Source of the DNA: a virus
Length of the DNA: 64,000 nt
Reading direction: 5' to 3' (one strand)
Virus record (IMG/VR): IMGVR_UViG_3300042923_000307
Coordinates: 1 to 64,000 of that record
Made by a program: the position numbers and the translations under genes
In this document: positions 1-64,000 of the stretch, one piece after another
Numbering within the stretch: position 1 is the first letter of the stretch
Layout: every line of letters starts with the position of its first letter
Notes under the pieces: generated by a model
Told to the model about the DNA's origin: nothing
Databases searched by the model: none
Seen by the model: only the letters and a program-made list of their open reading frames with translations

Positions 1-1821
1 GTTTTGACCATGGCATAGTTGACAAACTCCATGTTGTGCTCTACACTTCATCGGTGTACGAACATTAATGCTCTTCTTACCTGCTTTAACGTAAGCATCT
101 ATAGTCTTATCTGTTACTAGCCTATTACTGCCCACCTCATATCTGTCTAACAAATCTTTTATGTGGGAGTCATCAATAGGGTATACAATACCTTCTTTCG
201 TACCACAATCGTGCTCTGTAACAACAACATCTAGTACGTTACCAACTACCTCTTTAGCTAAAGCACCACCTGGCGCAACAGAGAGTTTAGCACCTACTGT
301 ACCTTTACGTGTACCGTATGAAGATACCCAGTACTCTGCAGGAGATAGGCCCTCGTTATAGGACTTCTTAATGGCAATAGGTATAACTCTGTCTCTTGGG
401 TCAGCTACAATAGTAGGCGATGCAATAATCTGCATTACCTGGCTCTCAGAACCTTTTGAACCTGTGTAGGCCCATTGGTTAAAAGCATTATCTTTAGCTC
501 CAGCTGTTAGCTTTTGATTAAATGCTTGCGCACCTCTAAGAAGCTCTACCTTATGGTTATACTTATCAGCATCAGACATTCTGCTCTTATCTATCTCAGC
601 AATCTTCTTGTCAACTACTGCGAAGTTTGCATCTCTAGCCCTCTTGAGTTCAACAAGGTCAAAGTCGCTAGCCTTGAAGGATGAGCCCATTTTATAAGAG
701 TATAGAGCTCCTAGCTCTTTAATCTCATCTGCTACACTTGTGTATATTCCTGGGGTAGACTTACCTATCTTACCAAGTACTTGAGCTATTACCTTCTTAT
801 TCCACTCACCTGAATATACTCGGAACTTCTCAGGTATAACATCGTTTACTAACGCTAAACCTGCTGTAGTTGTATTACCGTGTACTACTACAGGGTCATT
901 AGGTTTAATCATGTCGTGCTCTATATCATCCCTAAGCTTTTTCATGTCGGTTACGTTTATAGCCTTTTTCTTAGAGGGCCTAGAGCACTCATACATACCA
1001 AACACAGATTCCTGTTGTGGAAGCATAAGTGGGTCACCAGTACGAGGTGAAAATAGGTTCTTAGATGGTAGCATCTTTTCTAATGCCTCAAGTCTGGCCT
1101 CCTCACTTACAGGTACGTGAACTTGCATAGTGTCGTATACCAGTATATTGTTTCCTATAAATAACGGAAACTCTGGCACGGTAAAGTCATACGTTACTTC
1201 CTCACGCTCGACCTTCTCTACACTTACAACCTCTGACCATGTATAAGGTAGTCTTCGATAAACGTTTGACTTACGAGCTTCAGTTCTAGGTACGAGCTTA
1301 TTATCTTCAGGTACTAATCCTACGTCGTAAGGGTATGCCTTAACATACTCTTCCGTATAGTCGTAGTTTATACCTAAACGTGAAAGTAACAGGCCCATAA
1401 GAACCTTGTCGTGCTCGTCTTCAAATTTATACTCCCACTCTAATCTATCCATACCGCAGAATATGTACACATAAATTAAATCAATTGGAAGTGATAGCAT
1501 ATAATCCTTTGGTTTAAAAACACCATCATCGAGTATGTCTTCTGTGAGCCGTTCTACATCCCCGTCTTTTAGGCCACCTTCGTAGTCTATACTAGACATT
1601 ATAGGTAAAAAGCTACCCATAGAGTCTGCTGGCGGTATAGGCTTAAAGAAATTATCATCGCCAACGGTTGCCAACGAGTGGTCGTCGGTAACAGTTATAC
1701 TATGCCCAGACTTAGTTGTTATAGTGTACATGTCCCCATGCTCAGTATGTACTGTTCTCTCGGTAAACTCGAGAAATCTATTGCTATTGGAGACAGGGCT
1801 ATATGTTAGTACCTTTCCCAT
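1..1821 (-). CDS. RNA polymerase beta' C-terminal part with N-terminal C-intein (partial)
   Basis: This gene runs off the left edge. Its first 230 residues are a C-terminal intein fragment, and the extein resumes at TMQVHVPVSEEA, which aligns with QMAVHVPLS directly after the catalytic NADFDGD of bacterial beta'. Further on are recognisable beta' blocks: a trigger-loop/bridge region (AIKKSYNEGLSPAEYWVSSY, GTRKGTVGAKLSVAPGG, VVTEHDCGT) and the zinc-cluster cysteines CRAQHGVCQLC near the edge. The start ATG at 1821 follows GGAGGA by six bases and a TAGGTATAATA promoter. The matching N-terminal half lies on the other strand at 22016-26143. Trans-splicing would join them into one beta-beta' chain. 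Homology is clear; splicing is inferred. Confidence 0.93.
   Translation of the reverse strand, partial: MGKVLTYSPVSNSNRFLEFTERTVHTEHGDMYTITTKSGHSITVTDDHSLATVGDDNFFKPIPPADSMGSFLPIMSSIDYEGGLKDGDVERLTEDILDDGVFKPKDYMLSLPIDLIYVYIFCGMDRLEWEYKFEDEHDKVLMGLLLSRLGINYDYTEEYVKAYPYDVGLVPEDNKLVPRTEARKSNVYRRLPYTWSEVVSVEKVEREEVTYDFTVPEFPLFIGNNILVYDTMQVHVPVSEEARLEALEKMLPSKNLFSPRTGDPLMLPQQESVFGMYECSRPSKKKAINVTDMKKLRDDIEHDMIKPNDPVVVHGNTTTAGLALVNDVIPEKFRVYSGEWNKKVIAQVLGKIGKSTPGIYTSVADEIKELGALYSYKMGSSFKASDFDLVELKRARDANFAVVDKKIAEIDKSRMSDADKYNHKVELLRGAQAFNQKLTAGAKDNAFNQWAYTGSKGSESQVMQIIASPTIVADPRDRVIPIAIKKSYNEGLSPAEYWVSSYGTRKGTVGAKLSVAPGGALAKEVVGNVLDVVVTEHDCGTKEGIVYPIDDSHIKDLLDRYEVGSNRLVTDKTIDAYVKAGKKSINVRTPMKCRAQHGVCQLCHGQN
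1132..1821 (-). other. C-intein fragment of a split intein (230 residues)
   Basis: Residues 1-230 of the gene carry intein block B (TVTDDHS, the TxxH motif, about residues 44-50) and blocks F/G (TYDFTVPEFPLFIGNNILVYD, ending at residue 230) followed by Thr +1. About 100 extra residues lie between the blocks; I see no clear LAGLIDADG motif there, so they may be a relic endonuclease or a linker. The terminal residue is Asp, where most inteins have Asn. The very long C part and the 26-residue N part make this an atypical split near the intein N terminus. Confidence 0.88.
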
Positions 1822-1855
1822 GTATGCTCCTCCATTTCTTATTTTAGTTCTACTA

Positions 1856-1868
1856 ACTATTATACCTA
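1856..1868 (-). promoter_or_regulatory. class B promoter (TAGGTATAATA)
   Basis: On the minus strand the sequence reads TAGGTATAATAGT about 35 bases ahead of the beta' C-part start. The same core stands before six other mostly structural transcription units in the window. Confidence 0.7.
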
Positions 1869-1875
1869 TGCTGAA

Positions 1876-1915
1876 CCAAAAACGCATCCTAATTGTGGTA
1901 TAAGTATATTGTAGA
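1876..1915 (+). promoter_or_regulatory. class A promoter
   Basis: The element is CCAAAAACGCAT, an 8-base spacer, TGGTATAAG (1896-1904) and GTAGA. The TGGTATAA part resembles an extended -10. It stands back to back with the class B promoter of the beta' C-part. Confidence 0.75.
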
Positions 1916-1949
1916 GGAAATTTATTATACGGGAGGTGTGAGCTATATA

Positions 1950-2339
1950 ATGATTCGTCTCGGATGTACGCCCATTAATAAGCATTTATTTAGTCTCTTT
2001 GTTTTAGGCTTTAGCAATCTTGACAATAGTCGAACAGTACATCTGGATACAGGAGTCTATGTGTGTTCCTCTTTGAAGATATTTTTAGTCGATAATAATG
2101 ATGAAAGGTTCGACTTTAAGTATACTAGGAAAGGCACTGGTTTTTTCACTTCTAGTAAGAACGGAAAGTATGCATTGGAGTTAACGTCCGATATGACACT
2201 GAAAGAAACTTCGGAGGAAACGCCCTACTTCATAGAAGTATTTAGTAGAGGTAGTTATCAAAAAGCAAAGGTGGTTTTACTAGATGGTCAATCAACACGA
2301 GGCCCTGTTAGCCCAAGTAATGCCCTGGTGGAAATCTAG
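1950..2339 (+). CDS. hypothetical protein, 129 aa
   Basis: This is the first gene after a class A promoter. I chose ATG 1950, downstream of GGGAGG at 1931-1936; an in-frame GTG at 1938 is too close to that site. The protein has a hydrophobic stretch (HLFSLFVLGF) near the start and a beta-rich polar body (FKYTRKGTGFFTS, KAKVVLLDGQ). I do not recognise a family. The open frame, promoter and ribosome site support a real gene, but the long spacing of the ribosome site keeps confidence moderate. Confidence 0.6.
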   Translation: MIRLGCTPINKHLFSLFVLGFSNLDNSRTVHLDTGVYVCSSLKIFLVDNNDERFDFKYTRKGTGFFTSSKNGKYALELTSDMTLKETSEETPYFIEVFSRGSYQKAKVVLLDGQSTRGPVSPSNALVEI

Positions 2340-2340
2340 A

Positions 2341-2391
2341 GGCTGGAATCCTCGTACACTAGAGAGGAAGAGTACGAATGAACTCCTAGCC
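2341..2391 (+). promoter_or_regulatory. nested intergenic RNA hairpin
   Basis: GGCT at 2341-2344 pairs with AGCC at 2388-2391, and inside it TCGTAC (2352-2357) pairs with GTACGA (2372-2377). No T-tract follows, so it looks like an RNA processing or stability element rather than a terminator. Confidence 0.5.
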
Positions 2392-2449
2392 CTTAGAAGT
2401 AAAATGCTTTACAGCAAAAACTAAAAATAAAAAAATGGAGGAATTTAAA

Positions 2450-2677
2450 ATGAAAAGAGTAAGCTTACAAGTAGAGGTAAAAAACGCAGTTCAATTCAAT
2501 AGTGCTAAAGAGGTAGAATTGGTTCGCGCGGGTTTAGAGGCTCGTATCAGAGCTATTAAAATTGAATTAGAAAAACCATTGGCTGCTGGTGTTGCTAAAG
2601 TTCTTAGAGACGAAATGTACCAATCCCAACAACTACACGATATATTCGTGGATGTAAAAAGAGGGTTTCAAAAATAG
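2450..2677 (+). CDS. small hypothetical protein, 75 aa
   Basis: ATG 2450 follows TGGAGGAA with good spacing; the earlier ATG at 2435 overlaps that ribosome site and is unlikely. The product is helical and charged (KEVELVRAGLEARIRAIKIELEK) with no membrane segment and no recognised domain. It lies between two class A promoters, the second of which overlaps its 3' end, just upstream of the ubiquitin-like cassette. Confidence 0.7.
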   Translation: MKRVSLQVEVKNAVQFNSAKEVELVRAGLEARIRAIKIELEKPLAAGVAKVLRDEMYQSQQLHDIFVDVKRGFQK

Positions 2678-2709
2678 GATAGTTGTTGTGGTATAAGTAT
2701 ATTGTAGAG
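2669..2709 (+). promoter_or_regulatory. class A promoter of the PRTRC cassette
   Basis: CAAAAATAGGAT, 8 bases, TGGTATAAG (2689-2697), then TTGTAGA. A leader of about 185 bases follows. It contains a small hairpin (GTGGG, CAAC loop, CCCAC) just before the ribosome site of the next gene, and a possible 20-codon GTG-initiated frame from 2746 whose AGGAGG-like site is too close to trust. Confidence 0.8.
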
Positions 2710-2896
2710 AGGTTTAATACTCGATACTTTATTAAGTTAGGGAGGTGACGAAAAGGTCTGCTATTGGGTTTTTCTTAGTCTTTCTTTTTCGCCTTGGTTT
2801 TGGATAGAGGACTCAGCCAAAGGCCGTTGTCATCTCTAATTTTAGTAAAAAGCGCATAGCGCAAGTGGGCAACCCCCACAGAAGGAGGATACACAT

Positions 2897-3613
2897 ATGA
2901 CTAACACTGCACAAAAGATTGCCGAGTACAACGGAACTCAATTCCCTTTCCCAGCTGGTACTACTGCCCCAGTAATGCTTAACACCTTGAAAGCAATGTA
3001 CCCTGAATTGGAAACTGGTGGATACCGTGAAGAATCCGATAAGACTGTGTTCTTCGTTGTTGCTCAAAACAAATCTTTGGCTCAGAAAATCGCTGAGTAC
3101 AACGGAACTCAATTCCCTTTCCCAGAAGGTACTTCTGCCCCTGTTATGTTAAGTACTTTGAAAGCAATGTACCCTGAATTGGAAACTGGCGGCTACCGTG
3201 AAGAATCCGATAAGACTGTGTTCTTCGTAGTTGCACAAAACAAATCCATGGCTGCTGGCGACCAAAAGATTGCTGAGTACAATGGTACTCAATTTCCCTT
3301 CCCAGCTGGTACTTCTGCTCCTGTAATGTTAAACACTCTTAAAGCTATGTACCCTGAATTGGAAGCTGGCGGATACCGTGAAGAAGCAACTAAGACTGTA
3401 TTCTTCGTAGTAGCACAAAACAAATCATTCGCTGGTGGAGCTTCCATCATTGCTGAGTACAACGGTACTCAATTCCCCTTCCCTGCTGGAACTACTGCTC
3501 CAGTAATGCTGAATACTTTGAAAGCTATGTACCCTGAATTGGAAGCTGGCGGATACCGTGAAGAAGCAAATAAAACCGTGTTCTTCGTAGTAGCACAAAA
3601 CAAATCTAAATAA
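2897..3613 (+). CDS. four-repeat PRTRC_C (ubiquitin-like) protein, 238 aa
   Basis: The protein is four near-identical copies of one domain of about 54 residues, starting at residues 7, 64, 124 and 184, joined by linkers of 3-6 residues (LAQ, MAAGDQ, FAGGAS). Each copy matches PRTRC system protein C: YNGTQFPFP, then TLKAMYPEL, then KTVFFVVAQNKS. PRTRC cassettes on plasmids carry one copy next to B, A (JAB) and ThiF genes, as here. A beta-grasp, ubiquitin-like role is inferred from the JAB and E1-like partners. There is no terminal Gly-Gly; Gly pairs occur in the last linker. It has a strong GGAGGA site and mostly preferred codons, which suggests abundant expression. Confidence 0.88.
   Translation: MTNTAQKIAEYNGTQFPFPAGTTAPVMLNTLKAMYPELETGGYREESDKTVFFVVAQNKSLAQKIAEYNGTQFPFPEGTSAPVMLSTLKAMYPELETGGYREESDKTVFFVVAQNKSMAAGDQKIAEYNGTQFPFPAGTSAPVMLNTLKAMYPELEAGGYREEATKTVFFVVAQNKSFAGGASIIAEYNGTQFPFPAGTTAPVMLNTLKAMYPELEAGGYREEANKTVFFVVAQNKSK
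2915..3610 (+). repeat. four tandem PRTRC_C coding repeats
   Basis: The units begin at about 2915, 3086, 3266 and 3446 with spacings of 171, 180 and 180 bases. They are nearly identical as protein but differ at many third codon positions, so the copies are not a fresh duplication and have been kept alike at the protein level. Confidence 0.9.
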
Positions 3614-3626
3614 TTAAAATAAAAAA

Positions 3627-3666
3627 GCAAATGGGAGGGGAGGAGTCTCCTCTCTCGCTTTTTTTT
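3627..3666 (+). terminator. terminator or attenuator after the Ubl gene
   Basis: A GGGGAGGA/TCCTCTCT hairpin is followed by eight T. The next gene's ribosome site begins right after the T-tract, so partial read-through would give much Ubl protein and less of the downstream enzymes. Confidence 0.7.
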
Positions 3667-3678
3667 AGGAGGTTCAAC

Positions 3679-3933
3679 ATGCCAAGTCTTATTGAACTAA
3701 TAGAGGAGATAAACGAATCATCAGTATTTGGAGCAGCAGCGGATACTGTGTACGAGTCCATTAAAAATGCTACATCTGTACAAGAACTTTTACAAATAAA
3801 TATTGATTCACCAGCAGTTATAATCCGTAGCGTAAGAGATACTCTAGCTAGACAATCTACACGTAGAGCTGGGGAGCTTTGCCGCTTAATATCTGCTATA
3901 CCATCTGTAGCTGTACAGGAAGACTTTATATGA
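3679..3933 (+). CDS. hypothetical protein in PRTRC cassette, 84 aa
   Basis: ATG 3679 follows TAGGAGG; the open frame extends upstream through the terminator but without a ribosome site. The product is helical (IELIEEINESS, IIRSVRDTLARQSTRRAGELCRLI) and resembles no family I know. It sits between the Ubl polyprotein and the rest of the cassette, so it may be a cassette-specific partner. That role is inferred from position only. Confidence 0.7.
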   Translation: MPSLIELIEEINESSVFGAAADTVYESIKNATSVQELLQINIDSPAVIIRSVRDTLARQSTRRAGELCRLISAIPSVAVQEDFI

Positions 3934-3946
3934 GGAGGTGTGAAAA

Positions 3947-4942
3947 TTGGCTGAGGTTATGACAGCGGAAGGTGCTAACGACCTTATTGATAAACTTGAA
4001 GTGTACCAAGCAATAAAATATATACAGGAAAAAGGTATTTTAAATAGGTCTGTAGGAGCATCCTTAAGTGATGAACCTGCTATTGTTATTCGTAAATGTA
4101 TTAAAGCACTAGCTAAGCATCTGTTCCCTACTTGTGAACTTAGAATGATTAGTCGTGGTGTACAAGTAACACTAAACCCGCAGCACAGTAAAATGCTGGG
4201 CCTTGTAACAGATTATAACCTGACTGAAACAAGGAATTGTTTAGAACACATACCAGAGTTAAGAACAGTACTCCATACTCTTAACCAGTCAGTAGGCTCT
4301 ATAAGCGGTGTAATAACTACTGAGGTTGTTTCTCGTGGAACTATGATGCTTACTATAAAAGCTGGAATGGAGTCTCTTCGTACTAGAAGAAGTGCTATGT
4401 TCGATTATCTGTACATGATGGTAGAGGGTATGGAGCAGCTGAAAAGTAACTTAGATGCTGTATCATTGGCTATACCAGACGTAGAGGCTGCAGCAGCTCA
4501 AGGTTTAGCTCTTAAACGTGAGGCTGAGCGTCTTAGAGACTTAGAGATAAGCCGTGAAGTAGACGATGTTCTATCGCGTCTAACAGGCGTAACTTATGGT
4601 CAAGGTATTATCTCAGAAGCGAGTCAAGCTGTAGTAGAAGTTGCTACAACAGACACAGGACTATTTATGGAGCCCCAAATACATGCGGCAAACCACGATG
4701 ATGACGATGATGATGATGACGATGATGATGATGTTTTAGACTTTACAGATAGAGCAGGAACTCGGGAAATACGAGATGATGTTGTTGACGTAGTTGACGA
4801 TGATGACGTTTTAGATACTGTTGAGTCAGAAACTACTGCGGGTATCAGACTTCAACGTCAAAGACAAGCAAATACTCGTATGGCTAACGCCGAAGAAATG
4901 GCTAGACTAAATGAAATTATGAGGAGGCAGGGTTTAATATGA
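3947..4942 (+). CDS. hypothetical protein with poly-Asp tract, 331 aa
   Basis: I use TTG 3947, eight bases after GAGGAGG; ATG 3959 is the alternative. The N-terminal two thirds is helical with no known motif. A run of 12 Asp lies near residue 251-262 and a second acidic patch (DDVVDVVDDDDVLD) follows, then a basic C-terminal helix. Its last codons overlap the PRTRC_B start by four bases, so it is translationally coupled to the cassette. Its role there is unknown. Confidence 0.75.
   Translation: MAEVMTAEGANDLIDKLEVYQAIKYIQEKGILNRSVGASLSDEPAIVIRKCIKALAKHLFPTCELRMISRGVQVTLNPQHSKMLGLVTDYNLTETRNCLEHIPELRTVLHTLNQSVGSISGVITTEVVSRGTMMLTIKAGMESLRTRRSAMFDYLYMMVEGMEQLKSNLDAVSLAIPDVEAAAAQGLALKREAERLRDLEISREVDDVLSRLTGVTYGQGIISEASQAVVEVATTDTGLFMEPQIHAANHDDDDDDDDDDDDVLDFTDRAGTREIRDDVVDVVDDDDVLDTVESETTAGIRLQRQRQANTRMANAEEMARLNEIMRRQGLI
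4697..4732 (+). repeat. GAT/GAC microsatellite coding 12 Asp
   Basis: Twelve consecutive Asp codons, ten GAT and two GAC, lie in frame in the unknown cassette protein. The near-pure trinucleotide run could vary in length by slippage. Confidence 0.9.
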
Positions 4943-5652
4943 GTTCCGATAAAATTACAGCAGTAATAGAAAATGGAATAGCCAATGTAAGCTATGAGGC
5001 TAACAATAGAAAGAAATCAAAGACAATTCCAACAGAGGCCCTATGCAAGGCAATACTATCTGGTATGAACACAGGCCGTCAGGTAAACCTTAGTCCGTTG
5101 GGTCTTAGACTTCACGGACGTTCAGGCGACAAGGTAATCGTAGGGTACGAGTTCCCTGAACGCGTAGCTAACATGCCGTTCACAGATGATGACGGTAAAA
5201 AGATTAGCTTTGATTCGGTATGGCCTTGGGGTCTTACGTTCATTGAGTTTAGTGATACTCCAGAAGGACTACAATGGTCTACGTTCTATCAGTTTGGTCT
5301 AAAAGGTCCTATTACATCATTGGATACTATGATGAGTCAATGGCCTGGTTCTAACGTATTTGGAGGTCACAACTGCTGCATAGGTGAGATTAAAGTACCA
5401 AAGATTCCGTCTATTGAGCAAACTGGTGGACTTCCTTTTATATTCTATAATGGTATTAGTAATAGAGACTTATCTGAAAAACGGTTTACACCTTTCGTAC
5501 CAGAAGGTACTAAGAGTAAGATTACAAGACCACTTGAACTTTACAGGTATCTAACTGTAAAAAGCGGTGAACAACCTAAACCATTCCCGTATGATATTAT
5601 GATAAATGCCAAAACAATTCGTTCATTCTTAACAGAAAAGGGGTATATGTAA
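4939..5652 (+). CDS. PRTRC system protein B-like, 237 aa
   Basis: The start overlaps the upstream stop (ATGA-type coupling) and follows GAGGAGGCAGG. The length and the mid-protein motifs (LSPLGLRLHGRSGDKVIVGYE, GHNCCIGEIKVP) fit PRTRC protein B, a family of unknown biochemistry found in plasmid PRTRC cassettes. It lies directly before the JAMM protein, as B usually neighbours A and ThiF. The assignment is from recall of the family pattern, supported by the neighbours on both sides. Confidence 0.7.
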   Translation: MSSDKITAVIENGIANVSYEANNRKKSKTIPTEALCKAILSGMNTGRQVNLSPLGLRLHGRSGDKVIVGYEFPERVANMPFTDDDGKKISFDSVWPWGLTFIEFSDTPEGLQWSTFYQFGLKGPITSLDTMMSQWPGSNVFGGHNCCIGEIKVPKIPSIEQTGGLPFIFYNGISNRDLSEKRFTPFVPEGTKSKITRPLELYRYLTVKSGEQPKPFPYDIMINAKTIRSFLTEKGYM

Positions 5653-5653
5653 T

Positions 5654-6889
5654 ATGAGCAACTTATTTGAACTTAACCGTCAGGCTTATGGAAATGTTTC
5701 TAATGTAGGTACTGTAGTAGCAGGTGTGGCTGCACCTGTAACACCAGTAGTACCAGCTCCATCCGAAGAGGAATTACTGGAGCTAATTGCACCAAGTATC
5801 TATTCGTACCATACCAAATATGCTGATGGGGTAGAGGCCAGTGATAAAGCTCAGCAAATCTTTATGGCATATAATGGTATATTCGTACGTCGTACTGAGA
5901 AGTTTAATGATAACGTAATCTCCGTAATAAGCGAAGTTAAGAAAGTTCCTGGTCTGCGTAGTGTGAAAGAGGGCATACTTGTAGACCTACAGAGCAAAGT
6001 TCCATTCGCTATATTTGAGGAGTTAGTTGCTAACTATCGTGCTGTATACAGACGGGATAGTACGGAGTCTTCTGCACAGGTTTATCGTTTAAAAGAGGTA
6101 GATGATAGATGGCCTGGTAAAGAAGTAGGAGACTATGTGGTTTACTATCCTAAACAAAAGAACTCGGGTGCTAATACAAACTATTCAGAAGATGCGGATG
6201 CTGTAATCAATATCCGTCAGAAACATACTATTGTTATGGAGTCACATGCGCACGCTAATTTTAGTGCTTTCTTTAGTGGTGGGGATGATAACAACGAAAA
6301 AGCACCTCTGTCTTATTGTGTAATTGGTCATGTAAACTCTGATAAAGTAAGCTTTGCTGGTCGTGTTAAGCTTCTGGGAATGCAGAAACTTATGAACGTT
6401 GAAGAGCTGTTTGATGTACCTGAAGGTAAAGGTGATGTTCTTACAGTAGCTAATCTTAGTTTACCAGAGCCAAGCCCTGTAATGTTAGCTAATGCTACAC
6501 ATGCTAGTGGCGGTGTTAAAACAGCTGCACAGATTGCAGAGGAACGTCAAAAACAAGGTATCGTTGTTCCGCATAAAACTTGGGCCGCAGGTGCTCCCGC
6601 ATACAATGGTGGTTATACCAGGAATAATTATGGTACTCATTATAGCGGTGCTGACTACAGAGACTATGGGTATAGAGACTATGATACGCAAGATTATGGT
6701 AAGTATAGAAGCAATAAACACAGCGTACATAAAGCTGACCGTAGAGCTGCTAAAGCTCTTAAGAAACTTGATGTAGAGTGGATTGCTGATAACCTTGATG
6801 ATACAAGAGCTCTTGTTTTACTGGAACTCTTAACCGAAAGAATCGAAGCTAAGACCGCAATGAAAACAGAATTAAAGGGGGATAAATAA
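5654..6889 (+). CDS. PRTRC system protein A-like JAMM/JAB peptidase, 411 aa
   Basis: A complete JAMM metal site is visible: His198-x-His200, then seven residues, Ser208-x-x-Asp211 (SHAHANFSAFFSGGDD). JAB proteins of this type are zinc isopeptidases that cut ubiquitin-like proteins from partners or precursors. The C-terminal region, about residues 310-350, is Tyr/Gly/Asp-rich low complexity (GADYRDYGYRDYDTQDYG), then a charged helix. The gene sits between PRTRC_B and the ThiF-like gene and overlaps the latter by one base. Likely substrates are the four-copy PRTRC_C protein or its conjugates; that is inference. Confidence 0.82.
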   Translation: MSNLFELNRQAYGNVSNVGTVVAGVAAPVTPVVPAPSEEELLELIAPSIYSYHTKYADGVEASDKAQQIFMAYNGIFVRRTEKFNDNVISVISEVKKVPGLRSVKEGILVDLQSKVPFAIFEELVANYRAVYRRDSTESSAQVYRLKEVDDRWPGKEVGDYVVYYPKQKNSGANTNYSEDADAVINIRQKHTIVMESHAHANFSAFFSGGDDNNEKAPLSYCVIGHVNSDKVSFAGRVKLLGMQKLMNVEELFDVPEGKGDVLTVANLSLPEPSPVMLANATHASGGVKTAAQIAEERQKQGIVVPHKTWAAGAPAYNGGYTRNNYGTHYSGADYRDYGYRDYDTQDYGKYRSNKHSVHKADRRAAKALKKLDVEWIADNLDDTRALVLLELLTERIEAKTAMKTELKGDK

Positions 6890-7794
6890 TGTCTAACGCA
6901 ACTACAACCGTGTCTCCATTTCCAAGCCTTCAACAACATATTCCAATCGTGCAGGATGGTATTAATATAATTCAAATTGGTATGGGTGGCACAGGCTGCC
7001 CTGTAGCCATGAACATACTTAAACTAATTGGTGGTATGGAAAAAGACCTACAGACTCGTATTCGTTATATTGGTATTGATGGCGACGTGTTTGAAGAAAA
7101 GAACTTGGGACGACAACTGTGTATCCGTCCTGATATGGGTAAAAATAAAGCACAAGTAATTGTAAGCAGATATGCTAATGCATTTGGTGTTAGCGATAAC
7201 TGCGCGTCTTACTCAGATGAATATATCAAAAGTCCAGCAGACGTTCTTAAGTATATGAATGTTGCTTACACAAATATTGTAATTGATAACCTGGACAAAA
7301 ATCGCCCTAGAGTATGGTTACATGAGGCTGTTAAACAATTCGTATCTAGCTACAAAATTGCGTATGTGTATGAGATTTCTACAGGTAATGGTGAGTGGTC
7401 AGGTCAAGTAGCTATGGGTTGTACACACAAAGTTAATAGTACAATTATCAGACACGAACCTGGTAGAACAGCTATGGATTCTCCATACTACTTCTCAATT
7501 CCTTCCCCATTTGTAGTTCATCCTTCTCTTCTGGATACGACAGTGGATGACCGTGAAGAAGCGCTAAGTTGTGCTGACAGAGCTGCTGCTAACGTACAAA
7601 CTCTAGTAGCTAACAATATGGCTGCTACACTATGCTTTAACTATGTAAATGCTATATTCGCACAATTCATAGCACAAGTTAATGGTAAAGACGATGTTCC
7701 TCAAACCATTGGGACTGTACGTTTTAATGCTAAGAACAATGGTTTTCAAACGGAGCAACTTACGGATACTTATCTCGCGAGGGAGGTACTATAA
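6889..7794 (+). CDS. ThiF/E1-like adenylyltransferase (PRTRC ThiF), 301 aa
   Basis: A Rossmann nucleotide-binding motif GMGGTG lies near residues 31-36, followed by the acidic RYIGIDGDVFEEKNLGRQ block (Asp, then Asn-x-x-Arg-Gln) and the KNKAQV lysine region, all typical of the ThiF/MoeB/E1 superfamily, which adenylates the C terminus of ubiquitin-like proteins. No MoeB-type CxxC zinc pairs are seen. It is one-base coupled to the JAMM gene before it and to the unknown gene after it, matching PRTRC cassettes in which ThiF, A, B and C cluster. Confidence 0.88.
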   Translation: MSNATTTVSPFPSLQQHIPIVQDGINIIQIGMGGTGCPVAMNILKLIGGMEKDLQTRIRYIGIDGDVFEEKNLGRQLCIRPDMGKNKAQVIVSRYANAFGVSDNCASYSDEYIKSPADVLKYMNVAYTNIVIDNLDKNRPRVWLHEAVKQFVSSYKIAYVYEISTGNGEWSGQVAMGCTHKVNSTIIRHEPGRTAMDSPYYFSIPSPFVVHPSLLDTTVDDREEALSCADRAAANVQTLVANNMAATLCFNYVNAIFAQFIAQVNGKDDVPQTIGTVRFNAKNNGFQTEQLTDTYLAREVL

Positions 7795-8465
7795 TGCTTA
7801 ATAATTCAGCACGTTCAAATCCAGGTTATAGTGGTATAGCCACAAATGGTGGTTACGCGTTAATAAGCTCTTACACTGGTTCTAATAATGGGAGAGAGAT
7901 GGGGCGTATGATTGCGCTCTCTCTCGGTGCTCCAGTACAGTTTCTTTCTAGCTCCAACAGGTTGAGCTCTCATACATTCGCAGCAATGTTGTATATGTAC
8001 GAAGTCGAGTACCTTGGTAGGGATGGGCAAGCTAGCGTATGGGGTCAGGAATATACGGACGTAGCACGTAGGGAGCGTGTTCCTAAGTACATGAATGACG
8101 ATGTATCAAGCACTGATGTACTATGCTTAGCTTTTAACGCACTACGTAGCAATGACTCTAATGAAGGGTACTTCATATTCAATAGACTTATACAGAAATT
8201 TACAAATATTAATGCTGATGAGTTTGGGGGGTACATGACGTATCTTATTAAGAACGACGGTGTAAGAGTACCAGCGTTTATTAGATTTCTAAAGGAATGT
8301 GACTCAGGTTCTTTAATCAAAGCTGTTATGGATGCTATAAATGAAGAAAAGACTAACTCTCGTATTAGAGCAGCTCTTACTAGACTTAGAGATAGTGAAG
8401 AGTTTGCCGCTGTTTCCCAGCAAGTTACGTCTAAGATTTTAGCAGCATCCCAAAATCATCAGTAG
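7794..8465 (+). CDS. hypothetical protein ending the PRTRC cassette, 223 aa
   Basis: The start overlaps the ThiF stop by one base (TAATG), so it is almost certainly co-translated with it. The protein is soluble and helical with no motif I recognise (VEYLGRDGQASVWGQEY, FIRFLKECDSGSLIKAVMDA). I see no E2-type catalytic cysteine context. Its tight coupling makes it a candidate extra component, perhaps standing in for other PRTRC proteins. It is followed by the noncoding palindrome region. Confidence 0.75.
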   Translation: MLNNSARSNPGYSGIATNGGYALISSYTGSNNGREMGRMIALSLGAPVQFLSSSNRLSSHTFAAMLYMYEVEYLGRDGQASVWGQEYTDVARRERVPKYMNDDVSSTDVLCLAFNALRSNDSNEGYFIFNRLIQKFTNINADEFGGYMTYLIKNDGVRVPAFIRFLKECDSGSLIKAVMDAINEEKTNSRIRAALTRLRDSEEFAAVSQQVTSKILAASQNHQ

Positions 8466-8473
8466 GTGTGTAT

Positions 8474-8794
8474 GGTTACACTTTTAGTACTCTTTCTACA
8501 CTGTTTCTACACTATAGTGTAGAAGAAATAGTTACACTGGTTGTGGCAGTTAATGCCTCATTCTACACTTCTACACTTTTTTAAAAAGGAGAACCCTATA
8601 TAGGGTATTCATTTATAGTTTCATATGCATAATATACCATATTAAAAACTACGGATAAAATGCCTCATATGTGACTATCGTTTTTAAAAAAGTGTATCTG
8701 TGTAGAAAGGGTATTAAAGTCCTTATACTAGTGCTATTATTTCTTCTACACTATAGTGTAGAAATGGTGTAGAAAGGTGTAGAAAAGTGTAACC
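8474..8794. repeat. 321-bp imperfect palindrome of TCTACAC iterons (candidate origin or partition site)
   Basis: The 475 bases from 8466 to 8940 hold no gene. Within them GGTTACAC at 8474 mirrors GTGTAACC ending at 8794. Two perfect 20-bp palindromes TTCTACACTATAGTGTAGAA lie at 8505-8524 and 8744-8763, and CACTTTTTTAAAAA (8574-8587) mirrors TTTTTAAAAAAGTG (8681-8694). All three pairs share the same centre at 8634, so the arms match without net insertions. Left-arm half-sites read CTACAC and right-arm ones GTGTAG. An inner CCCTATATAGGG palindrome is at 8594-8605. Such iterated operators suit a replication origin, partition site or master operator. Confidence 0.8.
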
Positions 8795-8940
8795 TTTAAA
8801 AATAGCCCAAATTGGATATGTTCCAGTTGGTTAACTATTTTTTTAATTTAGGCTTATTTTACACAATTTACAGATAACTTTGACAATTCATCAAAAAGCG
8901 TTACTGCTAATGTATAAAAATACAAAGGAGATGCATATTT

Positions 8941-9504
8941 ATGAATAGTACGTTAGTCGTACTAATTGGGCCTAGTGGTGTGGGTAAAACTACGTTAGAA
9001 AAAGCTGCTGTTGAGAAGGGTGTAGCAACGTATAGGGTACGTTCAGTCACAGACAGGTCTCCAGGTAAAGGTGAAACAGAGGCTGATTACCTATTCGTTA
9101 ATAAGGGCGAGTTTGACCCTGGTGCTTGTATAGAGCACATTGAGTACGCAGGTAACAATTATGGTATACTTAAAGAAGAATTAGGTACAGCACTTGCTAC
9201 TGATAGGCCAATACTGTGCGCTGATATTCATGGTGCTAGGCAGTTAAAGAGGTATACGAAAGGGGAAGGTGTCGTACTTTTAGTATTCGTAGACGCTTCT
9301 GACGAGCAGCTTAGAGCACGCTTAGAGGCAAGAGGCAGAGGTTCTGTAGAAGAACGCATGGCTCGTGTATCTGTGGACAGGGAAGCTATACCTGAGTGCA
9401 ACGTATGCATAACTAATAATGATGGTAATATTAACGAGTCACTAGAATCCCTAAGAAAAGTATATGAAATGGGGGAAGCGCTATGCCGACTAAAGAGGAC
9501 GTAG
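8941..9504 (+). CDS. gmk: guanylate kinase, 187 aa
   Basis: The P-loop GPSGVGKTT is at residues 10-18, followed by a YRVRSVTDR block and by ADYLFVNKGEF and EYAGNNYGI, which match the GMP-binding region of guanylate kinases (usual EYAGNYYGT). It converts GMP to GDP for nucleotide supply. The length is near the family norm of about 190-205. AAGGAGAT precedes the ATG. It is the first gene after the palindrome region and overlaps the RNase H gene by 22 bases. Confidence 0.88.
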   Translation: MNSTLVVLIGPSGVGKTTLEKAAVEKGVATYRVRSVTDRSPGKGETEADYLFVNKGEFDPGACIEHIEYAGNNYGILKEELGTALATDRPILCADIHGARQLKRYTKGEGVVLLVFVDASDEQLRARLEARGRGSVEERMARVSVDREAIPECNVCITNNDGNINESLESLRKVYEMGEALCRLKRT

Positions 9505-9938
9505 AAAGTTTCAGTACAACAGCGACAATGCTACCTACACATGATGCTTTAGGAAATCCGTTTGTACATATGGCTAGTGACGGTGCATGTACATCTAACG
9601 GTGATGGTGGTTGTGCGTGGTTCGATGGTACTAACTATCATAAGTTAAAATGCAAAGTAAAGTCTACTAATAATAAGGAAGAGTATAAAGGTTTAATACA
9701 TCTATTACAAACTCTTATAGCAAATAAATTTGATGGTCGTGCATTGATAATGATGGATAGCCAACTAGTTGTTAATCAAATGAATGGCAGCTACTCTGTT
9801 AAGAACGAGGGTTTAAAACCTTTATATGCTAAGGCTGCGTCATTAGCGTCCGTGTTGGACGTCGAGATAATCTGGGTTCCAAGAACACACCCTATAATGG
9901 GTAAAGTCGATAAATTAGCTAAGGAGGCTGCGAGATGA
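9483..9938 (+). CDS. ribonuclease HI-like protein, 151 aa
   Basis: The RNase H pattern is present: ASDGACTSNGDGGCAW with the first Asp, NNKEEYKGLIHLL with Glu, ALIMMDSQLVVNQM with the second Asp, and WVPRTHPIMGKVDKLAKEA with His and the last Asp. It should cleave RNA in RNA-DNA hybrids, for example replication primers. It starts inside the guanylate kinase end after GGGGGAAG. Close genes gmk and rnh suggest a nucleotide and replication operon. Confidence 0.88.
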   Translation: MPTKEDVESFSTTATMLPTHDALGNPFVHMASDGACTSNGDGGCAWFDGTNYHKLKCKVKSTNNKEEYKGLIHLLQTLIANKFDGRALIMMDSQLVVNQMNGSYSVKNEGLKPLYAKAASLASVLDVEIIWVPRTHPIMGKVDKLAKEAAR

Positions 9939-10549
9939 TTGAATCTATACTTTTAGGTATATTAATAGTATTACTATTGGGTCTTGTGTTGTGGGTAAAG
10001 GAGATTGCAGGTATTGTAAAGGCTGTAGTACCAAGAGGTTATTCGGCTACCGATGTTATTAAATACAAGTGTAGTGTATGCGGAGGGTTGCACACTAACA
10101 AAGAATACTCAGGTGTTATGATAGACTTAGACCTAACTGGTGCTGACGCTAGAAAATGCATTATATGCGGCACTATTAACATAGGTAATAGAGAGTTTCT
10201 ACACTATATTAATGGGTTTAATAATATTGACTGGGTAGAGGGTATAATACTAAACAAAGCTACAGCCCTTATTTCCGATGCTAATGTTAAATACGCTCTA
10301 GACGATGCTACGCTACATTCTATGTTCCAATGGCTAGCTATTCTTAAGGGTGAAACACTAGACCAATACTCCGACTCTGTAGTAAAAAGAGCAAAGTTAG
10401 TAAGTGATAGTTGTATATCTTCTAGAATAGAATACACAGTCGCGCAGGATTTCAGTGATACATTTCTCAAGGATGTCAAATCTAGAAGAGATATATTCTA
10501 CAGTAAACATAAAGAGATAATGGCAGAGATTAATGGCTCTGAGGGTTGA
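9935..10549 (+). CDS. membrane-anchored zinc-ribbon protein, 204 aa
   Basis: An N-terminal membrane helix (ESILLGILIVLLLGLVLWV) is followed by two CxxC knuckles (CSVCGG near residue 46 and CIICGT near residue 72), which look like one zinc ribbon. The rest is soluble and unrecognised. ATGA overlap couples it to the RNase H gene and a terminator follows at once. Confidence 0.75.
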   Translation: MIESILLGILIVLLLGLVLWVKEIAGIVKAVVPRGYSATDVIKYKCSVCGGLHTNKEYSGVMIDLDLTGADARKCIICGTINIGNREFLHYINGFNNIDWVEGIILNKATALISDANVKYALDDATLHSMFQWLAILKGETLDQYSDSVVKRAKLVSDSCISSRIEYTVAQDFSDTFLKDVKSRRDIFYSKHKEIMAEINGSEG

Positions 10550-10572
10550 GGCTAGTGCCTCTCCCTTTTTTT
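10543..10572 (+). terminator. intrinsic terminator
   Basis: GGG-TT-GAGGC, TAGT loop, GCCTC-T-CCC, then seven T. The stem overlaps the stop codon region of the preceding gene. Confidence 0.85.
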
Positions 10573-10605
10573 AGACTAATTATGGTATAAGAAATTCGAG
10601 TAGGG
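10563..10605 (+). promoter_or_regulatory. variant class A promoter
   Basis: TGGTATAAG at 10583-10591 is followed by a divergent GAGTAGGG tail. The T-tract of the terminator occupies the place of the usual A-rich upstream box. Confidence 0.55.
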
Positions 10606-10636
10606 AGTATTATGAAAATATTTGGAGGTATACATA

Positions 10637-10903
10637 ATGATTAAAGTTGTTTCTGTTAAGAGTGCTGCTATTGGAAAGTTTGACTCTATGCATTACAATG
10701 CTACTGAAAGAGGTCTCGTAGGTGTTACTAGTTCGGGAGCTGGTGTAAATGTCTTGAAATGTAAGCTACCAGATGCTCAATCAATAATTCAGGGTATACA
10801 TAATCAGATTGGTAAACGTGAAGGTATAATAGACCTCGATACAATGTCTGCTCCAGCACCAGTACCACAGCCTGCACCTACTACTATGCAAAATAAAATA
10901 TAA
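10637..10903 (+). CDS. small hypothetical protein with Pro-rich tail, 88 aa
   Basis: ATG 10637 follows TTGGAGGTA. The body is polar (KVVSVKSAAIGKFDSMHYN) and the tail is proline-rich (SAPAPVPQPAPTT). No family recognised. It is the last plus-strand gene before a converging minus-strand operon. Confidence 0.7.
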   Translation: MIKVVSVKSAAIGKFDSMHYNATERGLVGVTSSGAGVNVLKCKLPDAQSIIQGIHNQIGKREGIIDLDTMSAPAPVPQPAPTTMQNKI

Positions 10904-10909
10904 AAAGTC

Positions 10910-10960
10910 CACTCCATAGGAGTGAACGAAAAAAGAGAGGTTCCATGTCCTCTCTCTTTA
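10910..10960. terminator. bidirectional terminator pair
   Basis: CACTCC/GGAGTG (10910-10924) and a second stem AAAGAGAGG/CCTCTCTCTTT (10931-10960) separate converging units. The second, flanked by A and T tracts, can serve both strands. Confidence 0.8.
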
Positions 10961-10974
10961 CATTGAAATATTTT

Positions 10975-11532
10975 TTACCACTGATATAGCTCGTAAGCTA
11001 CGCGACCAACTATTTGCTTGTCTTTATACTTTTGACCAACCTGTACTATGAGCTTATCATTACGTATGTGAATACCAAATGAACCATCACTATTTACATC
11101 CGTGTAGACGCCTATACCATGTTTCTTTTCCATATGTATACCATAGTAGTATAGGTCTGTCTTATCAGGCTCAGTAGCGCTTGGTTTTTCTTCCTTAATT
11201 ACAACGTCAGCCTTATCATTCTTAGCAACCTGTTTTATAACCTTATCTGCTTCTTCCTTATTAGACACTGTGGCTTTGAAATCGGGTTTTGACGTAGACA
11301 CTTGTTTGCCTATTTTGTCAGCTATAGCCCCAGCTTGCTGGTTACTTGTTTTAAATCCTGCTGAGTCTAAGGCGGCCTTTACGTTAGGAACGTCAACCTT
11401 TTCTACTGCTACTATATCAGGTGTACCTGCATTTCGGTAACATGATACAAAAGATATGGATATGAGTATAACCACACCTATAATCAGTATTACTTCCCAG
11501 TGGTCTAATATGAATCGTTTTAGCTTTTCCAC
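10975..11532 (-). CDS. membrane-anchored protein of the lysis module, 185 aa
   Basis: GTG 11532 follows GAGGAG. One N-terminal membrane segment (VILIIGVVILISISFVSCY) is followed by a long polar Lys/Glu/Asp-rich region and a beta-rich end (SFGIHIRNDKLIVQVGQ). It lies directly after the endolysin in the lysis operon. It could be a spanin-like or regulatory lysis protein, but a spanin is not expected in a Gram-positive host; function unknown. Confidence 0.75.
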   Translation of the reverse strand: MEKLKRFILDHWEVILIIGVVILISISFVSCYRNAGTPDIVAVEKVDVPNVKAALDSAGFKTSNQQAGAIADKIGKQVSTSKPDFKATVSNKEEADKVIKQVAKNDKADVVIKEEKPSATEPDKTDLYYYGIHMEKKHGIGVYTDVNSDGSFGIHIRNDKLIVQVGQKYKDKQIVGRVAYELYQW

Positions 11533-11555
11533 TAAAATCAGCTCCTCACGCGCTA

Positions 11556-12038
11556 CTAAAGCAGCGCTGTTACTCTTTCACGGAGCTCCCCTAGACGATT
11601 GTACATGTTGTCGCCAGGGCAGTCTGTGCTATTTTTATCCCTGTGACCTACTATTGTTTCTTCATCGGATGGCAGGTCGTATATTTCGCAAAGGTCAGCT
11701 ATTAGGTTAGCCAGCGATTCCATCTGAGCTTCCTCAGGTTCGTAGTTAGCGAAGTCGCCTACTACATTAATACCAATACTTTCACGGTTGAAACCGTAAC
11801 AGTGGGAGCCTAGTGTAGTTCTAGGTCTACCGCGTTCTATGCTGCCATCCTTACGTATAACGTAATGGTAGCCACAACCACTCCAACCATTGGCTAAGTG
11901 CCACTTGTGTATCTCAGCGGCGGATACATCACGGTTAATATCTCCTACATGATGTACTACAAAGAAATTAGTCTCTGGTCTATAAGATAGTTCGTTTACA
12001 AAATCAAGGTCTGTCTCAACTATCGACACTCTGCCCAT
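11556..12038 (-). CDS. endolysin: N-acetylmuramoyl-L-alanine amidase (Amidase_2/PGRP), 160 aa
   Basis: The zinc-amidase pattern is visible: FFVVHHVGD with the first His, GYHYVIRKDGSIERGRP, SIGINVVGDF, and GHRDKNSTDCPG with the last His and Cys. It cuts the lactyl-Ala bond of peptidoglycan for host lysis. There is no wall-binding domain, so it is a catalytic domain only. I use ATG 12038 after AGGAG; the frame is open further upstream inside the previous gene, which it overlaps by 23 bases. Confidence 0.9.
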   Translation of the reverse strand: MGRVSIVETDLDFVNELSYRPETNFFVVHHVGDINRDVSAAEIHKWHLANGWSGCGYHYVIRKDGSIERGRPRTTLGSHCYGFNRESIGINVVGDFANYEPEEAQMESLANLIADLCEIYDLPSDEETIVGHRDKNSTDCPGDNMYNRLGELRERVTALL

Positions 12039-12219
12039 TTTTAAGCTCACACTCCTTTTTTTTATAGCAGCACCTGCATACGTTTCTAGCCTCTGCGTAT
12101 ATAGCACATTGAGCTGCGCTTATTATGCCCTTAGCTTTGTACTCTAATTCCTCGGGGCTATTACGAAGGCAAGGCGCATACGTCTTGAGTAACTTAAGCA
12201 GTGACTCCTTTCGTATCAT
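12016..12219 (-). CDS. small Cys-containing protein, 67 aa
   Basis: ATG 12219 follows GAGGTGA. The product is basic with a CRCCYKKKEC cluster near its end, possibly metal-binding. Its 3' end overlaps the endolysin start. Family not recognised; the ribosome site and operon position support translation. Confidence 0.65.
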   Translation of the reverse strand: MIRKESLLKLLKTYAPCLRNSPEELEYKAKGIISAAQCAIYAEARNVCRCCYKKKECELKNGQSVDS

Positions 12220-12222
12220 GCT

Positions 12223-12477
12223 TTAGGCTTCACCTCTATTGGTCGGTTTACCCTTAATGGGCATTTCACCGTCCATAGAATTAAACTTAGAATCTATAGC
12301 GTGCTCCGCAAGTAGTGCTCCCCTTATTGTTAGATACATGTTCTGTAGCTGTACCAAGTCAAAGTTAGTTTTCTTCAGGGCGTTAGACGTCCAAGCCAGC
12401 AAAAACAGTACGAGGAATAAGGGGCTAACCCAATCGCGTGCTATATACGCCATAAACTTTTGGTATACTGAAACCAT
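12223..12477 (-). CDS. candidate holin, 84 aa
   Basis: ATG 12477 follows TAGGTGAT. One clear membrane segment (VSPLFLVLFLLAWTSNAL) lies near residues 18-35, with a charged C-terminal tail (KGKPTNRGEA). The size, single helix and place just upstream of the endolysin fit a small holin or anti-holin. No family match can be claimed. Confidence 0.6.
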   Translation of the reverse strand: MVSVYQKFMAYIARDWVSPLFLVLFLLAWTSNALKKTNFDLVQLQNMYLTIRGALLAEHAIDSKFNSMDGEMPIKGKPTNRGEA

Positions 12478-12486
12478 TGATATCAC

Positions 12487-12996
12487 CTACTTTGAGAATA
12501 TATGTAGAATAAGCTCTTTTGCTGCGGCTAACAGGGCTGCGATTAGACCGCGCATGAGCCATTTATTCTGCTCTTTTATCTCCTTTATCTCTTTATCACA
12601 ATCTGACCTTACGTCTGCGATGTCCTTATGGAATGCTAGAATAGTAGCGTCAAATATATCTTTAGATATTTGTTTGTCACTTTGGTCTTCTAGTTTTTTC
12701 ATAACATTTTCACACAGTACTTTAACATCATTGCTTTGCTGTTTAAGCGACACAAGAGTGCTGTCAAACAACTCTCTTGATACATAATTCGTTTCTAGTC
12801 TATCAATTAAACGTTCCATAGACATACACATTTTGTTTACGTTTTCCTTAATAAACTGTATCTCTTGAGGCATACCAACAATAGTATGCTCAATCTTATC
12901 GATACGCTTCTGTGCATCTACTATGGCCTGCTGATGGGCTATATAATGTGTATTGCACGCGTCTGTTCTAGTATGTTCCATAGTGTACACCGCCAT
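12487..12996 (-). CDS. XhlA-like coiled-coil membrane protein, 169 aa
   Basis: A long coiled coil (QKRIDKIEHTIVG, INKMCMSMERLIDRLE type heptads) is followed by a C-terminal membrane helix (NKWLMRGLIAALLAAAKELI). This layout is that of haemolysin XhlA-like holin partners, though it is longer than the usual 90 or so residues. The start could be ATG 12996 or ATG 12981; neither has a strong ribosome site. It precedes the candidate holin and endolysin. Confidence 0.7.
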   Translation of the reverse strand: MAVYTMEHTRTDACNTHYIAHQQAIVDAQKRIDKIEHTIVGMPQEIQFIKENVNKMCMSMERLIDRLETNYVSRELFDSTLVSLKQQSNDVKVLCENVMKKLEDQSDKQISKDIFDATILAFHKDIADVRSDCDKEIKEIKEQNKWLMRGLIAALLAAAKELILHIFSK

Positions 12997-13019
12997 TTAA
13001 TTATTTGTACGAGAGATAA

Positions 13020-13430
13020 TTAGCGTACATCTCTCAATATGGTATCAACTATTGACGATATACACTCAGGTGCCTTTGGCAGCGCTAAGCCGTCAGTATA
13101 ATTTTGGGAGTAATCACGAAGCTCTGCCCACCAGGCTACTACAGCAGCGTAATCTGATTCTGGCATTTTCTGTGAGTCTGTTCCTGTAATCTGTCTTTGG
13201 AATATCCACTGTGTTTCATCTAGAAGAGTGTCTCTTAGTTCTAACTGCGTGTCCTTTAAATATACTACAGGCTTAGTACTAATAACAACACCATCAGCAA
13301 GACCTATGTATCTTACATCAATAACCTCGTTAGACTGTATAGCTACGCATTCTTGCAGCTTAATGTCGTCTGCATCAGGCTCATGGTCACATATTGAAAC
13401 ACACTTATTATTTTTAAATACGTACCACAT
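13020..13430 (-). CDS. tail-fibre-associated protein, 136 aa
   Basis: AGGAGTG precedes ATG 13430. The N-terminal part (WYVFKNNKCVSICDHEP) and the middle (ETQWIFQRQITGTD, YAAVVAWWAELRDYSQNY) resemble small proteins coded after tail fibres that act as fibre chaperones or tail components. It directly follows the tail-collar gene. The assignment rests on position and general look. Confidence 0.6.
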   Translation of the reverse strand: MWYVFKNNKCVSICDHEPDADDIKLQECVAIQSNEVIDVRYIGLADGVVISTKPVVYLKDTQLELRDTLLDETQWIFQRQITGTDSQKMPESDYAAVVAWWAELRDYSQNYTDGLALPKAPECISSIVDTILRDVR

Positions 13431-13431
13431 A

Positions 13432-14454
13432 CTACTTCACTCCTATAATAATGTAGTTAGCCCAACCGCCGCCATTTGAACTATCATAACACGTAACTAC
13501 CCTATTCTCATCAGCCCAAGTATGCTCATGAGTGTACTTACCAGAGTCTAAGTCTCTTAAACTTATCATCCACTTACATTGTTCCTGTGTGTAACCAGCA
13601 GGAAGAGGTATAATTCCTTTATTGAATACAGCCCCAGTAAGAATGGATACGTTTGCACTACCAACCTCTATTTCGTGTGTAAGGTCTGCCCGTAGGTCAT
13701 TTATCATCTTTATTATGTCGCTAGCGTGGTAGCTATCAAGAGTATCTGCATCGCGGTCAATACCATCATCTATATTAACATACGAGCTACCCGTAGTACG
13801 CATTATAAAGCACATAGCATAATAAGGAGGCATGTTATTATGTGCTTGATTTCCTCCAGCAGACTCAGTAGGTGATTTGAACCAGAAGTTCTCTGGTCTA
13901 CCCGCATTACCGCTAGCCATGTATCCTTGTACTACACCGCCTATTTGTCCACTCTCGTTATAAACCTGCCAGTTTGTACCATGAACATGTGATGGCATCT
14001 CGGCAGGTGTAAGTGTGTGTTGCTCCTCACCACCGCTTGCCCCTACATTGTACTTACTACCAGCGCCTACTACGAACTTATCTCTAAGGTCAGGTGTACC
14101 GTTAGTTCCGTCGCATAATGCGAATCCTATCGGAATCATTGCTACGCTACCAGACCACATTAGTATAGCACCACGTGGAACAGTGTCAACCATAGTCCAT
14201 AGCTCATCTATGTTTTCTTCTATACCAGCAAGCTGCGCTATATGACTAGGGTCCATAAAACCAGCTTTAATAGTGTCTACTACCTTATGGTGGTCAGAAC
14301 CATAGTTACCTATATGCGCATCCGCATCGTTTACTAGCCGTTGAATCTTATCCCTTACCTCAGCCATATGCGCAGCCTTAGGTTTAGTTTGGTCAGCAGT
14401 TAATACTGGGTCAGTAAAAGTTTGTGGTCCTGTTATACTTCTAACTAGAGCCAT
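13432..14454 (-). CDS. phage tail-collar domain protein, 340 aa
   Basis: The central region has the tail-collar signature: PRGAILMWSGSVAMIPIGFA, LCDGTNGTPDLRDKFVVGAG, then PSHVHG and NNMPPYYAMCFIMRT. Such domains occur in short tail fibres and receptor-binding proteins. The N-terminal 80 residues are helical and may attach to the baseplate or another fibre; the C-terminal part is a beta-rich tip (ADENRVVTCYDSSNGGGW). AAAGGAGG precedes the ATG. Confidence 0.88.
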   Translation of the reverse strand: MALVRSITGPQTFTDPVLTADQTKPKAAHMAEVRDKIQRLVNDADAHIGNYGSDHHKVVDTIKAGFMDPSHIAQLAGIEENIDELWTMVDTVPRGAILMWSGSVAMIPIGFALCDGTNGTPDLRDKFVVGAGSKYNVGASGGEEQHTLTPAEMPSHVHGTNWQVYNESGQIGGVVQGYMASGNAGRPENFWFKSPTESAGGNQAHNNMPPYYAMCFIMRTTGSSYVNIDDGIDRDADTLDSYHASDIIKMINDLRADLTHEIEVGSANVSILTGAVFNKGIIPLPAGYTQEQCKWMISLRDLDSGKYTHEHTWADENRVVTCYDSSNGGGWANYIIIGVK

Positions 14455-14465
14455 AATTACCTCCT

Positions 14466-16379
14466 TTAAGCATATACAGAATGACTTATCGTAGAGTCAT
14501 CCGTATACAGTGTTCCTTCACCGTGCTCGAATTTTAGTTTAGTCCATGTAGCTCTAGTACTATTAAAACCACCTTCTATATACATGTATGCAATAGCAGT
14601 AGTTGCTCCTGCAGGCGGTTGTGTTACTATTTCATAGTATGAGCTTGTGTATCCTTGTGTAGCCTTCTCTATAACAGTGCTACCTACTTGAGTACTACCT
14701 GAATTAAAGAATTTTACAGCTATACCGAAGTTACCAGTAGTACTCGGTATAGCTTCCATAATTGCTCTATACGTATATGTCTCCGTATCCACTACAGTTA
14801 TAGCTTCTGAGCCTATAAACGTATCAGCAGGGCACACCCCACCAAACCATAGAAAACCAGAACCGATTGTAGCGTCCTTAGTTACATTTATAAATTTGCT
14901 ACTAGGTATAGGACCCCAATGGTTTAGACCTAACTTACCGCATGGGTTAACAATAAGGTTTACCCCAGTACTATCTAAGTAGTTACGCAGTGCTTCTAAG
15001 TCTATACCATTATAAGCACCTAATGTAAAAGGTTTTTTAGACAAAGCTATGACTATAAGTTCTAGGTCATTTAACCATTCTTCGTCGCATCTTACCTCAG
15101 TAATGTAAGAGTTGAGAGGCTCCATCCAACTTTCAGAACCGAATATAACGTTAAACATATGTGGTAACTCAAAAGGGTTAACATCTATTTCCGATTTAAG
15201 AACAGAAAGGCTATCGTCAACTGTAGCAAAAGCTATACGTACTTTATCAACGTGCTCTACATAAGCTATACGAAGTACACAAGGTACATACGTAGACAAG
15301 CTAGACTGTGGTAGGGTAATAGATGGGCCATATGTTGTTACACCATTATTTTTTAGCATAACTTTAAAAATAGGGTTAGCAGTATCTTCTGAGCTATGCA
15401 ATACGCCTAAGCTAACAGTAGAATCCTCTGACGTAATAAATAGAGGTCCTGAGTTCCCTACGTGTGATGCTAGGCCATTAGCGCTAACTTTCATCCAGAA
15501 TATAGCAGATATTTCCTTGTTACGTGAAGTCACTACTCTGGAGTATCTAGCTACGTTAGCCTCACGGGATGTATTAACCCATGAGTGCGCTATTTTACCT
15601 TTCTCTAACATAAGGTTCTTAAAAGTAACAGATACTTTAGAGTAGGTAAGACTATAATTTATGTAGATAGTTAGGTAAGCTGTGGTAGCACCCGTTGGCG
15701 GTACTACGCCCTCAAGATAGAGTCTACCAGAGTAACCATTAGAATTAGTACTAATAGTCTTAGTATCAAGAACTACGTTTGATGCGTTCTTAAACGTTAT
15801 AGAACAACCTATAGTTACTCCTAGTCTCTCCAAGTTATCATCTGTAAGACACTGTACACTAAACGATAAAGGTGCCCCATCTTGTAGTGTAACAGATGGT
15901 GTAACGGCGTGTACTATACCCGAAACTATATCACCTTTAATGTCTTTGTTTGTTATAGTCATACCCTTACGGTTAAATACCGTAGTATGTTGCGTACCAT
16001 TGTCCTTTGCTAAGGTTGATGGCATCGTAAGCTCTGAGTTAAAAGTTGGAATAGACGCGAATAGGTTAGCAGACGCACTCTGTACGAAAGCAGAACCTAG
16101 CATAAAATTATCCTTTATAAACACTGACGATAGTTCAGAGTTCAGTATCGGCTCTGCACCACCTACTACATCTTCTCCATCATCACAGTGTACAAGGAAT
16201 GTAGTTGACTCTAGTATTGTAGGTGATATAATACGAGCAGCGTACTGTAGCGCATAATCCGTTCGCGCATCTGCGTCCATACACGCTAGAAGTGGCCTAT
16301 TAAGAACACTAGGCGTAGGTATCTCACCATGGTTTATTTTACTATTTACAAAGTCTATCTGGCTAAATGCCTGAGTCAC
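14466..16379 (-). CDS. large tail-fibre or receptor-binding protein, 637 aa
   Basis: GTG 16379 follows GAGGTG. The protein is Ser/Thr-rich and beta-dominated, with jelly-roll-like stretches (VTFKNLMLEKGKIAHSWVNTS, ISAIFWMKVSANGL) repeated near the C-terminal end (TKLKFEHGEGTLY), suggesting two carbohydrate-binding-like modules. It lies between the collagen-like fibre and the collar protein in the fibre operon. The exact family is not identified. Confidence 0.75.
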   Translation of the reverse strand: MTQAFSQIDFVNSKINHGEIPTPSVLNRPLLACMDADARTDYALQYAARIISPTILESTTFLVHCDDGEDVVGGAEPILNSELSSVFIKDNFMLGSAFVQSASANLFASIPTFNSELTMPSTLAKDNGTQHTTVFNRKGMTITNKDIKGDIVSGIVHAVTPSVTLQDGAPLSFSVQCLTDDNLERLGVTIGCSITFKNASNVVLDTKTISTNSNGYSGRLYLEGVVPPTGATTAYLTIYINYSLTYSKVSVTFKNLMLEKGKIAHSWVNTSREANVARYSRVVTSRNKEISAIFWMKVSANGLASHVGNSGPLFITSEDSTVSLGVLHSSEDTANPIFKVMLKNNGVTTYGPSITLPQSSLSTYVPCVLRIAYVEHVDKVRIAFATVDDSLSVLKSEIDVNPFELPHMFNVIFGSESWMEPLNSYITEVRCDEEWLNDLELIVIALSKKPFTLGAYNGIDLEALRNYLDSTGVNLIVNPCGKLGLNHWGPIPSSKFINVTKDATIGSGFLWFGGVCPADTFIGSEAITVVDTETYTYRAIMEAIPSTTGNFGIAVKFFNSGSTQVGSTVIEKATQGYTSSYYEIVTQPPAGATTAIAYMYIEGGFNSTRATWTKLKFEHGEGTLYTDDSTISHSVYA

Positions 16380-16421
16380 ATCTTTTGCACCTCACAATAA
16401 TAAAGAGTAGTTATTCTACTC

Positions 16422-16434
16422 CCTATTATACCTA
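16422..16434 (-). promoter_or_regulatory. class B promoter
   Basis: TAGGTATAATAGG on the minus strand, about 45 bases ahead of the 637-aa fibre gene and just beyond the stop of the 718-aa fibre gene. Confidence 0.7.
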
Positions 16435-16439
16435 ATTTA

Positions 16440-18596
16440 TTATACTATTTCATTATAATGCGCCGTTAGTCTAATAGTCGAAGAAGCAGCTGATGTATTT
16501 GACGCGCTTATAACTCTTGTGGATTCGTTTATAGTAATACCAATGCTATCTGAGATATGTGTACCGTTTACCCACATAGCTGAAGCAACTATGGTGTTTA
16601 AGTCCGCGTTAGATGGAAGAGTTAAACTTAGCGTACTTCCAGTATCTACAGTGCCAGAGTTAGTTATTGTCTTAATAGACCCTGCTGTAATTGTACTTAC
16701 GGAACCTTCTAGGGCTGTTAAACGTGTTCCGTGACCAGTAATAGAACCTTCTGCTGTTGTTAAACGTGTTCCGTGACCAGTAATAGAACCTTCTGCTGTT
16801 GTTAGGCGAGTACCCAAATTATTAATTTGAGGTTGAGTAACAGCTTCAGAGGCAACTACAGCTTTATCGGTGTACTCTGTAGTAGCTATATTAGTTGAGT
16901 TATCTTTAGGAGTGGCTGTATTTGTTTTTGTTGGGAGCATAGTCCTCACAGTGTTTCTCATATCTACGACAGATACTATCCCTGTGCTGTCCGTCACAAC
17001 TTTGTGCAGACGTATACAATCTTCACTTACGGCAGGAGCAGCGGCCCCATTAGGAACACTTCTAAGTACAATTTCCCCGTCAACAGTAACGTCCTCATAT
17101 AAATCAGCAGATGTAAGTGGGGTACATGTCCATGAGTCACTCGCACTGTACGCCATAGTCTCAGAACTTATAAAGTAAACTGTAAGACCATCAATAACAG
17201 GGTGCTCTGACGAGAATACTCCGTCTTCTTGAACAACTCCATTCTTACTTAACGTGTACGTAAAATCTGATGCTCCAGGTTCTGAGTCAGGAGAATTTAC
17301 TACAATGGTATAAACATCAGAAGGCAATCCCGTAAACTCACCTAGGAAGTAAGGGTATCGTGCAGCGGGTGTTGCGCCTATACCTGTAACATTTAGGCTC
17401 TTATACGTAAGCAGCATATTATCAGATGTTTGGTCAAGACTGATAGTTTTTTCACCAAAGTATATAACACCCTCTTCCTTCTCAGCTTCAAATGACTTAG
17501 GTGAGGGGACAGCTAGAGTTAGGCCGCTTCCAACAAAACTTTCATAGAAATGTCGGTACATCATAGCACCTTCACTGGCGTTAGCATTAATACCTTGAGG
17601 GCCTTGCGCGCCTTTTACACCCTGGATACCTTGTATACCCTGAATACCCTGAGGTCCTTGTGGTCCTATAGCACCCTGTGGTCCTACTGGTCCTCTCTCT
17701 CCTACTGGTCCTATGGGTCCAATTGGCCCCTGCATAAGAGATAGCCCGTCTATATCACCAGTTACGTGTCTGTGCCCTGTGTTAGACTTGTCATTTAATG
17801 CTGTGCCTAAACCATTAATTTCAGGTACATCGTGTCCATGAGGTTTAGGTGTTCTAGAGTCTGATAGCCTAGCGTCGCTATTAGTTACGAACTTATTTGT
17901 AGCACCAGGATTGCCGTTAGTTCCTGCTAAAGCTGCAGCCATACTCTCAGACAGAGACGAACCAGACGCAATATTAAGCTCTATTTTACCATTAACAATA
18001 GTTGGGTAAACATTACCAGAAGATAATATCTCAATAACGCCACCCCATGTTGAGGGGCTCACAGAGTTAGCTCCAACCTTAATACTGCCTATTGGCTTAA
18101 TTGTGTCACTCATAAAGTCTAGCTTTTTTTTATCGTTAGAGTCGAATAACCCTGACTTTATTGCTGTGGCTAAACCTGGCTTACCATCTATGTTGTTCCA
18201 ATTAACCTGGGAACCACCTGCTGTCTTAAGTTCGTCTTTAGTATAAACATTTCCATCCAATGTATTAGCTAGCTGAATAAGTTTATTAATTACCTCAGCA
18301 TCAACCCTAGACGCTATTGGTACGTACGTAATTGATACCACAGCGTTGGACTTTGATACATTGAATGTTACCAGACCTTTAGCATTTACGTAATCGTATT
18401 GGTCTCTCCATTCTATTAGTACCTCGTTTACTCCTGGAGAACCAGATGTTATAACGTTATAACCGCCAGCTACTACAAGGGTATCCTTTTTAGGTATGTA
18501 AGTTAAGTACTGACTACCAGTAGAGTCCAACGTTAAAGACTCTGTAAGGGTCGCAGTCCTAGTTGGGTCTATATTATAAAGCATTGGTAGATTCAC
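16440..18596 (-). CDS. collagen-like tail-fibre protein, 718 aa
   Basis: GTG 18596 follows AAAGGTGG. After a 290-residue baseplate-like N part comes a Gly-X-Y run ([19 protein letters not shown] and [18 protein letters not shown]), about residues 286-337, which should form a trimeric collagen-like shaft. The C part contains repeated [14 protein letters not shown] units, likely a coiled coil, and a beta-rich tip. This design is common in phage fibres for Gram-positive hosts. It heads the fibre and lysis operon. Confidence 0.87.
16717..16800 (-). repeat. 42-bp tandem direct repeat in fibre gene
   Basis: Two nearly identical 42-bp units start at 16717 and 16759 and code [14 protein letters not shown]. 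Such repeats can change the fibre length by recombination. Confidence 0.85.
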
Positions 18597-18628
18597 ATTA
18601 TCCCCACCTTTAATTCTTTTAACTATTT

Positions 18629-18641
18629 TATATTATACCTA
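18629..18641 (-). promoter_or_regulatory. class B promoter (fibre operon)
   Basis: TAGGTATAATATA on the minus strand, facing away from the class B promoter at 18659 with 17 bases between, so one small region drives fibre genes leftward and portal/RNA polymerase genes rightward. Confidence 0.75.
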
Positions 18642-18658
18642 GACGTTTACCGTTTATA

Positions 18659-18671
18659 TAGGTATAATAGT
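18659..18671 (+). promoter_or_regulatory. class B promoter (portal-RNA polymerase operon)
   Basis: TAGGTATAATAGT lies about 35 bases before the first gene of the 18705-26143 operon, with GGAGG in between. Confidence 0.75.
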
Positions 18672-18704
18672 AAGTAGATAATTCTTTTGGAGGTTGAGAT
18701 ACAT

Positions 18705-19496
18705 ATGAACAACAAACTTATAGACATCACTAATGACGCAGGTTTTGAATTGCTTGTTAATATGGTTAAAGAAGGTAGTTTAGACCGAATCAGCGATAAA
18801 ACAGATATCGATATGTTAATTCAGAAACAGGCTTATGCTGAGGACGGAACTTTCGCAGATATTAAAGGAAGAATGTTTTCTATTGCTAGTCCTGTAGAGA
18901 CATATCTATCCGCTAGGTACGCTGAGAAGTGTGCTAGTGATATGTCAGAGGATGTTATAGAACGTATTAATGAGGCTTGCGATATATTCAGTATCGATAT
19001 TAAAGTTGAGAAGGTAGCCAAAGTGTTGGTACCACAAGAACAATTCGCTGTAGACACAGAAGATGTTTATAGTGAGAAGTACGCTGGTTGCTCTGACTAT
19101 GGTACTGAGTTTGAGAACTCTTTAGCGGCTCGTATTATGAACATACCTGAGCACCAAGAAGATTACGAGCAACTAGCTAAAATAGCAGGTGAAGTACCCG
19201 CTGACGTAATGGTCAATATACTAAGAGAAGTTGATTCTTTCACAGGTGCAGACCTTCCTTGGGTTGCTAGTCGTGTAGGAACACCTGAGTATGCTGTGTA
19301 TGAAAAGAAAGCATCAGCTATTACAGTTGACCTTGGTAAAAAGACAGTAGCTTTCGAAAAAGTAGCTGAGTTGGAAGAAACACTTAACGATATGGGAATA
19401 GACATTGATTTTGATGCTAACGACGCATACACTACTAAGTTAGCACTAGAACGACTACCTATTCAAATACGAAGAGCTATAGCCGATTTAATTTAA
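18705..19496 (+). CDS. hypothetical late-operon protein, 263 aa
   Basis: ATG 18705 follows TTGGAGG. The protein is acidic and helical (DMSEDVIERINEACDIFSID, VAELEETLNDMGIDIDFDAN) with no motif I can name. It opens the late operon that carries the portal, so a head- or virion-associated role is plausible, but position is the only evidence. Confidence 0.75.
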   Translation: MNNKLIDITNDAGFELLVNMVKEGSLDRISDKTDIDMLIQKQAYAEDGTFADIKGRMFSIASPVETYLSARYAEKCASDMSEDVIERINEACDIFSIDIKVEKVAKVLVPQEQFAVDTEDVYSEKYAGCSDYGTEFENSLAARIMNIPEHQEDYEQLAKIAGEVPADVMVNILREVDSFTGADLPWVASRVGTPEYAVYEKKASAITVDLGKKTVAFEKVAELEETLNDMGIDIDFDANDAYTTKLALERLPIQIRRAIADLI

Positions 19497-19508
19497 GGAG
19501 TGACTAAT

Positions 19509-20000
19509 ATGCGCGGTATGAAGGTTATTGAATTTTACCTGTCAGCAAAAGCAAAGCATCCCGACATAGATGATTGGTTGGCTGAAAGCGTAGTAGCAGA
19601 GTATGGCTACGATAGCCTAGATGCTATACAAGCTATTAGAGCATGCTTTGTTACAGACTTACCCTGGGAAGAGTTTAGGGTATTTGAAAAGGTAGTTCTA
19701 GTACTTAACGATAGACTTGTATTCGGCGAAATAGTACAAGACTTAGATATAAAAGAAATAGCATATGCGGTTAGCATTCTAAAAGGAATGTTCCCTGAGA
19801 ATATGTTTAACGACGAGATATCTAAGTATATAGCCATAGAGGCAACACAGGAAGGTTTTATAGTACTCCCTGAGGAGCTAGAGTTCGCACAGAGGTTCAT
19901 ACCAGTTAGTTACCTAACTAGAGAGCAGGAACAGGTTCAAATGGCATACCTACAAGAGGTTGCGGACTACAAGAAAATGGCAGATGGGAGTGACTTTTAA
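19509..20000 (+). CDS. hypothetical late-operon protein, 163 aa
   Basis: ATG 19509 is eight bases after AAGGAG; an in-frame GTG at 19500 overlaps the ribosome site. The protein is helical and acidic (LVFGEIVQDLDIKEIAYAVS) and unrecognised. Its stop overlaps the portal start by one base, so it is translated with the portal. Confidence 0.75.
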   Translation: MRGMKVIEFYLSAKAKHPDIDDWLAESVVAEYGYDSLDAIQAIRACFVTDLPWEEFRVFEKVVLVLNDRLVFGEIVQDLDIKEIAYAVSILKGMFPENMFNDEISKYIAIEATQEGFIVLPEELEFAQRFIPVSYLTREQEQVQMAYLQEVADYKKMADGSDF

Positions 20001-21706
20001 TGAGTCTTTACATGGATAGCTCTGGGTACGTAGATGGAGGCACTATACTTAACGATAGGCAGTTTTCCAATCTTATGGACGGTAGGTGGAGGTCAATATA
20101 CCCTGCTCCGTTCTTCGACCCTATAGCAATGCAAACAATAGCTGACCCTAAGGTTCTTATTCAGTGGAGTAGATTCTTCTACGACTGGCACCCAATAGTG
20201 CACGCAGCTATAAATAAAATGGTATCCTACCCTATTACGGACTTCGTATTTGACACTAAGGACGATAAAATACGTAAGAACTATGAGATGGTGTTCCAAA
20301 CACTAAACGTAAGAAGTCTTATGATAAAGGCGGGCTTAGACTACTTCATATGCGGTAATGCTTATATATCATTTATAATGCCTTTTAAGCGTATGTTTAA
20401 ATGCCCATCCTGCGGTTACACATCATCAGCGGAGACATCAACTATAAAAGCTAGCATGTCTAAGCTTACGATGGTTTGTAACAAATGCAATGAGTCTGTA
20501 GAACCTCAAGTAGAGGACGCAAACACTCAAGATGTACGCGACATGAAGGCTGTTCTTTGGAATCCTATGAACATGCAGATAGACTACGATGAGGTTCTGG
20601 ATAACTACGATTACTTCTATAGTCTACCTAACTATGTTAAGAGTGGTATACTAAAAGGTGAGAAAAAGTATATAGCAAAGTATCCAATGTACTTTATTAA
20701 AGCAGCACATGAGAAGAAACTTATACGTTTTTATTCTGACAAGTTGTTACACATTAGACGGGAAACACACTCTGCTACGTACCATAAAGGTCTAGGTCAA
20801 CCATTAACAACGGCTGTACTCAAACCGCTTTTCCATTTACTAGTACTTATGAGAGCTCAGGACGCCTTGGCTATAGACCAAATATTGCCATGGACTATTA
20901 TGTCGCCTGCACCTAATGCTGGCACAGACCCTGCTGGAGACATGGACTTAGGTGGTTGGAAAGACCAGGTTAAGAAGGAGTACGAGGAGTGGAAAAAGAA
21001 TCCTCTTCGTAAAAGCTTCATGCCCGTACCTATCAATGCCCAAATGATTGGTGCCCAAGGTAAAGCGCTTATGCTTACACCAGAAATTGATGCCATTACA
21101 AACCAGATACTAGCAGGTATGGGTGTACCTAATGAGTTCGTATATGGTGGTTTACAATGGAGTGGCGCTAGTGTATCATTAAGAATGCTTGAGAACCAAT
21201 TCATAAACTACCGTACAATGATGCAGCGCATGCTTGACTGGATAGTAGAACAGATAGCGACATACTTCGGTTACCCGCCTATAACAGTGAAAATGCAGAA
21301 CTTCAAAATGGCTGATGATATCGCTCAGAAACAGCTTATCATAGGTCTAGCTCAGACCCAAGATATATCTAAACAGTCTATGCTTCTTGAAGTTATGCCT
21401 GACTTAGATTACTCACTAGAGCGTGACAAAATTAAGGAAGAGCAAATAGAAGCACTTAAAATGCAAGCTGATATACAGCGCGCTCAGATGGCAGGAGGCT
21501 TATCTCCTAATCCTATGACTGCTATCGGTGGAATGCAACCACAAATGGGTGGTATGCAGCAGATGGGCGGTCAACCAGGACAACAGCCAGGCCAACAAAT
21601 AGGTGGACCACAGGAAGCTGCACCACCTACAGGAGGGCCAGCAGTAGCCCCAGCGTTGCCCGAGCAGAAACCTCCGAGAGCACAAGGCGCTAATCAGCAA
21701 ATCTAG
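20000..21706 (+). CDS. portal protein, 568 aa
   Basis: The N-terminal part fits a myovirus portal (WSRFFYDWHPIVHAAINKMV, then YPITDFVFD), and the core has PLFHLLVLMRAQDALAIDQI and the GMGVPNEFVYGG segment found in many portals. Two CxxC pairs (CPSC near 135 and CNKC near 160) form a zinc-ribbon-like insertion. The C-terminal 60 residues are Gln/Gly/Pro-rich (GGMQQMGGQPGQQPGQQ). The portal is the ring through which DNA is packed. Terminase lies 9 kb downstream, so head genes are dispersed. Confidence 0.82.
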   Translation: MSLYMDSSGYVDGGTILNDRQFSNLMDGRWRSIYPAPFFDPIAMQTIADPKVLIQWSRFFYDWHPIVHAAINKMVSYPITDFVFDTKDDKIRKNYEMVFQTLNVRSLMIKAGLDYFICGNAYISFIMPFKRMFKCPSCGYTSSAETSTIKASMSKLTMVCNKCNESVEPQVEDANTQDVRDMKAVLWNPMNMQIDYDEVLDNYDYFYSLPNYVKSGILKGEKKYIAKYPMYFIKAAHEKKLIRFYSDKLLHIRRETHSATYHKGLGQPLTTAVLKPLFHLLVLMRAQDALAIDQILPWTIMSPAPNAGTDPAGDMDLGGWKDQVKKEYEEWKKNPLRKSFMPVPINAQMIGAQGKALMLTPEIDAITNQILAGMGVPNEFVYGGLQWSGASVSLRMLENQFINYRTMMQRMLDWIVEQIATYFGYPPITVKMQNFKMADDIAQKQLIIGLAQTQDISKQSMLLEVMPDLDYSLERDKIKEEQIEALKMQADIQRAQMAGGLSPNPMTAIGGMQPQMGGMQQMGGQPGQQPGQQIGGPQEAAPPTGGPAVAPALPEQKPPRAQGANQQI

Positions 21707-21717
21707 GAGGACACAAC

Positions 21718-22011
21718 ATGAATACAGAAATAAGGGATACACTAGATAAATTAGCTTGGTTAGAACTTTATACACCTCTCGATGGTACAACTAAGCGTCT
21801 AGCCGAGAAATTGATAAGACGTACTGTGCGTCATCAGGTTGCACCAAAGGATAATGCCAAGTCTAATCCACTAATTAATACACCGCGTACCACTCCTCCT
21901 ATTAAAATGCCTGAGTTTAGTCAACATAAACCCCATGAGGCTGGAGTACCTGCGGCACAAAGTTTTGAACATAAGGTAGCATCGTATAAAGCTACATACG
22001 AAAGGAGCTAA
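21718..22011 (+). CDS. small hypothetical protein, 97 aa
   Basis: CTAGGAGG precedes the ATG. The first 40 residues are helical and basic (KRLAEKLIRRTVRH); the rest is Pro-rich and probably disordered. It sits between the portal and the polymerase gene. Function unknown. Confidence 0.7.
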   Translation: MNTEIRDTLDKLAWLELYTPLDGTTKRLAEKLIRRTVRHQVAPKDNAKSNPLINTPRTTPPIKMPEFSQHKPHEAGVPAAQSFEHKVASYKATYERS

Positions 22012-22015
22012 CACC

Positions 22016-25000
22016 ATGTATCTTGATATGCACGAGAAGTGGGACGTTATCAAAAGACACGTAACAGATGGTATACGGTCACTATTCCCTATAGAAGTTC
22101 CAAAAGGTAGAGTAGAGCTTATAAGCGTTGAAATGAAAGAGCCTGAAAACCTCGTATCAAGTCAGCGTGAAGCTTTGATAAAGGGCGGTAGTTTAACCGC
22201 CTCTGTTTATGGTACGTTCAGGTTAACTGACGGTCACGGAGGTACAGTTGATACTGCTAAGATAAAAATACTTGATTTACCTCTGATAACACACCGAGGA
22301 ACATTCGTAGTTCAGGGTAAGGACTATAGTGTATTCAATCAGATGCGTTTGCGCCCAGGAGTTTACACTACGAAGTCAGAGGAATCTGGTGACGTAACAT
22401 CACGTTTCAACTTAGGTAAAGGTCTAGGTTTCAAAATAGAACTTAGCCCTAATGAGGGTATATTTTACGTACGTTTTGATAAGTCTAAAGCTAGTACAAG
22501 TAGCCCTAAGATTCCGTTGTATTCACTAGTTCGCGTATTAGGAGCCGCTGACTCAGACATTAAAGCTAGATGGGGAGAACGAATCTATAATGCTAACCAC
22601 GATAAGTCTCACATAATAGAAGACGCACGTAAAATAGTTGACTTAACAGTATACGGGGCTAAGCGTACAGGTAATGATGTTGAGGACATACGTAACTATT
22701 TCAATGATACACAGCTTAACGGCGATACAACTAAAGTAACGCTAGGTAGCTCTTACGACAGGGTACAGGCTGGCGCATTACTTGATGCTACGGCTAAGAT
22801 GGTACATGTTTATAGTGGCGCTGAACATGAAGACGATATGGATAGCTTGCTGTTCAAGGAAATCTTATCTGTTGAAGACCACCTTATGCTACGTATACAG
22901 AAAGGTATTAAAGACACAGGTGTACTTACTAAGATTAAACGTAAGATAGGTGAGGAAAAAGAGCTTCGTAAGATTATCCCTACGAATATGCTTACCAAAC
23001 TGATTGAAACGTTCTATACTACGTCGTCTCTTGCGTCACCACAAACAGAGATTAACCCTATCGAGATTCTGGAAACAAACCATAAGATTACCGCTATGGG
23101 TGAAGGTGGTATTAAGAGTGAGCACGGTATACCTATGTCTGCCCGTAACTTACATCCATCGCACTTTGGATTCTTAGACCCTGTTCGTACAACAGAGTCA
23201 ACTCGAGTTGGTGTCGACTTACGTACGACACATAACTCAGAGGTAAAAAACCGAAACATATACACCACTTTCATAGACCGTAAAGGTGCCAAAGTATCAC
23301 TAAGACCTATTGACTTGAGTGGCAAAACGATAGGGTTCCCTGGTCAAGAAGGTCATAAGATAGTAAGAGTCTTGCTTAACGGTGAAATGAAAGAGGTTCC
23401 AGCAGCGTCGGTAGACTATTGGATGGAGAAGTCCAAGGATATGTTTACGTACACCTCTAACCTAGTTCCATTTCTACACAACGACCAAGGTAACCGTGTA
23501 ACTATGGCTTCACGTATGGTTACGCAAGCAGTTCCTCTGGTACATAGAGAGGCCCCACTGGTTCAGGTTGAAGACGAGAGTGAGCACGGAACATTCCAGA
23601 AAAGATTAGGTACAGAGTTCTTCTCACCTAAAGCACCAGAAGATGGTACGGTTAACGAGATAGGTGAAGGCTTCATTCGTATAAATAATAGAAAAGTAGA
23701 CCTTTATCATAACTTCCCACTTAACGAAAAGACATACATTCACATGACACCTTTGTTTAAAGTAGGAGACAAAGTAAAGAAAGGACAAATAGTAGCTGAA
23801 TCCAACTTCACTAAAGACGGAACACTAGCTATTGGTACTAACCTCCGTACAGCTTACATAGGGTATAAAGGTTGGAATCATGAGGATGGTATGGTAATTA
23901 GTCAACACGCAGCTACTAAGTTAACATCTCAGCATATGTACGTTAAGGAAGTTGAGAAGAGTGACGACGTAACTGTAGACAAAAACCGTCTAATCAAGTT
24001 CTTCCCATCCAAGATAACAGCAGAACAAATGCGTAAACTGGATGATGAAGGTGTAGCTCAGAAGGGTCAGACAATACACAAGGGTGACTATGTAATCGCA
24101 GCTTTAGCTAAGCGTGACCTTACAAACTCTGACATGATGTTATCCAAACTACGCGGAGCATTAGCTAACCCCTATAAAGACGTATCGGAAGTTTGGGACC
24201 ATGATAGACCAGGGACTGTAACAGACGTTATACGTAATGGTAACTTAGTCAGAGTAATACTTACCACAGAAGATGAAACTCGTGTAGGTGATAAACTTAC
24301 AGGTGTTCACGGTAATAAAGGTACAGTAACACTTATACTACCTAACCACGAAATGCCTAAGGATAAAGACGGAAAACATATTGACATGCTATGGAATACA
24401 GCTGGGGTTATATCCCGTGTTAATCCTGGTCAGCTTTATGAAGCTATGGCAGGTAAGATTGCTGCTAAGACAGGTTCTCCTTATATTGTTAAAAATTTCT
24501 CCCCTGAGGATAGTAGTCGTAAAGTTATTAATGAGCTTAAAGCCCACGGTTTAAAACCAGAAGAGGACCTATACGACGCTAAAACAGGACGCCATTTAGG
24601 TGAGGTATTCGTCGGAAATCCACACGTTCTTAAGTTACATAAGCAAACAGAGGGTAACTTCGCTGCTCGTTTCACTAAGAACTACGACGTTAACTTGCAG
24701 CCTGCTAAAGGCGGTGAGGAAGGTTCTAAAGCTATAGGTCTACAAGATGTGTATGCTTTACTAGGACACAACGCTAGAGCAAACCTACACGAAATGGGAG
24801 CATACAAGTCTCAACGTAATGAGGAGTTCTGGGATTCGGTACGTATAGGGTTACCAATACCACCAGCAAAAGAACCGTTTGCGTTTGAGAAGTTTAAATC
24901 GTTAATTGGTGCTGCTGGTATCCACGTTAACAAAGGTAAAGACGCGTATACTATAGCTCCTATGAGCGACAAGCACATAGTACACCAATCTGCTGGTGAA

Positions 25001-26143
25001 ATAAAGTCTAGCGCTTTATTAGCTAGTAGCATGAACTCTGTAAAAGTTGAACCAGGTGGTCTATTCGATGAGTCTGTAACAGGTGGTTTAAAAGGTAAAA
25101 ATTGGGCTCATATGGAACTATCTGAGCACATTATAAACCCACTATTTGGTAACGTAGTAAAGACTATGCTTGGTGGTACAGACCCTTATGAAATGAAACC
25201 ATCAGATGTAAAGGCACAACTAGCTAAAATAGATGTTGATAAACGTATAGCTGAAATTCGCTCAGCTCTTGGTAGTACTAAAGGTAGTCCTCGAGATAAA
25301 CTACTTAAAGAGCTACGGTACTTAATGGCAGCTAAGAAACTAGGTATGCACCCAAAAGACTACGTACTGTCTAAGTTCCCAATACTACCACCACAATTCA
25401 GACCTGTTTACCCATCACAGTCAGGCGGTGTGCCGATGGTATCCGATATTAACTATCTATACCGTGATATGATGAACGTAAACAATGAATTGTCTAAACT
25501 TAAAGACTTCCCAGAGACTGACCCTACAAAGCTTAAGCTACGTAAAGACTTACAGCAGGCCGCAGGTGCTATCGTAGGCGTAATGAAACCTGTTAATAAG
25601 AAGAGCGAGAAGCAAGACCTTCAAGGTGTTGTACCACTCTTAACAGGAGGTAAACTTGATGGAGGCGGTACTTCAAAAGAGAGCTTCTTCCACCGTAAGT
25701 TAATGAAGCGTAACCAGGATTTAACAGGTCGTGGTACGATTCTACCAGACCCTAGTTTGCACGTTGACTACGCTAAGATACCTATAGACATGGCGCACCA
25801 GTTATTCAAACCATTCGTAATTAATAACTTGGTTAAAAAGGGCCTAACACCTATCCAGGCAGCTAAAGACGTAGCCGACAGAACACACATAGCATCTAGG
25901 GCGTTAGAGGAAGAGATGGAACGCAGACCAATACTATTAAACCGTGCCCCAACTCTTCACAAGTACAACATGATGGCATTTAAACCTGTAGCCGTAGAAG
26001 GCAAGTCTATATTCATACCACCTCTAATTATCAAAGGGTTCAACGCCGACTTTGATGGTGATAGTGTCGCAGGTGATACGTACGTTATTGTACAAGACAC
26101 TGACGGAACAGTACGCTTGGTGAAAATAAAAGACGTTGAATAG
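22016..26143 (+). CDS. RNA polymerase beta-beta' fusion, N-terminal part, ending in N-intein, 1375 aa
   Basis: One polypeptide covers beta and the first part of beta'. Beta blocks include VVQGKDYSVFNQMRLRPGVY, GYKGWNHEDGMVISQ near residue 620, and RVGDKLTGVHGNKGTV near 760. Beta' blocks begin near residue 1030 (WAHMELSEHI), then LPPQFRPVYPSQSGG, LNRAPTLHKYNMMAFKP, and the Mg-binding NADFDGD at 1343-1349. There the extein stops: the last 26 residues are an N-intein. Beta-beta' fusion is known in some bacteria, and phages carry divergent multisubunit polymerases, but alone this chain lacks the trigger loop and bridge helix. The start follows AAGGAGC, two genes after the portal. Confidence 0.95.
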   Translation: MYLDMHEKWDVIKRHVTDGIRSLFPIEVPKGRVELISVEMKEPENLVSSQREALIKGGSLTASVYGTFRLTDGHGGTVDTAKIKILDLPLITHRGTFVVQGKDYSVFNQMRLRPGVYTTKSEESGDVTSRFNLGKGLGFKIELSPNEGIFYVRFDKSKASTSSPKIPLYSLVRVLGAADSDIKARWGERIYNANHDKSHIIEDARKIVDLTVYGAKRTGNDVEDIRNYFNDTQLNGDTTKVTLGSSYDRVQAGALLDATAKMVHVYSGAEHEDDMDSLLFKEILSVEDHLMLRIQKGIKDTGVLTKIKRKIGEEKELRKIIPTNMLTKLIETFYTTSSLASPQTEINPIEILETNHKITAMGEGGIKSEHGIPMSARNLHPSHFGFLDPVRTTESTRVGVDLRTTHNSEVKNRNIYTTFIDRKGAKVSLRPIDLSGKTIGFPGQEGHKIVRVLLNGEMKEVPAASVDYWMEKSKDMFTYTSNLVPFLHNDQGNRVTMASRMVTQAVPLVHREAPLVQVEDESEHGTFQKRLGTEFFSPKAPEDGTVNEIGEGFIRINNRKVDLYHNFPLNEKTYIHMTPLFKVGDKVKKGQIVAESNFTKDGTLAIGTNLRTAYIGYKGWNHEDGMVISQHAATKLTSQHMYVKEVEKSDDVTVDKNRLIKFFPSKITAEQMRKLDDEGVAQKGQTIHKGDYVIAALAKRDLTNSDMMLSKLRGALANPYKDVSEVWDHDRPGTVTDVIRNGNLVRVILTTEDETRVGDKLTGVHGNKGTVTLILPNHEMPKDKDGKHIDMLWNTAGVISRVNPGQLYEAMAGKIAAKTGSPYIVKNFSPEDSSRKVINELKAHGLKPEEDLYDAKTGRHLGEVFVGNPHVLKLHKQTEGNFAARFTKNYDVNLQPAKGGEEGSKAIGLQDVYALLGHNARANLHEMGAYKSQRNEEFWDSVRIGLPIPPAKEPFAFEKFKSLIGAAGIHVNKGKDAYTIAPMSDKHIVHQSAGEIKSSALLASSMNSVKVEPGGLFDESVTGGLKGKNWAHMELSEHIINPLFGNVVKTMLGGTDPYEMKPSDVKAQLAKIDVDKRIAEIRSALGSTKGSPRDKLLKELRYLMAAKKLGMHPKDYVLSKFPILPPQFRPVYPSQSGGVPMVSDINYLYRDMMNVNNELSKLKDFPETDPTKLKLRKDLQQAAGAIVGVMKPVNKKSEKQDLQGVVPLLTGGKLDGGGTSKESFFHRKLMKRNQDLTGRGTILPDPSLHVDYAKIPIDMAHQLFKPFVINNLVKKGLTPIQAAKDVADRTHIASRALEEEMERRPILLNRAPTLHKYNMMAFKPVAVEGKSIFIPPLIIKGFNADFDGDSVAGDTYVIVQDTDGTVRLVKIKDVE
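26063..26143 (+). other. N-intein fragment of a split intein (26 residues)
   Basis: Directly after NADFDGD, the sequence SVAGDTYVIVQDTDG matches intein block A, with Ser as first nucleophile and the GDT core. It ends 26 residues later at a TAG followed by a terminator, so the short piece is by design rather than a cloning or reading error. Joined with the 230-residue C part at 1132-1821 it gives a complete intein with blocks A, B, F and G. Confidence 0.88.
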
Positions 26144-26144
26144 G

Positions 26145-26168
26145 GAGCCGAAAGGCTCTCTTTTCTTT
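26145..26168 (+). terminator. intrinsic terminator with GAAA loop
   Basis: GAGCC, GAAA, GGCTC then TTTTCTTT right after the RNA polymerase stop codon. It ends the class B portal-polymerase operon. Confidence 0.85.
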
Positions 26169-26170
26169 AT

Positions 26171-26210
26171 CGAAAATAGACCCATAATTGTGGTATACGT
26201 ATTGTGTAGA
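26171..26210 (+). promoter_or_regulatory. class A promoter
   Basis: CGAAAATAGACC, 8 bases, TGGTATACG (26191-26199), then GTGTAGA. It starts the cluster of small membrane proteins. Confidence 0.78.
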
Positions 26211-26245
26211 CGGTTATTAATATTAAATATTTGGGGGAATTAATA

Positions 26246-26410
26246 ATGGGAGCATTTATAGCATGTGCGATTACTGGTGTAATAGGTTTTGGGGCAGGAG
26301 CTCTAGTAGGGGCAGCTGTAATAATTAATATGCCTCTTGAACAGATAGCAGCAATGAAAGAGGAAATTAACCAAAGAGCGTCCAGAAGACAGTGGCAGAA
26401 TAACGCGTAG
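26246..26410 (+). CDS. small membrane protein, 54 aa
   Basis: GGGGGAA precedes ATG 26246. Residues 2-30 form a Gly/Ala-rich membrane helix (AITGVIGFGAGALVGAAVII) and the remainder is a charged tail (EEINQRASRRQWQ). A second class A promoter follows, so it forms its own transcription unit or can be read through. Confidence 0.75.
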   Translation: MGAFIACAITGVIGFGAGALVGAAVIINMPLEQIAAMKEEINQRASRRQWQNNA

Positions 26411-26417
26411 ATTTAAT

Positions 26418-26457
26418 CAGAAATAACTAAAGAATTGTGGTATACGTATTGTGTAGA
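26418..26457 (+). promoter_or_regulatory. class A promoter
   Basis: CAGAAATAACTA, 8 bases, TGGTATACG (26438-26446), then GTGTAGA. Confidence 0.75.
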
Positions 26458-26493
26458 CAAGTATTATAATAAAATTAATTGGAGGTAATTATA

Positions 26494-26745
26494 GTGGAAC
26501 AACAAGTAATTGATGCGGTTGCTGATAAAGGTATTTTAAACATGGAGAACGGTATTAAAGTATTCGCAGCTGTTGGTGCATTAGCTATAGGCGTAGTTAC
26601 GTACAGAGCATTCAGGAACGTATGTAACAAACAAAAACAAAAACAAAAAGAAAATACTGTACGTAAAGATAGTGGTAAAACTACAGTTAAAGAAACTATC
26701 GATGTAGAGGCTGAAGTTGTAGTAGAGTCCGATAAGGTATCGTAG
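26494..26745 (+). CDS. small membrane protein of the NGIK family, 83 aa
   Basis: GTG 26494 is placed after TTGGAGGTAA. The order is a short amphipathic start (EQQVIDAVADKGIL), an ENGIKVFAAVGALAIGVV membrane helix, a basic Lys/Gln run and an acidic Val-rich tail. The same order recurs in the genes at 26857, 27178 and 28827, so this is a paralogous family. Function unknown. Confidence 0.75.
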   Translation: MEQQVIDAVADKGILNMENGIKVFAAVGALAIGVVTYRAFRNVCNKQKQKQKENTVRKDSGKTTVKETIDVEAEVVVESDKVS

Positions 26746-26752
26746 GTGGGAA

Positions 26753-26802
26753 TTAGCTCTCTATAGAGTTTATGGAGAATCATAGATTCTATAGAGGGCT
26801 AA
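26753..26802 (+). promoter_or_regulatory. 15-bp intergenic hairpin
   Basis: TTAGCTCTCTATAGA (26753-26767) pairs with TCTATAGAGGGCTAA (26788-26802) with one G-U pair. No T-tract follows. It may stabilise mRNA ends or be a processing site in the operon. Confidence 0.65.
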
Positions 26803-26856
26803 TCTACTTGATGTCCTAGATATATTAAAATAATAAAAATAATGGAGGAATTTATA

Positions 26857-27123
26857 ATGAATGAACAAGTACTTAATGTGGTGGAAAACGCAGCGGATGT
26901 GGTTGAAAAACAGGGTTTACTAACTAAGGAAAATGGTATTAAAGCACTAGCTGTAATAGGAGCAGCAACAGTTGTATATGGCGGTTACAAGGTACTAATG
27001 TTTGGTATTAATAAAGTAAGAAAACCAAAGGCAACAGAGACTGTTAAAGAAACAACTCAAACTACAGAAACAAAGCAAACTACAGAAGAAGTAGTTGAAG
27101 AAGTAAAAGTAGAAAGTAAGTAA
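26857..27123 (+). CDS. small membrane protein of the NGIK family, 88 aa
   Basis: ATG 26857 follows TGGAGGAA. It begins NEQVLNVVENAADVVEKQG, then ENGIKALAVIGAATVVYGGY as the membrane helix, then a Lys/Thr/Glu-rich tail (ETTQTTETKQTTEEVVEEV). It is clearly related to the protein coded just upstream. Confidence 0.78.
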   Translation: MNEQVLNVVENAADVVEKQGLLTKENGIKALAVIGAATVVYGGYKVLMFGINKVRKPKATETVKETTQTTETKQTTEEVVEEVKVESK

Positions 27124-27177
27124 TCCATAGGATTAGGGTGGCGAGGTGCTGCCCTTTAAATTTAAGGAGGTACTGAT

Positions 27178-27489
27178 ATGAATGTTAGTGCTGAGGTTGC
27201 CCAGAAAGTTCAAGAGATAATGAGCAGCAGGGAGTTTATAGACAACGCGGTACTGAGTGCTGTAGAAAGTGAAAAATTTCTGGATGCTGTAAAGAACGTA
27301 ATGACCGACGCAATGGACGGTCAGGATGTTGTCGTAGTTATAAATGAAGCTGCGGAACCTGCAAATCGCGGTGGTAGTATAGTAACAGTAGAGAATGGTG
27401 TTAAGCTCTTAGCAGTCGTTGGTGTTGCTGCTACTGTGTACGTAGGTTTTAACTACGGTGCTAAAATGGTAGATAAATTTAGAAAATAG
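27178..27489 (+). CDS. small membrane protein of the NGIK family, 103 aa
   Basis: TTAAGGAGG precedes the ATG. About 60 soluble residues come first (AEVAQKVQEIMSSREFID), then VENGVKLLAVVGVAATVYVG as a membrane helix close to the C terminus. The ENG(I/V)K-hydrophobic block links it to the two genes before it, with the soluble part moved to the N side. Confidence 0.78.
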   Translation: MNVSAEVAQKVQEIMSSREFIDNAVLSAVESEKFLDAVKNVMTDAMDGQDVVVVINEAAEPANRGGSIVTVENGVKLLAVVGVAATVYVGFNYGAKMVDKFRK

Positions 27490-27502
27490 GGGGGTATGTA
27501 CT

Positions 27503-27643
27503 ATGTCGGAGAAGAAGAGTGGTGATGAAGAGCGTCAACGTAAAATAGATGGCGCAGTAGCCCTGATTGCAATACGTCACGCGCAGATGGTTGCAGAGGA
27601 GAAGTACCTTACAGCTAAACGTAGCGGCAAATGGTATAAGTAA
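27503..27643 (+). CDS. small basic protein, 46 aa
   Basis: ATG 27503 comes after a GGGGGGT site; another ATG at 27496 opens only a very short frame. The product is highly charged (EKKSGDEERQRKIDG) with a helical centre (AVALIAIRHAQMVAEEK). No family. The 120 bases that follow hold a GTAGGAGGAGAG ribosome-like site with no clear start. Confidence 0.6.
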   Translation: MSEKKSGDEERQRKIDGAVALIAIRHAQMVAEEKYLTAKRSGKWYK

Positions 27644-27762
27644 TAAGTAGGAGGAGAGTTTAGCACACCTAGTAAAAGTCTAACTGCAGCGTTTAACTAT
27701 CATAGTTATAGATGTTGTAAGGTCGAAAGACTACATTTGCAGGAATGGGAGAGATTGTACAA

Positions 27763-27888
27763 ATGAATACTGGTGATTTAATTGGTGTAGCGGTTTTGTT
27801 CGCTGGTGCAGCAATCGTGGCTATTGTAGTAGATAAACGCAAAGAAATTATACGTAAACAGAAAGAGGCACGACATACTAACGATTAA
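27763..27888 (+). CDS. single-helix membrane peptide, 41 aa
   Basis: ATG 27763 (or in-frame ATG 27745) after AATGGGAG. The membrane helix DLIGVAVLFAGAAIVAIVV is followed by a very basic tail (DKRKEIIRKQKEARH). Such a peptide could bind lipid or nucleic acid at the membrane. Function unknown. Confidence 0.65.
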   Translation: MNTGDLIGVAVLFAGAAIVAIVVDKRKEIIRKQKEARHTND

Positions 27889-27904
27889 AAGGAATGGAAG
27901 GTAG

Positions 27905-28465
27905 ATGAAAATGGATTCAAACATACGCACCATCACCGCAGAAGACTTGGAGTCTGTCGTACAAGGCATAAACTACGCGGTTGTCAAACAGTCGAAGAGT
28001 CTCAGCGGTGATATCAATTTGTTCGTCAAAATAGACGGCAAAGAGATAACAGCAGATACCGAGTCCGCCTGGACTGTAAGTCAATACCGTGACATACATA
28101 AAGGGATGCCAAATGCGATACTATATGACTGCGGTAAGGACGGGGTAGAATTAGTTGTGAAGTATCCGAATGGTTTCGGGCTTAGTGCTATAAGTACACC
28201 GCGTATCAAAGGTGGTAGGGGTTGTATAGAGGTAGCTATTAAATGTGGGAAGATGGTTACTTATGGAACACCCGTAGCGGATGATTTCCTAGAAGATATA
28301 ACAGTAGATGAATTAGTCGTAATTATGAACCATGTATCTCATATAGACCCCTCAGGTATGGAATACGTGGCGGACTTTGTACCAGAAGAACGTTATAAAA
28401 ATAAGAGCGTACTGCGGGAGGTATTTAAATGGTACAAGGTGGGGAAGAACTTCATGCTAAAGTAG
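27905..28465 (+). CDS. hypothetical protein, 186 aa
   Basis: It follows GGAATGGAAGG. The protein is soluble and beta-rich (GDINLFVKIDGKEIT, GRGCIEVAIKCGKMVTYG) with no motif I recognise. It is the largest member of this small-gene operon. Its end overlaps the next gene by 37 bases in another frame. Confidence 0.72.
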   Translation: MKMDSNIRTITAEDLESVVQGINYAVVKQSKSLSGDINLFVKIDGKEITADTESAWTVSQYRDIHKGMPNAILYDCGKDGVELVVKYPNGFGLSAISTPRIKGGRGCIEVAIKCGKMVTYGTPVADDFLEDITVDELVVIMNHVSHIDPSGMEYVADFVPEERYKNKSVLREVFKWYKVGKNFMLK

Positions 28466-28662
28466 ACACAAAGCCAGAGAACACGAACATAAAGGCTGAG
28501 GATATTGCTGTTGCGGCGATATTCTCCGCGTTAGGGGCCGCTGCACCAGAGATTGTAAAAGACCCAACTGCCAGGTGGGTTTGCTGTTTAGGTATAGGAT
28601 TATGCGTAGGTATTTACGGAACAAATATGGCTGTAGAGTTTAAAAATAGGGAGGAAAAATGA
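28429..28662 (+). CDS. small membrane protein, 77 aa
   Basis: ATG 28429 follows GGGAGG inside the preceding gene. The C-terminal half has hydrophobic segments (AVAAIFSALGAAAPEIV and WVCCLGIGLCVGIYG). Stop and next start overlap (AATGATGG). Confidence 0.72.
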   Translation: MVQGGEELHAKVDTKPENTNIKAEDIAVAAIFSALGAAAPEIVKDPTARWVCCLGIGLCVGIYGTNMAVEFKNREEK

Positions 28663-28826
28663 TGGACGCGATTATAGAAAGTGCCAACAAGATTATAGCT
28701 GATAAGGGTATAGAACGAACAGTTCGGGTTCTAGCCATTGTAGGTGTCTACACAACAGGTAAGCTGGTTGTTAAGGGTGGTCGTAAAGTACTTTCGATTA
28801 TAAGAGAAAATAAGGGGGAAAAATAA
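28659..28826 (+). CDS. small amphipathic protein, 55 aa
   Basis: Two ATG codons at 28659 and 28662 follow GGGAGG. The sequence IIADKGIERTVRVLAIVGVY then VVKGGRKVLSII resembles a degenerate member of the neighbouring NGIK membrane family. The stop overlaps nothing; the next ATG is immediately adjacent. Confidence 0.68.
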   Translation: MMDAIIESANKIIADKGIERTVRVLAIVGVYTTGKLVVKGGRKVLSIIRENKGEK

Positions 28827-29108
28827 ATGGAACAACAAGTGGTTGAAGCGGTTGTAGACGCCGTTGAAAAGAAAGGCTTCACTGGTGTAGAGTTAGGGTT
28901 CGCAGCTGTAGGGGTTGCAGCCGTTGGTATAGGTATGTATAACATTATCAGTGCTGTTCGGAGTAACGTAAAAGACGTAAAGAACCTTGGCGCTGACTTC
29001 GTAGCGGGTATGGAGGACCTCGAAAAAGACCCTAAATTCAAGAAGGTCCGTGAGACATTCGCTAAAGAAACTGTAGATAAGAAGATGGAATCGAAGGAGG
29101 CATGCTAA
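28827..29108 (+). CDS. small membrane protein of the NGIK family, 93 aa
   Basis: It begins EQQVVEAVVDAVEKKG, almost the same as the gene at 26494 (EQQVIDAVADKG), followed by a membrane helix (ELGFAAVGVAAVGIGMYNI) and a long charged C part (GMEDLEKDPKFKKVRETF). AAGGGGGAA precedes the ATG. Confidence 0.78.
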   Translation: MEQQVVEAVVDAVEKKGFTGVELGFAAVGVAAVGIGMYNIISAVRSNVKDVKNLGADFVAGMEDLEKDPKFKKVRETFAKETVDKKMESKEAC

Positions 29109-29109
29109 C

Positions 29110-29529
29110 ATGGTTATCGGTTATGCAACACTTATCGGCGTTGGTGTACTGGGTATGGCGATTGAAGGCACCATCGGCGGTATTAGCCCTAAGAGGAAGA
29201 GGAAAAGCTCTCTAGGTGAGATACTCGTACGTGTAGTAAAGGAGACTGTTAATGACGCATACGAGGAGATAATCAGGAAAGAAGCTATAAACGCTGAAAA
29301 TGATAAGACAACCTCTAAAGATGAAACAGTTAAAAAGGTAGAGGACATTATAGAAGACGCTGTAAAGGCTAATAAGGAAGATGAAGTTAGCTCAGCTAAA
29401 AGCACTGTAGTTGTTGAGCCTGATAATGTTATAATAATGCCGAATGATAGCCCAGATGTAGCGGACGCTAAAGTGGAGGCTAAAAAAGAAAAAGAACAAG
29501 AGGTAAAAACAACAATAATTAGAAAGTAG
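29110..29529 (+). CDS. membrane protein with long charged tail, 139 aa
   Basis: The ATG follows GAAGGAGG. A single N-terminal helix (ATLIGVGVLGMAIEGTIGG) is followed by PKRKRK and an extended Lys/Glu/Asp-rich tail that is probably disordered. It fits the pattern of membrane-anchored charged tails in this operon. No function can be assigned. Confidence 0.75.
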   Translation: MVIGYATLIGVGVLGMAIEGTIGGISPKRKRKSSLGEILVRVVKETVNDAYEEIIRKEAINAENDKTTSKDETVKKVEDIIEDAVKANKEDEVSSAKSTVVVEPDNVIIMPNDSPDVADAKVEAKKEKEQEVKTTIIRK

Positions 29530-29537
29530 GTGTCGGT

Positions 29538-29780
29538 ATGAGAATCGTTAGTGTTAGGTCTATGAATCAAGGTGAAAGCTTCGCATGTATTGTTAAAGTA
29601 ATCGATGACTTCAGGGCCTATGTTGAAGCTAACGAGGACAATGTCGATTGCAAAAAATCACATGTCGAAACTACGGAGGATAAGGTCAAGTGCCTTCGTA
29701 ATACTAGCCTTATTACAAGGAAGTACTTCTTCCGCTTGTATACTATGATGGCTAAGCAAGGGGTGAATCAATGTGCATAA
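29538..29780 (+). CDS. small hypothetical protein, 80 aa
   Basis: TAGGTGTCGGT precedes the ATG. The product is soluble (MRIVSVRSMNQGESFACIV) and its opening resembles the start of the gene at 10637 (MIKVVSVKSAAIG), hinting at distant kinship. Overlaps the next start by eight bases. Confidence 0.68.
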   Translation: MRIVSVRSMNQGESFACIVKVIDDFRAYVEANEDNVDCKKSHVETTEDKVKCLRNTSLITRKYFFRLYTMMAKQGVNQCA

Positions 29781-29985
29781 AGTCACATTCTCGTATAATA
29801 AAATAAAGCAGAGTTTCAAGGTAAACTCACACAACCATCATACTCAGGTTTTGATACCTGGACTAGAGGTTGATGAGATTCAGGTCACAAGCCCTCGACC
29901 ATTCTCTGTTGAGGTAGTACATAATATTGGCAACCCTATGCCATCCACAATTAAGTCGAAACCGATAGGGCGTAAACCAGAGTAG
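29773..29985 (+). CDS. small hypothetical protein, 70 aa
   Basis: I use GTG 29773 after AAGGGGTGA; the ATG one base before it opens only an 11-codon frame. The protein is basic and beta-rich (HKVTFSYNKIKQSFKVNSHN). It ends the small-gene operon just before a terminator. Confidence 0.62.
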   Translation: MHKVTFSYNKIKQSFKVNSHNHHTQVLIPGLEVDEIQVTSPRPFSVEVVHNIGNPMPSTIKSKPIGRKPE

Positions 29986-30000
29986 ATTGGTATAGTACAA

Positions 30001-30024
30001 GCCTCTGAGCGAGAGGCTTTTCTT
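30001..30024 (+). terminator. intrinsic terminator
   Basis: GCCTCT, GAGCG loop, AGAGGC, then TTTTCTTT, ending the small membrane-protein operon. Confidence 0.83.
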
Positions 30025-30047
30025 TAATTATATAGTTGGAGGAACTT

Positions 30048-30650
30048 ATGGATATAAATAGTTTTAAAGTTGTAGATAAGTATGACGTAAATGATAGAGA
30101 GACACAGAGAATAGACACACCGAATGGGATACATGTTATTGTCAGTATGGGTGCTACGTATGAAAGGCGAAGTATAAGACTAGTGCGTATGTCTGAACCA
30201 ACAGTGGTGTGCGACCCACGTACGCTACTATCTCCTAGACGTATGGCTCACATGAATAACCAATTATACCGTGGTAATTTTATGGGACCAGAGTCATTCT
30301 ATCTACATATGTCATCGAACCGCATGTACCCTTTATATCTCATAATAAAGTATGCTGGAGTACCCGACGAACCAGATGTAGATGCTTACCCACACTCAAT
30401 TCTTGACACTTTTGTGGTAAGTAACATCGAGGAATGGTACCACTTACGTAATTGGATGTGGCAACAAGCTAGAGATAGCGGCAGTAATTTAAGCTCTATA
30501 TCATGGATAGATAGGTTAAACCATAATAAATCATATCCCCTAGTGGTACGATTTTTCGTCGATGCGGATGATGGTTGGGATATCGATTTTCAACATCTTA
30601 CAAAGGAAATGATGCTAGATATAGCAAGGCAGATACGGCGCTTAATATAG
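30048..30650 (+). CDS. hypothetical protein, 200 aa
   Basis: ATG 30048 follows TTGGAGGAA. The protein is soluble with conserved-looking aromatic stretches (EEWYHLRNWMWQQARDSGSN, HSILDTFVVSNIEEW). I do not recognise it. It stands alone between two terminators just before terminase. Confidence 0.72.
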   Translation: MDINSFKVVDKYDVNDRETQRIDTPNGIHVIVSMGATYERRSIRLVRMSEPTVVCDPRTLLSPRRMAHMNNQLYRGNFMGPESFYLHMSSNRMYPLYLIIKYAGVPDEPDVDAYPHSILDTFVVSNIEEWYHLRNWMWQQARDSGSNLSSISWIDRLNHNKSYPLVVRFFVDADDGWDIDFQHLTKEMMLDIARQIRRLI

Positions 30651-30664
30651 CGCCATTTTTTTTA
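30637..30664 (+). terminator. intrinsic terminator overlapping the stop codon
   Basis: GGCGC, TTAATATA, GCGCC then A and eight T; the stem includes the end of the coding region. Confidence 0.82.
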
Positions 30665-30683
30665 GTATCGATTCTTACACACG

Positions 30684-30696
30684 TAGGTATAATATT
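30684..30696 (+). promoter_or_regulatory. class B promoter of terminase
   Basis: TAGGTATAATATT lies about 20 bases before the terminase start, so the leader is short. Confidence 0.72.
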
Positions 30697-30716
30697 ACGT
30701 GTTAGGAGTTGATACT

Positions 30717-32363
30717 ATGTTAATTGCACCACCTAAGAAAAAAACGGTGAGCATTACTAGGGCTGATTACGCACAGAGCATACTATGGCTAGATGGTAAA
30801 CCATTTAGTGTAGCTGCTGTGCCATACATGATACCAATTATTAATTGTGATACAGAGAAGACTATCTTAATGACAGGTCGTCAGGTAGGTAAGTCCACAA
30901 CGTTGTCCGCTACAATACTAACCGAGCAGACAGCTATACCACATTATCGTACATTATACGTAGCACCTCGTGGTGACCAGGTGTCACAGTTCTCAGGTGA
31001 CCGTTTAGCCCATATGATTACCCACTCACCTATGATTCAGAAGTATTACGTTAGTAGTAAAGTAGTACAGCAGTCACACGCCAAAGGGTTTACAAATGGT
31101 AGCATGACATTCCTACGCTCTTGTTACCACACAGCGGATGGTATCCGTGGTATATCAGCTAACAGCATATTCATCGATGAGGTTCAAGATATTATACTTG
31201 ATAACATACCAGTTATTGAAGAGTGTGCTGCCCGTAAAAACCCTAAGCGTATGATATTCTGTGGAACACCTAAGACATTTGATAATGCTATACAAAAGTT
31301 ATGGGAGCAGTCAACACAGCATTACTGGGCGTTAAAATGTACGCACTGTGGTTTCTGGAATGTTCCTATACAGTTTGAAAACCTAAGTAAAGAGTTTTTA
31401 TGCTGCTCTAAATGTAAAGGTCAGTTAAACGCTGTAGAAGGAGAATACGTTGCTAAACACCCTGACCGTGATTTCGTAGGATTCCATATATCACAGGCTA
31501 TGGTTGCGGGCGTACCAGGAACTAATGTACCGTGGAGCAGGTTATATGAAAAAGTAGAGAACCCATTGTACGGTATTGGTAAGATGTACAATGAGTGCTT
31601 AGGATTCTCTTACGACAGTGGTAGTAAATTACTTACAGAGTCGGATATTCGTAAGTGCTGTGACCCTGATATGAATGTTCTTACTACGGATAGAAGAGCA
31701 GAGTGGGGTATGCAGTCTGTGTGCGCTGGTGTTGACTGGGGTGTACTAGGCGGTAACACACATACTGTTGTTACTATTGGGGGCATAGACAAGGATTTAA
31801 AACTTCGTGTTATATACTCGCAAAAATTCCCCGTTGACCAAAACCCTACAGAACAGGTAGATGAAATAGCTGGTATAATAAATAAAGCTGGCGTTTCCGT
31901 TGTAGCAGCTGACCGTGGAGGGGGTGTTTACGCAAACGCCTTTCTCAGAAAGAAGCTAGCGTATGCATCCCTACATGAAATAGAGTATAAAGCCAAGGTA
32001 AACGCTGGTATGCAGTACAACGCACAAGCAAGGTCGTGGATGACAGACCGTACTAGAGCTATGGCTGGTGTTATAATTGATATTAAGAGTGAGCGTATGG
32101 CGCTACCACGTTTTGAGGTAATGTCCGCGAATGATTTTAATACAGATTTGCTAACGCTATCATGTGAGTACAATGAACGTATACGCGCTTTCCAAATTAT
32201 ACGCGACATAAATACCCCAGATGATTTCGCCCATACACTCGTTTATCTCCGTATAGCAGCTAAATGTATAGCTCCATCCCCACGGGCAATAGTGCACGAA
32301 TTAGAGGAGTTTATGCCACCACCAGGAATGTTAATAGAGGACGACAATATGCCACCCTACTAG
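30717..32363 (+). CDS. terminase large subunit, 548 aa
   Basis: ATG 30717 follows TTAGGAG. The ATPase part has Walker A TGRQVGKST (about residues 52-60) and Walker B FIDEVQD (about 152). A Cys4 zinc module (CTHCGFW and CSKCKG) lies in the middle. The RNase H-like nuclease has its first Asp in CAGVDWGVLGG and another acidic block VVAADRGGG. The enzyme cuts concatemers and pumps DNA through the portal. No small subunit was recognised next to it. It is separated from the portal by 9 kb. Confidence 0.92.
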   Translation: MLIAPPKKKTVSITRADYAQSILWLDGKPFSVAAVPYMIPIINCDTEKTILMTGRQVGKSTTLSATILTEQTAIPHYRTLYVAPRGDQVSQFSGDRLAHMITHSPMIQKYYVSSKVVQQSHAKGFTNGSMTFLRSCYHTADGIRGISANSIFIDEVQDIILDNIPVIEECAARKNPKRMIFCGTPKTFDNAIQKLWEQSTQHYWALKCTHCGFWNVPIQFENLSKEFLCCSKCKGQLNAVEGEYVAKHPDRDFVGFHISQAMVAGVPGTNVPWSRLYEKVENPLYGIGKMYNECLGFSYDSGSKLLTESDIRKCCDPDMNVLTTDRRAEWGMQSVCAGVDWGVLGGNTHTVVTIGGIDKDLKLRVIYSQKFPVDQNPTEQVDEIAGIINKAGVSVVAADRGGGVYANAFLRKKLAYASLHEIEYKAKVNAGMQYNAQARSWMTDRTRAMAGVIIDIKSERMALPRFEVMSANDFNTDLLTLSCEYNERIRAFQIIRDINTPDDFAHTLVYLRIAAKCIAPSPRAIVHELEEFMPPPGMLIEDDNMPPY

Positions 32364-32376
32364 GGTGGTCTTTTTT
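32352..32376 (+). terminator. intrinsic terminator
   Basis: CCACCC, TACTA, GGGTGG then TCTTTTTTG; the stem overlaps the end of terminase. Confidence 0.8.
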
Positions 32377-32403
32377 GTTATAAGTACTATGATGGAGGTG
32401 TTT

Positions 32404-32733
32404 ATGGTGGAAACTCTTGTTATTAAAAACACAATACGCGGAGGTAAAAACATTGAGCACTTTGGTGATATTATAGTACTTGGTGATGTTTACCCAGGCA
32501 CAGAGGTACGTGCTGGCGGTAATATCGTAGTTATGGGTTGTGCTCAAGGTACCCTAATAGCAGGAACAGTAACAGGTGATGCAGCGATTATCACCGTTGG
32601 AAGGTTCCAGTGTCCTCATATAAAGATAGGTAAATTCTCAGCAAGGCAAGAGACAATCAACCCTAGGGGCGCAGAGTACCTAGCCGTTGAGAAAGGTCAA
32701 CTAATATCTAAAGTTATAAAAACCCAAAGTTAA
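32404..32733 (+). CDS. minC: MinC C-terminal-domain protein, 109 aa
   Basis: The whole protein matches the beta-helix C-terminal domain of the division inhibitor MinC: IRGGKNIEHFGDIIVLGDV, YPGTEVRAGGNIVVMG, then GTLIAGTVTGD and IKIGKFSA. In cells this domain dimerises, binds MinD through an RSGQ-like motif (here RGGK) and touches the FtsZ tail. The N-terminal FtsZ-inhibiting domain of full MinC (about 220 aa) is missing. ATG 32404 follows ATGGAGGTG. It sits 15 bases before MinD, as in bacterial minCD, but in a phage genome behind terminase. Confidence 0.87.
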   Translation: MVETLVIKNTIRGGKNIEHFGDIIVLGDVYPGTEVRAGGNIVVMGCAQGTLIAGTVTGDAAIITVGRFQCPHIKIGKFSARQETINPRGAEYLAVEKGQLISKVIKTQS

Positions 32734-32748
32734 TAGGAGGTTAGAGGG

Positions 32749-33537
32749 ATGGGAGAGGCAATAGTAGTAACGAGTGGTAAAGGCGGGGTGGGTAAAACTA
32801 CAACAACCGCAAACCTCGGTGTAGCCCTGGCAGCAATGAATAAAAGGGTCGCACTGGTAGACACAGACATCGGGTTACGCAATTTGGACATAGTTCTTGG
32901 GTTAGAGAACAGAATAGTATTTGACCTAGTAAACGTTGCGCGACAGGAATGCGACGTACGTACTGCATTAATTAAGGACAAGCGTTACCCTAATCTACAG
33001 TTGTTGGCGGCAAGCCAGTCTAGAGACAAAGAAGATGTAAAACCCTACGATGTGCAGTTAGTCATTCAGGAACTGGTTAAAGACTTCGACTATGTACTTG
33101 TGGACTGCCCCGCTGGAGTTGATAGGGGATTCCGTAATGCTACCGCAGGTGTTACATCGGCGTTAGTTATAACTACCCCTGAGATACCATCAGTGCGCGA
33201 CGCTGATAGGGCGATAGCTATGCTTGAGGACTTACATATAAAGCCTAGAATTATTGTAAATAAGATAAGACCTAGTATGGTTAAGTCTGGTGATATGTTA
33301 GAACTAAATGGTATAATGGATATATTGATGGCAGAGCTTATAGGATTGATACCTGACGATGATGCTATTATAGCGTCTACTAATAAAATGGCCCCAAGTG
33401 TAGCTCGTGTACCTGGCTCAAACGCAGCTGTAGCGTATAGAAACATAGCTAGAAGAGTTACAGGGGAACAAGTACCCTTTATGGAAATTAAGCCTCTTCC
33501 ACTCTTCGAACGTCTTAGACGGGCGGTCAGTGGTTAA
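32749..33537 (+). CDS. minD: MinD septum-site ATPase, 262 aa
   Basis: The deviant Walker A GKGGVGKTTTTANLG lies at residues 10-24, followed by VALVDTDIGLRNLDIVLGLE, which is the MinD rather than ParA signature, then YVLVDCPAGVDRGF and TTPEIPSVRDADR. The last residues (PLFERLRRAVSG) can form the amphipathic membrane-targeting helix of MinD. The length is the family's normal 260-270. With the MinC-like protein it could build a membrane-bound division inhibitor, or the pair may position phage structures. AGGAGG precedes the ATG. Confidence 0.93.
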   Translation: MGEAIVVTSGKGGVGKTTTTANLGVALAAMNKRVALVDTDIGLRNLDIVLGLENRIVFDLVNVARQECDVRTALIKDKRYPNLQLLAASQSRDKEDVKPYDVQLVIQELVKDFDYVLVDCPAGVDRGFRNATAGVTSALVITTPEIPSVRDADRAIAMLEDLHIKPRIIVNKIRPSMVKSGDMLELNGIMDILMAELIGLIPDDDAIIASTNKMAPSVARVPGSNAAVAYRNIARRVTGEQVPFMEIKPLPLFERLRRAVSG

Positions 33538-33540
33538 TTT

Positions 33541-33562
33541 GGGACGTAAAGTCCCGCTTTTT
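33541..33562 (+). terminator. intrinsic terminator
   Basis: GGGAC, GTAAA, GTCCC then GCTTTTT right after minD. Confidence 0.82.
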
Positions 33563-33564
33563 AT

Positions 33565-33604
33565 CAAAAATTGACCAATAAATTTGGTATATGTATAGTG
33601 TAGG
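33565..33604 (+). promoter_or_regulatory. class A promoter
   Basis: CAAAAATTGACC, 8 bases, TGGTATATG (33585-33593), then GTGTAGG. Confidence 0.75.
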
Positions 33605-33662
33605 AAGATATTATTATAGTTTCTTAACCATATTAATATAATATAAACTGGAGGAATTTGAA

Positions 33663-34013
33663 ATGAGAGAAGATAGAAGAGACGGGTTCAGAGTAACATA
33701 TGAAGGTATTGAAGTAGAGGTTATAGTTAGTGCTAGAGTTGAGAGAGTTGTTAGAGAATATAACATGATTATGTCTAATGTATATGCATCTGTTGTTTCA
33801 GCCTTAGACTATGTATTGGATTACAAAAACGAAACTGTATTCGCAGTGGTTGACTTAGGTTTGGAGTACACAGTAATAGCCGCTATCCACACAGAAGGTG
33901 TAAATGTATTCATAGACATAATTGAAATAATTGATAATACGAATGTATTCGTACGAAATGGTCTGGAGATAGTACGTGTGGGAGAAAAGCTACTTAATAA
34001 AAATAAGGATTAG
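33663..34013 (+). CDS. hypothetical protein, 116 aa
   Basis: CTGGAGGAA precedes the ATG. The protein is soluble, rich in Val, Glu and Tyr (GIEVEVIVSARVERVVREYN, VFVRNGLEIVRVGEKLL). No family recognised. First of a two-gene unit ending at 34252. Confidence 0.72.
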   Translation: MREDRRDGFRVTYEGIEVEVIVSARVERVVREYNMIMSNVYASVVSALDYVLDYKNETVFAVVDLGLEYTVIAAIHTEGVNVFIDIIEIIDNTNVFVRNGLEIVRVGEKLLNKNKD

Positions 34014-34027
34014 TAGGAGGAATTAAT

Positions 34028-34252
34028 GTGAATTTTGAAATAAGTCGGTTATCTTGTGAGGAGCCACCAGTACCAGAAGCATTAAAAGTTGAGTGTGATA
34101 CAAAGACAGATGGTTATTATTACAGTATTCAGTTTCATACGATAGAGGAGCTAACAGACCTTACACGTAAGCTTGGGTTATGTATATGTATAACAGACGT
34201 ACAAAGTGACACAGGTCTACACGAAATACAAATAATGGACGGTTTCTACTAA
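34028..34252 (+). CDS. small hypothetical protein, 74 aa
   Basis: GTG 34028 follows TAGGAGGAATTAAT; the ATG two bases earlier reads straight into a stop. The product is acidic and soluble (YYYSIQFHTIEELTDLTRKL). No family recognised; a terminator follows. Confidence 0.68.
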   Translation: MNFEISRLSCEEPPVPEALKVECDTKTDGYYYSIQFHTIEELTDLTRKLGLCICITDVQSDTGLHEIQIMDGFY

Positions 34253-34259
34253 AATACGA

Positions 34260-34282
34260 GGAGGCTACACCCTCCTTTTTTT
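34260..34282 (+). terminator. intrinsic terminator
   Basis: GGAGG, CTACAC, CCTCC then seven T, immediately before a class A promoter whose upstream box is replaced by this T-tract. Confidence 0.85.
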
Positions 34283-34314
34283 ACACTCATTTTGTGGTAT
34301 AAGTATATTGTAGG
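34275..34314 (+). promoter_or_regulatory. class A promoter (RT operon)
   Basis: TGGTATAAG at 34295-34303 followed by TATATTGTAGG. It should drive the genes leading to the reverse transcriptase. Confidence 0.75.
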
Positions 34315-34343
34315 ATAGTTTTATTTTATAGTACAAGGAGCCG

Positions 34344-34523
34344 ATTGAGGGCGGCTACTCGGGAAGTGCCCGTACAGCCAATACTTTTTATTGGGCTGGT
34401 GTTACTATAAAGAATGGCATTCTATTCGCATTAATTTCCATACCAAGTTTCCTGTGCCTATCAGTACACAAAGTTGTAGAGACAGGAGCTTCACTACTCA
34501 AAGGGATGAGGGGAGGTAAGTAG
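34344..34523 (+). CDS. possible membrane peptide with non-standard start, 59 aa
   Basis: An open frame from ATT 34344, just after AAGGAG, codes a protein with ITIKNGILFALISIPSFLCLSV-like content, recalling the NGIK membrane proteins. ATT is a rare start. The alternative TTG at 34346 gives a different 21-residue hydrophobic frame. The last bases fall in a GAGGGGAGG/CCTCCCTC hairpin at 34508-34530. Low confidence. Confidence 0.3.
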   Translation: MEGGYSGSARTANTFYWAGVTIKNGILFALISIPSFLCLSVHKVVETGASLLKGMRGGK

Positions 34524-34558
34524 CCTCCCTCGTCTACTATCAAAAGGAGGATGACTTC

Positions 34559-35155
34559 ATGCTTTGTATTAACCTAACCAGTATCAGAGACAACAAGCCT
34601 ATAATACTAAATAATAAGCTGGCGGCCCACAGATTATACTTAGGCAGCAGTGACGTACCTAGTTTCCCGAATAGACTAGTTTTTAGCGTCACAGCAGATG
34701 AATTAGCACGACTATCTGCACAACTACAAGAACTTGAGGTAGACTGGGTAACAGAGGAACTAGCAGCACTGGAAAGAGTACCAGTGTTTTTGGTTATTCC
34801 CTTTGCACTACGAGTTCAAGAAGAGGCGTTTACTAGCTTCCGTGAGAGGTCTTCAGCGGTGACAGAATCACAGCTAAACCTAAACCTAGGCCAACCTTCA
34901 ATATTTATAAGGGGCTCACAATTCCCCATAATATGCACAGCGTGCGAACGGCAAGAGGAGTTAAAAGGTAGAAGATGCCCAGATTATGTAGAGGATAATT
35001 ATGGGTGCTTCAAGACATCGAGGTTCGCGCTAGACGCTATGGACACATTCTACTTAACAGAGAAAGGGGAGCTAGTTTATAATGCTACATCAATCAGTGC
35101 ACCACCAGAACAACAAGTGGAAAGTGACGCAAGTACCGCAACCATCGTCGCCTAA
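34559..35155 (+). CDS. hypothetical protein, 198 aa
   Basis: AAAGGAGGA precedes the ATG. The protein is soluble with helices (ADELARLSAQLQELEVDW) and a Cys-containing part (ICTACERQEELKGRRCPDY, GCFKTSRFALDAMDTFYLT) that could bind metal. It overlaps the RT gene by 74 bases, so the two are tightly linked. Not recognised. Confidence 0.72.
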   Translation: MLCINLTSIRDNKPIILNNKLAAHRLYLGSSDVPSFPNRLVFSVTADELARLSAQLQELEVDWVTEELAALERVPVFLVIPFALRVQEEAFTSFRERSSAVTESQLNLNLGQPSIFIRGSQFPIICTACERQEELKGRRCPDYVEDNYGCFKTSRFALDAMDTFYLTEKGELVYNATSISAPPEQQVESDASTATIVA

Positions 35156-36296
35156 TCATGACCTACCCGTACTATTAGACGAGTATAACCTATGCAACCT
35201 ATTGGGGTACAATGGTAAGTATCCTTGGTACGTAGTGCACAATGCGGCAGAGTGCTACCAAACATTCTGGATAGACAAAGATACAAAATGCGTAGTAAGC
35301 GAGTACAATGAGGACCTTAACTTACGAGAAATATCAGCCCCTAATGGTTCATTAAAAACACTGCAAGGAAGACTAGCGGGTCTTGTGCTAAGTAAGCTTC
35401 CTAAGCACGATTGTAACTACGCCTATATGTCAGGAAGAAATGTACGTCAGGCCGCTGATACTCAGGTAGACGGTGATGTATTAATTCGTATAGACCTAAA
35501 GGATTTCTTTACACATCACTACGAACCTTATGTTCGTGCTAAACTTCATGAGCTTACTGGGTATAGTAAAGAGATGTGCTGGTTTATTACTAAGTTATGC
35601 TCACTCAGAGGCAGCCTACCACAAGGCGCTGTTACGTCTCCTGTTCTGTCTGTTGTTCTAAATTACGATATGGATGTTAGAATATCTGATATTGCAGCAG
35701 CACACAATTTAGTGTATACTAGATATGCGGACGATTTATGCTTTAGTGGTTCCGATAGAAACGATGCGCACCTTCACTCTTTTATCAACGAAGTATCACA
35801 TGCAGTACACCCGTTCCGTGTAAACTGGAAGAAAGTTGATATTATGCGGAATAGTGCTAGAAGCTTCGTTTGCGGTATTGAAGTACGCGGAGTTACCCCT
35901 GAAATGGAGTTTAACCTTATTGAGGAAAATGGTTTTAAGGTTAAACGCACAGCATCAAAACTTATGTACACTACATCTAAGCCAGTTGCGGATGATGTGA
36001 TAACTTCCATATCTAACAGTATATTAAGCACCAATGCTAATGTAACAGTACGACCCAAGAGGTTTTATATGCAGAGTATTAAGCGTATGCTTGGTATGCA
36101 TTTAACTGACGGTATAAACTACCCTCGTGATAAGTATAAGAAGATGCGTGTAGAGGCAATGTTAGTATCCAAAGGAGCAACAAACGTAAATGTTGCACGG
36201 TTTAAAGGTCGGCTAGCATTTATGCGACTAGTAGACCCTGATAAGGCAAATAAGATTGATGAAATAATTAATAAACACAGGAGGGTGGCCCAATGA
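35082..36296 (+). CDS. retron-type reverse transcriptase, 404 aa
   Basis: RT motifs are in order: RNVRQAADTQVDGD, VLIRIDLKDFF (first Asp), GSLPQGAVTSPVLS near residue 178, the catalytic RYADDLCFSG (YADD at 215-218), then a region-Y-like NSARSFVCGIEVRG. The LPQG motif and the short length without a maturase domain favour retron-like RTs over diversity-generating ones, which have an SQ motif. Start ATG 35082 follows AAAGGGGAGC inside the preceding gene. A giant structured RNA lies 540 bases downstream. Which RNA it copies is unknown. Confidence 0.88.
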   Translation: MLHQSVHHQNNKWKVTQVPQPSSPNHDLPVLLDEYNLCNLLGYNGKYPWYVVHNAAECYQTFWIDKDTKCVVSEYNEDLNLREISAPNGSLKTLQGRLAGLVLSKLPKHDCNYAYMSGRNVRQAADTQVDGDVLIRIDLKDFFTHHYEPYVRAKLHELTGYSKEMCWFITKLCSLRGSLPQGAVTSPVLSVVLNYDMDVRISDIAAAHNLVYTRYADDLCFSGSDRNDAHLHSFINEVSHAVHPFRVNWKKVDIMRNSARSFVCGIEVRGVTPEMEFNLIEENGFKVKRTASKLMYTTSKPVADDVITSISNSILSTNANVTVRPKRFYMQSIKRMLGMHLTDGINYPRDKYKKMRVEAMLVSKGATNVNVARFKGRLAFMRLVDPDKANKIDEIINKHRRVAQ

Positions 36297-36799
36297 GTGT
36301 AGTTCAACTTGACCCAACGTTATTCGCTGATACAATACTCGAACTAATAGACGACCCACGATATGATAAGGTATTAGTGACTGGTATTAGTGGCGTGGAC
36401 AAAATGGCAATATATGCTACGATACTGGAGTCTTTAGACGGTACAGGTCTTCGTTACGGATATATGATTAACGAGAACATTGTTATTATGAGCGCTGACG
36501 ATATTAAGGATTACTTAGAGGAGTTAACAACAACTCTAATTGAGGACCAAGGATTAGAAGGCGAAGAGTCTGTAGCTTACAATCCTGATGCTGAGGCTAC
36601 GCTTAGTTACTACTACGAAGGTTATGGTGACCCATTCGGAACTGTGGAGGACGAGAGTGAGGCGTTTAACAATGCAGGAGGTGCTGACGATGATACTCAC
36701 ACTATCCTATCAGACTTCCTACAGTCGGCGCTAGAGGATAGTATTATCGTTATAACTGGGGGCTACAGGGAAATCAGCGCAAACTGCGTAATGTTATAA
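36293..36799 (+). CDS. acidic hypothetical protein downstream of RT, 168 aa
   Basis: Its ATG overlaps the RT stop (ATGA) after GGAGGG, so it is co-translated with RT. The protein is very acidic (DYLEELTTTLIEDQGLEGEE, YEGYGDPFGTVEDESEAF) with an N-terminal block KVLVTGISGVDKMA. No family recognised. Retron operons often carry an effector gene, so this is a candidate partner; that is inference. Confidence 0.72.
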   Translation: MSVVQLDPTLFADTILELIDDPRYDKVLVTGISGVDKMAIYATILESLDGTGLRYGYMINENIVIMSADDIKDYLEELTTTLIEDQGLEGEESVAYNPDAEATLSYYYEGYGDPFGTVEDESEAFNNAGGADDDTHTILSDFLQSALEDSIIVITGGYREISANCVML

Positions 36800-36802
36800 A
36801 TT

Positions 36803-36842
36803 CAAAAATAGGCCCTTGTTGTTGGTATAAGTATATTGTAGA
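36803..36842 (+). promoter_or_regulatory. class A promoter of the giant RNA
   Basis: CAAAAATAGGCC, 8 bases, TGGTATAAG (36823-36831), TATATTGTAGA. It is one of the best matches to the consensus and reads into a gene-free stretch of about 1.27 kb. Confidence 0.82.
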
Positions 36843-38115
36843 GGAGTTTAACACTCTACTCGCATATCTAGGCAGGTTATGACGGGGACTTCTTCGTCTA
36901 ATAATTCTCTCCTATCGGAGCTCCAGATGACGTCGTCATCGGGAAGCCTTCAGTGCACGCGTCTGCAGCTGCGGCCGCCCCGCGAGCACGGCACATGTCT
37001 AGCTTGATATGCAGGAAACGGAATCGTAGTAAACTTGTTGGAGATTTCTTCAACGCTACGTTGTAGCGACTTAGTCACGTAAGTCCGCATCCATAACTGG
37101 GTTGTCTTCCAGACGCTTCCCAGTTCTGAGCGTCGTACTTACTTAGACAAATCGCTGCTAGCTCAACCGCAGCGCCTTGATGGCACTGCTCACGAGACAA
37201 GTGGACTTCCGTTTCCACTCTAATTAGGTTATAAGCAGCACACGTTGGCGATGATTTCATCGCAACCTCAGCAATGAGGCTGCCGTTCACGTGAACCGAA
37301 CAATCCGCGATGCTCCGCACGCGTATCCGTTCTCGTCACGTACACACCGCCCTCACCTGGTCCCCAGGATGAGATGGAATGTAGTCGAGTGCTTAACCTA
37401 GTTGAAATCATCTGGTGTAGAGTTCTACACTAACGACCACTGGTCGTTGCATGACCTGATGAGCTCAGGAGAGACTCATCTCGAGCATGCCGTCGGGCCC
37501 TTGAGCCCGCAGGCGCTAGTAAGAACTTGGTAAGCAAAGTTCCCGTAGTTCCGTATTAAGAACAAGATGGCGGTGACTTCACTGCTACCCATTTATTGGG
37601 CCGTAGAGGGAGGCCCTACTAATTGTCTGCTGGTCCTGGAGGAGTAATAACGGTGTCAATAACTGCAGTGTTAATGGTATTGAATTATCTGATTTCCCAA
37701 AACACTGAAAACATCTCTTCAGGTCTCCAGCTCTCAAGCCCAGCTTGAGAACCAGAGACGAGTTAAATGCGGAACGGTACAAGCCCGATACAGAGAGCAC
37801 CTAAGATAGTATACAATGACGATGATTTCGTCGTCCATATTTATTTCCCCTAGGTATTATTTCTGCACTTCGTTCGAATTAATACCCTGAGGATTACGAG
37901 TTCCATAGTCAAGTATCTTAGGTGCTTAAAGTGTCAAAGAGAGAAAAAGGGGAGAAGCACAGAACACATTGGCGATGATTTCATCGCTTAAAATATATTA
38001 CCAGCGGGCCATACACAGATGTGACTTCGTCAACATCCGTTACTGGACCTGCGGTATGACATCCGCCGCAGCTGCGCCTGCGAGCAGTGATGAGTGTTCT
38101 TCTCTCCTTTTTTTT
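36843..38115 (+). ncRNA. candidate giant structured noncoding RNA, about 1.27 kb
   Basis: The stretch has no credible gene, is visibly richer in G+C than its surroundings, begins at a class A promoter and ends in a helix plus eight T. It is packed with hairpins: 37054-37068, 37096-37124 (two nested stems), 37153-37174, 37248-37263, 37266-37279 (CCTCA, GCAA tetraloop, TGAGG), 37356-37368, 37415-37430, 37432-37448, 37570-37585, 37723-37759 and 38018-38037. Long-range helices include 37796-37808 with 37914-37926 (13 perfect pairs) and 37952-37967 with 38094-38104. The design recalls ornate large phage RNAs such as GOLLD and ROOL, but I cannot match it to any of them. Confidence 0.8.
38094..38115 (+). 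terminator. end of the giant RNA
   Basis: GTGTTC (38094-38099) and TTCTC (38100-38104) pair back to GAACAC (37962-37967) and GAGAA (37952-37956), and eight T follow. The terminator stem therefore also closes the last RNA domain. Confidence 0.65.
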
Positions 38116-38138
38116 AATTTTAGCGAGGAGGGATAAGT

Positions 38139-38231
38139 ATGTTAAGATTCTTAATTTTATGCGCAACAGTTTATACTTTGATAAGCATAACAGGAAGCAT
38201 ATGGTGGATTTTATTATTTATACTGTTGTAG
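38139..38231 (+). CDS. membrane peptide, 30 aa
   Basis: GCGAGGAGGG precedes ATG 38139. The product is almost wholly hydrophobic (FLILCATVYTLISITGSIWW). Too short for family search by eye; the strong ribosome site and position before the phosphoesterase support translation. Confidence 0.6.
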   Translation: MLRFLILCATVYTLISITGSIWWILLFILL

Positions 38232-38241
38232 GAGGTTAATC

Positions 38242-38856
38242 ATGAAATGGTGGGCATCAACAGACTGGCACAGAGACCATGCTAATATAGTACTACCTAC
38301 GTTTGAAGGAAGACCTGAAAACCACTCAGAGTTGCTGCTAGAGAGACACAACGAATTAATGAGTGACGAAGATGGGCTACTATGCCTAGGTGACGTAATA
38401 TTTGGCATGCAGAAGAATAACCTACATGAGTACCTAAATCAGTTCAGGTGTAGGTTAAAAGTATTAGTTAGAGGAAATCACGATAAGAAGCCTACTAAGT
38501 GGTACTTAGACCAAGGTTTTGATATGGTGTGTGACCAAATAGTTTTAAAAGGCATCCTATTCTCACACCACCCAGCCATGCTTGGTAGTGACCACGTACT
38601 TAACGTACACGGGCATGAGCATAGAGGTCTTCATCGTGACGACGAAAAGTTCTGGTTTCCTAGAACAGAAAGACACATACTACTATCCGCTGAGTATGCC
38701 GACTATTATCCTGTCTCCATAGGAGACCTGAAGAATGGTCGATACACGGTGGGTGGTAAGGTTTATTTTAAAAAGGGGTGTTCAAATGGATATGAAGCAC
38801 GTGATAGACACCTTGCCGAGGAAAGTAGCACTAATGGTAACGGTGGGCAGTCATAA
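38242..38856 (+). CDS. calcineurin-like metallophosphoesterase, 204 aa
   Basis: The metal-binding motifs are complete: STDWHRDH (DxH) at the start, CLGDVIF (GD), VRGNHDKKP (GNHD), LFSHHPA and NVHGHEHRG (GHxH). Such small phage and bacterial enzymes hydrolyse phosphodiesters or phosphomonoesters; the substrate cannot be told. TAGGAGG precedes the ATG. It overlaps the nucleotidyltransferase gene by 71 bases. Confidence 0.9.
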   Translation: MKWWASTDWHRDHANIVLPTFEGRPENHSELLLERHNELMSDEDGLLCLGDVIFGMQKNNLHEYLNQFRCRLKVLVRGNHDKKPTKWYLDQGFDMVCDQIVLKGILFSHHPAMLGSDHVLNVHGHEHRGLHRDDEKFWFPRTERHILLSAEYADYYPVSIGDLKNGRYTVGGKVYFKKGCSNGYEARDRHLAEESSTNGNGGQS

Positions 38857-39553
38857 CTATCTCTTAGCAGACGAGACGTCAGACATAGATAAAAAGTTAT
38901 TTGTGCTACCTGAGTTCGATGATTTGTATAACATGGAATTATTTTCAATGCCTGATGTTATTACACCAACGGTTGACTATGCTGTTAACGACATACGTAA
39001 ACTACCTAAGCTTCTATGGGGCTCTAATATAGCTTACATTGAAGTCCTATTCTCTAACGATGTGTGCAGCCCATACTATGGCGTAATGCCTGATGAGCTT
39101 AACAAATTATTTGGAGTTAGGAATCGTATAGCACGTATGAATCTTTTTAAGATGTTCGAGTCTTGTATGGGTGGTCAGTACCAACGTATGTGTAACCTAA
39201 AGAAGGGTACAGCTAATACCCAGCACTTAATAGAGAAATTTGGGTATTGCACTAAACAGGCGTGCCATGCGTACCGTAATATTGATGTACTCATAAGATA
39301 CGCAGAAAACGGCTTCAAAGATTTTGGTAAAGCTATACGTTACGATATACCTGGTGAGTCTAAAATCATAATGGATATTAAACAGGGTAGGGTAGCAGAG
39401 CAGGACTTCCATGATTTGATGGATGATAAACGAGTACAGGCAATGAAACTTCGTGATGAGTATAAATCGAAACCCATAGATGAAGAGTGTCTATCCATAA
39501 TAAATGGTCTAATTAAGTCTTTAGTAAAAGAACACATAGTAGGAGGTTATTAA
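38786..39553 (+). CDS. DNA polymerase beta-like nucleotidyltransferase, 255 aa
   Basis: ATG 38786 follows AAGGGGTG within the phosphoesterase gene. The nucleotidyltransferase signature TVGSHNYLLADETSDIDKKL (GS, then SDxD) is near the start and a helical C-terminal domain follows. This is the family of phage and bacterial proteins often called predicted nucleotidyltransferases (YcgL-type), which may modify RNA or nucleotides. The phosphoesterase overlap suggests that the two enzymes act together, perhaps in RNA end repair. Confidence 0.8.
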   Translation: MDMKHVIDTLPRKVALMVTVGSHNYLLADETSDIDKKLFVLPEFDDLYNMELFSMPDVITPTVDYAVNDIRKLPKLLWGSNIAYIEVLFSNDVCSPYYGVMPDELNKLFGVRNRIARMNLFKMFESCMGGQYQRMCNLKKGTANTQHLIEKFGYCTKQACHAYRNIDVLIRYAENGFKDFGKAIRYDIPGESKIIMDIKQGRVAEQDFHDLMDDKRVQAMKLRDEYKSKPIDEECLSIINGLIKSLVKEHIVGGY

Positions 39554-39554
39554 A

Positions 39555-39986
39555 ATGTTAGAATTATTAAAAGCGGATAAGTTAGCAGCATTTAAGGCAA
39601 AGGATAAGGTAAAGACGTTACTTCTAAGCACGTTGATTGGTGACTTAGAAAAGATAAGTAAGGATAAAGGTAACAACGTAGTAGATAATACTCGTGTTAT
39701 TAACCTTATAGGTAAGTTCGTTAAAGGCGCTAACGAAGTGCTTAAGTACGCAGAAGCAGGTACAGCTCAGTACGAGAAGGCTAAGGCAGAGATTGAAATA
39801 CTTAGTGCGTACTTACCGAAGGTACTTACTCGTGAAGAGACTAAGGCAGCGATTACTAACGCTATGGTAGCTATTGTTGTTGAGGCCAATATGAAAAATA
39901 TCATGAAGTACCTCAAGGAAGAGTACGGCAACAGGTTGGACGGTAAACTGGCAAGTGGTATGATTAAAGAAGCGCTAGGAGGTTAG
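39555..39986 (+). CDS. yqeY: YqeY/GatB C-terminal-like protein, 143 aa
   Basis: The full length matches YqeY: ADKLAAFKAKDKVKTLLLST at the start, then YLPKVLTREETKAAI and EYGNRLDGKLASGMIKEAL. The fold is shared with the tRNA-binding tail of GatB amidotransferase. Its cellular job is unclear; binding to tRNA or aminoacyl-tRNA enzymes is a reasonable guess. Phage copies are seen occasionally. TAGGAGG precedes the ATG. Confidence 0.85.
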   Translation: MLELLKADKLAAFKAKDKVKTLLLSTLIGDLEKISKDKGNNVVDNTRVINLIGKFVKGANEVLKYAEAGTAQYEKAKAEIEILSAYLPKVLTREETKAAITNAMVAIVVEANMKNIMKYLKEEYGNRLDGKLASGMIKEALGG

Positions 39987-39989
39987 TAC

Positions 39990-40334
39990 ATGCCTGCCTT
40001 AGTATTCCTTTTAATAGTAATAGGCATTTTCTTCTGGGCAGAAGATGAGGTTAAGAACTCAGGATACGCACCCGTGTCTCAGTCTAGCTACAGCTCTAGC
40101 TGGGTACATGTAGACGGCGTTAAGGTACTCGATAAAGTAGAAGAGACCAGACGCCAAGGAAAGTTTAGGTCACAATACTACTTACTAAAGATAGAGAAGA
40201 ACGGTGAGAGTATTATGGTGGTCGTAAAGGATAGAAGTGTATGGTCATCTATGCAGGTAGGAACAACGCTAGACTTAGACTATAATATGAAAGACATGAG
40301 TCTAGGGGCGTTTACCTATACTAACTTTAAGTAG
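39990..40334 (+). CDS. membrane-anchored small protein, 114 aa
   Basis: An N-terminal helix (ALVFLLIVIGIFFWAED) anchors a beta-rich domain that ends in a segment with TLDLDYNMKDMSLGAF. The same ending (VLDVDYNTGDLTLGSL) occurs in the gene at 41524, which also has a leading membrane helix, so these are paralogues. Function unknown. Confidence 0.78.
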   Translation: MPALVFLLIVIGIFFWAEDEVKNSGYAPVSQSSYSSSWVHVDGVKVLDKVEETRRQGKFRSQYYLLKIEKNGESIMVVVKDRSVWSSMQVGTTLDLDYNMKDMSLGAFTYTNFK

Positions 40335-40344
40335 GTGATTAAGT

Positions 40345-40563
40345 ATGGATGGTAGCCACAACGGTAGAACATACACGCTCGATAAAATGACACCTATTAT
40401 GCCAAAGAGAGTTAAGGTTAAGCCTGAGTGGGCAATGGGTTTAAGCTGGTATGAAGGATATGGTAGTGTTAAGAGACAGATGAATAAGCACGCATACAAA
40501 AAGAAGCAGCGTGCATGGAATAAAAGGGTAACGGATAATGGTCTAAAGGAGGTGTTAGATTGA
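40345..40563 (+). CDS. small basic protein, 72 aa
   Basis: A weak TAGGTGATT site precedes the ATG. The protein is strongly basic (KRQMNKHAYKKKQRAWNKRV), with PEWAMGLSWYEGYGS in the middle. It may bind nucleic acid. Not recognised; its end overlaps the next start. Confidence 0.65.
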   Translation: MDGSHNGRTYTLDKMTPIMPKRVKVKPEWAMGLSWYEGYGSVKRQMNKHAYKKKQRAWNKRVTDNGLKEVLD

Positions 40564-40973
40564 GAGCATTAATAGTGTACAAGACAGTAGCACCTGTATC
40601 AGATATTCCTGTAATATTTAGTACGGGTGGTTATACGCTTGTGTCTGAGGACGGCAGGGAGTTTGTTCTAGACTTTACAGAGTCAGCAACGTCTTGTACA
40701 AAGGACACATACGGACATTACGTATTTGAGTCTGTGCAGAAGTTTCTAGACACTGAGTACATAGATACCTCTAACGGTGATGTTATTAAGTCGGAGGAGC
40801 TTACGATAGACTTCTTATCTAAGTGCAAGCTAGTAGAATCACATTATGAATGCTTCGCAGACGATGCGGAGAGTATCCATATCCCATTAATCGTTGAGGA
40901 CTTCTTTGTATACAATTGGGAAGTACCTGATAGCCAGGTAAAAATTAGTCTTGAAGGGTTCGTAAATCAATAA
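40560..40973 (+). CDS. hypothetical protein, 137 aa
   Basis: TTG 40560 overlaps the upstream stop and follows AAAGGAGGTG. The protein is soluble and acidic (SESATSCTKDT-like region, ECFADDAESIHIPLIVEDFF). No family recognised. Confidence 0.65.
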   Translation: MRALIVYKTVAPVSDIPVIFSTGGYTLVSEDGREFVLDFTESATSCTKDTYGHYVFESVQKFLDTEYIDTSNGDVIKSEELTIDFLSKCKLVESHYECFADDAESIHIPLIVEDFFVYNWEVPDSQVKISLEGFVNQ

Positions 40974-40992
40974 GTATAGTAGGAGGTAAAAC

Positions 40993-41256
40993 ATGTGCGC
41001 GACTAAAATTGTTAACATTACTGATATTGCTATCTTAGTTAGTGACAGGTTATTTGTTAAAATAGTAAATGGGGAAGAGATTGATGTAAAGGCTGAGGAG
41101 CTAGCAGTGGGTGATGCGTTCGCAGTATATAGCGGCCCTGATAAATTGGTAAAATGTCATTGGGACTCCATATTCGAATTTGTATGTAACGGTAGTGTAT
41201 TTAAGAATGAGGAAGACGTAGCTTACATTCCGTGCAAGGTGGTAGAACTTGAGTGA
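40993..41256 (+). CDS. small hypothetical protein, 87 aa
   Basis: TAGGAGG precedes the ATG. The sequence (VNGEEIDVKAEELAVGDAFA) suggests a small beta-rich domain. Its stop overlaps the DUF4326 gene start. Confidence 0.68.
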   Translation: MCATKIVNITDIAILVSDRLFVKIVNGEEIDVKAEELAVGDAFAVYSGPDKLVKCHWDSIFEFVCNGSVFKNEEDVAYIPCKVVELE

Positions 41257-41534
41257 GAGTTGTACATTGTAAGAAAGAGCCGTTCGATATTTACATTGGG
41301 CGGCCTTCTTTCTGGGGTAACCCATACTCACACAAAGAGGGCACAGCCGCAAAGTACAAGGTCGACACAGTCGAGGAAGCTGTAGATATGTTTGAAAAGT
41401 ATATCCGTGGTAACGCTAAAATGCTTAAGATGTTAAAAGGGTTAAAGGGTAAGACTCTCGGGTGCTGGTGCTCTAAAGGGCCTTGTCATGGTCACGTAAT
41501 TATTAAAATGGTGGAGGAGCTATATGGTAAATAG
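41253..41534 (+). CDS. DUF4326 protein, 93 aa
   Basis: GTG 41253 overlaps the upstream stop. The pattern is that of DUF4326: VHCKKEPFDIYIGRPSFWGN (the YIGRP..WGNP block) at the start and LGCWCSKGPCHGHVIIKM at the end. The family occurs widely in phages and may be a small nucleotide-metabolism or metal-binding protein; its biochemistry is not known to me. Confidence 0.85.
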   Translation: MRVVHCKKEPFDIYIGRPSFWGNPYSHKEGTAAKYKVDTVEEAVDMFEKYIRGNAKMLKMLKGLKGKTLGCWCSKGPCHGHVIIKMVEELYGK

Positions 41535-41883
41535 AGGAAGAGTATTATTTTTCTGTGTAGCTGGTATGATAGCAACCCTTATTATAGTATTCGTATTTGG
41601 GGTGCTAGTACCTTTAGGAGAAGAAGGTAAAAAGAATAAAGCTAATACAGATTCAGCTGTGTGGGCTCGAGCTAAGGGCTTACGTGTGGTAGAAAAGTCA
41701 GTAGTAGTATCACCACCATCGCAGTATCCACAGTACTTAGTAACCTTTTCTGTGGGTGAGGCCAGGTACACGTTTAGGGCTACTAATAAAGCTGTATGGA
41801 TGGCAATAACAGAGGGTGCAGTACTAGACGTTGATTACAATACGGGTGACTTAACACTTGGTTCATTAAGGATATCAGAGTAG
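41524..41883 (+). CDS. membrane-anchored small protein, 119 aa
   Basis: A leader helix (VLFFCVAGMIATLIIVFVFG) is followed by a beta-rich domain. The C-terminal 45 residues are like those of the gene at 39990, marking a duplicated pair. Coupled to the preceding gene by an 11-base overlap; GGAGG precedes the ATG. Confidence 0.78.
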   Translation: MVNRGRVLFFCVAGMIATLIIVFVFGVLVPLGEEGKKNKANTDSAVWARAKGLRVVEKSVVVSPPSQYPQYLVTFSVGEARYTFRATNKAVWMAITEGAVLDVDYNTGDLTLGSLRISE

Positions 41884-41894
41884 GAGGTTTAGAT

Positions 41895-42278
41895 ATGAGT
41901 AACAAATTTATAAATGCTCAGTATTCAACAAATAATGTGGATGTAGGTGTATACACAATTAAGACAGACGAAAAAGTAGCTGCGAGACCAGTAGTGGCAC
42001 TAATGATACCTAGAATGGAAGGTAATTATAATAAAGGTTTATTTGAGTGCGCAGTAAACACTCTGTCAGACGCAGCCTCTGCCTTACGATATAACAAAAA
42101 GGGTTACGAGTCTAACCAGACGGAGCATGGTATAGACGAGGACCTTCAACGTATTGTTAAGACTATGACTGCGACATTACAATACATTGTTAACTCTACT
42201 TCATGGCGTACAGGTGAGTACCACGTTTTTGATAGAGCTGAAATTGAAAATAGACTTAGGGGGTTGTCACATGGATAA
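41895..42278 (+). CDS. hypothetical protein, 127 aa
   Basis: TAGGAGG precedes the ATG. Soluble, mixed composition (VGVYTIKTDEKVAARPVVAL, LFECAVNTLSDAASALRYN). Not recognised. The last eight bases overlap the NMN adenylyltransferase gene, so it heads the NAD-salvage run. Confidence 0.7.
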   Translation: MSNKFINAQYSTNNVDVGVYTIKTDEKVAARPVVALMIPRMEGNYNKGLFECAVNTLSDAASALRYNKKGYESNQTEHGIDEDLQRIVKTMTATLQYIVNSTSWRTGEYHVFDRAEIENRLRGLSHG

Positions 42279-43362
42279 CGTAACTACTGATGAAACCGCA
42301 TATGTAGATAAGAAGTACAAGTGGGCTGTTTATATGGGGAGGTTTCAACCATTCCATGATGGTCATATGAATGTACTCAATGAGGCATTTAAGGTAGCAG
42401 AAAAGGTTATACTTCTTATAGGTGGACAAGATAAGGCACGGCAGGTTAAGAACCCTTGGACTTACTTCGAAAGAATGACTATGGTACTAAACTCCGTTCC
42501 GTACGAATATACAGAAAACTTATTCGTAGCAGGAATACACGACCATCCGTATAGTGATACAGATTGGGCGTCGGAGGTTAGGTCTATAGTCAAGTACAAC
42601 ACAGAAGAAGAAGACTCTATAGCTCTTGTCGGTCATCAAAAGGATGCTAGCTCATACTACCTAGGGTTGTTTCCTGACTGGGAATACGTAGAAGTTGGTA
42701 ACTACAAGAATATTGATGCTACAACTATTCGCGATATATACTTTAATCATGGTCATGTAAATATGGTAACATGCGTACCTAACGGAACAGCGGCTATAAT
42801 GACTAGGTTCTTAAGCACTTCGACTTATTCACACCTAGTAGAGGAGTTTAAGTTCTTAAAGCAGCATAAGGCTGCGTGGTCAGGTACGCCATTTCCTAAT
42901 GTGTTCGTAACAGTAGATATCGCTGCTATATGCGACGATAGAATACTGCTTATTAAACGTGGTGGTCAACCTGGTAAAGGGTTAACGGCTCTACCTGGTG
43001 GTTATATAGATGTAAACGAACGTATCGTAGAATCAGCTCGTAGGGAGTTAGAAGAAGAAACTACAATGCACTTCTCACCTGGAGCATTCGAACAACATTG
43101 TATAGCTAACAAGGTGTTTGACCACCCACAGCGTTCTCAGATTGGTAGAGGTATAACACATCTATTTGTGCTTGACCTTGACGACACATCTGCTAACTTA
43201 TACGCAACAGCAGCTGACGATGCAGCTAGTCTATCATGGATACCACTATACGAATTGGAGCAGAGACGCTCCCTATTCAGTGGCGACCACTACTACATGG
43301 CACTATACGCTAAAGAGCAGTACTACAAGAATAAAGTCAAGGAGGCTACAATATGCGATTAG
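42271..43362 (+). CDS. nadM: NMN adenylyltransferase-Nudix fusion, 363 aa
   Basis: ATG 42271 follows TAGGGGG. The N-terminal half has the nucleotidyltransferase motif YMGRFQPFHDGHMNV and the later INIDATTIRD-type ISSTxxR region (NIDATTIRDIYF), as in NadM. The C-terminal half has a full Nudix box (GGYIDVNERIVE then RRELEEET). Such fusions make NAD from NMN and ATP and clear ADP-ribose or related compounds. With the nicotinamide phosphoribosyltransferase downstream it forms a two-step NAD salvage route. Confidence 0.92.
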   Translation: MDNVTTDETAYVDKKYKWAVYMGRFQPFHDGHMNVLNEAFKVAEKVILLIGGQDKARQVKNPWTYFERMTMVLNSVPYEYTENLFVAGIHDHPYSDTDWASEVRSIVKYNTEEEDSIALVGHQKDASSYYLGLFPDWEYVEVGNYKNIDATTIRDIYFNHGHVNMVTCVPNGTAAIMTRFLSTSTYSHLVEEFKFLKQHKAAWSGTPFPNVFVTVDIAAICDDRILLIKRGGQPGKGLTALPGGYIDVNERIVESARRELEEETTMHFSPGAFEQHCIANKVFDHPQRSQIGRGITHLFVLDLDDTSANLYATAADDAASLSWIPLYELEQRRSLFSGDHYYMALYAKEQYYKNKVKEATICD

Positions 43363-43682
43363 AGGTAATGACGTCACTTATTAACCAAATAATGGATATG
43401 GACAACAGAAGTATAGAGCAGCGTGTGATTAAGACTGGTGAGGAATATGGTGAAATGTGCGAAGCTGTATGCTCTGCGACTGGTGCCATAGGTTGTGGTT
43501 ATAAGGGAAAGACAATGGACGATGTAGTAGAGGAATCATGGGATACAATAATCTGCGCATTATCTGTAGCTTTACAGGCTAAACCTGATATGACTCCTAA
43601 AGAACATAAGGAAGTTTTCATGCGTAAGTTAATTAAATGGGAACAAAAAGTAAAAGAAGGGCAGGCGGTTAATAATGCATAA
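43353..43682 (+). CDS. MazG-like nucleotide pyrophosphohydrolase, 109 aa
   Basis: ATG 43353 follows AAGGAGG inside the previous gene. The MazG metal-binding pattern is visible as KTGEEYGEMCEAV (ExxE) and VVEESWDTIICAL (ExxD). These enzymes hydrolyse nucleoside triphosphates to monophosphates, and phage forms may act on dNTPs or on alarmone levels. It lies between the two NAD-salvage genes. Confidence 0.82.
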   Translation: MRLEVMTSLINQIMDMDNRSIEQRVIKTGEEYGEMCEAVCSATGAIGCGYKGKTMDDVVEESWDTIICALSVALQAKPDMTPKEHKEVFMRKLIKWEQKVKEGQAVNNA

Positions 43683-45072
43683 CTTATTTACAAATCTTAT
43701 TTTGAATACTGATAGTTACAAGGCGAGTCATTACCTACAGTACCCACCTATGGTAAGTGGGTTAATGAGCTACATCGAAGCTAGGGGTAATGGTCAACGT
43801 AAGACGACGTTCTTTGGTTTGCAGATGTTTCTCATTGAATACCTATCTAAACCTATAACTCAGGCTGATATAGATATAGCTGAGCCTATATTCTTAGCGC
43901 ATGGTGAACCTTTTAATCGCGCTGGATGGGAGTATATCCTTAATAAGCACAACGGTTATATGCCTGTACGTATAAAAGCAGTACCAGAAGGACGTAGAGT
44001 ACCTACAGGAAACGTCCTAGTTACTGTTGAGTCCACCGACCCTCACGTATTCTGGGTTGTTAACTACTTAGAGACTGCGCTGCTACGTGCCGTTTGGTAT
44101 CCAACAACTGTGTGCTCTATTAGTCGTGAAATCAAGGACTTGGTATCACAATTCTTACGTGATACATCAGAGAACACGGAGCCTGAAAGCCTGTTTAAGT
44201 TACATGATTTTGGTTCTCGTGGTGTAAGCAGCCGTGAAAGCGCTGGTATTGGGGGTATTTCCCACCTTGTAAACTTCATGGGTACAGACACCATTGAGGG
44301 GATTATTGCGGGTAAGGTATACTACGGATGCGATATGGCTGGGTTCTCAATTCCTGCGGCAGAGCACAGCACAATTACGTCATGGGGTAAATCTCACGAA
44401 GCCGACGCATACCGTAACATGGTTAAGCAGTTCGGTGGAAAAGGTAAACTCGTTGCGGTTGTTAGCGATAGCTACAACATATTCAATGCGTGTGAGCGTA
44501 TTTGGGGAGAAGAGTTGCGCCAAGAAGTTATCGATAGCGGCGCTACTGTTGTAGTTCGTCCAGATTCAGGAGACCCTGTAACTGTTGTCCTTAAATGTAC
44601 TGAAATTCTAGGAGATAAGTTCGGTTATACTACCAATGCTAAAGGTTACAAAGTACTAAAACATGTACGTGTTATCCAAGGTGATGGTATTGACAACCCT
44701 ATGATTTATGACATTCTATCCACGCTTAAACGTAATGGTTGGAGTGCGGAAAACGTAGCATTTGGTATGGGTGGCGCGTTACTACAACACCCTAACCGTG
44801 ATACTTACAGTTTCGCTATGAAATGCTGCGCCATCCGTAAAGATGGTGTTTGGCAGGATGTGTATAAAGACCCCGCTACTGACTCACGTAAGAAGTCCAA
44901 GGCAGGAAGAATTTCGCTGTACGAAGATGTAGATGGAGGTTTACACTCTGAAAAGATTGACACTGTTGAGGCAGTAGACCAGTTAACTGAGGTACTAGTA
45001 CCTGTATTTGAGAACGGTAAAATACTTAAGCTATATACCTTCGATGAGGTACGTAAAAACAGCCAAGCGTAA
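43675..45072 (+). CDS. nadV: nicotinamide phosphoribosyltransferase, 465 aa
   Basis: The protein is full length for the NAMPT/NadV family. Key blocks are LNTDSYKASHYLQYP at the start, FKLHDFGSRGVSS, the AAEHSTITSWG segment with the catalytic-site His region, VSDSYNIFNACE and VVVRPDSGDPV. It joins nicotinamide and PRPP to NMN, which the fusion enzyme coded upstream turns into NAD. It overlaps the MazG-like gene by eight bases. Phages use such pairs to restore NAD removed by host defence; that use here is inferred. Confidence 0.95.
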   Translation: MHNLFTNLILNTDSYKASHYLQYPPMVSGLMSYIEARGNGQRKTTFFGLQMFLIEYLSKPITQADIDIAEPIFLAHGEPFNRAGWEYILNKHNGYMPVRIKAVPEGRRVPTGNVLVTVESTDPHVFWVVNYLETALLRAVWYPTTVCSISREIKDLVSQFLRDTSENTEPESLFKLHDFGSRGVSSRESAGIGGISHLVNFMGTDTIEGIIAGKVYYGCDMAGFSIPAAEHSTITSWGKSHEADAYRNMVKQFGGKGKLVAVVSDSYNIFNACERIWGEELRQEVIDSGATVVVRPDSGDPVTVVLKCTEILGDKFGYTTNAKGYKVLKHVRVIQGDGIDNPMIYDILSTLKRNGWSAENVAFGMGGALLQHPNRDTYSFAMKCCAIRKDGVWQDVYKDPATDSRKKSKAGRISLYEDVDGGLHSEKIDTVEAVDQLTEVLVPVFENGKILKLYTFDEVRKNSQA

Positions 45073-45086
45073 TTTAAACGAACGCT

Positions 45087-45175
45087 AAGGGGTCTAGAAG
45101 AGGACTTATGATTGAGTGTAATAGTTTGTACTAATGTGTTTACTATGTATCAACCACGAGCTTTCTAGACCCCTT
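45087..45175 (+). promoter_or_regulatory. 13-bp long-loop inverted repeat
   Basis: AAGGGGTCTAGAA (45087-45099) pairs exactly with TTCTAGACCCCTT (45163-45175) around a 63-base loop that includes an eight-codon ATG frame. No T-tract follows. It stands between nadV and the next gene and may be a processing site or a regulatory RNA. Confidence 0.65.
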
Positions 45176-45211
45176 AAAATTAAAATTATAAAAATACGGA
45201 GGATGATTTTC

Positions 45212-45730
45212 ATGTCAAACGCAAGCATCGCTAACACAGTAAGGGACGCAATTCACTTAGCCAACGTTAAGAGTAATGAAGCTAGAGCACGTAATTTGGA
45301 TGTAGTAATACGTGCCCAAGGCAGTAGGGTTGTAGCAACCCTTAAAACAAAGTTTGGTATTCCACGTGTAGTAGGTGAGGGTGTAGCCGTTTGCCATTCA
45401 CACGACCAATTCAACTTAAACGTCGGTGAGGCTATTGCTATTCTACGAGCTTTAGGTGAAGAAGTCCCTGAATTTCTCACTAATTCCCCATTAGCTAATG
45501 TTAACAGACCTACTGTGCAGAACACAGCACCAGCATTCGAAGTTAGAGGACCTAAAGTAGGTTTCCCTGGCGATGTAGCACCTGCAGGACTGAGTGGTGC
45601 CACTATGGCTCCTGTTACCAAAGCACAGTTAGACGCAATATTCGATGAGTTTGGTGGAGACGCTGATAAGCTAGCTACCGCATTAATCCACTTGCGCAGG
45701 TACGTTATAGATAACGTAGCATTAAGATAA
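45212..45730 (+). CDS. hypothetical protein, 172 aa
   Basis: ATG 45212 follows ACGGAGGA; the frame is open further upstream through the inverted repeat but lacks a ribosome site. The first 90 residues look folded (VVIRAQGSRVVATLKTKFGI, NLNVGEAIAILRALGEEVP), then comes a Pro-rich linker and a helical end. The pattern of a small N domain on double-psi-like beta strands is not specific enough to name. Confidence 0.72.
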   Translation: MSNASIANTVRDAIHLANVKSNEARARNLDVVIRAQGSRVVATLKTKFGIPRVVGEGVAVCHSHDQFNLNVGEAIAILRALGEEVPEFLTNSPLANVNRPTVQNTAPAFEVRGPKVGFPGDVAPAGLSGATMAPVTKAQLDAIFDEFGGDADKLATALIHLRRYVIDNVALR

Positions 45731-45910
45731 ATGGCAGATATAACGATGTGTTTAGACGCAGAGTGTCCTCAGAAGAAGACTTGCTATAGAGCTAACGCTA
45801 CTATTAATGAGCACATGCAATCCTACTTCTCTGAGAAGGTACGTACAAACGAAGGTTGTAGGCATTACTGGCACGACACGCTTACGTACAAACGTAGTAA
45901 ACGCAAGTAG
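45731..45910 (+). CDS. small Cys-rich protein, 59 aa
   Basis: ATG 45731 lies just after the previous stop. Four Cys and one or two His (MCLDAECPQKKTCYRA and GCRHYWH) suggest a small metal-binding domain, and the C-terminal end is basic. The terminator follows at once. Confidence 0.72.
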   Translation: MADITMCLDAECPQKKTCYRANATINEHMQSYFSEKVRTNEGCRHYWHDTLTYKRSKRK

Positions 45911-45914
45911 CTAA

Positions 45915-45942
45915 GGAGGGTGTAAAAGCCCTCCATTTTTTT
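45915..45942 (+). terminator. intrinsic terminator
   Basis: GGAGGG, TGTAAAAG, CCCTCC then A and seven T. Confidence 0.85.
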
Positions 45943-45973
45943 AGCATAAAACAGTGGTATAAGTATATTAGAG
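45935..45973 (+). promoter_or_regulatory. class A promoter (weak match)
   Basis: TGGTATAAG at 45955-45963 followed by TATATTAGAG. The terminator T-tract takes the place of the upstream A-rich box. Confidence 0.65.
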
Positions 45974-46005
45974 TGATTAATTTAGCAAAGAAAAGAGGTA
46001 ATATT

Positions 46006-46689
46006 TTGAACATCACTGTAAGACACAGAACTAAGGTTGATGTACTAAGGAAACAACCTGAGTCGGTAAGTAGATTCGGAATAGTAGCACAAGAGATTAA
46101 TAGGATTCTGTATCGTCATGGTTACGAGATGATTAGCGCAGTACCAAAAGGCTCACTCGAAATGGATATGGCCTATATAGACATAGACAGTCAAGAGCTG
46201 TTCGACAACCCTGCGGGCTACCCCTTAGAGTTGCAGATGGGATTGTACGAAGTTGACACCCTAGACATCGAAATTGAGGATGACGAGGTCGTACGTTCAG
46301 AGTTTAAGGAGCTAGACATGGATGCTGAGTTCCATTATCAGACATTTGGGTGGGCAGAGGAGCTGTTGGCTATGTGGAGATTAGCTTCTAGGGCGTCTAA
46401 TATATCATTGAAGCAGATACGTATAGCGTTAAACTCCGTAGCGGGTATACATAATTCTGCGCATATACAGTTTATAAAAGATAGTGATACAAACCCTAAA
46501 CTAGAGACGATAATATTGAAGACTGTGGACGGATTCATGTCTGCCTGCGAAGATATGGATGACTTAGGTGTAGACGTGGCTAATGTGCTAATAAATAAGC
46601 CCATACCCAGGTCTAAGTCTACTATCCCAATTTCGTATACTATTAACCCTGGTAAGTACATTAATATGAAAGTTCGTGACATGGGTTAA
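46006..46689 (+). CDS. hypothetical protein, 227 aa
   Basis: I use TTG 46006 after AAGAGGTAA; GTG 45973 would lie at the promoter itself. The protein is soluble, acidic in the middle (DTLDIEIEDDEVVRSEFKEL) and not recognised. It ends the long plus-strand run and meets the baseplate operon head-on. Confidence 0.68.
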   Translation: MNITVRHRTKVDVLRKQPESVSRFGIVAQEINRILYRHGYEMISAVPKGSLEMDMAYIDIDSQELFDNPAGYPLELQMGLYEVDTLDIEIEDDEVVRSEFKELDMDAEFHYQTFGWAEELLAMWRLASRASNISLKQIRIALNSVAGIHNSAHIQFIKDSDTNPKLETIILKTVDGFMSACEDMDDLGVDVANVLINKPIPRSKSTIPISYTINPGKYINMKVRDMG

Positions 46690-46693
46690 CGTA

Positions 46694-46721
46694 AAAAAGA
46701 GAGGACAAGTCGCCTCTCTTT
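46694..46721. terminator. bidirectional terminator
   Basis: AAAGAGAGG, ACAAGTCG, CCTCTCTTT between converging genes, with A and T runs on both sides. Confidence 0.83.
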
Positions 46722-46724
46722 AAT

Positions 46725-47504
46725 CTAACGTATACCAGCAGCTCTTTTGAACTGGTCTATATTTTCATAGACTACTGTACCCCATTGCTCTTTCTTACCA
46801 CACAACTCTATTACAGGACAACCTGTAAACTGAGGTTTGTAACCTCTGTCGGATGCGTAACCACCCCAAGCTAAAAAGCTTCCTGCTTGTACATGGAGCA
46901 TCTCCCTCACCATCCACTTCTTGGTAAAGCGGTTTACACTGGCAACAGGTTCGCGCTCAAAGCCATTTAAGTGTTTGTGTTCGTAGAACATAATATCTAC
47001 GCCCTGTAACCACCCAAACGTTGAGGGCTTCTTAGCGTTATGCATCGTGCCGATTACGTATGTGTTCTTTCTGGCGTTTACTACTGCAGCACCAAATCCT
47101 TGAAAATAAGGCACATCTAGTAAGTCTGCTAGTATCTCTTCTGGTGCCATCTTATTGTCTCTCATGGCCCTTTCGTGTCCGTGGTTACCAGAACGTACAA
47201 ATAGTATCCTATCTTTTATAGGGCGCAATTTGTTTCGTAGTTCTTTTACTTGGTCATACCCATGAGAACCTTCGTCGAATACTGAACTCTTAGTATGTAT
47301 TCCTGAACTTTCAGTGCAATCTCCACCGATTATAACATAGAAGTTAGGTATTCTCTCAATAAGGCTAACTGTATCATTAAATTTACGAGAATGATGATGG
47401 CTAGCTCCTACATGAACGTCTGCTAAGTCTGCTACGTATGCGTAATCTGCGTCTACCCTAATGTCCGTAGTACATGCGTTAAGTTTATGTTCAACTATCT
47501 CCAT
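46725..47504 (-). CDS. metallophosphoesterase, 259 aa
   Basis: Motifs of calcineurin-like enzymes are present: ADLADVHVGA (DxH), IIGGDCTE (GGD), VRSGNHGHE (GNH) and later His in GTMHNAKK and YEHKHLNG. It is distinct from the phosphoesterase at 38242. It lies at the end of the baseplate operon, so it may be carried in the particle or act late. GAGGAAGG precedes the ATG. Confidence 0.85.
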   Translation of the reverse strand: MEIVEHKLNACTTDIRVDADYAYVADLADVHVGASHHHSRKFNDTVSLIERIPNFYVIIGGDCTESSGIHTKSSVFDEGSHGYDQVKELRNKLRPIKDRILFVRSGNHGHERAMRDNKMAPEEILADLLDVPYFQGFGAAVVNARKNTYVIGTMHNAKKPSTFGWLQGVDIMFYEHKHLNGFEREPVASVNRFTKKWMVREMLHVQAGSFLAWGGYASDRGYKPQFTGCPVIELCGKKEQWGTVVYENIDQFKRAAGIR

Positions 47505-47527
47505 TTAGTCACGACCTTCCTCTTTTT

Positions 47528-48028
47528 TTACGGTTGATATCCGATTGTCCAATAGAACTCGAAGTACATCCCTGCTATCTTTGTATATGAACCGATAACT
47601 GTACGCGCTATAGCTACATTATCTCTAGTGTAGAGACACGCTTCTTTGAGCGCTATTCCATCAATGTCTGGTTCAGTTAAATCGTAAAGAACAGCAAACG
47701 TTACCTGCAACCCATCGTTACTGAACGTAGGTGCCGTAGCTATAAGGCGTTGGGAGTTATTTACAGGCGCTATTAATCCTGTGTCGAGTATTGTAGGAGG
47801 TGTGTCGTCCTCTCCAAAACCAATCTGACTTACAAAAGGTAGTGTACTTGGGTCTGTCATTATCCCGCCAAGTAGTTTAACTATCGGCTGCCTAATTTGT
47901 AGCAATATATTATTACGCTCAACCCGTTCACTAACAATATTATGGTTAGAATCTCGTTCTACTATGCGTACAGTACCCTTTAGCTCTACAGGTTTAAGGT
48001 CACTGACACTAGTTATCATGTTAATCAT
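47528..48028 (-). CDS. tail or baseplate protein, 166 aa
   Basis: AGAGGTGA precedes ATG 48028 and a class B promoter lies just upstream. The segment IGFGEDDTPPTILDTGLIAP is a pattern often met in small phage tail and baseplate proteins. The C-terminal half is beta-rich and ends FEFYWTIGYQP. Exact role not known. Confidence 0.65.
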   Translation of the reverse strand: MINMITSVSDLKPVELKGTVRIVERDSNHNIVSERVERNNILLQIRQPIVKLLGGIMTDPSTLPFVSQIGFGEDDTPPTILDTGLIAPVNNSQRLIATAPTFSNDGLQVTFAVLYDLTEPDIDGIALKEACLYTRDNVAIARTVIGSYTKIAGMYFEFYWTIGYQP

Positions 48029-48044
48029 AACGTCACCTCTACTT

Positions 48045-48057
48045 ATTATTATACCTA
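48045..48057 (-). promoter_or_regulatory. class B promoter
   Basis: TAGGTATAATAAT on the minus strand, with TTGACT 16 bases upstream of TATAAT, the one class B site that also has a host-like -35 box. Confidence 0.7.
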
Positions 48058-48086
48058 GTATACATATTTAGTCAAGTGTTTTTTTA

Positions 48087-48503
48087 TTAAACTAGATGTT
48101 TCGCTAACATAGCGCCATTATACAGCATACTTGCTGCGTCACTTGCCTTGTCAACTTTACCAATAACACCTAGAGCCTTGTTGGATGGAGCGTTCTTACC
48201 CAGCACCATATTAGCTCTAGGTGTACCGCGTAGTTTAAGACCTTCTCTTATTCCTCCACCGAACCTCTTAGACAGTGTGTGTGCATCTTTTAAAGCGCTA
48301 AGCCCTTTACCCGCACCACGAAGCATCATGTATTTTCCAGCTAAACCCGCTAGCCCAACTACACCATCAGGAGGTAGGTGCCCAGCTATAGTGGGGAAGT
48401 GCTGTGCTACCATAGGAATTAGGTTCTCTATTAACGCCCTCTTCTCTATGTATCTATCTTCGTATGCTGCATATTTATCAATAAAACCTGTATAGTTATC
48501 CAT
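48087..48503 (-). CDS. structural protein candidate, 138 aa
   Basis: AGGAGG lies 13 bases before ATG 48503. The protein is helical, Gly/Ala/Lys-rich in its second half (GRAGKGLSALKD-like, KLRGTPRANMVLGKN). It sits between baseplate genes. Function unknown. Confidence 0.65.
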   Translation of the reverse strand: MDNYTGFIDKYAAYEDRYIEKRALIENLIPMVAQHFPTIAGHLPPDGVVGLAGLAGKYMMLRGAGKGLSALKDAHTLSKRFGGGIREGLKLRGTPRANMVLGKNAPSNKALGVIGKVDKASDAASMLYNGAMLAKHLV

Positions 48504-48520
48504 GCCTATACCCGAACCTC

Positions 48521-50320
48521 CTATACTCTGATACTTATATCTAAACCTTTAAAAACTGGTGACGTTATGCTCGTGGCTTGCAGTGTAGCCTTGAAATAAA
48601 TGTCCCCAACCAAACCCTGTATTGGTGTAGAAGGTACGTCTATCCAAGTAGCTTTATTGTCGTTGCTATACTGAACAAGCACTGACGTTGTTGACGTTAC
48701 AGCTTTAACTACTCTTACACTTAGCTTCTTAGGTATGCCGCCAACGTTAATAGGTGGACTTACTGACGTACCTGTTGTACCTAGGTTAACAACCAGTCCT
48801 TCTATACCAAGATGTGTAGTTCCAGTATTAGTCCACTCATCTAAGTCCTCATGGGCGATGTTTTGGTCACCGTATACAGACTCCATTCTGTAAGCGCTTA
48901 AGTTTGTATCTTGTGGTATAACGGTTATAACCTCACTATTTACTGGGCGTTTTAAGGTAACCTTAGAGAATAAGTGTTGTACTTGTGGGATACTAGAGTC
49001 ACTAACACGCTTACTTACAAGCGGAATATTAGGTGTCATAGTATTTCTACCGTACCAGTGACTAATATGAGGCTCGACGTAGGAAAGCTGTTTAGGCTCT
49101 GAACTCCAGAACTCCTGAGTTTTAGTGCCCTCATCAAGTACGTGGTAGCGTAAACTTCCTACAAACCAGTCATAATCTGATGTGCCCTCTGGATACACTA
49201 TAGGGTTAACTAGTTCTGGGGCATATAACCAGTGCTCCGACCCAGGAACTTTACGACCACCCCATATGGAGAACGCGGTAAGTCTAATTTTACATACGTC
49301 TATCACTTCAGGCATATCGAAGTCCTGTGCATTGTAAAACATAGATAGTATGTAGTCAGTACGTGTAGATGAACCATCCAGGAGTAGTTCCCATATGTCC
49401 TGATAGAACGTGTACTGTCTCCAGTCTGTCTTATTAAGGTTTATACGGATGTGTGCTATGAAGTACTTTAAGAATGTTTCCATCATAACATCACGGTGTG
49501 AAGGTTGGACAGCACCGTCAACCTTATACTTCTGAAACAAACCTGGTATTCTGTCTAACCACCATGAAGGATTAGTCTTCTCAGTATAAAGCTCTATAGC
49601 GTTTGCGAAAGGGGAGTGCTTTTCGATTGTGTCCCCAACGTTGTAAGCTAGGTTAGCACCGCCTAAGTTGTACCTGTACTGGTCTGTGATTACATCCCCA
49701 CCAGCAGTATTAAGTATAACCTCGTTACCGTACTTAGCAACAGGGTTATTTACCATAACGTTAGCTGCTGATACTATATTATGCAGCGTAGGCCCTCTGT
49801 AGAATAACTCCATAAGAGGAACCATACTATCTCTGTAGCTGAAGCTATCTGTTCGTTCGTACCCGAATGCTGTACCAAAGTCGTCAGCTAGACGAGTACC
49901 AGAGTATAGACCTTTAGACACATACATACTTTCTAACTGGGGATACTTTATAAAACAAAGCTTATGGTTCATTAACCTAAAGTCTACAATATTCTGCAAA
50001 GTTATCGTTGGGTCTACATGTGCATCGTGTAAACAATCAATATACAGCCACTCTGCGTCTACTTCGAATTGGTAAGGATAATCGCTACCAGCTACGTAGG
50101 TATTGGCTAGAAGGTCTATAGGTACCCACGCTACCGTGTTACCTGGGTTGTGCTCTCCTATGTCTACTATGTCATATGACTCTAGTGCCTGATACCCACC
50201 GTTTTTGGCAGCTAGAACACCGTTAGAGTATGAGAACACACTAAGCAGCTCTGGATGCTCATAGAAAACTTTCCAAAAGTCAGGTCGTAGGCTTGTAATC
50301 CAATCACTAAACCTATACAT
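48521..50320 (-). CDS. baseplate protein, 599 aa
   Basis: GAGGTGG precedes the ATG. The first residues (YRFSDWITSLRPDFWKVFYE) suggest a docking helix and the rest is beta-rich, with a C-terminal domain that looks like a carbohydrate- or protein-binding sandwich (VVKAVTSTTSVLVQYSNDNK). It directly follows the J-like gene, the usual place for a wedge or initiator protein. Family not identified. Confidence 0.7.
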   Translation of the reverse strand: MYRFSDWITSLRPDFWKVFYEHPELLSVFSYSNGVLAAKNGGYQALESYDIVDIGEHNPGNTVAWVPIDLLANTYVAGSDYPYQFEVDAEWLYIDCLHDAHVDPTITLQNIVDFRLMNHKLCFIKYPQLESMYVSKGLYSGTRLADDFGTAFGYERTDSFSYRDSMVPLMELFYRGPTLHNIVSAANVMVNNPVAKYGNEVILNTAGGDVITDQYRYNLGGANLAYNVGDTIEKHSPFANAIELYTEKTNPSWWLDRIPGLFQKYKVDGAVQPSHRDVMMETFLKYFIAHIRINLNKTDWRQYTFYQDIWELLLDGSSTRTDYILSMFYNAQDFDMPEVIDVCKIRLTAFSIWGGRKVPGSEHWLYAPELVNPIVYPEGTSDYDWFVGSLRYHVLDEGTKTQEFWSSEPKQLSYVEPHISHWYGRNTMTPNIPLVSKRVSDSSIPQVQHLFSKVTLKRPVNSEVITVIPQDTNLSAYRMESVYGDQNIAHEDLDEWTNTGTTHLGIEGLVVNLGTTGTSVSPPINVGGIPKKLSVRVVKAVTSTTSVLVQYSNDNKATWIDVPSTPIQGLVGDIYFKATLQATSITSPVFKGLDISIRV

Positions 50321-50321
50321 T

Positions 50322-51758
50322 CTAGACCACCTCTACAGTAATAAGGTTGGCGTTAGTGTAAAATACGCAAGTTCTTATAGATATTTGCGTGTCGTCGTCC
50401 ACTAGAAATTTTAAGCCATCAATCTCTGTTGGTTTTAAAACGGAGGATGCAGGAACTCGTACGCCATTTAGGCCAAACTTCTGCATATCAAGGTTCTCTG
50501 ATATGTAGTAACATTCGAGCTCCATAGGTAAGTGTACGATGCTGACACCAGCGTTACGGATGCAGTGGGCTATCTCAGATACTTTAGGTGAGCGACTACC
50601 GTTAAGTTCGGTTATATACTTTACAAAAGCACTCTGCACCGTTGATTTAACACTAGAACCTCGTTTGTCCGTCACCCTTATCTTACCTCTTACCACAAGA
50701 GGCCACATTTGCTTGATTAAGTTATTAGAGTGCAACGCTTCGTGTTCAGTGTGTGTTGCGAAATCATGCATTGGCTGTATGTTTGATGTTAAGCCAAACA
50801 TGTTTGTTTGAGGTGATAGCCCCGCTATAGTCTCATTCATTGAGCCTCTATTGAATATATCAACATCGCCAAAATCTTGAGCGTTCCACTCTGCCATTAG
50901 ACCATTAGGGTCAGTCTCGATACTTTTACCATTAAAGGCATATGGAAAACCAAGTGGTTGATTGTACCCTTGTACTATGCTATAAGGCTCTGCTCTAACG
51001 TAGAAGTCAGACATACCACCCTTATGTATTACCCCTGCACCTGGAAGTTCTATAAGGTCGCGACGCATCTCGGCATCCCTAAGTCCTATAGGTACTACCT
51101 CTTTTACGTTGAAGTTCTCCATAAGAATACCTCTAACGCCTCTATAAGCTGTAAGGTTCTTAAGTGTCATAGAACTTTTAACCCTGTTATAAACGTCAGT
51201 GTTTGATTCTATTACCCCACCATCGGAGCTATCTTGAAGTACAAATGCCTTACTGACGTACACAGCTACAGATTCATCCTCGATGGTTACGAGCTCATTC
51301 ATGTAGGCGTTGTACGCGTTACCTTTAGCAGTTGATGTTATGGTAACGTCAACGTAGTAACCTAGTTCTTCAGAGCCTGGAAGTTCTAGTTTGGAGAAGT
51401 AGTAGTCACTATCTGTAGTATATGTACGTGTATCAGGTAGGGTAATTGACAGACCTTTTGGAATGTAGTAGTCACGTAAAGTGTCGAACACTATTCGGAC
51501 AGTTGCGTGCACGTAGTCCCCTACTTTACGCTCTTCAAAGAACCTGGTTATAAGTCTATCAAGGTCTTCTGAGCGCATGGTCTTATAGTTCTCAAGAACG
51601 TTAGACGATATAAGCTCTGCGTTACCCTCTGCTTGACGAGTCCATAGGAAAGCCATTGGACGAACAACCATCTCGTAGAAAGGTGTACCAGGGCCAACGT
51701 CTAAGTCTGGGTAAGCCTCTGTAAGTATCGACAGTATTTCAGTTTCTTTAGTACTCAT
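50322..51758 (-). CDS. baseplate J-like protein, 478 aa
   Basis: The N-terminal block TEAYPDLDVGPGTPFYEMVV, the middle VTSTAKGNAYNAYMNELVT-type strand pattern and DSSDGGVIESNTDVYNRVKS, in which the usual GG-x-E-x-D/N appears, fit baseplate J (gp6-like wedge) proteins. It forms the wedge ring of contractile tails. TAGGTGAT precedes the ATG. The gp25-like gene lies just before it, as is common. Confidence 0.82.
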   Translation of the reverse strand: MSTKETEILSILTEAYPDLDVGPGTPFYEMVVRPMAFLWTRQAEGNAELISSNVLENYKTMRSEDLDRLITRFFEERKVGDYVHATVRIVFDTLRDYYIPKGLSITLPDTRTYTTDSDYYFSKLELPGSEELGYYVDVTITSTAKGNAYNAYMNELVTIEDESVAVYVSKAFVLQDSSDGGVIESNTDVYNRVKSSMTLKNLTAYRGVRGILMENFNVKEVVPIGLRDAEMRRDLIELPGAGVIHKGGMSDFYVRAEPYSIVQGYNQPLGFPYAFNGKSIETDPNGLMAEWNAQDFGDVDIFNRGSMNETIAGLSPQTNMFGLTSNIQPMHDFATHTEHEALHSNNLIKQMWPLVVRGKIRVTDKRGSSVKSTVQSAFVKYITELNGSRSPKVSEIAHCIRNAGVSIVHLPMELECYYISENLDMQKFGLNGVRVPASSVLKPTEIDGLKFLVDDDTQISIRTCVFYTNANLITVEVV

Positions 51759-51767
51759 TTATATCAC

Positions 51768-52196
51768 CTACACTTCTAACGATAAAGATATGGAATCACC
51801 TTTTAACGGGTAAAACATAATCTCTATAGCGATGTTATTTCTGTTGTTAATGGATATGCTCTTAAGCTCTATTGAATCTATGATGTCTTCCGACTTTAGA
51901 TTAGTATCCTCATTTTGAATTATAAAGAACTGCTTAGTAGCCTCCTTTACCTCATCCCTTATAAACAACTCAACTTCTGCTGTGTTGTACATATTCATCA
52001 GAGGTAGCTGGGCTAAATGTGTGCCGAACCAAGGACGAAGTGTATCTGTACCCTTTGTTGTTAACGCTATAACAGTGTATTTCTGCATAGAGCGTATAGG
52101 CCCTGCGGCCTTAAGATAAGGGTCAGTTTGATACGTAATTCTAACAGTGCCTAATCGGTAGCTTAGTAGTGGTTGCATTAGTACTCCTGTTTTCAT
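51768..52196 (-). CDS. gp25/W-like baseplate protein, 142 aa
   Basis: The size and the central block IALTTKGTDTLRPWFGTHLA match the gp25-like wedge family, where a conserved (T)xxGxRxxxPxFG motif is seen. The C-terminal part is beta-rich (IAIEIMFYPLKGDSISL). The start overlaps the previous stop (GCATGAAA region). Confidence 0.75.
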   Translation of the reverse strand: MKTGVLMQPLLSYRLGTVRITYQTDPYLKAAGPIRSMQKYTVIALTTKGTDTLRPWFGTHLAQLPLMNMYNTAEVELFIRDEVKEATKQFFIIQNEDTNLKSEDIIDSIELKSISINNRNNIAIEIMFYPLKGDSISLSLEV

Positions 52197-53677
52197 GCCT
52201 TACTCATAGCCTCCCCTTTAATCTCCGCTCTCTTTCTTAGTACTTCTGCCTGAGCTTCTGCTCTTTTAAGTTTATCGGCGTGCGTCTGTAGAAGCTGTGT
52301 AGCTGCGAGTTCAACGCCTTTCATATCATTTACGGACTTCTGAAGGGCAGACTTCTTATCAGCCCGTGACATCGACTTTAACATACCCTCCAGACCTGTG
52401 TAGTTTACACCTGCAATAACTTTACTAGGGTCAAGCACATTTATGGATGTTAGCGATACTGACTTAATCTGATTAGCTATACCTTGCATACTGGATACTA
52501 ATGCATTAGGACTTATAGGAAGTAGGTCAACCTTGCTGAGTATTTCCTGTAGACCTGAGTTTATACTAGGTACTTTAGTATCCTGAGCCCTACCTATTAA
52601 TGTGTTTGCCTGTGTTATAACTGAGGGTATTAGCGCTGAACTTACCGCTGTAGGGTCTATAGACTTTATAGGTCTGTACCCTGGTGGGAATATGGAGTAC
52701 TGCTTTAATGGGTCGTCTAAGCTTCCCATAGAACCAGTAGGTGTCAACCACAAAGCTGTAAACTCTACTATAGAGTTACCGTATGTACCTATGTGTACTT
52801 TGCCACCATCTACGTAGTCTATAGTTATTTTATGCCAAGACTGGTCTGTAAAAACATGCTCGGCTATTTTATCGCCAACCCTAACGTAGGCTTTACTTCC
52901 TGTCTTACCAGACTTAGCGCTTATTATTAATATGTATGACTTAGATGTATCCGTTATTGTTACGTCGGTAGACTGTGTATACGGTGCTACTCTACTATCA
53001 TCTACGGTTACGAACCTAAATACCTTTGAGGGGATATTTTCGATAGTCGTATCAATTATAGCGCTTACGTCGCCAACGCTCTTAGTGTCAGTCTGCTCTT
53101 CCCACTTAGATGCGTCGTACATATAAGGGTCAGCTACGAATACGTTGTCGTTGGGTTGCATAACCTTTGTAGGTGGGCCGTAAGCAGCGTTTACTATAGA
53201 CAGGGCAAGTGATTCGAGTTTAGTGTCATTAGCTAGATAGGCAGCATCGGAGCTATTTGTTATGTAACCTAAACCTATTACAATCTCGGTATACTGCGCT
53301 GATATGTTCTTGGTCTGTACTTTATAGCCTAGAGGGTATACAGGAGTTGCGCCCCACTTGGTTAACTCTGAGCTTACTGTAGCTGCTAATGCTGAGTACT
53401 TATCGCACTCAACTGTGTACCCCTTAGGCTCTGAGCTTATGTCCTCTAAGCACTTTATATGGAAAGTTACCGCAGGGGCCATGTAAGTTATAAACTTATC
53501 CAGCTCTATCTGAGTCTTTGCCTCTGATGTAGACCTAGTTAGTTGTACAGACTCACCCTTATCCTGTAAGTACTTACCCAAATAGGACGCAAATTTATAG
53601 TTTACGCCATAGTCACGCAAGCCGTTAGCCTCTATAACTCTTTGATTGCTTCCTCCCATTGGGTTAAGTACTATCAT
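52193..53677 (-). CDS. tail protein with degenerate Amidase_3 domain, 494 aa
   Basis: Residues 1-165 follow the Amidase_3 layout (ILNPMGGSNQRVIEANGLRD, LQDKGESVQLTRST, VTFHIK, IGLGYITNSSDAAYLAN), but the first His of PGHGG is lost (NPMGG), the second ligand Glu is Asp, and the catalytic Glu before GF is Gly. One His remains. It is therefore probably inactive and may bind wall glycans or be purely structural. A beta-sandwich region and a C-terminal helical, coiled-coil part follow (AQAEVLRKRAEIKGEAM). Confidence 0.75.
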   Translation of the reverse strand: MIVLNPMGGSNQRVIEANGLRDYGVNYKFASYLGKYLQDKGESVQLTRSTSEAKTQIELDKFITYMAPAVTFHIKCLEDISSEPKGYTVECDKYSALAATVSSELTKWGATPVYPLGYKVQTKNISAQYTEIVIGLGYITNSSDAAYLANDTKLESLALSIVNAAYGPPTKVMQPNDNVFVADPYMYDASKWEEQTDTKSVGDVSAIIDTTIENIPSKVFRFVTVDDSRVAPYTQSTDVTITDTSKSYILIISAKSGKTGSKAYVRVGDKIAEHVFTDQSWHKITIDYVDGGKVHIGTYGNSIVEFTALWLTPTGSMGSLDDPLKQYSIFPPGYRPIKSIDPTAVSSALIPSVITQANTLIGRAQDTKVPSINSGLQEILSKVDLLPISPNALVSSMQGIANQIKSVSLTSINVLDPSKVIAGVNYTGLEGMLKSMSRADKKSALQKSVNDMKGVELAATQLLQTHADKLKRAEAQAEVLRKRAEIKGEAMSKA

Positions 53678-53683
53678 CGTTAA

Positions 53684-54487
53684 CTACTCCTCTCTTTGTA
53701 GAACATGAAGGGCCTGTTGCACCTTATCTATCGCATTGTTTTTTACCTTGTTGAACTGGTATGGTGTCATACTTAAGTCCCTCATTATCTGCTGTGCCGA
53801 CATCTCGGGTTTATTGTGCGGACCGCGAGGCCCTAATGTATGGTCAACTATGTGTTTCTCATGGTCAGTCATAGAATGGTAAGCGTTTCTAAACGCGGAG
53901 CCAGCTATGTCAGAGTCAACAACTCCAGGGTCATAAACCTGTTTGCTTTCTACTAGCTCCTTGTGGAAACGTTTAGCAGCGTTCTCGACATCATCGACAC
54001 CCCAACCAAGATACTCAGCTATTTCTAGCGATGTAGGCTTTCTACCAAATACCTCTGTAAGATAACTTTCAGCTTCTGTGTGCTTAGCATACTTTAGAGC
54101 TATGTTCTCTGGGAGTCTAATGGCTTGTTGATTCTGAATGTTTAACCTACTAAGCTTTTTGAAGTTATTCATTACATGCGTACTTAGCTTAGCCCCTGCG
54201 TTAGGGTCATAGGTATCAAAAGCTTTTAAAGTCATCTGCTTTAACTGTGCCTCTACTACGCTTTTAGCGTTTACGTTACTGTGAGTAGAAGCATGCCCAG
54301 CTATCATACCCTCAAATCGATGTAGTAAGTCCCACGTAGCCTGCTTGTTACCCGTTTTATGCTGATGCCACAGTGCCATATCTTTATCTTCGTACTCATT
54401 CTTAGGCTTAAGTTTACGCTGCATCTGACGTTTAGCCTGTTCCATTTGTTCTTTTAGATTATTTAAAATTGGTCGGTTGTTTAACAT
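53684..54487 (-). CDS. phage RNA polymerase sigma factor, 267 aa
   Basis: Sigma-70 family regions are recognisable: region 2 (TWDLLHRFEGMIAGHAST, KAFDTYDPNAGAKLSTHVMN), region 3 with IRLPENIALKYAKHTEAES and GRKPTSLEIAEYLG, and region 4 (SMTDHEKHIVDHTLG, then MSAQQIMRDLSMTPYQFNKV). It is the first gene of the baseplate operon behind a class B promoter and is a likely partner of the phage RNA polymerase, or it redirects the host enzyme. The pairing is inferred. Confidence 0.87.
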   Translation of the reverse strand: MLNNRPILNNLKEQMEQAKRQMQRKLKPKNEYEDKDMALWHQHKTGNKQATWDLLHRFEGMIAGHASTHSNVNAKSVVEAQLKQMTLKAFDTYDPNAGAKLSTHVMNNFKKLSRLNIQNQQAIRLPENIALKYAKHTEAESYLTEVFGRKPTSLEIAEYLGWGVDDVENAAKRFHKELVESKQVYDPGVVDSDIAGSAFRNAYHSMTDHEKHIVDHTLGPRGPHNKPEMSAQQIMRDLSMTPYQFNKVKNNAIDKVQQALHVLQREE

Positions 54488-54519
54488 TGTATTTACACCA
54501 CCATATAATTCTCTGTTAC

Positions 54520-54559
54520 TGAATATTATACCTTAAAATTGGTATAAGTATATTGTAGA
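54520..54559 (+). promoter_or_regulatory. class A promoter
   Basis: TGGTATAAG at 54540-54548, then TATATTGTAGAAG. The region is shared with the class B promoter on the other strand, so use of one may affect the other. Confidence 0.75.
54522..54534 (-). promoter_or_regulatory. class B promoter (sigma-baseplate operon)
   Basis: AAGGTATAATATT on the minus strand, about 35 bases before the sigma gene. It overlaps the upstream box of the class A promoter facing the other way. Confidence 0.68.
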
Positions 54560-54594
54560 AGAGTTTTATTTTTAATTTTAGCAAGGAGGTTGTC

Positions 54595-54795
54595 ATGAAA
54601 TACTTTGATTTGTTTTGCAAATGGTTTGCTAGGGCTTATTTTTTATTTATGTTCATAAGCTTACTTATGGTACCCATAACAGTTAACACAGCTCAGATGC
54701 TCCATGAGCTACCGTGGATATCGACAGTGCTTGCGTTAATATGCGCACTAATAGCTACGGTAATTGAAGGCACAGAAGGGGAGCGAACAATATGA
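54595..54795 (+). CDS. two-helix membrane protein, 66 aa
   Basis: CAAGGAGG precedes the ATG. Two membrane segments (YFLFMFISLLMVPITVN and WISTVLALICALIATVI) are separated by a short loop. It heads the nucleotide-metabolism operon. Stop and next start overlap. Confidence 0.75.
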   Translation: MKYFDLFCKWFARAYFLFMFISLLMVPITVNTAQMLHELPWISTVLALICALIATVIEGTEGERTI

Positions 54796-55031
54796 GATTT
54801 GTAAAACCTAGAAAACCTAGAGGTAAAAAAATGGACGGTACCCACGCGTTAGACATGTGTTCATGCTTTGCGTTTCACTGTGACCCTAGTACAATGTCTA
54901 GAGCATTTGAAGCTAAAATACGGAGAAGAAGGTCTGCAGGCTTATGCCCATGTTGCGGCGCACAACCCTGTATATGCAAATCAAGTAGACTATTAAAAGT
55001 TCCAAAAATGGTTATAGGGGGTAAGGTATGA
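54792..55031 (+). CDS. small zinc-binding-like protein, 79 aa
   Basis: The start overlaps the previous gene. It is basic with many Cys and His (MCSCFAFHCD and GLCPCCGAQPCICKS), likely two zinc sites. ATGA overlap couples it to the dCMP deaminase. Confidence 0.75.
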   Translation: MRFVKPRKPRGKKMDGTHALDMCSCFAFHCDPSTMSRAFEAKIRRRRSAGLCPCCGAQPCICKSSRLLKVPKMVIGGKV

Positions 55032-55519
55032 GTGATGTAGCAGCAAAAGACAGAGCACCAGAACAGTTACTGTGGGTGGACGATAAGTGGCACAACTATT
55101 TTTATAGGCTAACTTTAGAGGCGGCATCCATGTCCTCATGCTTGCGTAGAAAGATTGGATGTGTTATAGTTAAACATAACAGGATACTAAGCACAGGGTA
55201 CAATGGTGCACCGTCTAAAGTACCACACTGTGAGGTATGTCCTAGAGCCAACCTTCCATCAGGTGCAAACTTAGAAAAATGTGTAGCTGTACACGCAGAG
55301 CAGAATGCCATGGGATGGGCAACTAGACAAGGTATCGCTTTAGACGGTGCGACAGCTTACGTAACTGTTCAGCCTTGTAGTAGCTGCATGAAGTCCCTAA
55401 TAACTGCAGGAATAGTCAGAGTTATATACATGGGTGGCTACCCAGACGATATGACACTATACCTAGCAGAGCAAGCAGGTGTGGAGATGATTAAATTAGA
55501 AAGGATTGATGGACAGTGA
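55028..55519 (+). CDS. dCMP deaminase, 163 aa
   Basis: The zinc deaminase motifs are CVAVHAEQNAM (HAE) and TVQPCSSCMKSL (PCxxC), with an extra zinc-binding His and Cys stretch (GAPSKVPHCEVCPRA) typical of dCMP deaminases. It makes dUMP for thymidylate synthesis. Length is as expected. No thymidylate synthase is in the window. ATG overlaps the previous stop. Confidence 0.94.
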   Translation: MSDVAAKDRAPEQLLWVDDKWHNYFYRLTLEAASMSSCLRRKIGCVIVKHNRILSTGYNGAPSKVPHCEVCPRANLPSGANLEKCVAVHAEQNAMGWATRQGIALDGATAYVTVQPCSSCMKSLITAGIVRVIYMGGYPDDMTLYLAEQAGVEMIKLERIDGQ

Positions 55520-55689
55520 ATTGGTATGAATTTAAGAAAACGATACTGAGCCCAGAGGAAATAGCTGAAGGTGAGAGGGCGGCAACGGTAATGTCAAAAA
55601 TACTACTAACTAAAGGTAGTCGTAGGCGCAACGCACAGAGAGCGTCAGATATGCTTTTAGTAGGAAGAGTGCTTAGGGAGGGTGTTTAA
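55516..55689 (+). CDS. small hypothetical protein, 57 aa
   Basis: GTG 55516 overlaps the deaminase stop (GTGA). The product (NWYEFKKTILSPEEIAEGE) is soluble and basic at the C-terminal side (TKGSRRRNAQRAS). The next ATG overlaps its stop (TAATG). Not recognised. Confidence 0.65.
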   Translation: MNWYEFKKTILSPEEIAEGERAATVMSKILLTKGSRRRNAQRASDMLLVGRVLREGV

Positions 55690-55928
55690 TGTATAAAGGT
55701 ATATTGTATAAAGGTTCTATTTACTCGGGCGTAGTACTTAGTGACGCTGGTGTTCCCGTATGTAGCTCTTGTAAAGATAAAGAGTCTACAGCAACACGGA
55801 CTATGCACCTTGAGGGTACGGACTGGTACAGCAATGGTTATCAATGTGACTGCGGGAACAGTATCAGTGTAAGCTCTAAACGTAAAGGGTCGTACACAGA
55901 AGAGGACATAAAGGAGGAAAAGTCATGA
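55689..55928 (+). CDS. small zinc-ribbon-like protein, 79 aa
   Basis: Two CxxC/CxC pairs (VCSSCKD near residue 23 and CDCGN near 58) with a beta-rich region between suggest one zinc ribbon. Overlaps the P-loop kinase gene by ATGA. Confidence 0.72.
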   Translation: MYKGILYKGSIYSGVVLSDAGVPVCSSCKDKESTATRTMHLEGTDWYSNGYQCDCGNSISVSSKRKGSYTEEDIKEEKS

Positions 55929-56374
55929 GTAAGTTAGGAGTAATGGTAGGCTTGCCACGCAGCGGCAAGTCGACTAAGTGTATGGCTTTAATGGAACAAG
56001 GCCATGTAATCATAAACCCTGACAGAATGCGCTTGGCTTTACATGGTCAGGCGTATCAACCGTTGGCGGAGCAGCTAGTATGGGCTATAGCTGACTTAAT
56101 GGTACGCACTCTACTTATGCAGGGGCATAATGTTATAGTGGACGCTACGAACATAACACGATACGCTCGCGGTGTTTGGGCAAAGGTTGCTAAGGCTCAC
56201 GGTATAGAGCTAGATATATATTGGGTAACTACCCCTTACGAAGTATGCTTGGAGCGCAACAAAACGTGCTTAACAGGGCGTGTAGATGAAGCGGTAATAA
56301 CCCGTATGCATAGTGGGTTCCAAGAGCCTAACGGCAGTGAGGGAGTAATCCATGCATTTAGGGAGGGCGACTGA
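55925..56374 (+). CDS. P-loop kinase, polynucleotide-kinase-like, 149 aa
   Basis: GLPRSGKST (residues 9-17) is the P-loop; NPDRMRLALHG, VIVDATNITRYARG and a lid (CLTGRVDEAVITRMHSGFQ) follow the AAA_33/PNK-kinase layout. It phosphorylates a nucleic-acid end or a small nucleoside-like substrate; which one is not clear. A nucleotidyltransferase and a phosphoesterase elsewhere in the window could act with it in RNA repair. Confidence 0.85.
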   Translation: MSKLGVMVGLPRSGKSTKCMALMEQGHVIINPDRMRLALHGQAYQPLAEQLVWAIADLMVRTLLMQGHNVIVDATNITRYARGVWAKVAKAHGIELDIYWVTTPYEVCLERNKTCLTGRVDEAVITRMHSGFQEPNGSEGVIHAFREGD

Positions 56375-56376
56375 GT

Positions 56377-56649
56377 ATGGATAGTATTATGCGTATCCCA
56401 TGGAAAATAGAGCAGCATGTGGGTAACCAGGTAATAGTTTCCTACGTAATTAACGGAGTAGACTTGAAAGCGACCTTGACTATTCCAGGGGCAGATGATA
56501 AAATAACAGAAGAGATAGTGCTAATAGCTATTGAAAATCAGATAAGAACGGAGGCTCGTAAGCGTAGATTTGTGGGTCTTTCTGGGGAGTTAATATTAGC
56601 TGCTAATGGAGGTGAAGTTAGTGACACTGGGGAACAAAATCCAGCCTAG
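56377..56649 (+). CDS. small hypothetical protein, 90 aa
   Basis: GGGAGGGCGACTGAGT precedes the ATG. Soluble, helical C part (IENQIRTEARKRRFVGLSG). Overlaps the next gene. Not recognised. Confidence 0.68.
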   Translation: MDSIMRIPWKIEQHVGNQVIVSYVINGVDLKATLTIPGADDKITEEIVLIAIENQIRTEARKRRFVGLSGELILAANGGEVSDTGEQNPA

Positions 56650-56836
56650 AGATTCTATTGCAACATTTGTAAATGTTACAGAAGAGGAAAAGAATTTAGA
56701 AGTTGATACATTCGTAGCTGGTCTAGCTACAAAAAAGTACCACCACATTAGAACTGAGAGCATGGCTATGCCTTCAAACCAATCAGGCGCAGTCATCGTA
56801 ACTCACGTATACTACAGGGAGGTTTTACCAATATGA
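56621..56836 (+). CDS. small hypothetical protein, 71 aa
   Basis: GTG 56621 follows GGAGGTGAAG; the ATG at 56606 is upstream of that site. The frame overlaps the preceding gene by 29 bases. Soluble, (ATFVNVTEEEKNLEVDTFVA). Not recognised. Confidence 0.65.
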   Translation: MTLGNKIQPRDSIATFVNVTEEEKNLEVDTFVAGLATKKYHHIRTESMAMPSNQSGAVIVTHVYYREVLPI

Positions 56837-57135
56837 GTAGGTTTTGGTCATCTTTTAGGCAGCTATTCGGAGTAATATTTGCTGTCGCTTTTGTTTTGTA
56901 TCCGTTCACTACGGCGTTTAATATTTATAGCCGCTACCCAAATGTAGATTGGGTTATGCTGGCTCTTGACGTATACTTTTGGTTAGCTATGTCAGTAGTA
57001 ATTGGGATAGAGATAGGCGTAGACGTAGTACTTAGGCTAACAACGGATAAATATGGTAAGGACTTCTATAGGAAGGTACACTTAAGTGTTTTAGTTTGTA
57101 TAGCATTAGAAATACTATGGTACATTATTAGGTAG
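56833..57135 (+). CDS. three-helix membrane protein, 100 aa
   Basis: The start overlaps the previous stop. Membrane segments are FRQLFGVIFAVAFVLYPFTT, VMLALDVYFWLAMSVVIGI and LSVLVCIALEILWYII. A small integral membrane protein of unknown role. Confidence 0.75.
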   Translation: MSRFWSSFRQLFGVIFAVAFVLYPFTTAFNIYSRYPNVDWVMLALDVYFWLAMSVVIGIEIGVDVVLRLTTDKYGKDFYRKVHLSVLVCIALEILWYIIR

Positions 57136-57151
57136 AGAGGGGTAGGTAAAT

Positions 57152-57838
57152 TTGTTTACTTGGATATCAAAATTATTTAAGGGTCTAAAGAATTGGCTGT
57201 TAGGCACAGATGAGGTGCAATTCGAACGTATATCATATGACAACAGAGGAAAGGCAGAGGCGTGTGCTGAATGCGCCCCAGAGATAAAATCCGTGTGTAC
57301 GGGTAAGTCTGACCTACACGCAGCCCGTATTTTAACGGCGTCTTATAGTAACCCAGCAATAAACGCTATCACTGTACGCGATGCAGAGGCTACTAATAGA
57401 GAATGGCAACGACAGCGTAATGCGGACGCGTTAGATGCGGCAACTATTAATGATATGAGGGTCAAAGCCCTAAGAGCACGAGCTGCACACCATAAGGCGG
57501 TATCCTCGCTGCGTACGCCACCTACAAAGGAGCCCCTACGTACAAGTATAAATACTGCTAGACGTTCTGCCTCAGTTAGCCATTCCGACAACAACAACTA
57601 CCACACCGATTCGGATTTTCTTACAGGTATTATCGTGGGTGCTACGGTAGTACACGGCGTAAACTTTGAATCCAACGAACAATATGGTGGAGGTTCTTGT
57701 TTAGGTGGTGGCTCTAGTAGGAGCTGGGAGGATACTCCCTCAACGTACGAGCCAACTCCAACTACATATGATTCTACCCCATCGTTTACAGATACAAGCA
57801 GCAGTTTCACAGATAGTGGGTCTTTCGGTTGTGACTAG
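57152..57838 (+). CDS. hypothetical protein with Ser/Gly/Thr-rich tail, 228 aa
   Basis: TTG 57152 follows GAGGGGTAGG. The first half is helical and basic (RVKALRARAAHHKAVSSL-like); a short hydrophobic segment (DFLTGIIVGATVVHGV) is followed by a disordered Gly/Ser/Thr/Pro-rich tail ending DSGSFGCD. Such tails are common in phage early proteins of unknown role. Confidence 0.68.
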   Translation: MFTWISKLFKGLKNWLLGTDEVQFERISYDNRGKAEACAECAPEIKSVCTGKSDLHAARILTASYSNPAINAITVRDAEATNREWQRQRNADALDAATINDMRVKALRARAAHHKAVSSLRTPPTKEPLRTSINTARRSASVSHSDNNNYHTDSDFLTGIIVGATVVHGVNFESNEQYGGGSCLGGGSSRSWEDTPSTYEPTPTTYDSTPSFTDTSSSFTDSGSFGCD

Positions 57839-57856
57839 GAGCCATAAGGCTCCTTT
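57838..57856 (+). terminator. intrinsic terminator
   Basis: GGAGCC, ATAA, GGCTCC then TTTA. It follows the stop codon directly. Confidence 0.72.
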
Positions 57857-57886
57857 ATTTTTTGTATAAATAACGGAGGTGTAATA

Positions 57887-58336
57887 ATGGATGAAGTACA
57901 AGAGTATGAGTTCAGAATGCCTATTGGAGACTGGTCGGGTGATGGTCACAGCGTCTGCGACTATTACAGTGCGTACTCAAATCAGCCAGTTGAACAAGTA
58001 CGCGAAGTTCACTTTAAAGCCAAAGAGGTAACAGGTGTAGACATAGAAGAAATATGTAATGAGTACGAAGAATCAATAATAGAACAGGACATCGTTGATA
58101 AGCTTAAAGGTTTAGGCTTCAAGTTTGAAGACTACTTCAGCGAGGTAGATGACGACGAACTACACGCGGACTCCTGGCTAATGGTAAACATATGGGTGTT
58201 CCTGTTAATGAAAACAGACAATACGTTAAAGATTACGATACAAAAAGAAAACAGTATACTTATGCTTCCTTTTTACGGATATGATGAGCATAAACGCCAT
58301 ATGAGTTTCGTAGGTTATGGGGTACTAGGCAATTAA
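57887..58336 (+). CDS. acidic hypothetical protein, 149 aa
   Basis: ACGGAGGTG precedes the ATG. The protein is acidic and soluble (IEEICNEYEESIIEQDIVDK, DYFSEVDDDELHADSWLMVN). Not recognised. Last plus-strand gene before the tail operon. Confidence 0.72.
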   Translation: MDEVQEYEFRMPIGDWSGDGHSVCDYYSAYSNQPVEQVREVHFKAKEVTGVDIEEICNEYEESIIEQDIVDKLKGLGFKFEDYFSEVDDDELHADSWLMVNIWVFLLMKTDNTLKITIQKENSILMLPFYGYDEHKRHMSFVGYGVLGN

Positions 58337-58346
58337 AAATAAGAAA

Positions 58347-58373
58347 GGGAGGCATATAGCCTCTCCTTTTTTT
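58347..58373. terminator. terminator between converging units
   Basis: GAGGC, ATATA, GCCTC then TCC and seven T; A-rich bases on the left side would also serve the minus strand weakly. Confidence 0.8.
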
Positions 58374-60069
58374 AGCGTACATCTGCCTCGTTGAAAGCAA
58401 AGCCGTCCATTATATTACGGGTGTAACCCTTTATCTTTTCCTGTACAGCAGTATCGAAGAAGTCTGCACCTTCTGCGTTCTTAAACCAACGTAGGTTCCT
58501 GTCCTCTACTACGGTAGCACCGTCACACACCATACTTAAGTGCTCCTCCATAGTAGTTATAGGACGCCAAACTTTTTTTAGCATAGAACTCACAGAGTCA
58601 TCGCTTGTTGCGTATGCGGTACGGCAAGCCTGTGCGCCTGACTCATCTATACGACTAACCGCATCACCAAGCATAGCTTTATACGTTGCACTTATGTCAC
58701 TCACGTACTCATTCTCTATAATTGGGAAGGCAGGCGGTCTAGGTTCTGTGCCTATATGTGTACCTGTAAAGCCTACATGTGTCGACCAAGAGCGCTCAGT
58801 TATTTGATGTGTAACGTCTGTTACGTAACCATACACATTTAGAGAAGATGTATCTGAACCCTCTATACTTAAGAACGGAAACCCTGGAACCATGTACGGG
58901 TTGAAGTACGTCTGCATACTGCCATTTCTATTCTCGTACCTATTGCGAAGAAGTGTGTACGACGCTAACTCACTAAGTGTCTGTCCTATACCCTCTGGAT
59001 TAGTATTAGAAGTTAGTATAGTTGACTGTACTGTCTTGCCAGCGGCTGTTGTAGTTGTAGGCTTCTGGTCTGATACTAAAAATAAGTATAAGTCTTCGCC
59101 TTGATTACTACGCAGTATACGTACACCGTTCTTCTTCTCAAACGACGATAGGTTACGCATAGGGTATCTTTTGTTCTCCATAGTACCAAGACCAACTACC
59201 TTCTGTGTCCCATCGTCATTATTGTCTATAAACGCCATAGTTACTAATTGCGACAACGTACCCCCACTCATACCAAATATGTTTGTAACAGGGTCAGATA
59301 TCATTAGTATACGCGTCGGTTCTTGCTTAGGGTTACGGGAGAATCCGAGAGACATCTTCATCGATGGGTACACCATATTACAAGATGGGGGGTCTATGAA
59401 CATAGTTTCAGGTTTAATAACCATTACTTTGTTGTTAGGCAGCGTCGGTATGTAGTACATGTTATGGTAGAACTTGTGCATAAAGTTAGCTAAGTACGAA
59501 TGTAGAGTATACTCCATACCCTGCTCAAAACCCTCTACCATCTGCTTAGTAAACGCCAGGCTCTGTGCAAACTTGGCAAACTTAAGTATACCACGTGGGT
59601 CCTTACTAGACGAACTACCGCTAGTTGAACCAGAAACATTCATGCTTACTTTGCCATCACTGATACTCTGGGCGTTGTTGAGTACTTCGGTCTTATACGC
59701 ACTCCATTGTTCCTCGTTATCCCCGTTGGCGTAACCACCGTACTGCTTTAAAGCGGCCTCAATACTCCCACCGTTAGCTTTAGCCTGCTCTGATAGATAA
59801 TACGTACCAAAGCGTATGTTAAGTTCAGGGTCAAAGGGGCTACCATTAACCCCTATACGTTCTGCCAAGCTATTCCATGTAGGCTCTATTATCTGCATTA
59901 GACCCATGGCGTTAGGAGCGGCCCCTGTGTTAGGGTTACCGCTACTTTCTGTATTTATTACTGAGAGTATGACGTTTTTGTCTACACCGTACATATCACC
60001 GTACTTCTCAGCTAAAGGTTTCCATTGGTATATAGCCTGTGCTATATCTGTTCTAACATTTACAGCCAT
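58372..60069 (-). CDS. tail lysin with lytic transglycosylase domain, 565 aa
   Basis: Residues 10-130 are an SLT domain: VILSVINTESSGNPNTGAAP with the catalytic Glu, AMGLMQIIEPTWNSLAERI, then NIRFGTYYLSEQ and ALKQYGGYANG. It cuts glycan strands during DNA entry. A large beta-rich structural part follows (MVYPSMKMSLGFSRNPKQEP), as in proteins of the tail hub or tube end. GGAGT precedes the ATG. It lies after the M15 peptidase protein. Confidence 0.87.
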   Translation of the reverse strand: MAVNVRTDIAQAIYQWKPLAEKYGDMYGVDKNVILSVINTESSGNPNTGAAPNAMGLMQIIEPTWNSLAERIGVNGSPFDPELNIRFGTYYLSEQAKANGGSIEAALKQYGGYANGDNEEQWSAYKTEVLNNAQSISDGKVSMNVSGSTSGSSSSKDPRGILKFAKFAQSLAFTKQMVEGFEQGMEYTLHSYLANFMHKFYHNMYYIPTLPNNKVMVIKPETMFIDPPSCNMVYPSMKMSLGFSRNPKQEPTRILMISDPVTNIFGMSGGTLSQLVTMAFIDNNDDGTQKVVGLGTMENKRYPMRNLSSFEKKNGVRILRSNQGEDLYLFLVSDQKPTTTTAAGKTVQSTILTSNTNPEGIGQTLSELASYTLLRNRYENRNGSMQTYFNPYMVPGFPFLSIEGSDTSSLNVYGYVTDVTHQITERSWSTHVGFTGTHIGTEPRPPAFPIIENEYVSDISATYKAMLGDAVSRIDESGAQACRTAYATSDDSVSSMLKKVWRPITTMEEHLSMVCDGATVVEDRNLRWFKNAEGADFFDTAVQEKIKGYTRNIMDGFAFNEADVR

Positions 60070-60081
60070 GTTAATACTCCT

Positions 60082-61647
60082 TTACCATCTACGTTCAGGG
60101 CCGACATCAACGTGAACGAACGACTCATCTGAATAATAATGTATACCTCTGAACCCTACTTTAGCAGCGAGGTCGTATAACTGGTCACCCGAAATTACGC
60201 TAGTAGGTACATCCAAGTCAGCCGCCATACCTTTAGTGTGGTAACTCTGGGCTGCTCCACCTATTTCATAGTTGTAAGCCTCTGAACGGAAACCAGAGTT
60301 AATATCGAACTTAACGAATCCACCGTTATAACGTCTAACTTCCTCTGTAAGAGCATCTAACTTATCAAGTAACTCCTGATTCATTCCAGGCCAATCACTT
60401 TCTCTATTAGGGTCTGACGCTGACTGGAATTCTGACTTAGAGTAGTACTTACTAACGTCTGCTGTCGCCGTAGTCTGACCTTCAGATGCTTTACCACTAC
60501 TTGTGTCTGTGCCCGTCTTATACTGTGTATCATATGTAGGAACTGGAGAATCAGCGGTAGCTTTAGATACGCCGTATATGCGCTTTAGTATCTTCCACCC
60601 ATTCTTGTCATTACCTAGTTTATCGTGGTAGTACTTGCCAACCGCTGAGTCCTGTGTACCCTCTAGTATAGCACGCATTAATTGGTATACTATGTCAGCC
60701 ATGGACTCATACCCTTTACCTGCCATAATGTTAGCTATTAACTTAGTGCTTACTTTGTTCTGACCAAATACCATAGGCATAGTAGCGTCTCCTACCATAC
60801 GTGGGTTAGGGTTAAACAGATACTCAGAAGCATCTAGCGTCATTAGCTGCATCAATGTAGTGTATGCTGAGCTGTGTATAGCTGAGATAGACATTGTAGC
60901 CCCATTTGCATCGGTGCTATACTGGAATCCAGACATCTCACCGTCAAACAATAAACGCCATCTGTACTCGTACTTATCGTCGGGTAGCATATCCTGGAAA
61001 AATACGTGAACTTTGGTAGTTTCAGGTAGGTCTCTAATTATGCTGGAAGCTGGCAGTATTATGGTACATGATGGAGGTGAGGCCAACCCATAAGACACTG
61101 TAGCACTGCTATGTGGAACCTGAACACCCTCTAGATACACTTCTACATTTAAATAAAACTCACTTGTGTTATCCGCACTCTCACCAACACCCGTCTGCGA
61201 GTTTTCAGATGGTGCGTCAGCTATACCTGTAGGCTCTGCTATCACTGGCTCCACAGGGGGAGACTGGATATTAGTAGTAGGGTTTATAGCAGGTGTTGTA
61301 ACAGTATTTTCAGGTACAGTTGTGTCCCTAGTATCGTTGTTACTGGCGTCGGCTTGCGCTCTTATTACTACAGTACCGCTTGAGCTACTATCACCTTTTT
61401 TTACAGTTATCTCAGGTATACCGTAGTTTATACATGTGTCCCTTACCCACCATATAGAGTTAAGTATTGAGCTAGAATCGTCAGATATTGTCATCTGTAG
61501 GTCGCCGTCTGATACGGATACTGATATCTTATCCTCCATGCTACCTAGAGAAGCCATCGCCATATTGCAACGGCCCTTCTGCTCTAGTGTTAGCTGTGAG
61601 TCCTTTATTACCTGTTTATACGTCGTAGTCCATGAAGTAGAAGCCAT
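60082..61647 (-). CDS. tail protein with M15-type peptidase domain, 521 aa
   Basis: The C-terminal 110 residues match peptidase M15 (VanY/endolysin type): FDINSGFRSEAYN, SYHTKGMAADLDV (His, six residues, Asp) and YYSDESFVHVDVG (second His). It would cut D-Ala-containing wall peptides. The N-terminal part (residues 1-110, LTLEQKGRCNMAMASLGSME) and middle are structural, with a Thr/Pro/Glu-rich linker. It pairs with the transglycosylase protein to give two wall-cutting activities on one tail. Confidence 0.87.
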   Translation of the reverse strand: MASTSWTTTYKQVIKDSQLTLEQKGRCNMAMASLGSMEDKISVSVSDGDLQMTISDDSSSILNSIWWVRDTCINYGIPEITVKKGDSSSSGTVVIRAQADASNNDTRDTTVPENTVTTPAINPTTNIQSPPVEPVIAEPTGIADAPSENSQTGVGESADNTSEFYLNVEVYLEGVQVPHSSATVSYGLASPPSCTIILPASSIIRDLPETTKVHVFFQDMLPDDKYEYRWRLLFDGEMSGFQYSTDANGATMSISAIHSSAYTTLMQLMTLDASEYLFNPNPRMVGDATMPMVFGQNKVSTKLIANIMAGKGYESMADIVYQLMRAILEGTQDSAVGKYYHDKLGNDKNGWKILKRIYGVSKATADSPVPTYDTQYKTGTDTSSGKASEGQTTATADVSKYYSKSEFQSASDPNRESDWPGMNQELLDKLDALTEEVRRYNGGFVKFDINSGFRSEAYNYEIGGAAQSYHTKGMAADLDVPTSVISGDQLYDLAAKVGFRGIHYYSDESFVHVDVGPERRW

Positions 61648-63320
61648 TAGACACGTACGCCCCCTTTCAACCTAGAACCTAATATACTTGATGTGGTATT
61701 AGTACCAAGCATCTTGTTAACCTGCGCTGTAAGGGCCCGCTGCGCCATATTACCTAGCTTATCTAGCGCTGCTTGCGTGTTAGAACTCTTACTCGCAGTT
61801 ACTGTAGCTTTTGTTTTAGCCGCACCCACTGCTGCTGGGTCTAGAGCCGCTGTCCCTGCTGCTGATACGTTAGCTGTCTTAGTTACTGCCGCAGACGCTG
61901 CTGATGTCTTAGAGTCTAGTGGTACAACGTTAGCTAAGTCTGATGTGCCAACTACGTCTGCTGTTCCTGTAGTACCTTTTGCACCAGAAACTGTGCTATC
62001 AGGAGTGATAGTTACAACTGAGTCTGTCGATGTGCCACTACCTTCAATACCGTAAGCCTTGTTAAACGCTTCGTTACAGACTAACATAGAAAAGTTCATT
62101 GGTATTACCATATCGTTGTCTGACGTTATGCTAGTTCCTATGTTGAGCATGTATCCTGTGTAGTCTGTGAAGTCAGGTAGTACTAGTTTCATACGCACAC
62201 GGTACTTCGCTAGCCTACTCGCTCTTAAGTAGTGCTCATAAGCGTTCATAAACGCATGATACCAGGTAAGCTTCGACTTATCATGGTCACATATCAACAA
62301 CCCTTGAACAGCTAGAACCATAGGTTCCCTACCTGAGAACGTAGCTGCGAAGCTATCTCCAACTGTGGCCTGTATCATACTTCGCTCACTTCTACTCTCT
62401 TGTATTGCTGTTATTATAAATCTATTATAACGTGCTTTTAGTGCGCTGTAAATAGCATCTAAATTTTGTTTATTCTCACCTGATGCTACACCAGACATAA
62501 AGTTACCTGTATCTAGCAGCTTTATATACCCTAATTTGTTATCATCGTCGCTACCATCGGTACGTGTAAAGTTTATTAACCGTGCTGTACCTGAGTAACT
62601 TGATATGTATGCGTCCGTGTTTATTACTTTTTCATCGCCAGCGTTTGAGCCTATACCTGTAGATATACCAAGTGTTTGAGGGTTAAGTGGTTCATCTAGT
62701 GGGCTAGGATTCTCTGCTACAATGTCTTCTTCACCAGAGTTGTACTCAAAACCAACGTCTCGAACACCGCCACCTCTATCCTGCATGTAAGTTCCGTTGC
62801 TCATAGCGTTATTAAGGTACTCAATGCGTGCTCTGTACTCGGTGGTACTGATTATACCATCATTATAAGCCTGCTCCAAGTAAGTCCTGTCGGCGCTATA
62901 TTGCGTTTCAGCATCTTGGCTTACAAGAGCTAAGCCTTTAGTTCTATCAACGTCAGGACCTCTTCCTGATATTCTATCTACTACGTTATTAACTGTTGCA
63001 CTTGCTTCACCAATTGTAGAGTATGAGCTACTGTTAGCCTCCGCAGCGGCAAGCTGACTAGCAGACGCTGTAGCTGATTGAAGCTGAGAGTGCAACTCTT
63101 CTTGCGCAACAGCCTCACTATTCCCACCTGTGTACCCATTTAGTACAGTGGTAGTTGAGCCATCCGCATTACTTGTAGTTGAAATATTAGCGTTTTGTGC
63201 AGCTGCGTCGCGATAAGCCTGTAGCTGTGCCGCTCTAGCCTTTAGAGCCTCCTGTTGTGCTACTGTTAGCTCAGGGTTTTGAGTAGATGTATAGTTATCT
63301 AATACGTCATTTGTAGCCAT
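61647..63320 (-). CDS. tail structural protein, 557 aa
   Basis: TAGGAGG precedes the ATG. The first 200 residues are helical and polar; the middle (RLINFTRTDGSDDDNKLGYI, AVQGLLICDHDKSKLTWYHA) is a folded domain, and the end is Ala/Thr/Ser-rich low complexity. It lies between the tape-measure-side gene and the tail lysins. A tail hub or tube-associated protein is likely, without a family match. Confidence 0.72.
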   Translation of the reverse strand: MATNDVLDNYTSTQNPELTVAQQEALKARAAQLQAYRDAAAQNANISTTSNADGSTTTVLNGYTGGNSEAVAQEELHSQLQSATASASQLAAAEANSSSYSTIGEASATVNNVVDRISGRGPDVDRTKGLALVSQDAETQYSADRTYLEQAYNDGIISTTEYRARIEYLNNAMSNGTYMQDRGGGVRDVGFEYNSGEEDIVAENPSPLDEPLNPQTLGISTGIGSNAGDEKVINTDAYISSYSGTARLINFTRTDGSDDDNKLGYIKLLDTGNFMSGVASGENKQNLDAIYSALKARYNRFIITAIQESRSERSMIQATVGDSFAATFSGREPMVLAVQGLLICDHDKSKLTWYHAFMNAYEHYLRASRLAKYRVRMKLVLPDFTDYTGYMLNIGTSITSDNDMVIPMNFSMLVCNEAFNKAYGIEGSGTSTDSVVTITPDSTVSGAKGTTGTADVVGTSDLANVVPLDSKTSAASAAVTKTANVSAAGTAALDPAAVGAAKTKATVTASKSSNTQAALDKLGNMAQRALTAQVNKMLGTNTTSSILGSRLKGGVRV

Positions 63321-63343
63321 ATACTACCTCCTATTTGAGAAAA

Positions 63344-63363
63344 GGGCAGCTATTACGCCGCCC
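63344..63363 (-). terminator. terminator on minus strand
   Basis: On the minus strand GGGCGGC, GTAATA, GCTGCCC then TTTTCTC, after the partial gene at the right edge. Confidence 0.72.
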
Positions 63364-63371
63364 TACTTTGT

Positions 63372-64000
63372 TTACCACCATGTACTAGGTGACAATAGAC
63401 TAAATGTCTTGGTATTGCTATTACTTTGGTTTACAGGTGATTGTGGTAAGCCACCCATACGCGTCTTCTGGGCTAGTGAATCTATAGGCTTACTGTTCTC
63501 ACCCCGTAGTTTCTCTTCTGCCTTGGCTATATTACCGTCTACCATCATAACACGCATTACACCTTTACCACCGTAGTCTTCAATAGCACTTTCAACTGAG
63601 CCTTTCTTAGGTTTAGTGTCCATCTCTTTCTGCATGGTTTCAAGTGATGTACCTAGTAGCGAATTTCGTATTGAGTCTTTAACGTCTGCGTCTGATACCT
63701 GTTTATCGCCTAGCAAACCAGCGTACTGCTCACGTAAAGAGCGAACGTCTCCACTACGTATTTCTCGCAACTTAGACTGTAACTCTTTACCTTCTTTGCT
63801 ACCACCCTTAGAGCCTTCGATAAACTCAGAGAACTTACCGCTACGTATAGCGTCTGTTATGTCACCACTGCTAGCATCAAAACCCCATATGTCGTTAACA
63901 CCACGTGATACTCTATCTAAACCACCTGAAGTACCTGCTGTCTCAAATAGTGTTGCTAACTTAGTATCTAGGCTACCTTCACCACCAAGGAAACCATCCT
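63372..64000 (-). CDS. tail protein, C-terminal part (partial, runs off right edge)
   Basis: The frame is open from the right edge (DGFLGGEGSLDTKLATLF) through a polar, Gly/Ser/Lys-rich region (EFIEGSKGGSKEGKELQSK) to a stop at 63372; ATG 63770 is internal. The composition and the place just upstream of the tail hub genes suggest the end of a tape-measure protein. That is inference, since most of the gene lies outside the window. Confidence 0.65.
   Translation of the reverse strand, partial: DGFLGGEGSLDTKLATLFETAGTSGGLDRVSRGVNDIWGFDASSGDITDAIRSGKFSEFIEGSKGGSKEGKELQSKLREIRSGDVRSLREQYAGLLGDKQVSDADVKDSIRNSLLGTSLETMQKEMDTKPKKGSVESAIEDYGGKGVMRVMMVDGNIAKAEEKLRGENSKPIDSLAQKTRMGGLPQSPVNQSNSNTKTFSLLSPSTWW

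Follow-up and report, generated by a model that had tools for sequence, protein, structure and literature searches.

The region from 2897 to 8465 of the 64,000-nucleotide stretch of viral DNA analyzed here (the window; positions 1 to 64,000 of IMG/VR record IMGVR_UViG_3300042923_000307) contains a gene for four tandem ubiquitin-like (Ubl) units; downstream of it are encoded an E2-like protein (B), a JAMM protease (A), and an E1-like protein (ThiF). This cassette, from a large bacterial virus, belongs to the known PRTRC/Iyer type 6d kind, within which it forms a divergent phage branch. With moderate confidence, we interpret it as a phage-borne ubiquitin-like processing and conjugation system, the targets of which are probably virion or assembly proteins. 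Conjugation is supported by the co-occurrence of all four predicted enzyme and modifier classes, whose putative catalytic residues are intact and invariant. The PRTRC-type C/B/A/ThiF cassette that had been predicted for this phage was recovered in full: each element lies where it was expected, and profiles built without window sequences (leave-window-out profiles) returned all four window proteins as top matches. The predicted range does hold the cassette, while its last gene falls outside the conserved part, and two further conserved genes that belong to the cassette, Y and X, had been overlooked. All cassette features described below are on the plus strand.

The poly-Ubl precursor and its putative transcription unit

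The precursor gene, C4 (2897 to 3613; 238 aa), is preceded by AGAAGGAGG and encodes four units at 2897 to 3076, 3080 to 3247, 3260 to 3427, and 3440 to 3607. Unit 1 ends in ...VVAQNKS and the other three in NKS; the first three are followed by a short linker (LA), by MAAG, and by FAGG(A), respectively, and unit 4 by a single additional Lys before the stop codon. C is, as originally predicted, a tandem tetramer: the units are about 56 aa each and 91 to 95% identical to unit 1, a repeat far beyond chance. Their DNA is 84 to 89% identical with 13 to 18 synonymous differences per pair, and dN/dS among the units is 0.06 to 0.09. Strong purifying selection acts on all four units, the C-terminal Ser included. 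Near-identical proteins with diverged synonymous sites are also the pattern of eukaryotic polyubiquitin, and in the precursor of Bacillus phage KLEB27-3, synonymous sites are near saturation.

Using a profile from 38 nonwindow Ubl units, C4 was the top match among 511 ORFs (E 9.9e-7). Single window units matched no library family, while 10 of 42 C homologues matched PRTRC_C and 11 of 42 matched Prok_Ub. Library matches to the whole of C4 (CUE, E 9e-8; EpsI; several PHROGs) were set aside as artefacts of the repeats because no matched stretch passed alone and the single units gave nothing. The repeat unit had been expected to fold as a beta-grasp domain. An AF2 model of unit 1 (pLDDT 88.5) has the predicted order strand-strand-helix-strand-strand, which would fit this expectation, and PB1, SUMO, and Ubl domains make up many of the best Foldseek matches, which are weak (E 0.26 or worse; TM ≤0.57) but consistent with it. 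PDB sequence searches returned no relatives for C, B, or ThiF.

Residues past the last Ubl unit recur among the cassettes (K, C, F, MPRIVVK, and INYSK), with such extensions also present in KLEB27-3, plasmid pAD3, and the related loci L004, L016, and L053, as would be expected if a protease must mature the C-terminal end.

A putative phage promoter motif, TTGTGGTATAAGTATATTGTAGA, lies upstream of the gene at 2686 to 2708; this motif has eight copies in the window, all on the plus strand, where 0.01 are expected by chance. Directly 3' of the gene is an intrinsic terminator (3632 to 3657; −21.8 kcal/mol, z −3.3), in agreement with the terminator of its own that had been predicted for C, and a terminator-like hairpin occupies this position in 26 of 33 cassettes. 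The anticipated signs of high expression are present at the level of sequence: the Ubl gene ranks first of 63 genes for codon bias, and in 29 of 30 other cassettes its codon bias exceeds that of its neighbors (median z 2.6), the enzyme genes not being so biased. The Ubl gene looks like a transcription unit of its own.

Enzymes and accessory genes of the cassette

B (4939 to 5652) belongs to the Prok-E2_D/PRTRC_B type and was recovered by its leave-window-out profile with an E value of 5.7e-16. Cys147 (5377 to 5379), the predicted E2 thioester cysteine, and Asn139 are present in 34 of 34 homologues; no His follows Cys147 in the window protein, and an Asn (N175), also invariant in 34 of 34, lies downstream instead. 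B alone matched no library family, while 20 and 27 of 37 homologues matched PRTRC_B and Prok-E2_D, respectively. Foldseek returned only unrelated beta-rich proteins for B, leaving its E2 fold unconfirmed, and the assignment as E2 is therefore based on families and motifs.

A (5654 to 6889; leave-window-out E 1.9e-40) is a JAMM/JAB metalloprotease of the PRTRC_A type. The intact HxH-x7-SxxD site reported for it is indeed there, as HAH-x7-SxxD at 6245 to 6286 (H198, H200, S208, and D211), without change in any of 34 homologues. The match of A to PRTRC_A (TIGR03735; E 5.6e-8) scores 32.6 bits, below the curated cutoff of 101.8. ThiF (6889 to 7794; leave-window-out E 1.1e-41) is an ORF separate from A, the two not being fused, and its predicted E1-like nature was corroborated by matches to PRTRC_ThiF (TIGR03736; E 5.7e-22), at 78.2 bits below the curated cutoff of 144.75, and to Pfam ThiF (E 8.9e-9). 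The nucleotide loop, R75, K87, D136, and C228 are conserved among homologues. Cys228 (7570 to 7572), in the motif SCADRA, is the predicted E1 thioester cysteine and is conserved in 32 of 33 homologues, the sole exception being a broken ORF. In an alignment of homologues, the E1, E2, and JAMM catalytic residues are all intact in the window cassette. Of the cascade originally proposed, the polyprotein, the JAMM protease, and the E1-like enzyme stand, while B, with its invariant Asn139 and Cys147, had not been recognized as E2-like; both A and B match PRTRC families through profiles, as the profile searches had been expected to reveal.

Y (3679 to 3933; 84 aa from the in-frame ATG at 3679, the ORF being listed from 3631) ends in ...QEDFI; in 34 of 41 cassettes, a gene for a small protein ending in [FY][IVL] separates the Ubl gene from B. 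X (3947 to 4942; 331 aa) has an Asp-rich stretch, matched no family, and has no detectable relative; by position only, it corresponds to the helical protein of Iyer type 6d, which diverges rapidly. The last gene of the range (7794 to 8465; 223 aa) matched no family, has no homologue in other cassettes, and is probably not part of the system. No Rfam family was detected within the cassette region.

Related cassettes in phages and plasmids

Some 40 virus contigs carry the same cassette, as do a few isolate phages (KLEB27-3, D69/D181/D148, and Arash). The relatives in viral contigs came only from a ThiF alignment that included KLEB27-3 and later sets; scans with a single ThiF, one Ubl unit, or the first A alignment yielded none. 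The cassettes have 1, 2, 3, 4, or 6 Ubl units, and on a tree of 30 cassettes, five changes between single and multiple Ubl are required. The arrangement is not peculiar to this phage but recurs in many, which had been overlooked. The window forms a long branch in this tree. We note that the set of parts, known from bacteria and plasmids, also recurs in dozens of other phages.

Iyer type 6d systems (PMC1779556), which correspond to NCBIfam PRTRC A/B/C/ThiF, comprise a Ub-like protein, a helical protein, an E2-like protein, a JAB protein with JAB-N, and an E1-like protein. The window cassette has the same protein classes and gene partners, an E2-like family with a Cys and without the classical His, and JAMM and E1 families matching PRTRC_A and PRTRC_ThiF. 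It differs in being located in a phage rather than in a bacterium or plasmid, in a four-unit precursor instead of a single small protein, in units ending in Lys-Ser instead of the conserved Gly, in scores below the NCBIfam cutoffs, in the lack of a His after the E2 Cys, and in that neither PRTRC ParB nor PRTRC_D was found in its 69.7-kb contig, a fragment. Type 6e also has tandem Ub-like repeats (one to three); however, its JAB is fused to E1 and its E2-like (RWD-type) domains are inactive, whereas the window has a separate JAMM, E1, and E2-like protein with a Cys.

A similar arrangement is that of Bacillus phage vB_BauM_KLEB27-3 (gp199 to gp194; OM634661), with a four-unit Ubl, a small protein ending in DDFI, and the order Ubl, small protein, large protein, B, A, and ThiF. 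Its units end in GVKG, however, identity in B, A, and ThiF is about 24 to 30%, and the two are separated on the tree by single-unit lineages; we found no published analysis of the KLEB27-3 cassette. Vibrio phages D69/D181/D148 and Salmonella phage Arash have the whole cassette and a terminase ~30% identical to that of the window. D69 has a three-unit Ubl and Arash a single one, absent from the annotation of its record. Unlike in the window, their Ubl ends in GTKG and the cassette is near terminase and virion genes. Plasmids pAD3 of B. velezensis (four units) and pN497-ZHONG of C. oceanisediminis (two units) have the order poly-Ubl, small protein ending in D[FY]I, large protein, Prok-E2_D, JAMM, and ThiF; they differ from the window in being large plasmids with units ending in GTKG.

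The CBASS Cap2/Cap3 and Bil systems have an E1, E2, and JAMM logic in common with the window cassette but are host defense systems, and Cap2, unlike the window, joins E1 and E2 in one protein. Neither system is known to have a poly-Ubl precursor. In the open-access literature searched, we found no report of phage-encoded ubiquitin-like systems; a 2021 jumbo-phage survey (PMC7824862) does not mention Ubl, JAB, ThiF, or E2-like genes. The searched literature contained no worked-out function of PRTRC/type 6d systems and no adduct, cleavage, or target demonstrated for any of them.

The Lys-Ser ending, alternative functions, and a working model

All four window units end in Lys-Ser (Ser codons TCT, TCC, TCA, and TCT) and do not have the conserved C-terminal Gly of PRTRC/Iyer 6d Ubls. 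Nearly all units of the relatives end in Lys-Gly, while those of locus L087 end in NKAA. A second, Gly-ended Ubl was sought in the 69.7-kb window contig, itself a fragment, and none was found. For Cap2 and cGAS, replacement of the C-terminal Gly by Ser abolished conjugation, while replacement by Ala only reduced it (PMC10097602). The Lys-Ser end is our main doubt and argues more strongly than anything else against ordinary conjugation in the window phage.

The same ending, in all four units, speaks for processing without conjugation, at least in the window phage: the Ubl, cut or uncut, would bind partners noncovalently as a multivalent protein, and the Gly-to-Ser change would mark loss or change of the E1/E2 step. 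On this reading, which we regard as unlikely, the long branch of the window would also be accounted for, as would positions that are changed in the window though conserved in ≥85% of homologues (N77L, F78C, and E168G in E1; P173I and F174S in E2; W145R, T210G, and G222C in JAMM). However, a decaying pathway would be expected to lose its catalytic residues, and those of E1, E2, and JAMM are kept, while the units, Ser included, are under strong purifying selection.

Still less probable is a role in counter-defense, in which the phage would tag or strip host (e.g., defense) proteins, or the JAMM would remove Bil- or CBASS-type host tags from phage proteins. Bacteria do use Ubl conjugation against phages, as in CBASS Cap2/Cap3 (PMC10097602) and, according to Hor et al. 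2024 as cited in PMC12660748, Bil, and for Borg elements a role in stripping host tags has been proposed for their many JAMM-like enzymes. Pure tag removal, however, needs neither modifier nor E1 nor E2, yet the phage encodes all three, with the modifier apparently made in excess; the location beside terminase in many phages and the cassette proteins in Arash particles also argue against this role, as does the lack of a close match to defense E1-E2 proteins (PADLOC best E 2.6e-4).

A sulfur carrier of the ThiS/MoaD type, with ThiF adenylating the Ubl toward a thiocarboxylate for cofactor or tRNA modification, is very improbable. Sulfur transfer systems likewise use a ThiF-type E1 together with a beta-grasp carrier, and one homologue unit matches ThiS (E 0.0028), but sulfur carriers are not characterized by an E2-like partner with an invariant Cys, by tandem units, or by high expression, and the related loci showed no rhodanese or cofactor gene in their cassettes. 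A partition function inherited from plasmid PRTRC cassettes is the least probable reading. Bacillus and Cytobacillus plasmids do carry this cassette type, with four and two Ubl units, and a MinD/ParA-like gene lies in the window (32749 to 33537), but neither PRTRC ParB (TIGR03734) nor PRTRC_D was found in the window contig (a fragment), KLEB27-3, D69, or Arash, and no partition gene adjoins the cassette in annotated phage records. The predicted absence of ParB therefore holds within the 69.7-kb contig. PRTRC_F gave no match, but neither did its control.

A link of the conjugation system to virions is suggested by the position of the cassette next to terminase in many other phages, although structural genes are not adjacent to it within the window, and by published proteomics of Arash particles (PMC10585845), in which homologues of E1, E2, JAMM, and the X-position (helical-partner) protein were detected. 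The published coverages of 77.17, 61.41, 100, and 76.25% fit exactly ThiF (346 aa), A (412 aa), B (251 aa), and X (320 aa) with the table numbers read as GenBank number + 1 (PMC10585845); the unshifted numbering was discarded, as it gives an exact fit for none of the informative percentages. Each cassette protein had only 2 to 5 unique peptides, and the 116 proteins of the particles include enzymes that the authors think may be carried over (PMC10585845). The Arash Ubl could not be searched for in mass spectra because its frame is misannotated. A search for the T4-type capsid family had no match in any record searched and is, hence, uninformative.

In our model of conjugation, the phage would make the four-unit precursor, transcribed as a separate unit, in large amounts and the enzymes in small ones, as the sequence signatures suggest. 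A would cut after each Lys-Ser (Lys-Gly in relatives) and remove the additional Lys at the C terminus, which would yield near-identical Ubls of about 6 kDa. ThiF would adenylate the new C terminus and pass the Ubl via Cys228 to Cys147 of B, as the intact, invariant residues suggest, and B would attach it to targets, of which virion or assembly proteins of the phage itself are the most likely. X and Y may be adaptor, E3-like, or target proteins, and A may also remove the tag. In the window phage, E1, E2, and JAMM would need to have adapted to the Ser end. Because the Lys before the last residue is invariant, trypsin digestion would leave only one residue, Gly (or Ser), on a modified lysine, and standard di-Gly searches would miss the mark. 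A bolder and less probable reading is that some large tailed phages modify their own particles by a dedicated polyubiquitin-like pathway with excess precursor, JAMM maturation, and virion-borne E1/E2, here with a serine-ended modifier, an E1/JAMM specificity not described in the literature searched.

Prokaryotic Ubl conjugation has so far been discussed mainly as host metabolism or as defense against phages. If our interpretation is correct, phages themselves run Ubl tagging, possibly on their own virions, and PRTRC/type 6d systems gain a tractable setting in the form of small operons in the cultured phages KLEB27-3, D69, and Arash, with a modifier apparently made in excess. The recurrence of the cassette in dozens of other phages suggests that some bacterial viruses tag proteins during infection much like our own cells do.

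Cassette content and family membership

The window accounts for 64,000 bases of a linear 69,662-base IMG/VR virus contig that is probably a fragment. GpA-type terminase and RNA polymerase genes are present, and tail or baseplate genes were read from the window ORFs; together, these genes identify the source as a tailed phage that encodes an RNA polymerase of its own. The region 2897-8465 (plus strand) encodes the ubiquitin-like (Ubl) four-unit precursor C4 (238 aa), the small protein Y (3679-3933), X (331 aa), the E2-like B (237 aa), the JAMM protease A (411 aa), the E1-like ThiF protein (301 aa), and a last protein of 223 aa.

Scanned against the libraries alone, window ThiF matched PRTRC_ThiF (E 5.7e-22) and Pfam ThiF (E 8.9e-9), and A matched PRTRC_A (E 5.6e-8) and Prok-JAB (E 0.0019), with scores for both proteins below the NCBIfam cut-offs. 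Window B and the single C units gave zero matches on their own in these scans; their families were settled because their relatives match library families. The B alignment has 37 members, of which 27 matched Prok-E2_D from Pfam (best E 2e-18) and 20 matched PRTRC_B; 11 and 10 of 42 Ubl units matched Prok_Ub and PRTRC_C, respectively. Profiles built without the window sequence recovered C4 (9.9e-7), B (5.7e-16), A (1.9e-40), and ThiF (1.1e-41) as top matches among 511 stop-to-stop ORFs, confirming the original prediction that the phage carries these cassette genes.

The JAMM residues H198, H200, S208, and D211 are kept in 34 of 34 sequences, in line with the intact metal site predicted for A. 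N139 and C147 of B, which in the window have the form P-x-x-N-x(7)-C-x-G, are likewise kept in 34 of 34, and the nucleotide loop, R75, K87, D136, and C228 of ThiF in nearly all of 33. The model of B had a pLDDT of 89.1, and Foldseek did not find an E2 match for it.

Two further features of the window are described here as separate observations. The fused beta/beta-prime ORF (22016-26143, plus strand) reaches a stop 26 codons past FNADFDGD with SVAGDTYVIVQDTDGTVRLVKIKDVE, an intein start motif. About 24 kb off, on the opposite strand, the first part of an ORF (1-1887, minus strand) resembles an intein (Pfam Intein_splicing, E 4.7e-7) and ends in NNILVYD, after which comes TMQVHVPVSEEARLEA, the beta-prime continuation. 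This arrangement suggests an apparent split intein at the polymerase active site, in which a very short N-half would take part in protein trans-splicing to rebuild the polymerase. A reverse transcriptase (35082-36296, plus strand; RVT_1, E 2e-10) has its best match among retron-type enzymes (PADLOC RT_III-A, E 1.6e-53), and a phage-borne retron could be an inter-phage defence element.

Distribution and relation to known systems

We scanned viral contigs as well as phage and plasmid records for the cassette. The set of Ubl, X and Y in either order, B, A, and ThiF occurs in about 40 IMG/VR contigs, many of them near-identical, in the isolate phages Bacillus KLEB27-3, Vibrio D69/D181/D148, and Salmonella Arash, and in Bacillus and Cytobacillus plasmids; only about 6 among 50,697 phage records carry it. 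L058-L060 are IMG/VR entries that derive from isolate genomes, and these loci may represent plasmids instead of phages.

Four Ubl units are present in the window, KLEB27-3, pAD3, L058, and L059/L060, three in D69, two in the L007 group, L053, L111, and L115, and six in L120-L123, while the remaining counted cassettes have one. The poly-Ubl protein of L120-L123, at 359 aa with units ending in GTKG, is the longest found. A tree was built from the concatenated B, A, and ThiF sequences of the 30 cassettes with a known Ubl count, and the deep placement of the window in it has moderate support (0.845). This tree requires a minimum of five changes between single and multiple units, and tandem multiplication therefore looks recurrent. 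In L017 (5377-5827), two single-unit Ubl genes with near-identical ends lie side by side, a possible intermediate of tandem duplication. The Y protein, encoded between Ubl and B, has a largely acidic tail with [FY][IVL] as its last residues in 34 of 41 cassettes (among them L002, L003, L004, L006, L050, L120, and the window, with QEDFI), while its remainder has diverged beyond recognition; the tail is a putative conserved C-terminal docking or recognition element.

The kind of system is already known. Type 6d of Iyer et al. (2006) combines a Ub-like protein with a C-terminal Gly, a helical protein, an E2-like protein without the classical His, a JAB with JAB-N, and an E1, and their type 6e has 1-3 tandem Ub repeats (PMC1779556). 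Compared with type 6d, the window cassette is on a phage, its Ubl is a four-unit precursor ending in Lys-Ser rather than Gly, and its B lacks a His after the E2 Cys. As predicted, PRTRC ParB was not found in a search of the 69,662-base contig, nor was PRTRC_D; a MinD/ParA-like ATPase (32749-33537, plus strand) adjoins the terminase. Systems of this kind go unmentioned in a 2021 jumbo-phage survey that shares authors with the 2006 paper (PMC7824862). The open-access literature searched held no description of one in phages; subscription papers, including Burroughs et al. 2011/2012, may contain an earlier mention.

The Ubl repeat and its Lys-Ser end

C4 is a tandem tetramer, as proposed, with units 91-95% identical to unit 1 in protein. 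In DNA, the units are 84-89% identical, with 13-18 synonymous changes per pair and a dN/dS of 0.06-0.09, and the four units of KLEB27-3 are almost identical in protein with synonymous sites close to saturation. Judged from these sequences, this is the pattern of eukaryotic polyubiquitin, with purifying selection on each unit separately holding it to the same sequence. For unit 1, AlphaFold2 gave a strand-strand-helix-strand-strand model (pLDDT 88.5). Its Foldseek list contains many PB1, SUMO, Ubl, and protein-G domains, but because the E values are 0.26 or worse, the fold is consistent with beta-grasp rather than proven to be so.

Units end in Lys-Gly in nearly every relative, in NKAA in the weak relative L087, and in Lys-Ser in all four window units. 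Different codons write the terminal Ser of units 1-4 (TCT, TCC, TCA, and TCT), showing that Ser has been retained here and does not stem from a sequencing error. In the Cap2/cGAS system, changing the C-terminal Gly to Ser abolished conjugation, and changing it to Ala lowered conjugation (PMC10097602). Mainly because of the Lys-Ser ends, we hold the best explanation, a Ubl processing and conjugation cassette, with no more than moderate confidence. Several otherwise conserved positions are altered in the window E1, E2, and JAMM proteins, with catalytic residues unchanged; we read this, together with Lys-Ser, as probably reflecting adapted specificity more than decay. Additional residues after the final unit are a recurring feature (in the window K; in other cassettes C, F, Y..., MPRIVVK, and INYSK), and linkers between units vary; both would be expected of Ubl ends that are matured by a protease.

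Particle proteomics and expression signatures

Many metagenomic phages carry the cassette in head-to-head orientation with the terminase gene. The window terminase has a clear relative (E 1e-51 or better, identity 28-31%) in 19 of the 31 records searched. LC-MS on sucrose-gradient particles of Arash gave 116 proteins (PMC10585845). A comparison of that table with GenBank indicates that its numbers beyond Gp239 equal the GenBank number plus one. The coverages of 80.50, 77.17, 61.41, and 76.25% each equal a whole number of residues in proteins of 159, 346, 412, and 320 aa, the lengths of Arash gp243, ThiF, A, and X, respectively, with B next at 100%; with unshifted numbering, none of the four fits exactly, and this numbering was rejected. 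The match under the shift therefore places E1, E2, JAMM, and X in the particle preparations. Only 2-5 unique peptides support each cassette protein, at odds with the high coverages, and the authors allow carry-over of abundant enzymes into particles (PMC10585845). The Arash Ubl gene (L057 107-307, OQ632216; true frame MSTSIRATVVHIPGRDARTLDNLDMSVQDATRQFDSAFQTSSMDSREEVIDGVRHIYFSRRTGTKG, product ending in RTGTKG) was missed in the GenBank record, and because the wrong-frame gp251c overlies it, the Ubl would be undetectable if GenBank ORFs were the search set. These data provide an independent hint from a relative.

Codon bias points to the high Ubl expression originally suggested: the Ubl gene ranks first among 63 window genes, with C-ending two-fold codons at 0.87 (mean 0.49, sd 0.12) and 0.8% rare codons; the ranks of B, X, ThiF, and A fall between 45th and 60th. 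In other cassettes, it exceeds its neighbours in 29 of 30 (median z 2.6). The gene is bounded by a promoter-like motif (2686-2708, plus strand) and, as predicted, by its own terminator (3632-3657, plus strand); 26 of 33 cassettes have a terminator-like hairpin 3' of their Ubl gene. The motif, TGTGGTATANNTATNNTGTAGA, has eight plus-strand copies versus 0.01 expected (1893, 2686, 26188, 26435, 33583, 34292, 36821, and 54538), intergenic where checked, and is probably the phage's own promoter class.

The original interpretation, that of a polyprotein with a cleaving and an activating enzyme, is partly supported and extended by these results; that the precursor is cleaved and the Ubl activated and transferred is what we infer, as are the targets and the biological role. 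A tagging system needs much modifier and little enzyme, a need that the predicted abundance of the modifier and scarcity of the enzymes would fit.

Follow-up and report, generated by a model that had tools for sequence, protein, structure and literature searches.

A 321-bp iteron palindrome in a phage genome fragment as a candidate copy of a proposed dispersed, multi-copy replication origin of large RNA polymerase-encoding phages

In the window, that is, the whole stretch of 64,000 nucleotides analysed here (positions 1–64,000 of the 69,662-base IMG/VR virus record IMGVR_UViG_3300042923_000307), an intergenic palindrome carries mirror-image arrays of a short iterated motif (iteron) around an A/T-rich centre. 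The palindrome is real, and so is a class of multi-copy elements in related phages. Judging from sequence features, we lean somewhat beyond an even balance towards reading the palindrome as a member of a class of iteron-type replication origins that large phages encoding an RNA polymerase (RNAP) carry in several dispersed copies; replication probably starts at this site, and its iterons would be bound by one protein.

The palindrome is one gapless inverted repeat centred at position 8634 and spanning positions 8474 to 8794 (321 bp), in which 105 of 160 mirror pairs match. Scored as +1 for each matching and −1 for each mismatching mirror pair, this centre reaches 50, compared to 14 for the runner-up place in the 69.7-kb record, a maximum of 14 in ten whole-genome first-order Markov shuffles, and a maximum of 16 in 500 local shuffles, which bears out an earlier note on this sequence as to the imperfect palindrome and its centre. 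The same note had described three separate sequence pairs; pairing is, however, continuous along the arms, with 22 of 30 positions paired at 8474–8503, 27 of 28 at 8504–8531, 15 of 30 at 8532–8561, 24 of 28 at 8562–8589 and 17 of 44 at 8590–8633 (49 of the outermost 58 positions of the arm are paired), so that the element is a single diverged inverted repeat and not three isolated pairs. The 20-mer TTCTACACTATAGTGTAGAA, for which the note had proposed a search, occurs exactly twice, at the two palindrome sites 8505–8524 and 8744–8763, with no further site in the 69.7-kb record when up to 3 mismatches are allowed and no occurrence in any other IMG/VR contig searched. Ten of the 14 copies of the iteron TTCTACAC in the window lie inside the palindrome, where 3.5 copies would be expected for the entire window. 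The + strand of the element folds as RNA with −176 kcal/mol (z = −14.8), and the single-stranded DNA fold has z = −16.5, as is expected of any such palindrome; among the mismatches, G·U is favoured over A·C (7 vs. 2). The element occupies most of a 475-bp intergenic gap, and its parts and flanks are as follows.

8474..8794, unstranded: whole element, imperfect palindrome with iterons, centre 8634, in the intergenic gap 8466–8940
8474..8609, + strand: left arm (inverted-repeat search), 74% complementary to the right arm
8659..8794, − strand: right arm (inverted-repeat search)
8474..8481, + strand: outer GGTTACAC, with its partner GTGTAACC at 8787–8794
8494..8501, + strand: iteron TTCTACAC (motif search)
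8505..8524, unstranded: 20-bp perfect palindrome made of two opposed iterons
8518..8567, unstranded: opposed iteron pair of the left arm, starts 43 bp apart
8561..8576, + strand: tandem iteron pair, 8-bp repeat, at the inner edge of the left arm
8571..8651, unstranded: putative unwinding region in the A/T-rich core, with the lowest stability of any 80-bp window in the element, centre 8611
8700..8707, − strand: iteron (motif search)
8701..8750, unstranded: opposed iteron pair of the right arm, starts 43 bp apart
8744..8763, unstranded: 20-bp perfect palindrome made of two opposed iterons
8767..8774, − strand: iteron (motif search)
8777..8784, − strand: iteron without a left-arm counterpart (motif search and mirror pairing)
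7794..8465, + strand: upstream flanking gene, 223 aa, without a family match
8941..9504, + strand: downstream flanking gene, guanylate-kinase-like
9483–9938: RNase H gene, after the guanylate-kinase-like gene

The palindrome type of this element is GTGTAGAA. For the 223-aa upstream gene, both the family search and the search for relatives were empty.

No end repeat was found in the 69,662-base record, which is probably a fragment of the genome of a large phage that has a multi-subunit RNA polymerase of its own. The window encodes a portal protein, a fused beta/beta' RNAP subunit, a terminase large subunit (TerL), a MinD/ParA-family ATPase, a reverse transcriptase and a sigma factor, together with a PRTRC-like module (PRTRC protein A and a ThiF-family protein). 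The closest named phages are Salmonella phage Arash and Vibrio phages D69, D148 and D181, with RNA polymerases ~34–36% identical to that of the window phage; for Arash, the identities are 36% (RNAP), 28% (TerL) and 29% (portal). Further relatives were recovered from IMG/VR with ThiF, RNAP and primase profiles. IMG/VR searches with single window proteins (ThiF, the product of 7794–8465, TerL and guanylate kinase) gave no useful relatives, nor did a megablast search of the first 25 kb of the window against phages, and the RNAP profile had no match in GTDB genomes. The relatives that bear the element are Arash, D69 and about 15 IMG/VR contigs (designated below by G numbers), which have the RNAP, TerL and portal genes in common; genomes in this family, which encodes its own RNA polymerase, are ~138–187 kb in size.

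Elements in the relatives were detected through being repeated or palindromic, with copies found by self-comparison of the records; within a genome, copies are recognised by sequence similarity, and the correspondence of elements across distant lineages rests on layout. The dispersed repeat is mostly intergenic (short ORFs overlap 11 of the 48 tabulated copies) and is present in 2–5 copies per full-length genome. We identified five copies each in Arash, G012, G013, G014, G015 and G018, and three each in D69, G006, G011 and G016; among fragments, G001 and G005 have two copies each and G017 has one. Two iteron palindromes of ~500 bp each are present in contig 3300041407_000207. In a second batch of contigs, fetched with the primase profile and used as a check, three copies that are 98–99% identical were identified in G021 (138 kb, with end repeats) and two copies in G019; G020 and G022 have one central copy each, with both contig ends inside element copies, as is expected when assembly breaks at repeats. 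Metagenome assemblies of other family members may also be fragmented at the element.

The copies are spread more evenly than expected for random placement. In Arash they lie at 26.7, 66.5, 100.2, 138.6 and 173.4 kb, and in D69 at 67.5, 125.3 and 185.4 kb. The gaps between the five copies in Arash are 34–40 kb, and the coefficient of variation (CV) of the gaps is 0.06–0.08 in Arash, G012, G014, G015 and G018 (P ≤ 0.0002 each vs. random placement), five genomes that share positions by descent and therefore together amount to about one observation. G013 has a gap CV of 0.20 (P = 0.003) and D69 one of 0.08 (P = 0.007); the support for evenness is weaker in G016 (P = 0.04), G006 (P = 0.05), G021 (P = 0.08–0.09), G019 (P = 0.09) and G011 (P = 0.10). 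Combining one value per arrangement gives P of about 7 × 10−8 for even spacing. This value is only approximate, since the arrangements have some positions in common and since completeness was assumed for G011, G013 and G019, in which no end repeats were seen. The flanking genes are co-directional in 28 cases, divergent in 12 and convergent in 5, which indicates that the element is not bound to one transcription arrangement. In nine of ten genomes, one copy and the primase gene are 2–9 kb apart. The window phage has one copy in its 69.7-kb fragment, and the next 61 kb rightwards lack another, which is compatible with the widest gaps in the relatives.

The arrangement that the earlier note had proposed, with binding sites in mirror halves, in register, around an A/T-rich centre, recurs in ~17 related phage records with other iterons, most lineages having one of their own. 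The iterons are TTGTAACC in Arash and G015, TTGGTACG in G012, TGATACG in G018, ATGTGTCG in G013, TGTCACA in G014, TGTAGCA in D69 and G011, TGTCTA in G001, G016 and G017, TGTCCAG in G005 and G006, and TGTAGAA in the window phage. An opposed iteron pair 39–48 bp apart is present in all 14 records measured (43 bp in both arms of the window element), and many records have a same-direction pair 8–9 bp apart, with an 8-bp tandem in the window. Clusters of three or more iterons are located at the elements and almost nowhere else. The enrichment of iterons at elements is partly a matter of construction, because the motifs were selected, lineage by lineage, from within the elements, but neither the near-absence of clusters elsewhere nor the common spacing is a product of that choice. 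In the first measured set, every relative's copy ranks among the least stable 0.05% of 80-bp windows. For 16 of 18 records, the stability minimum of the whole genome lies within an element; the core of the window element is less extreme (least stable 0.23% of the 80-bp windows of its record). An easily melted region flanked by iterated sites is present in the elements and is weaker in the window copy.

Copies within one genome are 78–100% alike over their aligned parts, whereas almost nothing aligns between the copies of Arash and those of G012, despite 85% identity of TerL and mostly corresponding neighbours. We infer from this combination of likeness within genomes and turnover between them that the elements evolve in concert and that the factor binding them changes. 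At E 1e-3, blastn gave no hit between the window element and the elements of other lineages; several clear multi-copy lineages also lack such similarity to one another, and cross-lineage similarity was therefore not taken as defining. The window element, which is intergenic and has its iterons mirrored about an A/T-rich centre, matches the layout of the Arash/D69 type, and it likely belongs to that class on the grounds of layout and phage kinship, not of sequence similarity.

Several other features of the window phage were recorded. The motif GGTATAAGTATATTGTAGA (up to 3 mismatches) has nine + strand sites, at 1897, 2690, 26192, 26439, 33586, 34296, 36824, 45956 and 54541 (0.08 expected), which are probably promoters, perhaps of the phage's own RNA polymerase; the 3' end of this motif resembles the iteron. 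The RNAP beta/beta' fusion (22016–26143) stops at 1375 aa, ~150 aa short of its Arash homologue, and the remaining beta' portion was not found within the 69.7-kb fragment. The MinD homologue (32749–33537) matches TIGR01968 with E 6e-101, above the NCBIfam cut-off. A protein encoded at 2897–3613, upstream of the PRTRC A and ThiF (E1-like) genes, consists of four tandem repeats of ~57–60 aa and looks like a concatenated precursor of a small modifier. In the region 35082–38730, a reverse transcriptase gene and a small ORF precede ~1.9 kb that has no clear genes, is of higher G+C and contains repeated short hairpins; the region has no Rfam match, and its non-coding stretch is possibly an RNA associated with the reverse transcriptase. 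Positions 37080–38000 are predicted to be strongly structured (fold z = −7.7) and include the GTGTAGA...TCTACAC hairpin at 37415–37430. The earlier note was right that this hairpin exists, but its proposed link to the palindrome is unsupported; the hairpin belongs to the structured stretch downstream of the reverse transcriptase gene and appears unrelated.

The reading as a replication origin draws on anatomy, since an easily melted core flanked by mirror-arranged iterated sites is the anatomy of iteron origins. On this reading, the mirror-image arrays would be bound by an initiator of the phage, which would open the unusually unstable A/T-rich centre and bring in the replisome there; with 2–5 copies spread along it, a long genome could replicate from several sites simultaneously. 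The earlier note had offered 'origin, partition site or master switch', which was the right set, with an origin as the best fit, but the 2–5 copies in complete relatives, spread more evenly than at random, were beyond its view. GC skew, which it had put forward as a check, lends no support to an origin: skew in the window largely tracks gene strand, and none of ten genomes showed a skew switch at its elements after correction for gene strand. Such a switch may be missing in multi-origin or recombination-driven replicons. The initiator might, speculatively, be the family's primase-helicase, as the conserved primase combines a TOPRIM primase part with a part that resembles phage primase/helicases, though profile searches of its C-terminal part against solved structures and Pfam yielded nothing beyond weak matches. 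A search for the initiator through divergence among Arash proteins was not decisive, several fast-changing proteins carrying P22_AR_N domains. Several P22_AR_N (antirepressor-type) proteins are found among Arash L008–L010; one of them, located at 67.0 kb, and a weak match, located at 138.7 kb, are close to element copies.

If the origin reading is right, the element would work somewhat like the origins of T4 and the hrs of baculoviruses. In herpes simplex virus, a eukaryotic virus, oriL is a palindrome with an A/T-rich centre between binding sites; the phage elements likewise have an A/T-rich palindrome centre flanked by predicted sites, a likeness from which we claim no evolutionary link. Baculovirus hrs were first postulated to be origins from their symmetric location, A/T content and palindromes, are active in plasmid replication assays, and have also been discussed as enhancers (PMC6669502). 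The phage element is similarly A/T-rich, palindromic and dispersed in several copies, but whereas the palindromes of the hrs of these unrelated insect viruses are ~30 bp, the phage element is palindromic over its whole ~200–600 bp, and no relationship is claimed. T4 has at least five active origins (oriA, C, E, F and G) that share no local sequence motif, with an A/T-rich unwinding element in oriF and oriG and iterons in oriE (PMC3016281). In contrast, the copies within one of the present genomes are near-repeats of one mirror-symmetric element, and no relationship to T4 is claimed either. The alpha protein of phage P4 is described as primase, helicase and origin-recognition protein in one (Ziegelin 1993, as cited in PMC8628076). 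An alpha-like role is possible for the family's primase, which resembles alpha in its combination of parts, with P4-style origin binding only putative given the weak domain matches. To our knowledge, P4 does not bear spread copies of its origin.

The elements could instead be centromeres, partition sites or DNA-organising sites, with a phage DNA-binding protein nucleating on the arrays to segregate, anchor, compact or topologically divide the genome. Even spacing would suit anchoring or domain boundaries, the window phage encodes the MinD/ParA-family ATPase mentioned above, and PRTRC genes, which are known from plasmids, are widespread across the phage family; we nevertheless consider such a role unlikely, because centromeres need no extreme melting region whereas the element cores are the least stable DNA in most genomes, because no ParB-like protein was identified, and because G003, which has a PRTRC ThiF but none of the family's RNAP, TerL and portal hits, showed no dispersed repeat. 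A linkage of the element to the PRTRC genes was rejected, elements being at several places and G003 having the ThiF without the repeat, so that the proximity of the two in the window is probably incidental. A role as a transcriptional switch or enhancer, in which the elements would be operator arrays for a phage regulator of nearby operons, comparable to baculovirus hr enhancers or to the stoperators of mycobacteriophages, seems to us rather improbable. Mirror-image operators in intergenic regions would agree with it, and dual roles are possible, as discussed for baculovirus hrs (PMC6669502), but flanking-gene orientation varies, the copies are spread out and not placed one per operon, iteron clusters are almost absent elsewhere, and the promoter-like repeats of the window are a different motif, with all nine sites on the + strand.

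Two further explanations concern the repeat as RNA and as a mobile sequence. Transcribed with the 3' region of the upstream operon, the element could form a long hairpin and act as a terminator, RNase III site or regulatory RNA, and both the stable + strand fold and the excess of G·U over A·C mismatches point this way; however, folding is a property of any long palindrome, copies adjoin genes of either strand, and Rfam has no match in the window. In Arash, moreover, the left-arm partner of the right-arm GTCTTGAGGTG has changed in 3 of the 5 copies with the TTGTAAC sites kept, which favours DNA-binding sites over an RNA hairpin, and we give the RNA explanation only a minimal probability. A mobile or selfish non-coding repeat (a MITE or fold-back element) multiplied in these genomes would account for short, non-coding, multi-copy inverted repeats, but is hardly more probable, given spacing more even than random, positions conserved despite sequence turnover, the A/T-rich core, and a window copy in which no target-site duplication was seen by eye.

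Under the origin reading, this lineage of large phages would replicate from 2–5 near-identical, spread origins. Within each genome the copies would be homogenised, and copies and initiator would be replaced together over time; this would be a phage form of the multi-origin chromosome, a proposition that we hold to be evenly balanced. The papers searched contained no account of Arash or of elements like these, although one may still exist. For phages, a single origin is usually described or, in the case of T4, several that are unlike one another. An evenly spaced, homogenised element would offer a natural system for asking why and how genomes space their origins and how initiators and their sites co-evolve, and the origin question can be tested directly in named carriers such as Salmonella phage Arash and Vibrio phage D69. 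Should the elements organise DNA rather than start replication, the result would be equally informative.

Follow-up and report, generated by a model that had tools for sequence, protein, structure and literature searches.

A phage genome fragment encodes the MinC C-terminal domain together with a complete MinD, a candidate inhibitor of host division

The stretch analysed here, hereafter the window, comprises the first 64,000 nucleotides of IMGVR_UViG_3300042923_000307, a linear virus record in IMG/VR, 69,662 bp long, that is a fragment of a genome. Two adjacent genes of the bacterial Min system lie in it, between a terminase and a reverse transcriptase. The features of the locus are the following.

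30699..32363, plus strand: large subunit of the terminase, GpA-type, upstream neighbour of the pair (Pfam GpA_ATPase 1.6e-18, phrog_675 8e-62)
32351..32379, plus strand: terminator-like hairpin followed by a T-run, between the terminase and minC (hairpin scan)
32404..32733, plus strand: gene for the C domain of MinC, 109 aa, GGAGG upstream
32749..33537, plus strand: minD gene, 262 aa, full-length bacterial MinD ATPase, AGGAGG upstream
33499..33534, plus strand: C-terminal amphipathic helix of MinD, putative membrane-targeting sequence, PLFERLRRAVSG
33540..33566, plus strand: terminator-like hairpin 3' of minD (hairpin scan)
35082..36296, plus strand: retron-type reverse transcriptase (RT), downstream neighbour (RVT_1; PADLOC RT_III-A)

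The two min genes are on the same strand and their open reading frames (ORFs), both intact, are separated by 15 nt. A strong ribosome-binding (SD) site precedes each of them. The pair is thus an operon-spaced unit of two genes bracketed by terminator-like hairpins, in a region where the scan observed 10 such sites for 4.4 expected. The GC content is 0.42 for the minC gene and 0.45 for minD (0.30 and 0.37 at third positions), and the base composition of the pair is within or near the range of the other genes of the phage. A search of the window against Rfam returned zero matches, and the MinE profile PF03776 had no match within the 69.7-kb record, itself a fragment. The missing part of the phage genome may hold MinE, the N-terminal domain of MinC (MinC_N), or another partner.

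The smaller protein carries the C-terminal beta-helix domain of MinC (MinC_C) alone. It matches Pfam MinC_C (PF03775) with 71 bits (8e-20, cutoff 33.2), and NCBIfam TIGR01222 (minC) with 74 bits. The latter alignment is limited to profile positions 120-205, and the score therefore falls below the full-length cutoff of 95. With phmmer the protein matches the PDB chain 4v02_C (1e-15). The AlphaFold model (pLDDT 93.4) was compared with known structures (VIA) and resembles the MinC chains of Aquifex (Z 21.3), Thermotoga (20.1), Escherichia coli (19.3), and Pseudomonas aeruginosa (18.1), the next structure beyond these four being at Z 5.8. These results bear out the domain assignment made in an initial annotation of this DNA. 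They also agree with its claim that the N-terminal domain is absent: the ORF begins at the C domain, 40 nt past the terminase stop at 32363, and the MinC_N model, which misses many Gram-positive MinC_N (PMC3618327), had zero matches in the 69.7-kb record. The MinD-binding loop reads RGGK in the phage where most MinC read RSGQ. Since cellular variants at this position include RGGT, RGGR, RGGQ, and RSGK, the phage loop falls within the natural range and counts as a kept MinD-binding motif, the binding itself being predicted.

The larger protein was said to be a complete MinD, and this is indeed the case: NCBIfam TIGR01968 (minD_bact) matches it with 337 bits (6e-101, cutoff 212.9), whereas the other NCBIfam families reach at most 192 bits and the ParA-type models about 50 bits. 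Similarly, the MinD chains of Aquifex, Pseudomonas, and E. coli in the PDB match with 183-217 bits (up to 1.7e-63), against at most 39 bits for Soj/ParA chains. The initial annotation had asked whether ParA might be the best match. With Soj/ParA more than 140 bits under MinD, the identity of a ParA/ParB partition ATPase is ruled out, and the ORFs that were subjected to profile searches included no ParB-like partner. The AlphaFold model has a pLDDT of 91.9. Judging from its residues, the phage MinD loses none of the standard catalytic positions: the deviant Walker A motif KGGVGKT is retained with its signature lysine (P-loop K11/K16), as are the switch aspartates D38, D40, and D119. The helix-7 motif R150-D151-x-D153-R154 (RDADR) is retained as well, on a face of MinD that is described as binding both MinC and MinE (PMC6803595). 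The phage residue aligned with E. coli S148 is a proline, as in a few further MinD sequences.

The C-terminus of MinD is likely a membrane helix, in line with the tail proposed in the initial annotation, and we regard it as putative. The residues LFERLRRAV align with cellular MinD tails such as FSRLKKIMG, and a helix is predicted at residues 252-261 (local pLDDT 61-68). Its hydrophobic moment of 0.64 is close to the median of the MinD set (0.65), and is attained by 7% of shuffled sequences, which is why the assignment is likely rather than proven. Among 59 near-invariant columns of MinD, the phage protein deviates at 8, above every cellular MinD compared, and so keeps a fraction of 0.86 of these residues against a cellular minimum of 0.92. 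The changes are mostly conservative (Y58F, I124V, E125D, A135V, L168I, and R172K, together with G157A and G214M), G214M being a radical one. This level of retention, including the change at G214, suggests that the partners of the phage MinD may have changed.

The pair resides in a genuine phage genome. The record encodes a GpA-like terminase, portal, tail, baseplate, amidase, lysis, and sigma-like proteins, and a fused RNA polymerase, a chain of 1375 aa combining beta with part of beta'. The closest named phages by polymerase and terminase are Salmonella phage Arash and Vibrio phages D69, D148, and D181 (180-187 kb), and relatives of the polymerase are encoded at 41 loci of viral contigs. The nearest relative that we found is a contig of 146.6 kb, L131, whose polymerase and portal are 55% and 54% identical to those of the window phage and whose terminase is about 60% identical over its larger part. 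Arash, D69, and L131 belong to a clade of fused-polymerase phages of about 180 kb, many members of which are uncultivated. The order portal, small gene, fused polymerase (window 20000-26143) is kept in all three. Downstream, the terminase gene of the window phage is separated from the RT by minC_C-minD, then two small genes and a gene of 198 aa. In L131 the terminase is directly followed by a 206-aa gene and an RT, at the corresponding locus and 36% identical to that of the window phage, and minCD is lacking there. Synteny holds on either side of the pair. Hence, minCD is a cassette added in the lineage of the window phage.

Some other genes of these phages deserve mention. The 198-aa gene lies directly 5' of the RT (window 34559-36296), the same two-gene layout occurs in L131 (19557-21754), and a noncoding stretch precedes the arrangement in both phages. 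It is possible that the RT and its upstream gene form a retron carried by a large phage; the retron_St85_RT model matches the RT below its cutoff. The terminase of L131 is broken in its 5' part by in-frame stops (16297-18268), near an HNH-like gene, and maybe an intron or insertion is behind this break. In the window, a NAMPT gene (NCBIfam 632 bits) adjoins that of a nucleotidyltransferase-NUDIX protein (42187-45072), an NAD salvage pair which we take to resemble the counter-defence by which phages replenish NAD. Finally, adjacent JAB-like and ThiF/E1-like genes (5654-7794) resemble, below cutoffs, the proteins A and ThiF of the plasmid PRTRC system.

The initial annotation knew of no well-described phage minCD pair, and our searches of the literature, of INPHARED, and of viral sequences uphold this. 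The literature searched reports no phage-coded MinC-MinD pair. Neither MinC_C nor MinD was detectable in 33 whole or partial records of the fused-polymerase clade; cellular genomes served as positive controls for the MinC_C search, and the MinD search, with zero matches set-wide, relies on its query having detected the minD of the window itself. Scans of 2.9 million viral contigs with short peptide patterns, which can miss members and possibly omit records very near the window, revealed no second minC_C-minD pair. Scans of viral contigs for the single proteins showed no relative, and a further scan for MinC none. Among the viral structures of BFVD, no MinC_C-like protein was present at E <0.001, and three proteins of the ParA/MinD fold matched the phage MinD. 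To judge from searchable sources, the protein families are known ones and both their phage carrier and the trimmed form are undescribed before.

Several candidates for other phage MinD were considered and rejected. The alignment scans of viral contigs for MinD brought up only those of L088/L089, L090, and L152. In contigs L088 and L089 a prophage is joined to the minD of the host: its tail-gene module runs into minD at the P-loop codons (KGGVGKT; L088 8001-9031, L089 8001-8512), and in L088 minE comes after. The attachment site of the phage appears to lie inside minD in both contigs. The candidate of L090, a contig of 164 kb, is a distant MinD/FlhG-like ATPase, and that of L152 is an Mrp-like protein. 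In INPHARED, an Acinetobacter "phage" contig with minD is chromosomal, two contigs from the human gut have mreBCD-PBP2-rodA neighbours and are bacterial, and contig_26 of cyanophage AS-1 holds a minCDE whose MinD is about 70% identical to that of Betaproteobacteria. The INPHARED minD matches that were inspected, which cover some of the short gut contigs, are contaminating bacterial DNA. The phage-labelled records MT835478, MT835555, CAKLQH020000030, and DQ115833 hold plain bacterial chromosome around minD, and such mislabelling calls for caution in surveys of phage genes.

The closest cellular homologues are distant, with identities of at most 57-60% for MinD and 38% for MinC_C (24-38% across cellular MinC_C). 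The phage MinD has a long branch in the tree (1.2-1.3 changes per site) and is placed near Bacilli with weak support (85/75), and a position outside Bacillota stays unrejected by the AU test (p 0.32). In the joint tree of MinC and MinD the pair is without a supported neighbour. The phylogeny with cellular Min proteins that was proposed in the initial annotation thus yields no firm host lineage. The strong SD sites, together with a weak match to an XhlA-like gene in the record, give a hint of a host in Bacillota.

Having a C-only MinC beside MinD does not set this phage apart from cells: the arrangement is conserved in one order of Bacillota. In the genome L022, of Candidatus Avidehalobacter, a C-only MinC is followed by MinD and then MinE. 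MinC_C is present in 33 of the 35 genomes of this order, most of which have a short MinC open frame of around 120-170 codons, often along with a full-length MinC elsewhere. The C-only minC adjoins minD in all 14 short-MinC regions examined in the order, and there was no minD near the full-length second copy in any of the 4 stretches examined. The C-only MinC/MinD pairs of the order that the joint tree includes form one clade, with support 100, and the phage is outside of it. This indicates that MinC_N was probably dispensed with at least twice, in this order and in the phage, with MinC_C and MinD staying together. The recurrence of the arrangement throughout the order (loci L022 and L154-L167) suggests a natural MinC_C-MinD system.

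What could such a pair do in a phage? In MinC, the C-terminal domain forms the dimer, binds MinD, and binds the tail of FtsZ (PMC6771821). MinC_C with MinD blocks division of E. coli via this tail (Shiomi and Margolin 2007; Shen and Lutkenhaus 2009; PMC6803595, PMC3618327), an effect explicable by competition for the tail used by the anchors of FtsZ (PMC3618327). Overproduced MinC_C gives filamentation in E. coli only with MinD, and without MinE the MinCD complex spreads over the membrane and division is blocked everywhere (PMC6803595). The initial annotation had tied the inhibition of FtsZ to the absent N domain; the domain is indeed absent, but the E. coli results argue against a loss of all inhibitory activity. 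Phages are known to inhibit host division with lambda Kil (PMC3961180), T5 Hdi (PMC10714956), and P1 Icd (PMC11897509), and the prophage protein DicB works through MinC_C (PMC4967827).

Our preferred reading, to which we give a probability of roughly 45%, is that the pair is a phage-owned, cut-down Min inhibitor of host division that works without MinE. The phage MinD would bind ATP, dimerise, and sit on the inner membrane through its C-terminal helix. Its helix-7 face would then grip the RGGK loop of the MinC_C dimer, and the complex at the membrane would bind the FtsZ tail and block or displace division of the host. As no MinE was found in the record, the block would extend beyond the poles, unless MinE or MinJ of the host acts on the phage MinD. 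The simplest outcome would be a self-contained and spatially unrestricted brake on host division. As MinC_C/MinD alone blocks division in E. coli, the pair could act directly, without hijacking the MinC of the host. The parts retained by the phage seem to be those reported necessary, namely MinD and the functions of MinC_C in dimerisation and in binding MinD and the FtsZ tail. The reading is favoured further by the kept catalytic and interface residues, the MinC_C fold, the operon-like layout, and the parallel loss of MinC_N in the Bacillota order. During infection the pair would probably enable the phage to hold or misplace the division ring of its host, to its own putative benefit. On the other hand, the strong inhibitory domain, MinC_N, is missing, the known effect of MinC_C comes from overproduced protein in E. 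coli, and the phage MinD falls short of all cellular MinD compared in its near-invariant residues.

The same parts could serve another end. The phage proteins have a dimerisation surface and a MinD-binding loop, lack MinC_N, and use a MinD face that serves both MinC and MinE (PMC6803595). Hence, they might act as a dominant-negative decoy which mixes with MinC and MinD of the host and dilutes or repatterns the inhibitor bearing MinC_N. Division sites would then be shifted or freed, resulting in minicells or misplaced septa and not in a division block. We consider this unlikely, because an identity of 24-38% to cellular MinC_C makes mixed MinC dimers with the host doubtful and because the MinD that the phage supplies as well points to a self-contained complex. 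It is rather improbable that division is not the target at all and that MinD gradients, or copolymers of MinC_C and MinD, position phage DNA, replication, or assembly. Membrane filaments of alternating MinC and MinD dimers are built from MinC_C and MinD (4v02, 6riq; PMC6771821), MinDE patterns are able to move unrelated membrane molecules (PMC6803595), and the genomes of the relatives are large, about 180 kb. Yet, the pattern-making MinE was not found in the 69.7-kb record, the pair occurs in 0 of 33 related records and is hence outside the core cell biology of the clade, and the physiological role of the copolymer is disputed (PMC5548801). A variant of this idea is a long shot: copolymer filaments of MinC_C and MinD, formed without MinC_N or MinE, would organise replication or assembly of the phage while occupying FtsZ tails. 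If true, this would be a virus-coded Walker-A cytoskeleton in a role comparable to that of the tubulin-like PhuZ of nucleus-forming phages.

The pair could also be passenger cargo, captured from a host and retained for little or no function. It is lineage-specific, as expected of cargo, being missing from L131 at the corresponding locus. However, the long branch of MinD is accompanied by intact ORFs, kept catalytic and interface residues, phage-like composition, and strong SD sites, which argues against a recent or decaying capture and leaves cargo improbable. Bacterial contamination, or an artefact of assembly, was the cause of every INPHARED minD match inspected. Here we think it very improbable, since an independent phage contig carries orthologues of the flanking phage genes in identical order, the pair has no chromosomal mre/rodA or minE neighbours, its MinC is C-only, its composition is phage-like, and the closest cellular MinD is only 57-60% identical.

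The known routes of phages to division arrest rely on small unrelated peptides or on DicB, which borrows the MinC of the host. A phage that carries a regulator of the host division site, cut down to the half which attaches to the membrane and to FtsZ, would be a new route. Moreover, the pair would offer a natural experiment on the question, argued from overexpression in E. coli, whether MinC_C and MinD suffice to control FtsZ, and the separate losses of MinC_N in the Bacillota order and in the phage make this sufficiency directly testable.

Compared with MinC/MinD of bacteria (E. coli, Bacillus subtilis, Aquifex aeolicus), the phage pair has in common a MinD equivalog, a MinC_C domain, the order minC-minD, the ATPase core, the contact residues between MinC and MinD, and a putative membrane tail. 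It differs in being phage-coded, without MinC_N, on a long branch, and apart from mre/rod genes; in contrast to MinCDE systems, no MinE was found in the fragment. The operons of the Candidatus Avidehalobacter order share the MinC cut to its C domain and the MinD directly after it, but they are cellular, form a separate and well-supported clade, and in L022 have MinE next. The ParA ATPases of phages and plasmids (phrog_164) belong to the same deviant Walker-A superfamily, from which the phage MinD stands out with 50 bits for ParA models against 337 for MinD. With lambda Kil, T5 Hdi, P1 Icd, and the inhibitors of SPO1 and T7, the likely shared outcome is a block of host division, although these are small proteins and none is a Min homologue. 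The proposed role comes closest to that of DicB, from the Qin/Kim prophage, in that division would be inhibited via the C domain of MinC. Yet, the DicB protein, which is small and unrelated, takes the role of MinD in recruiting the MinC of the host, whereas the phage supplies its own MinC_C and MinD.
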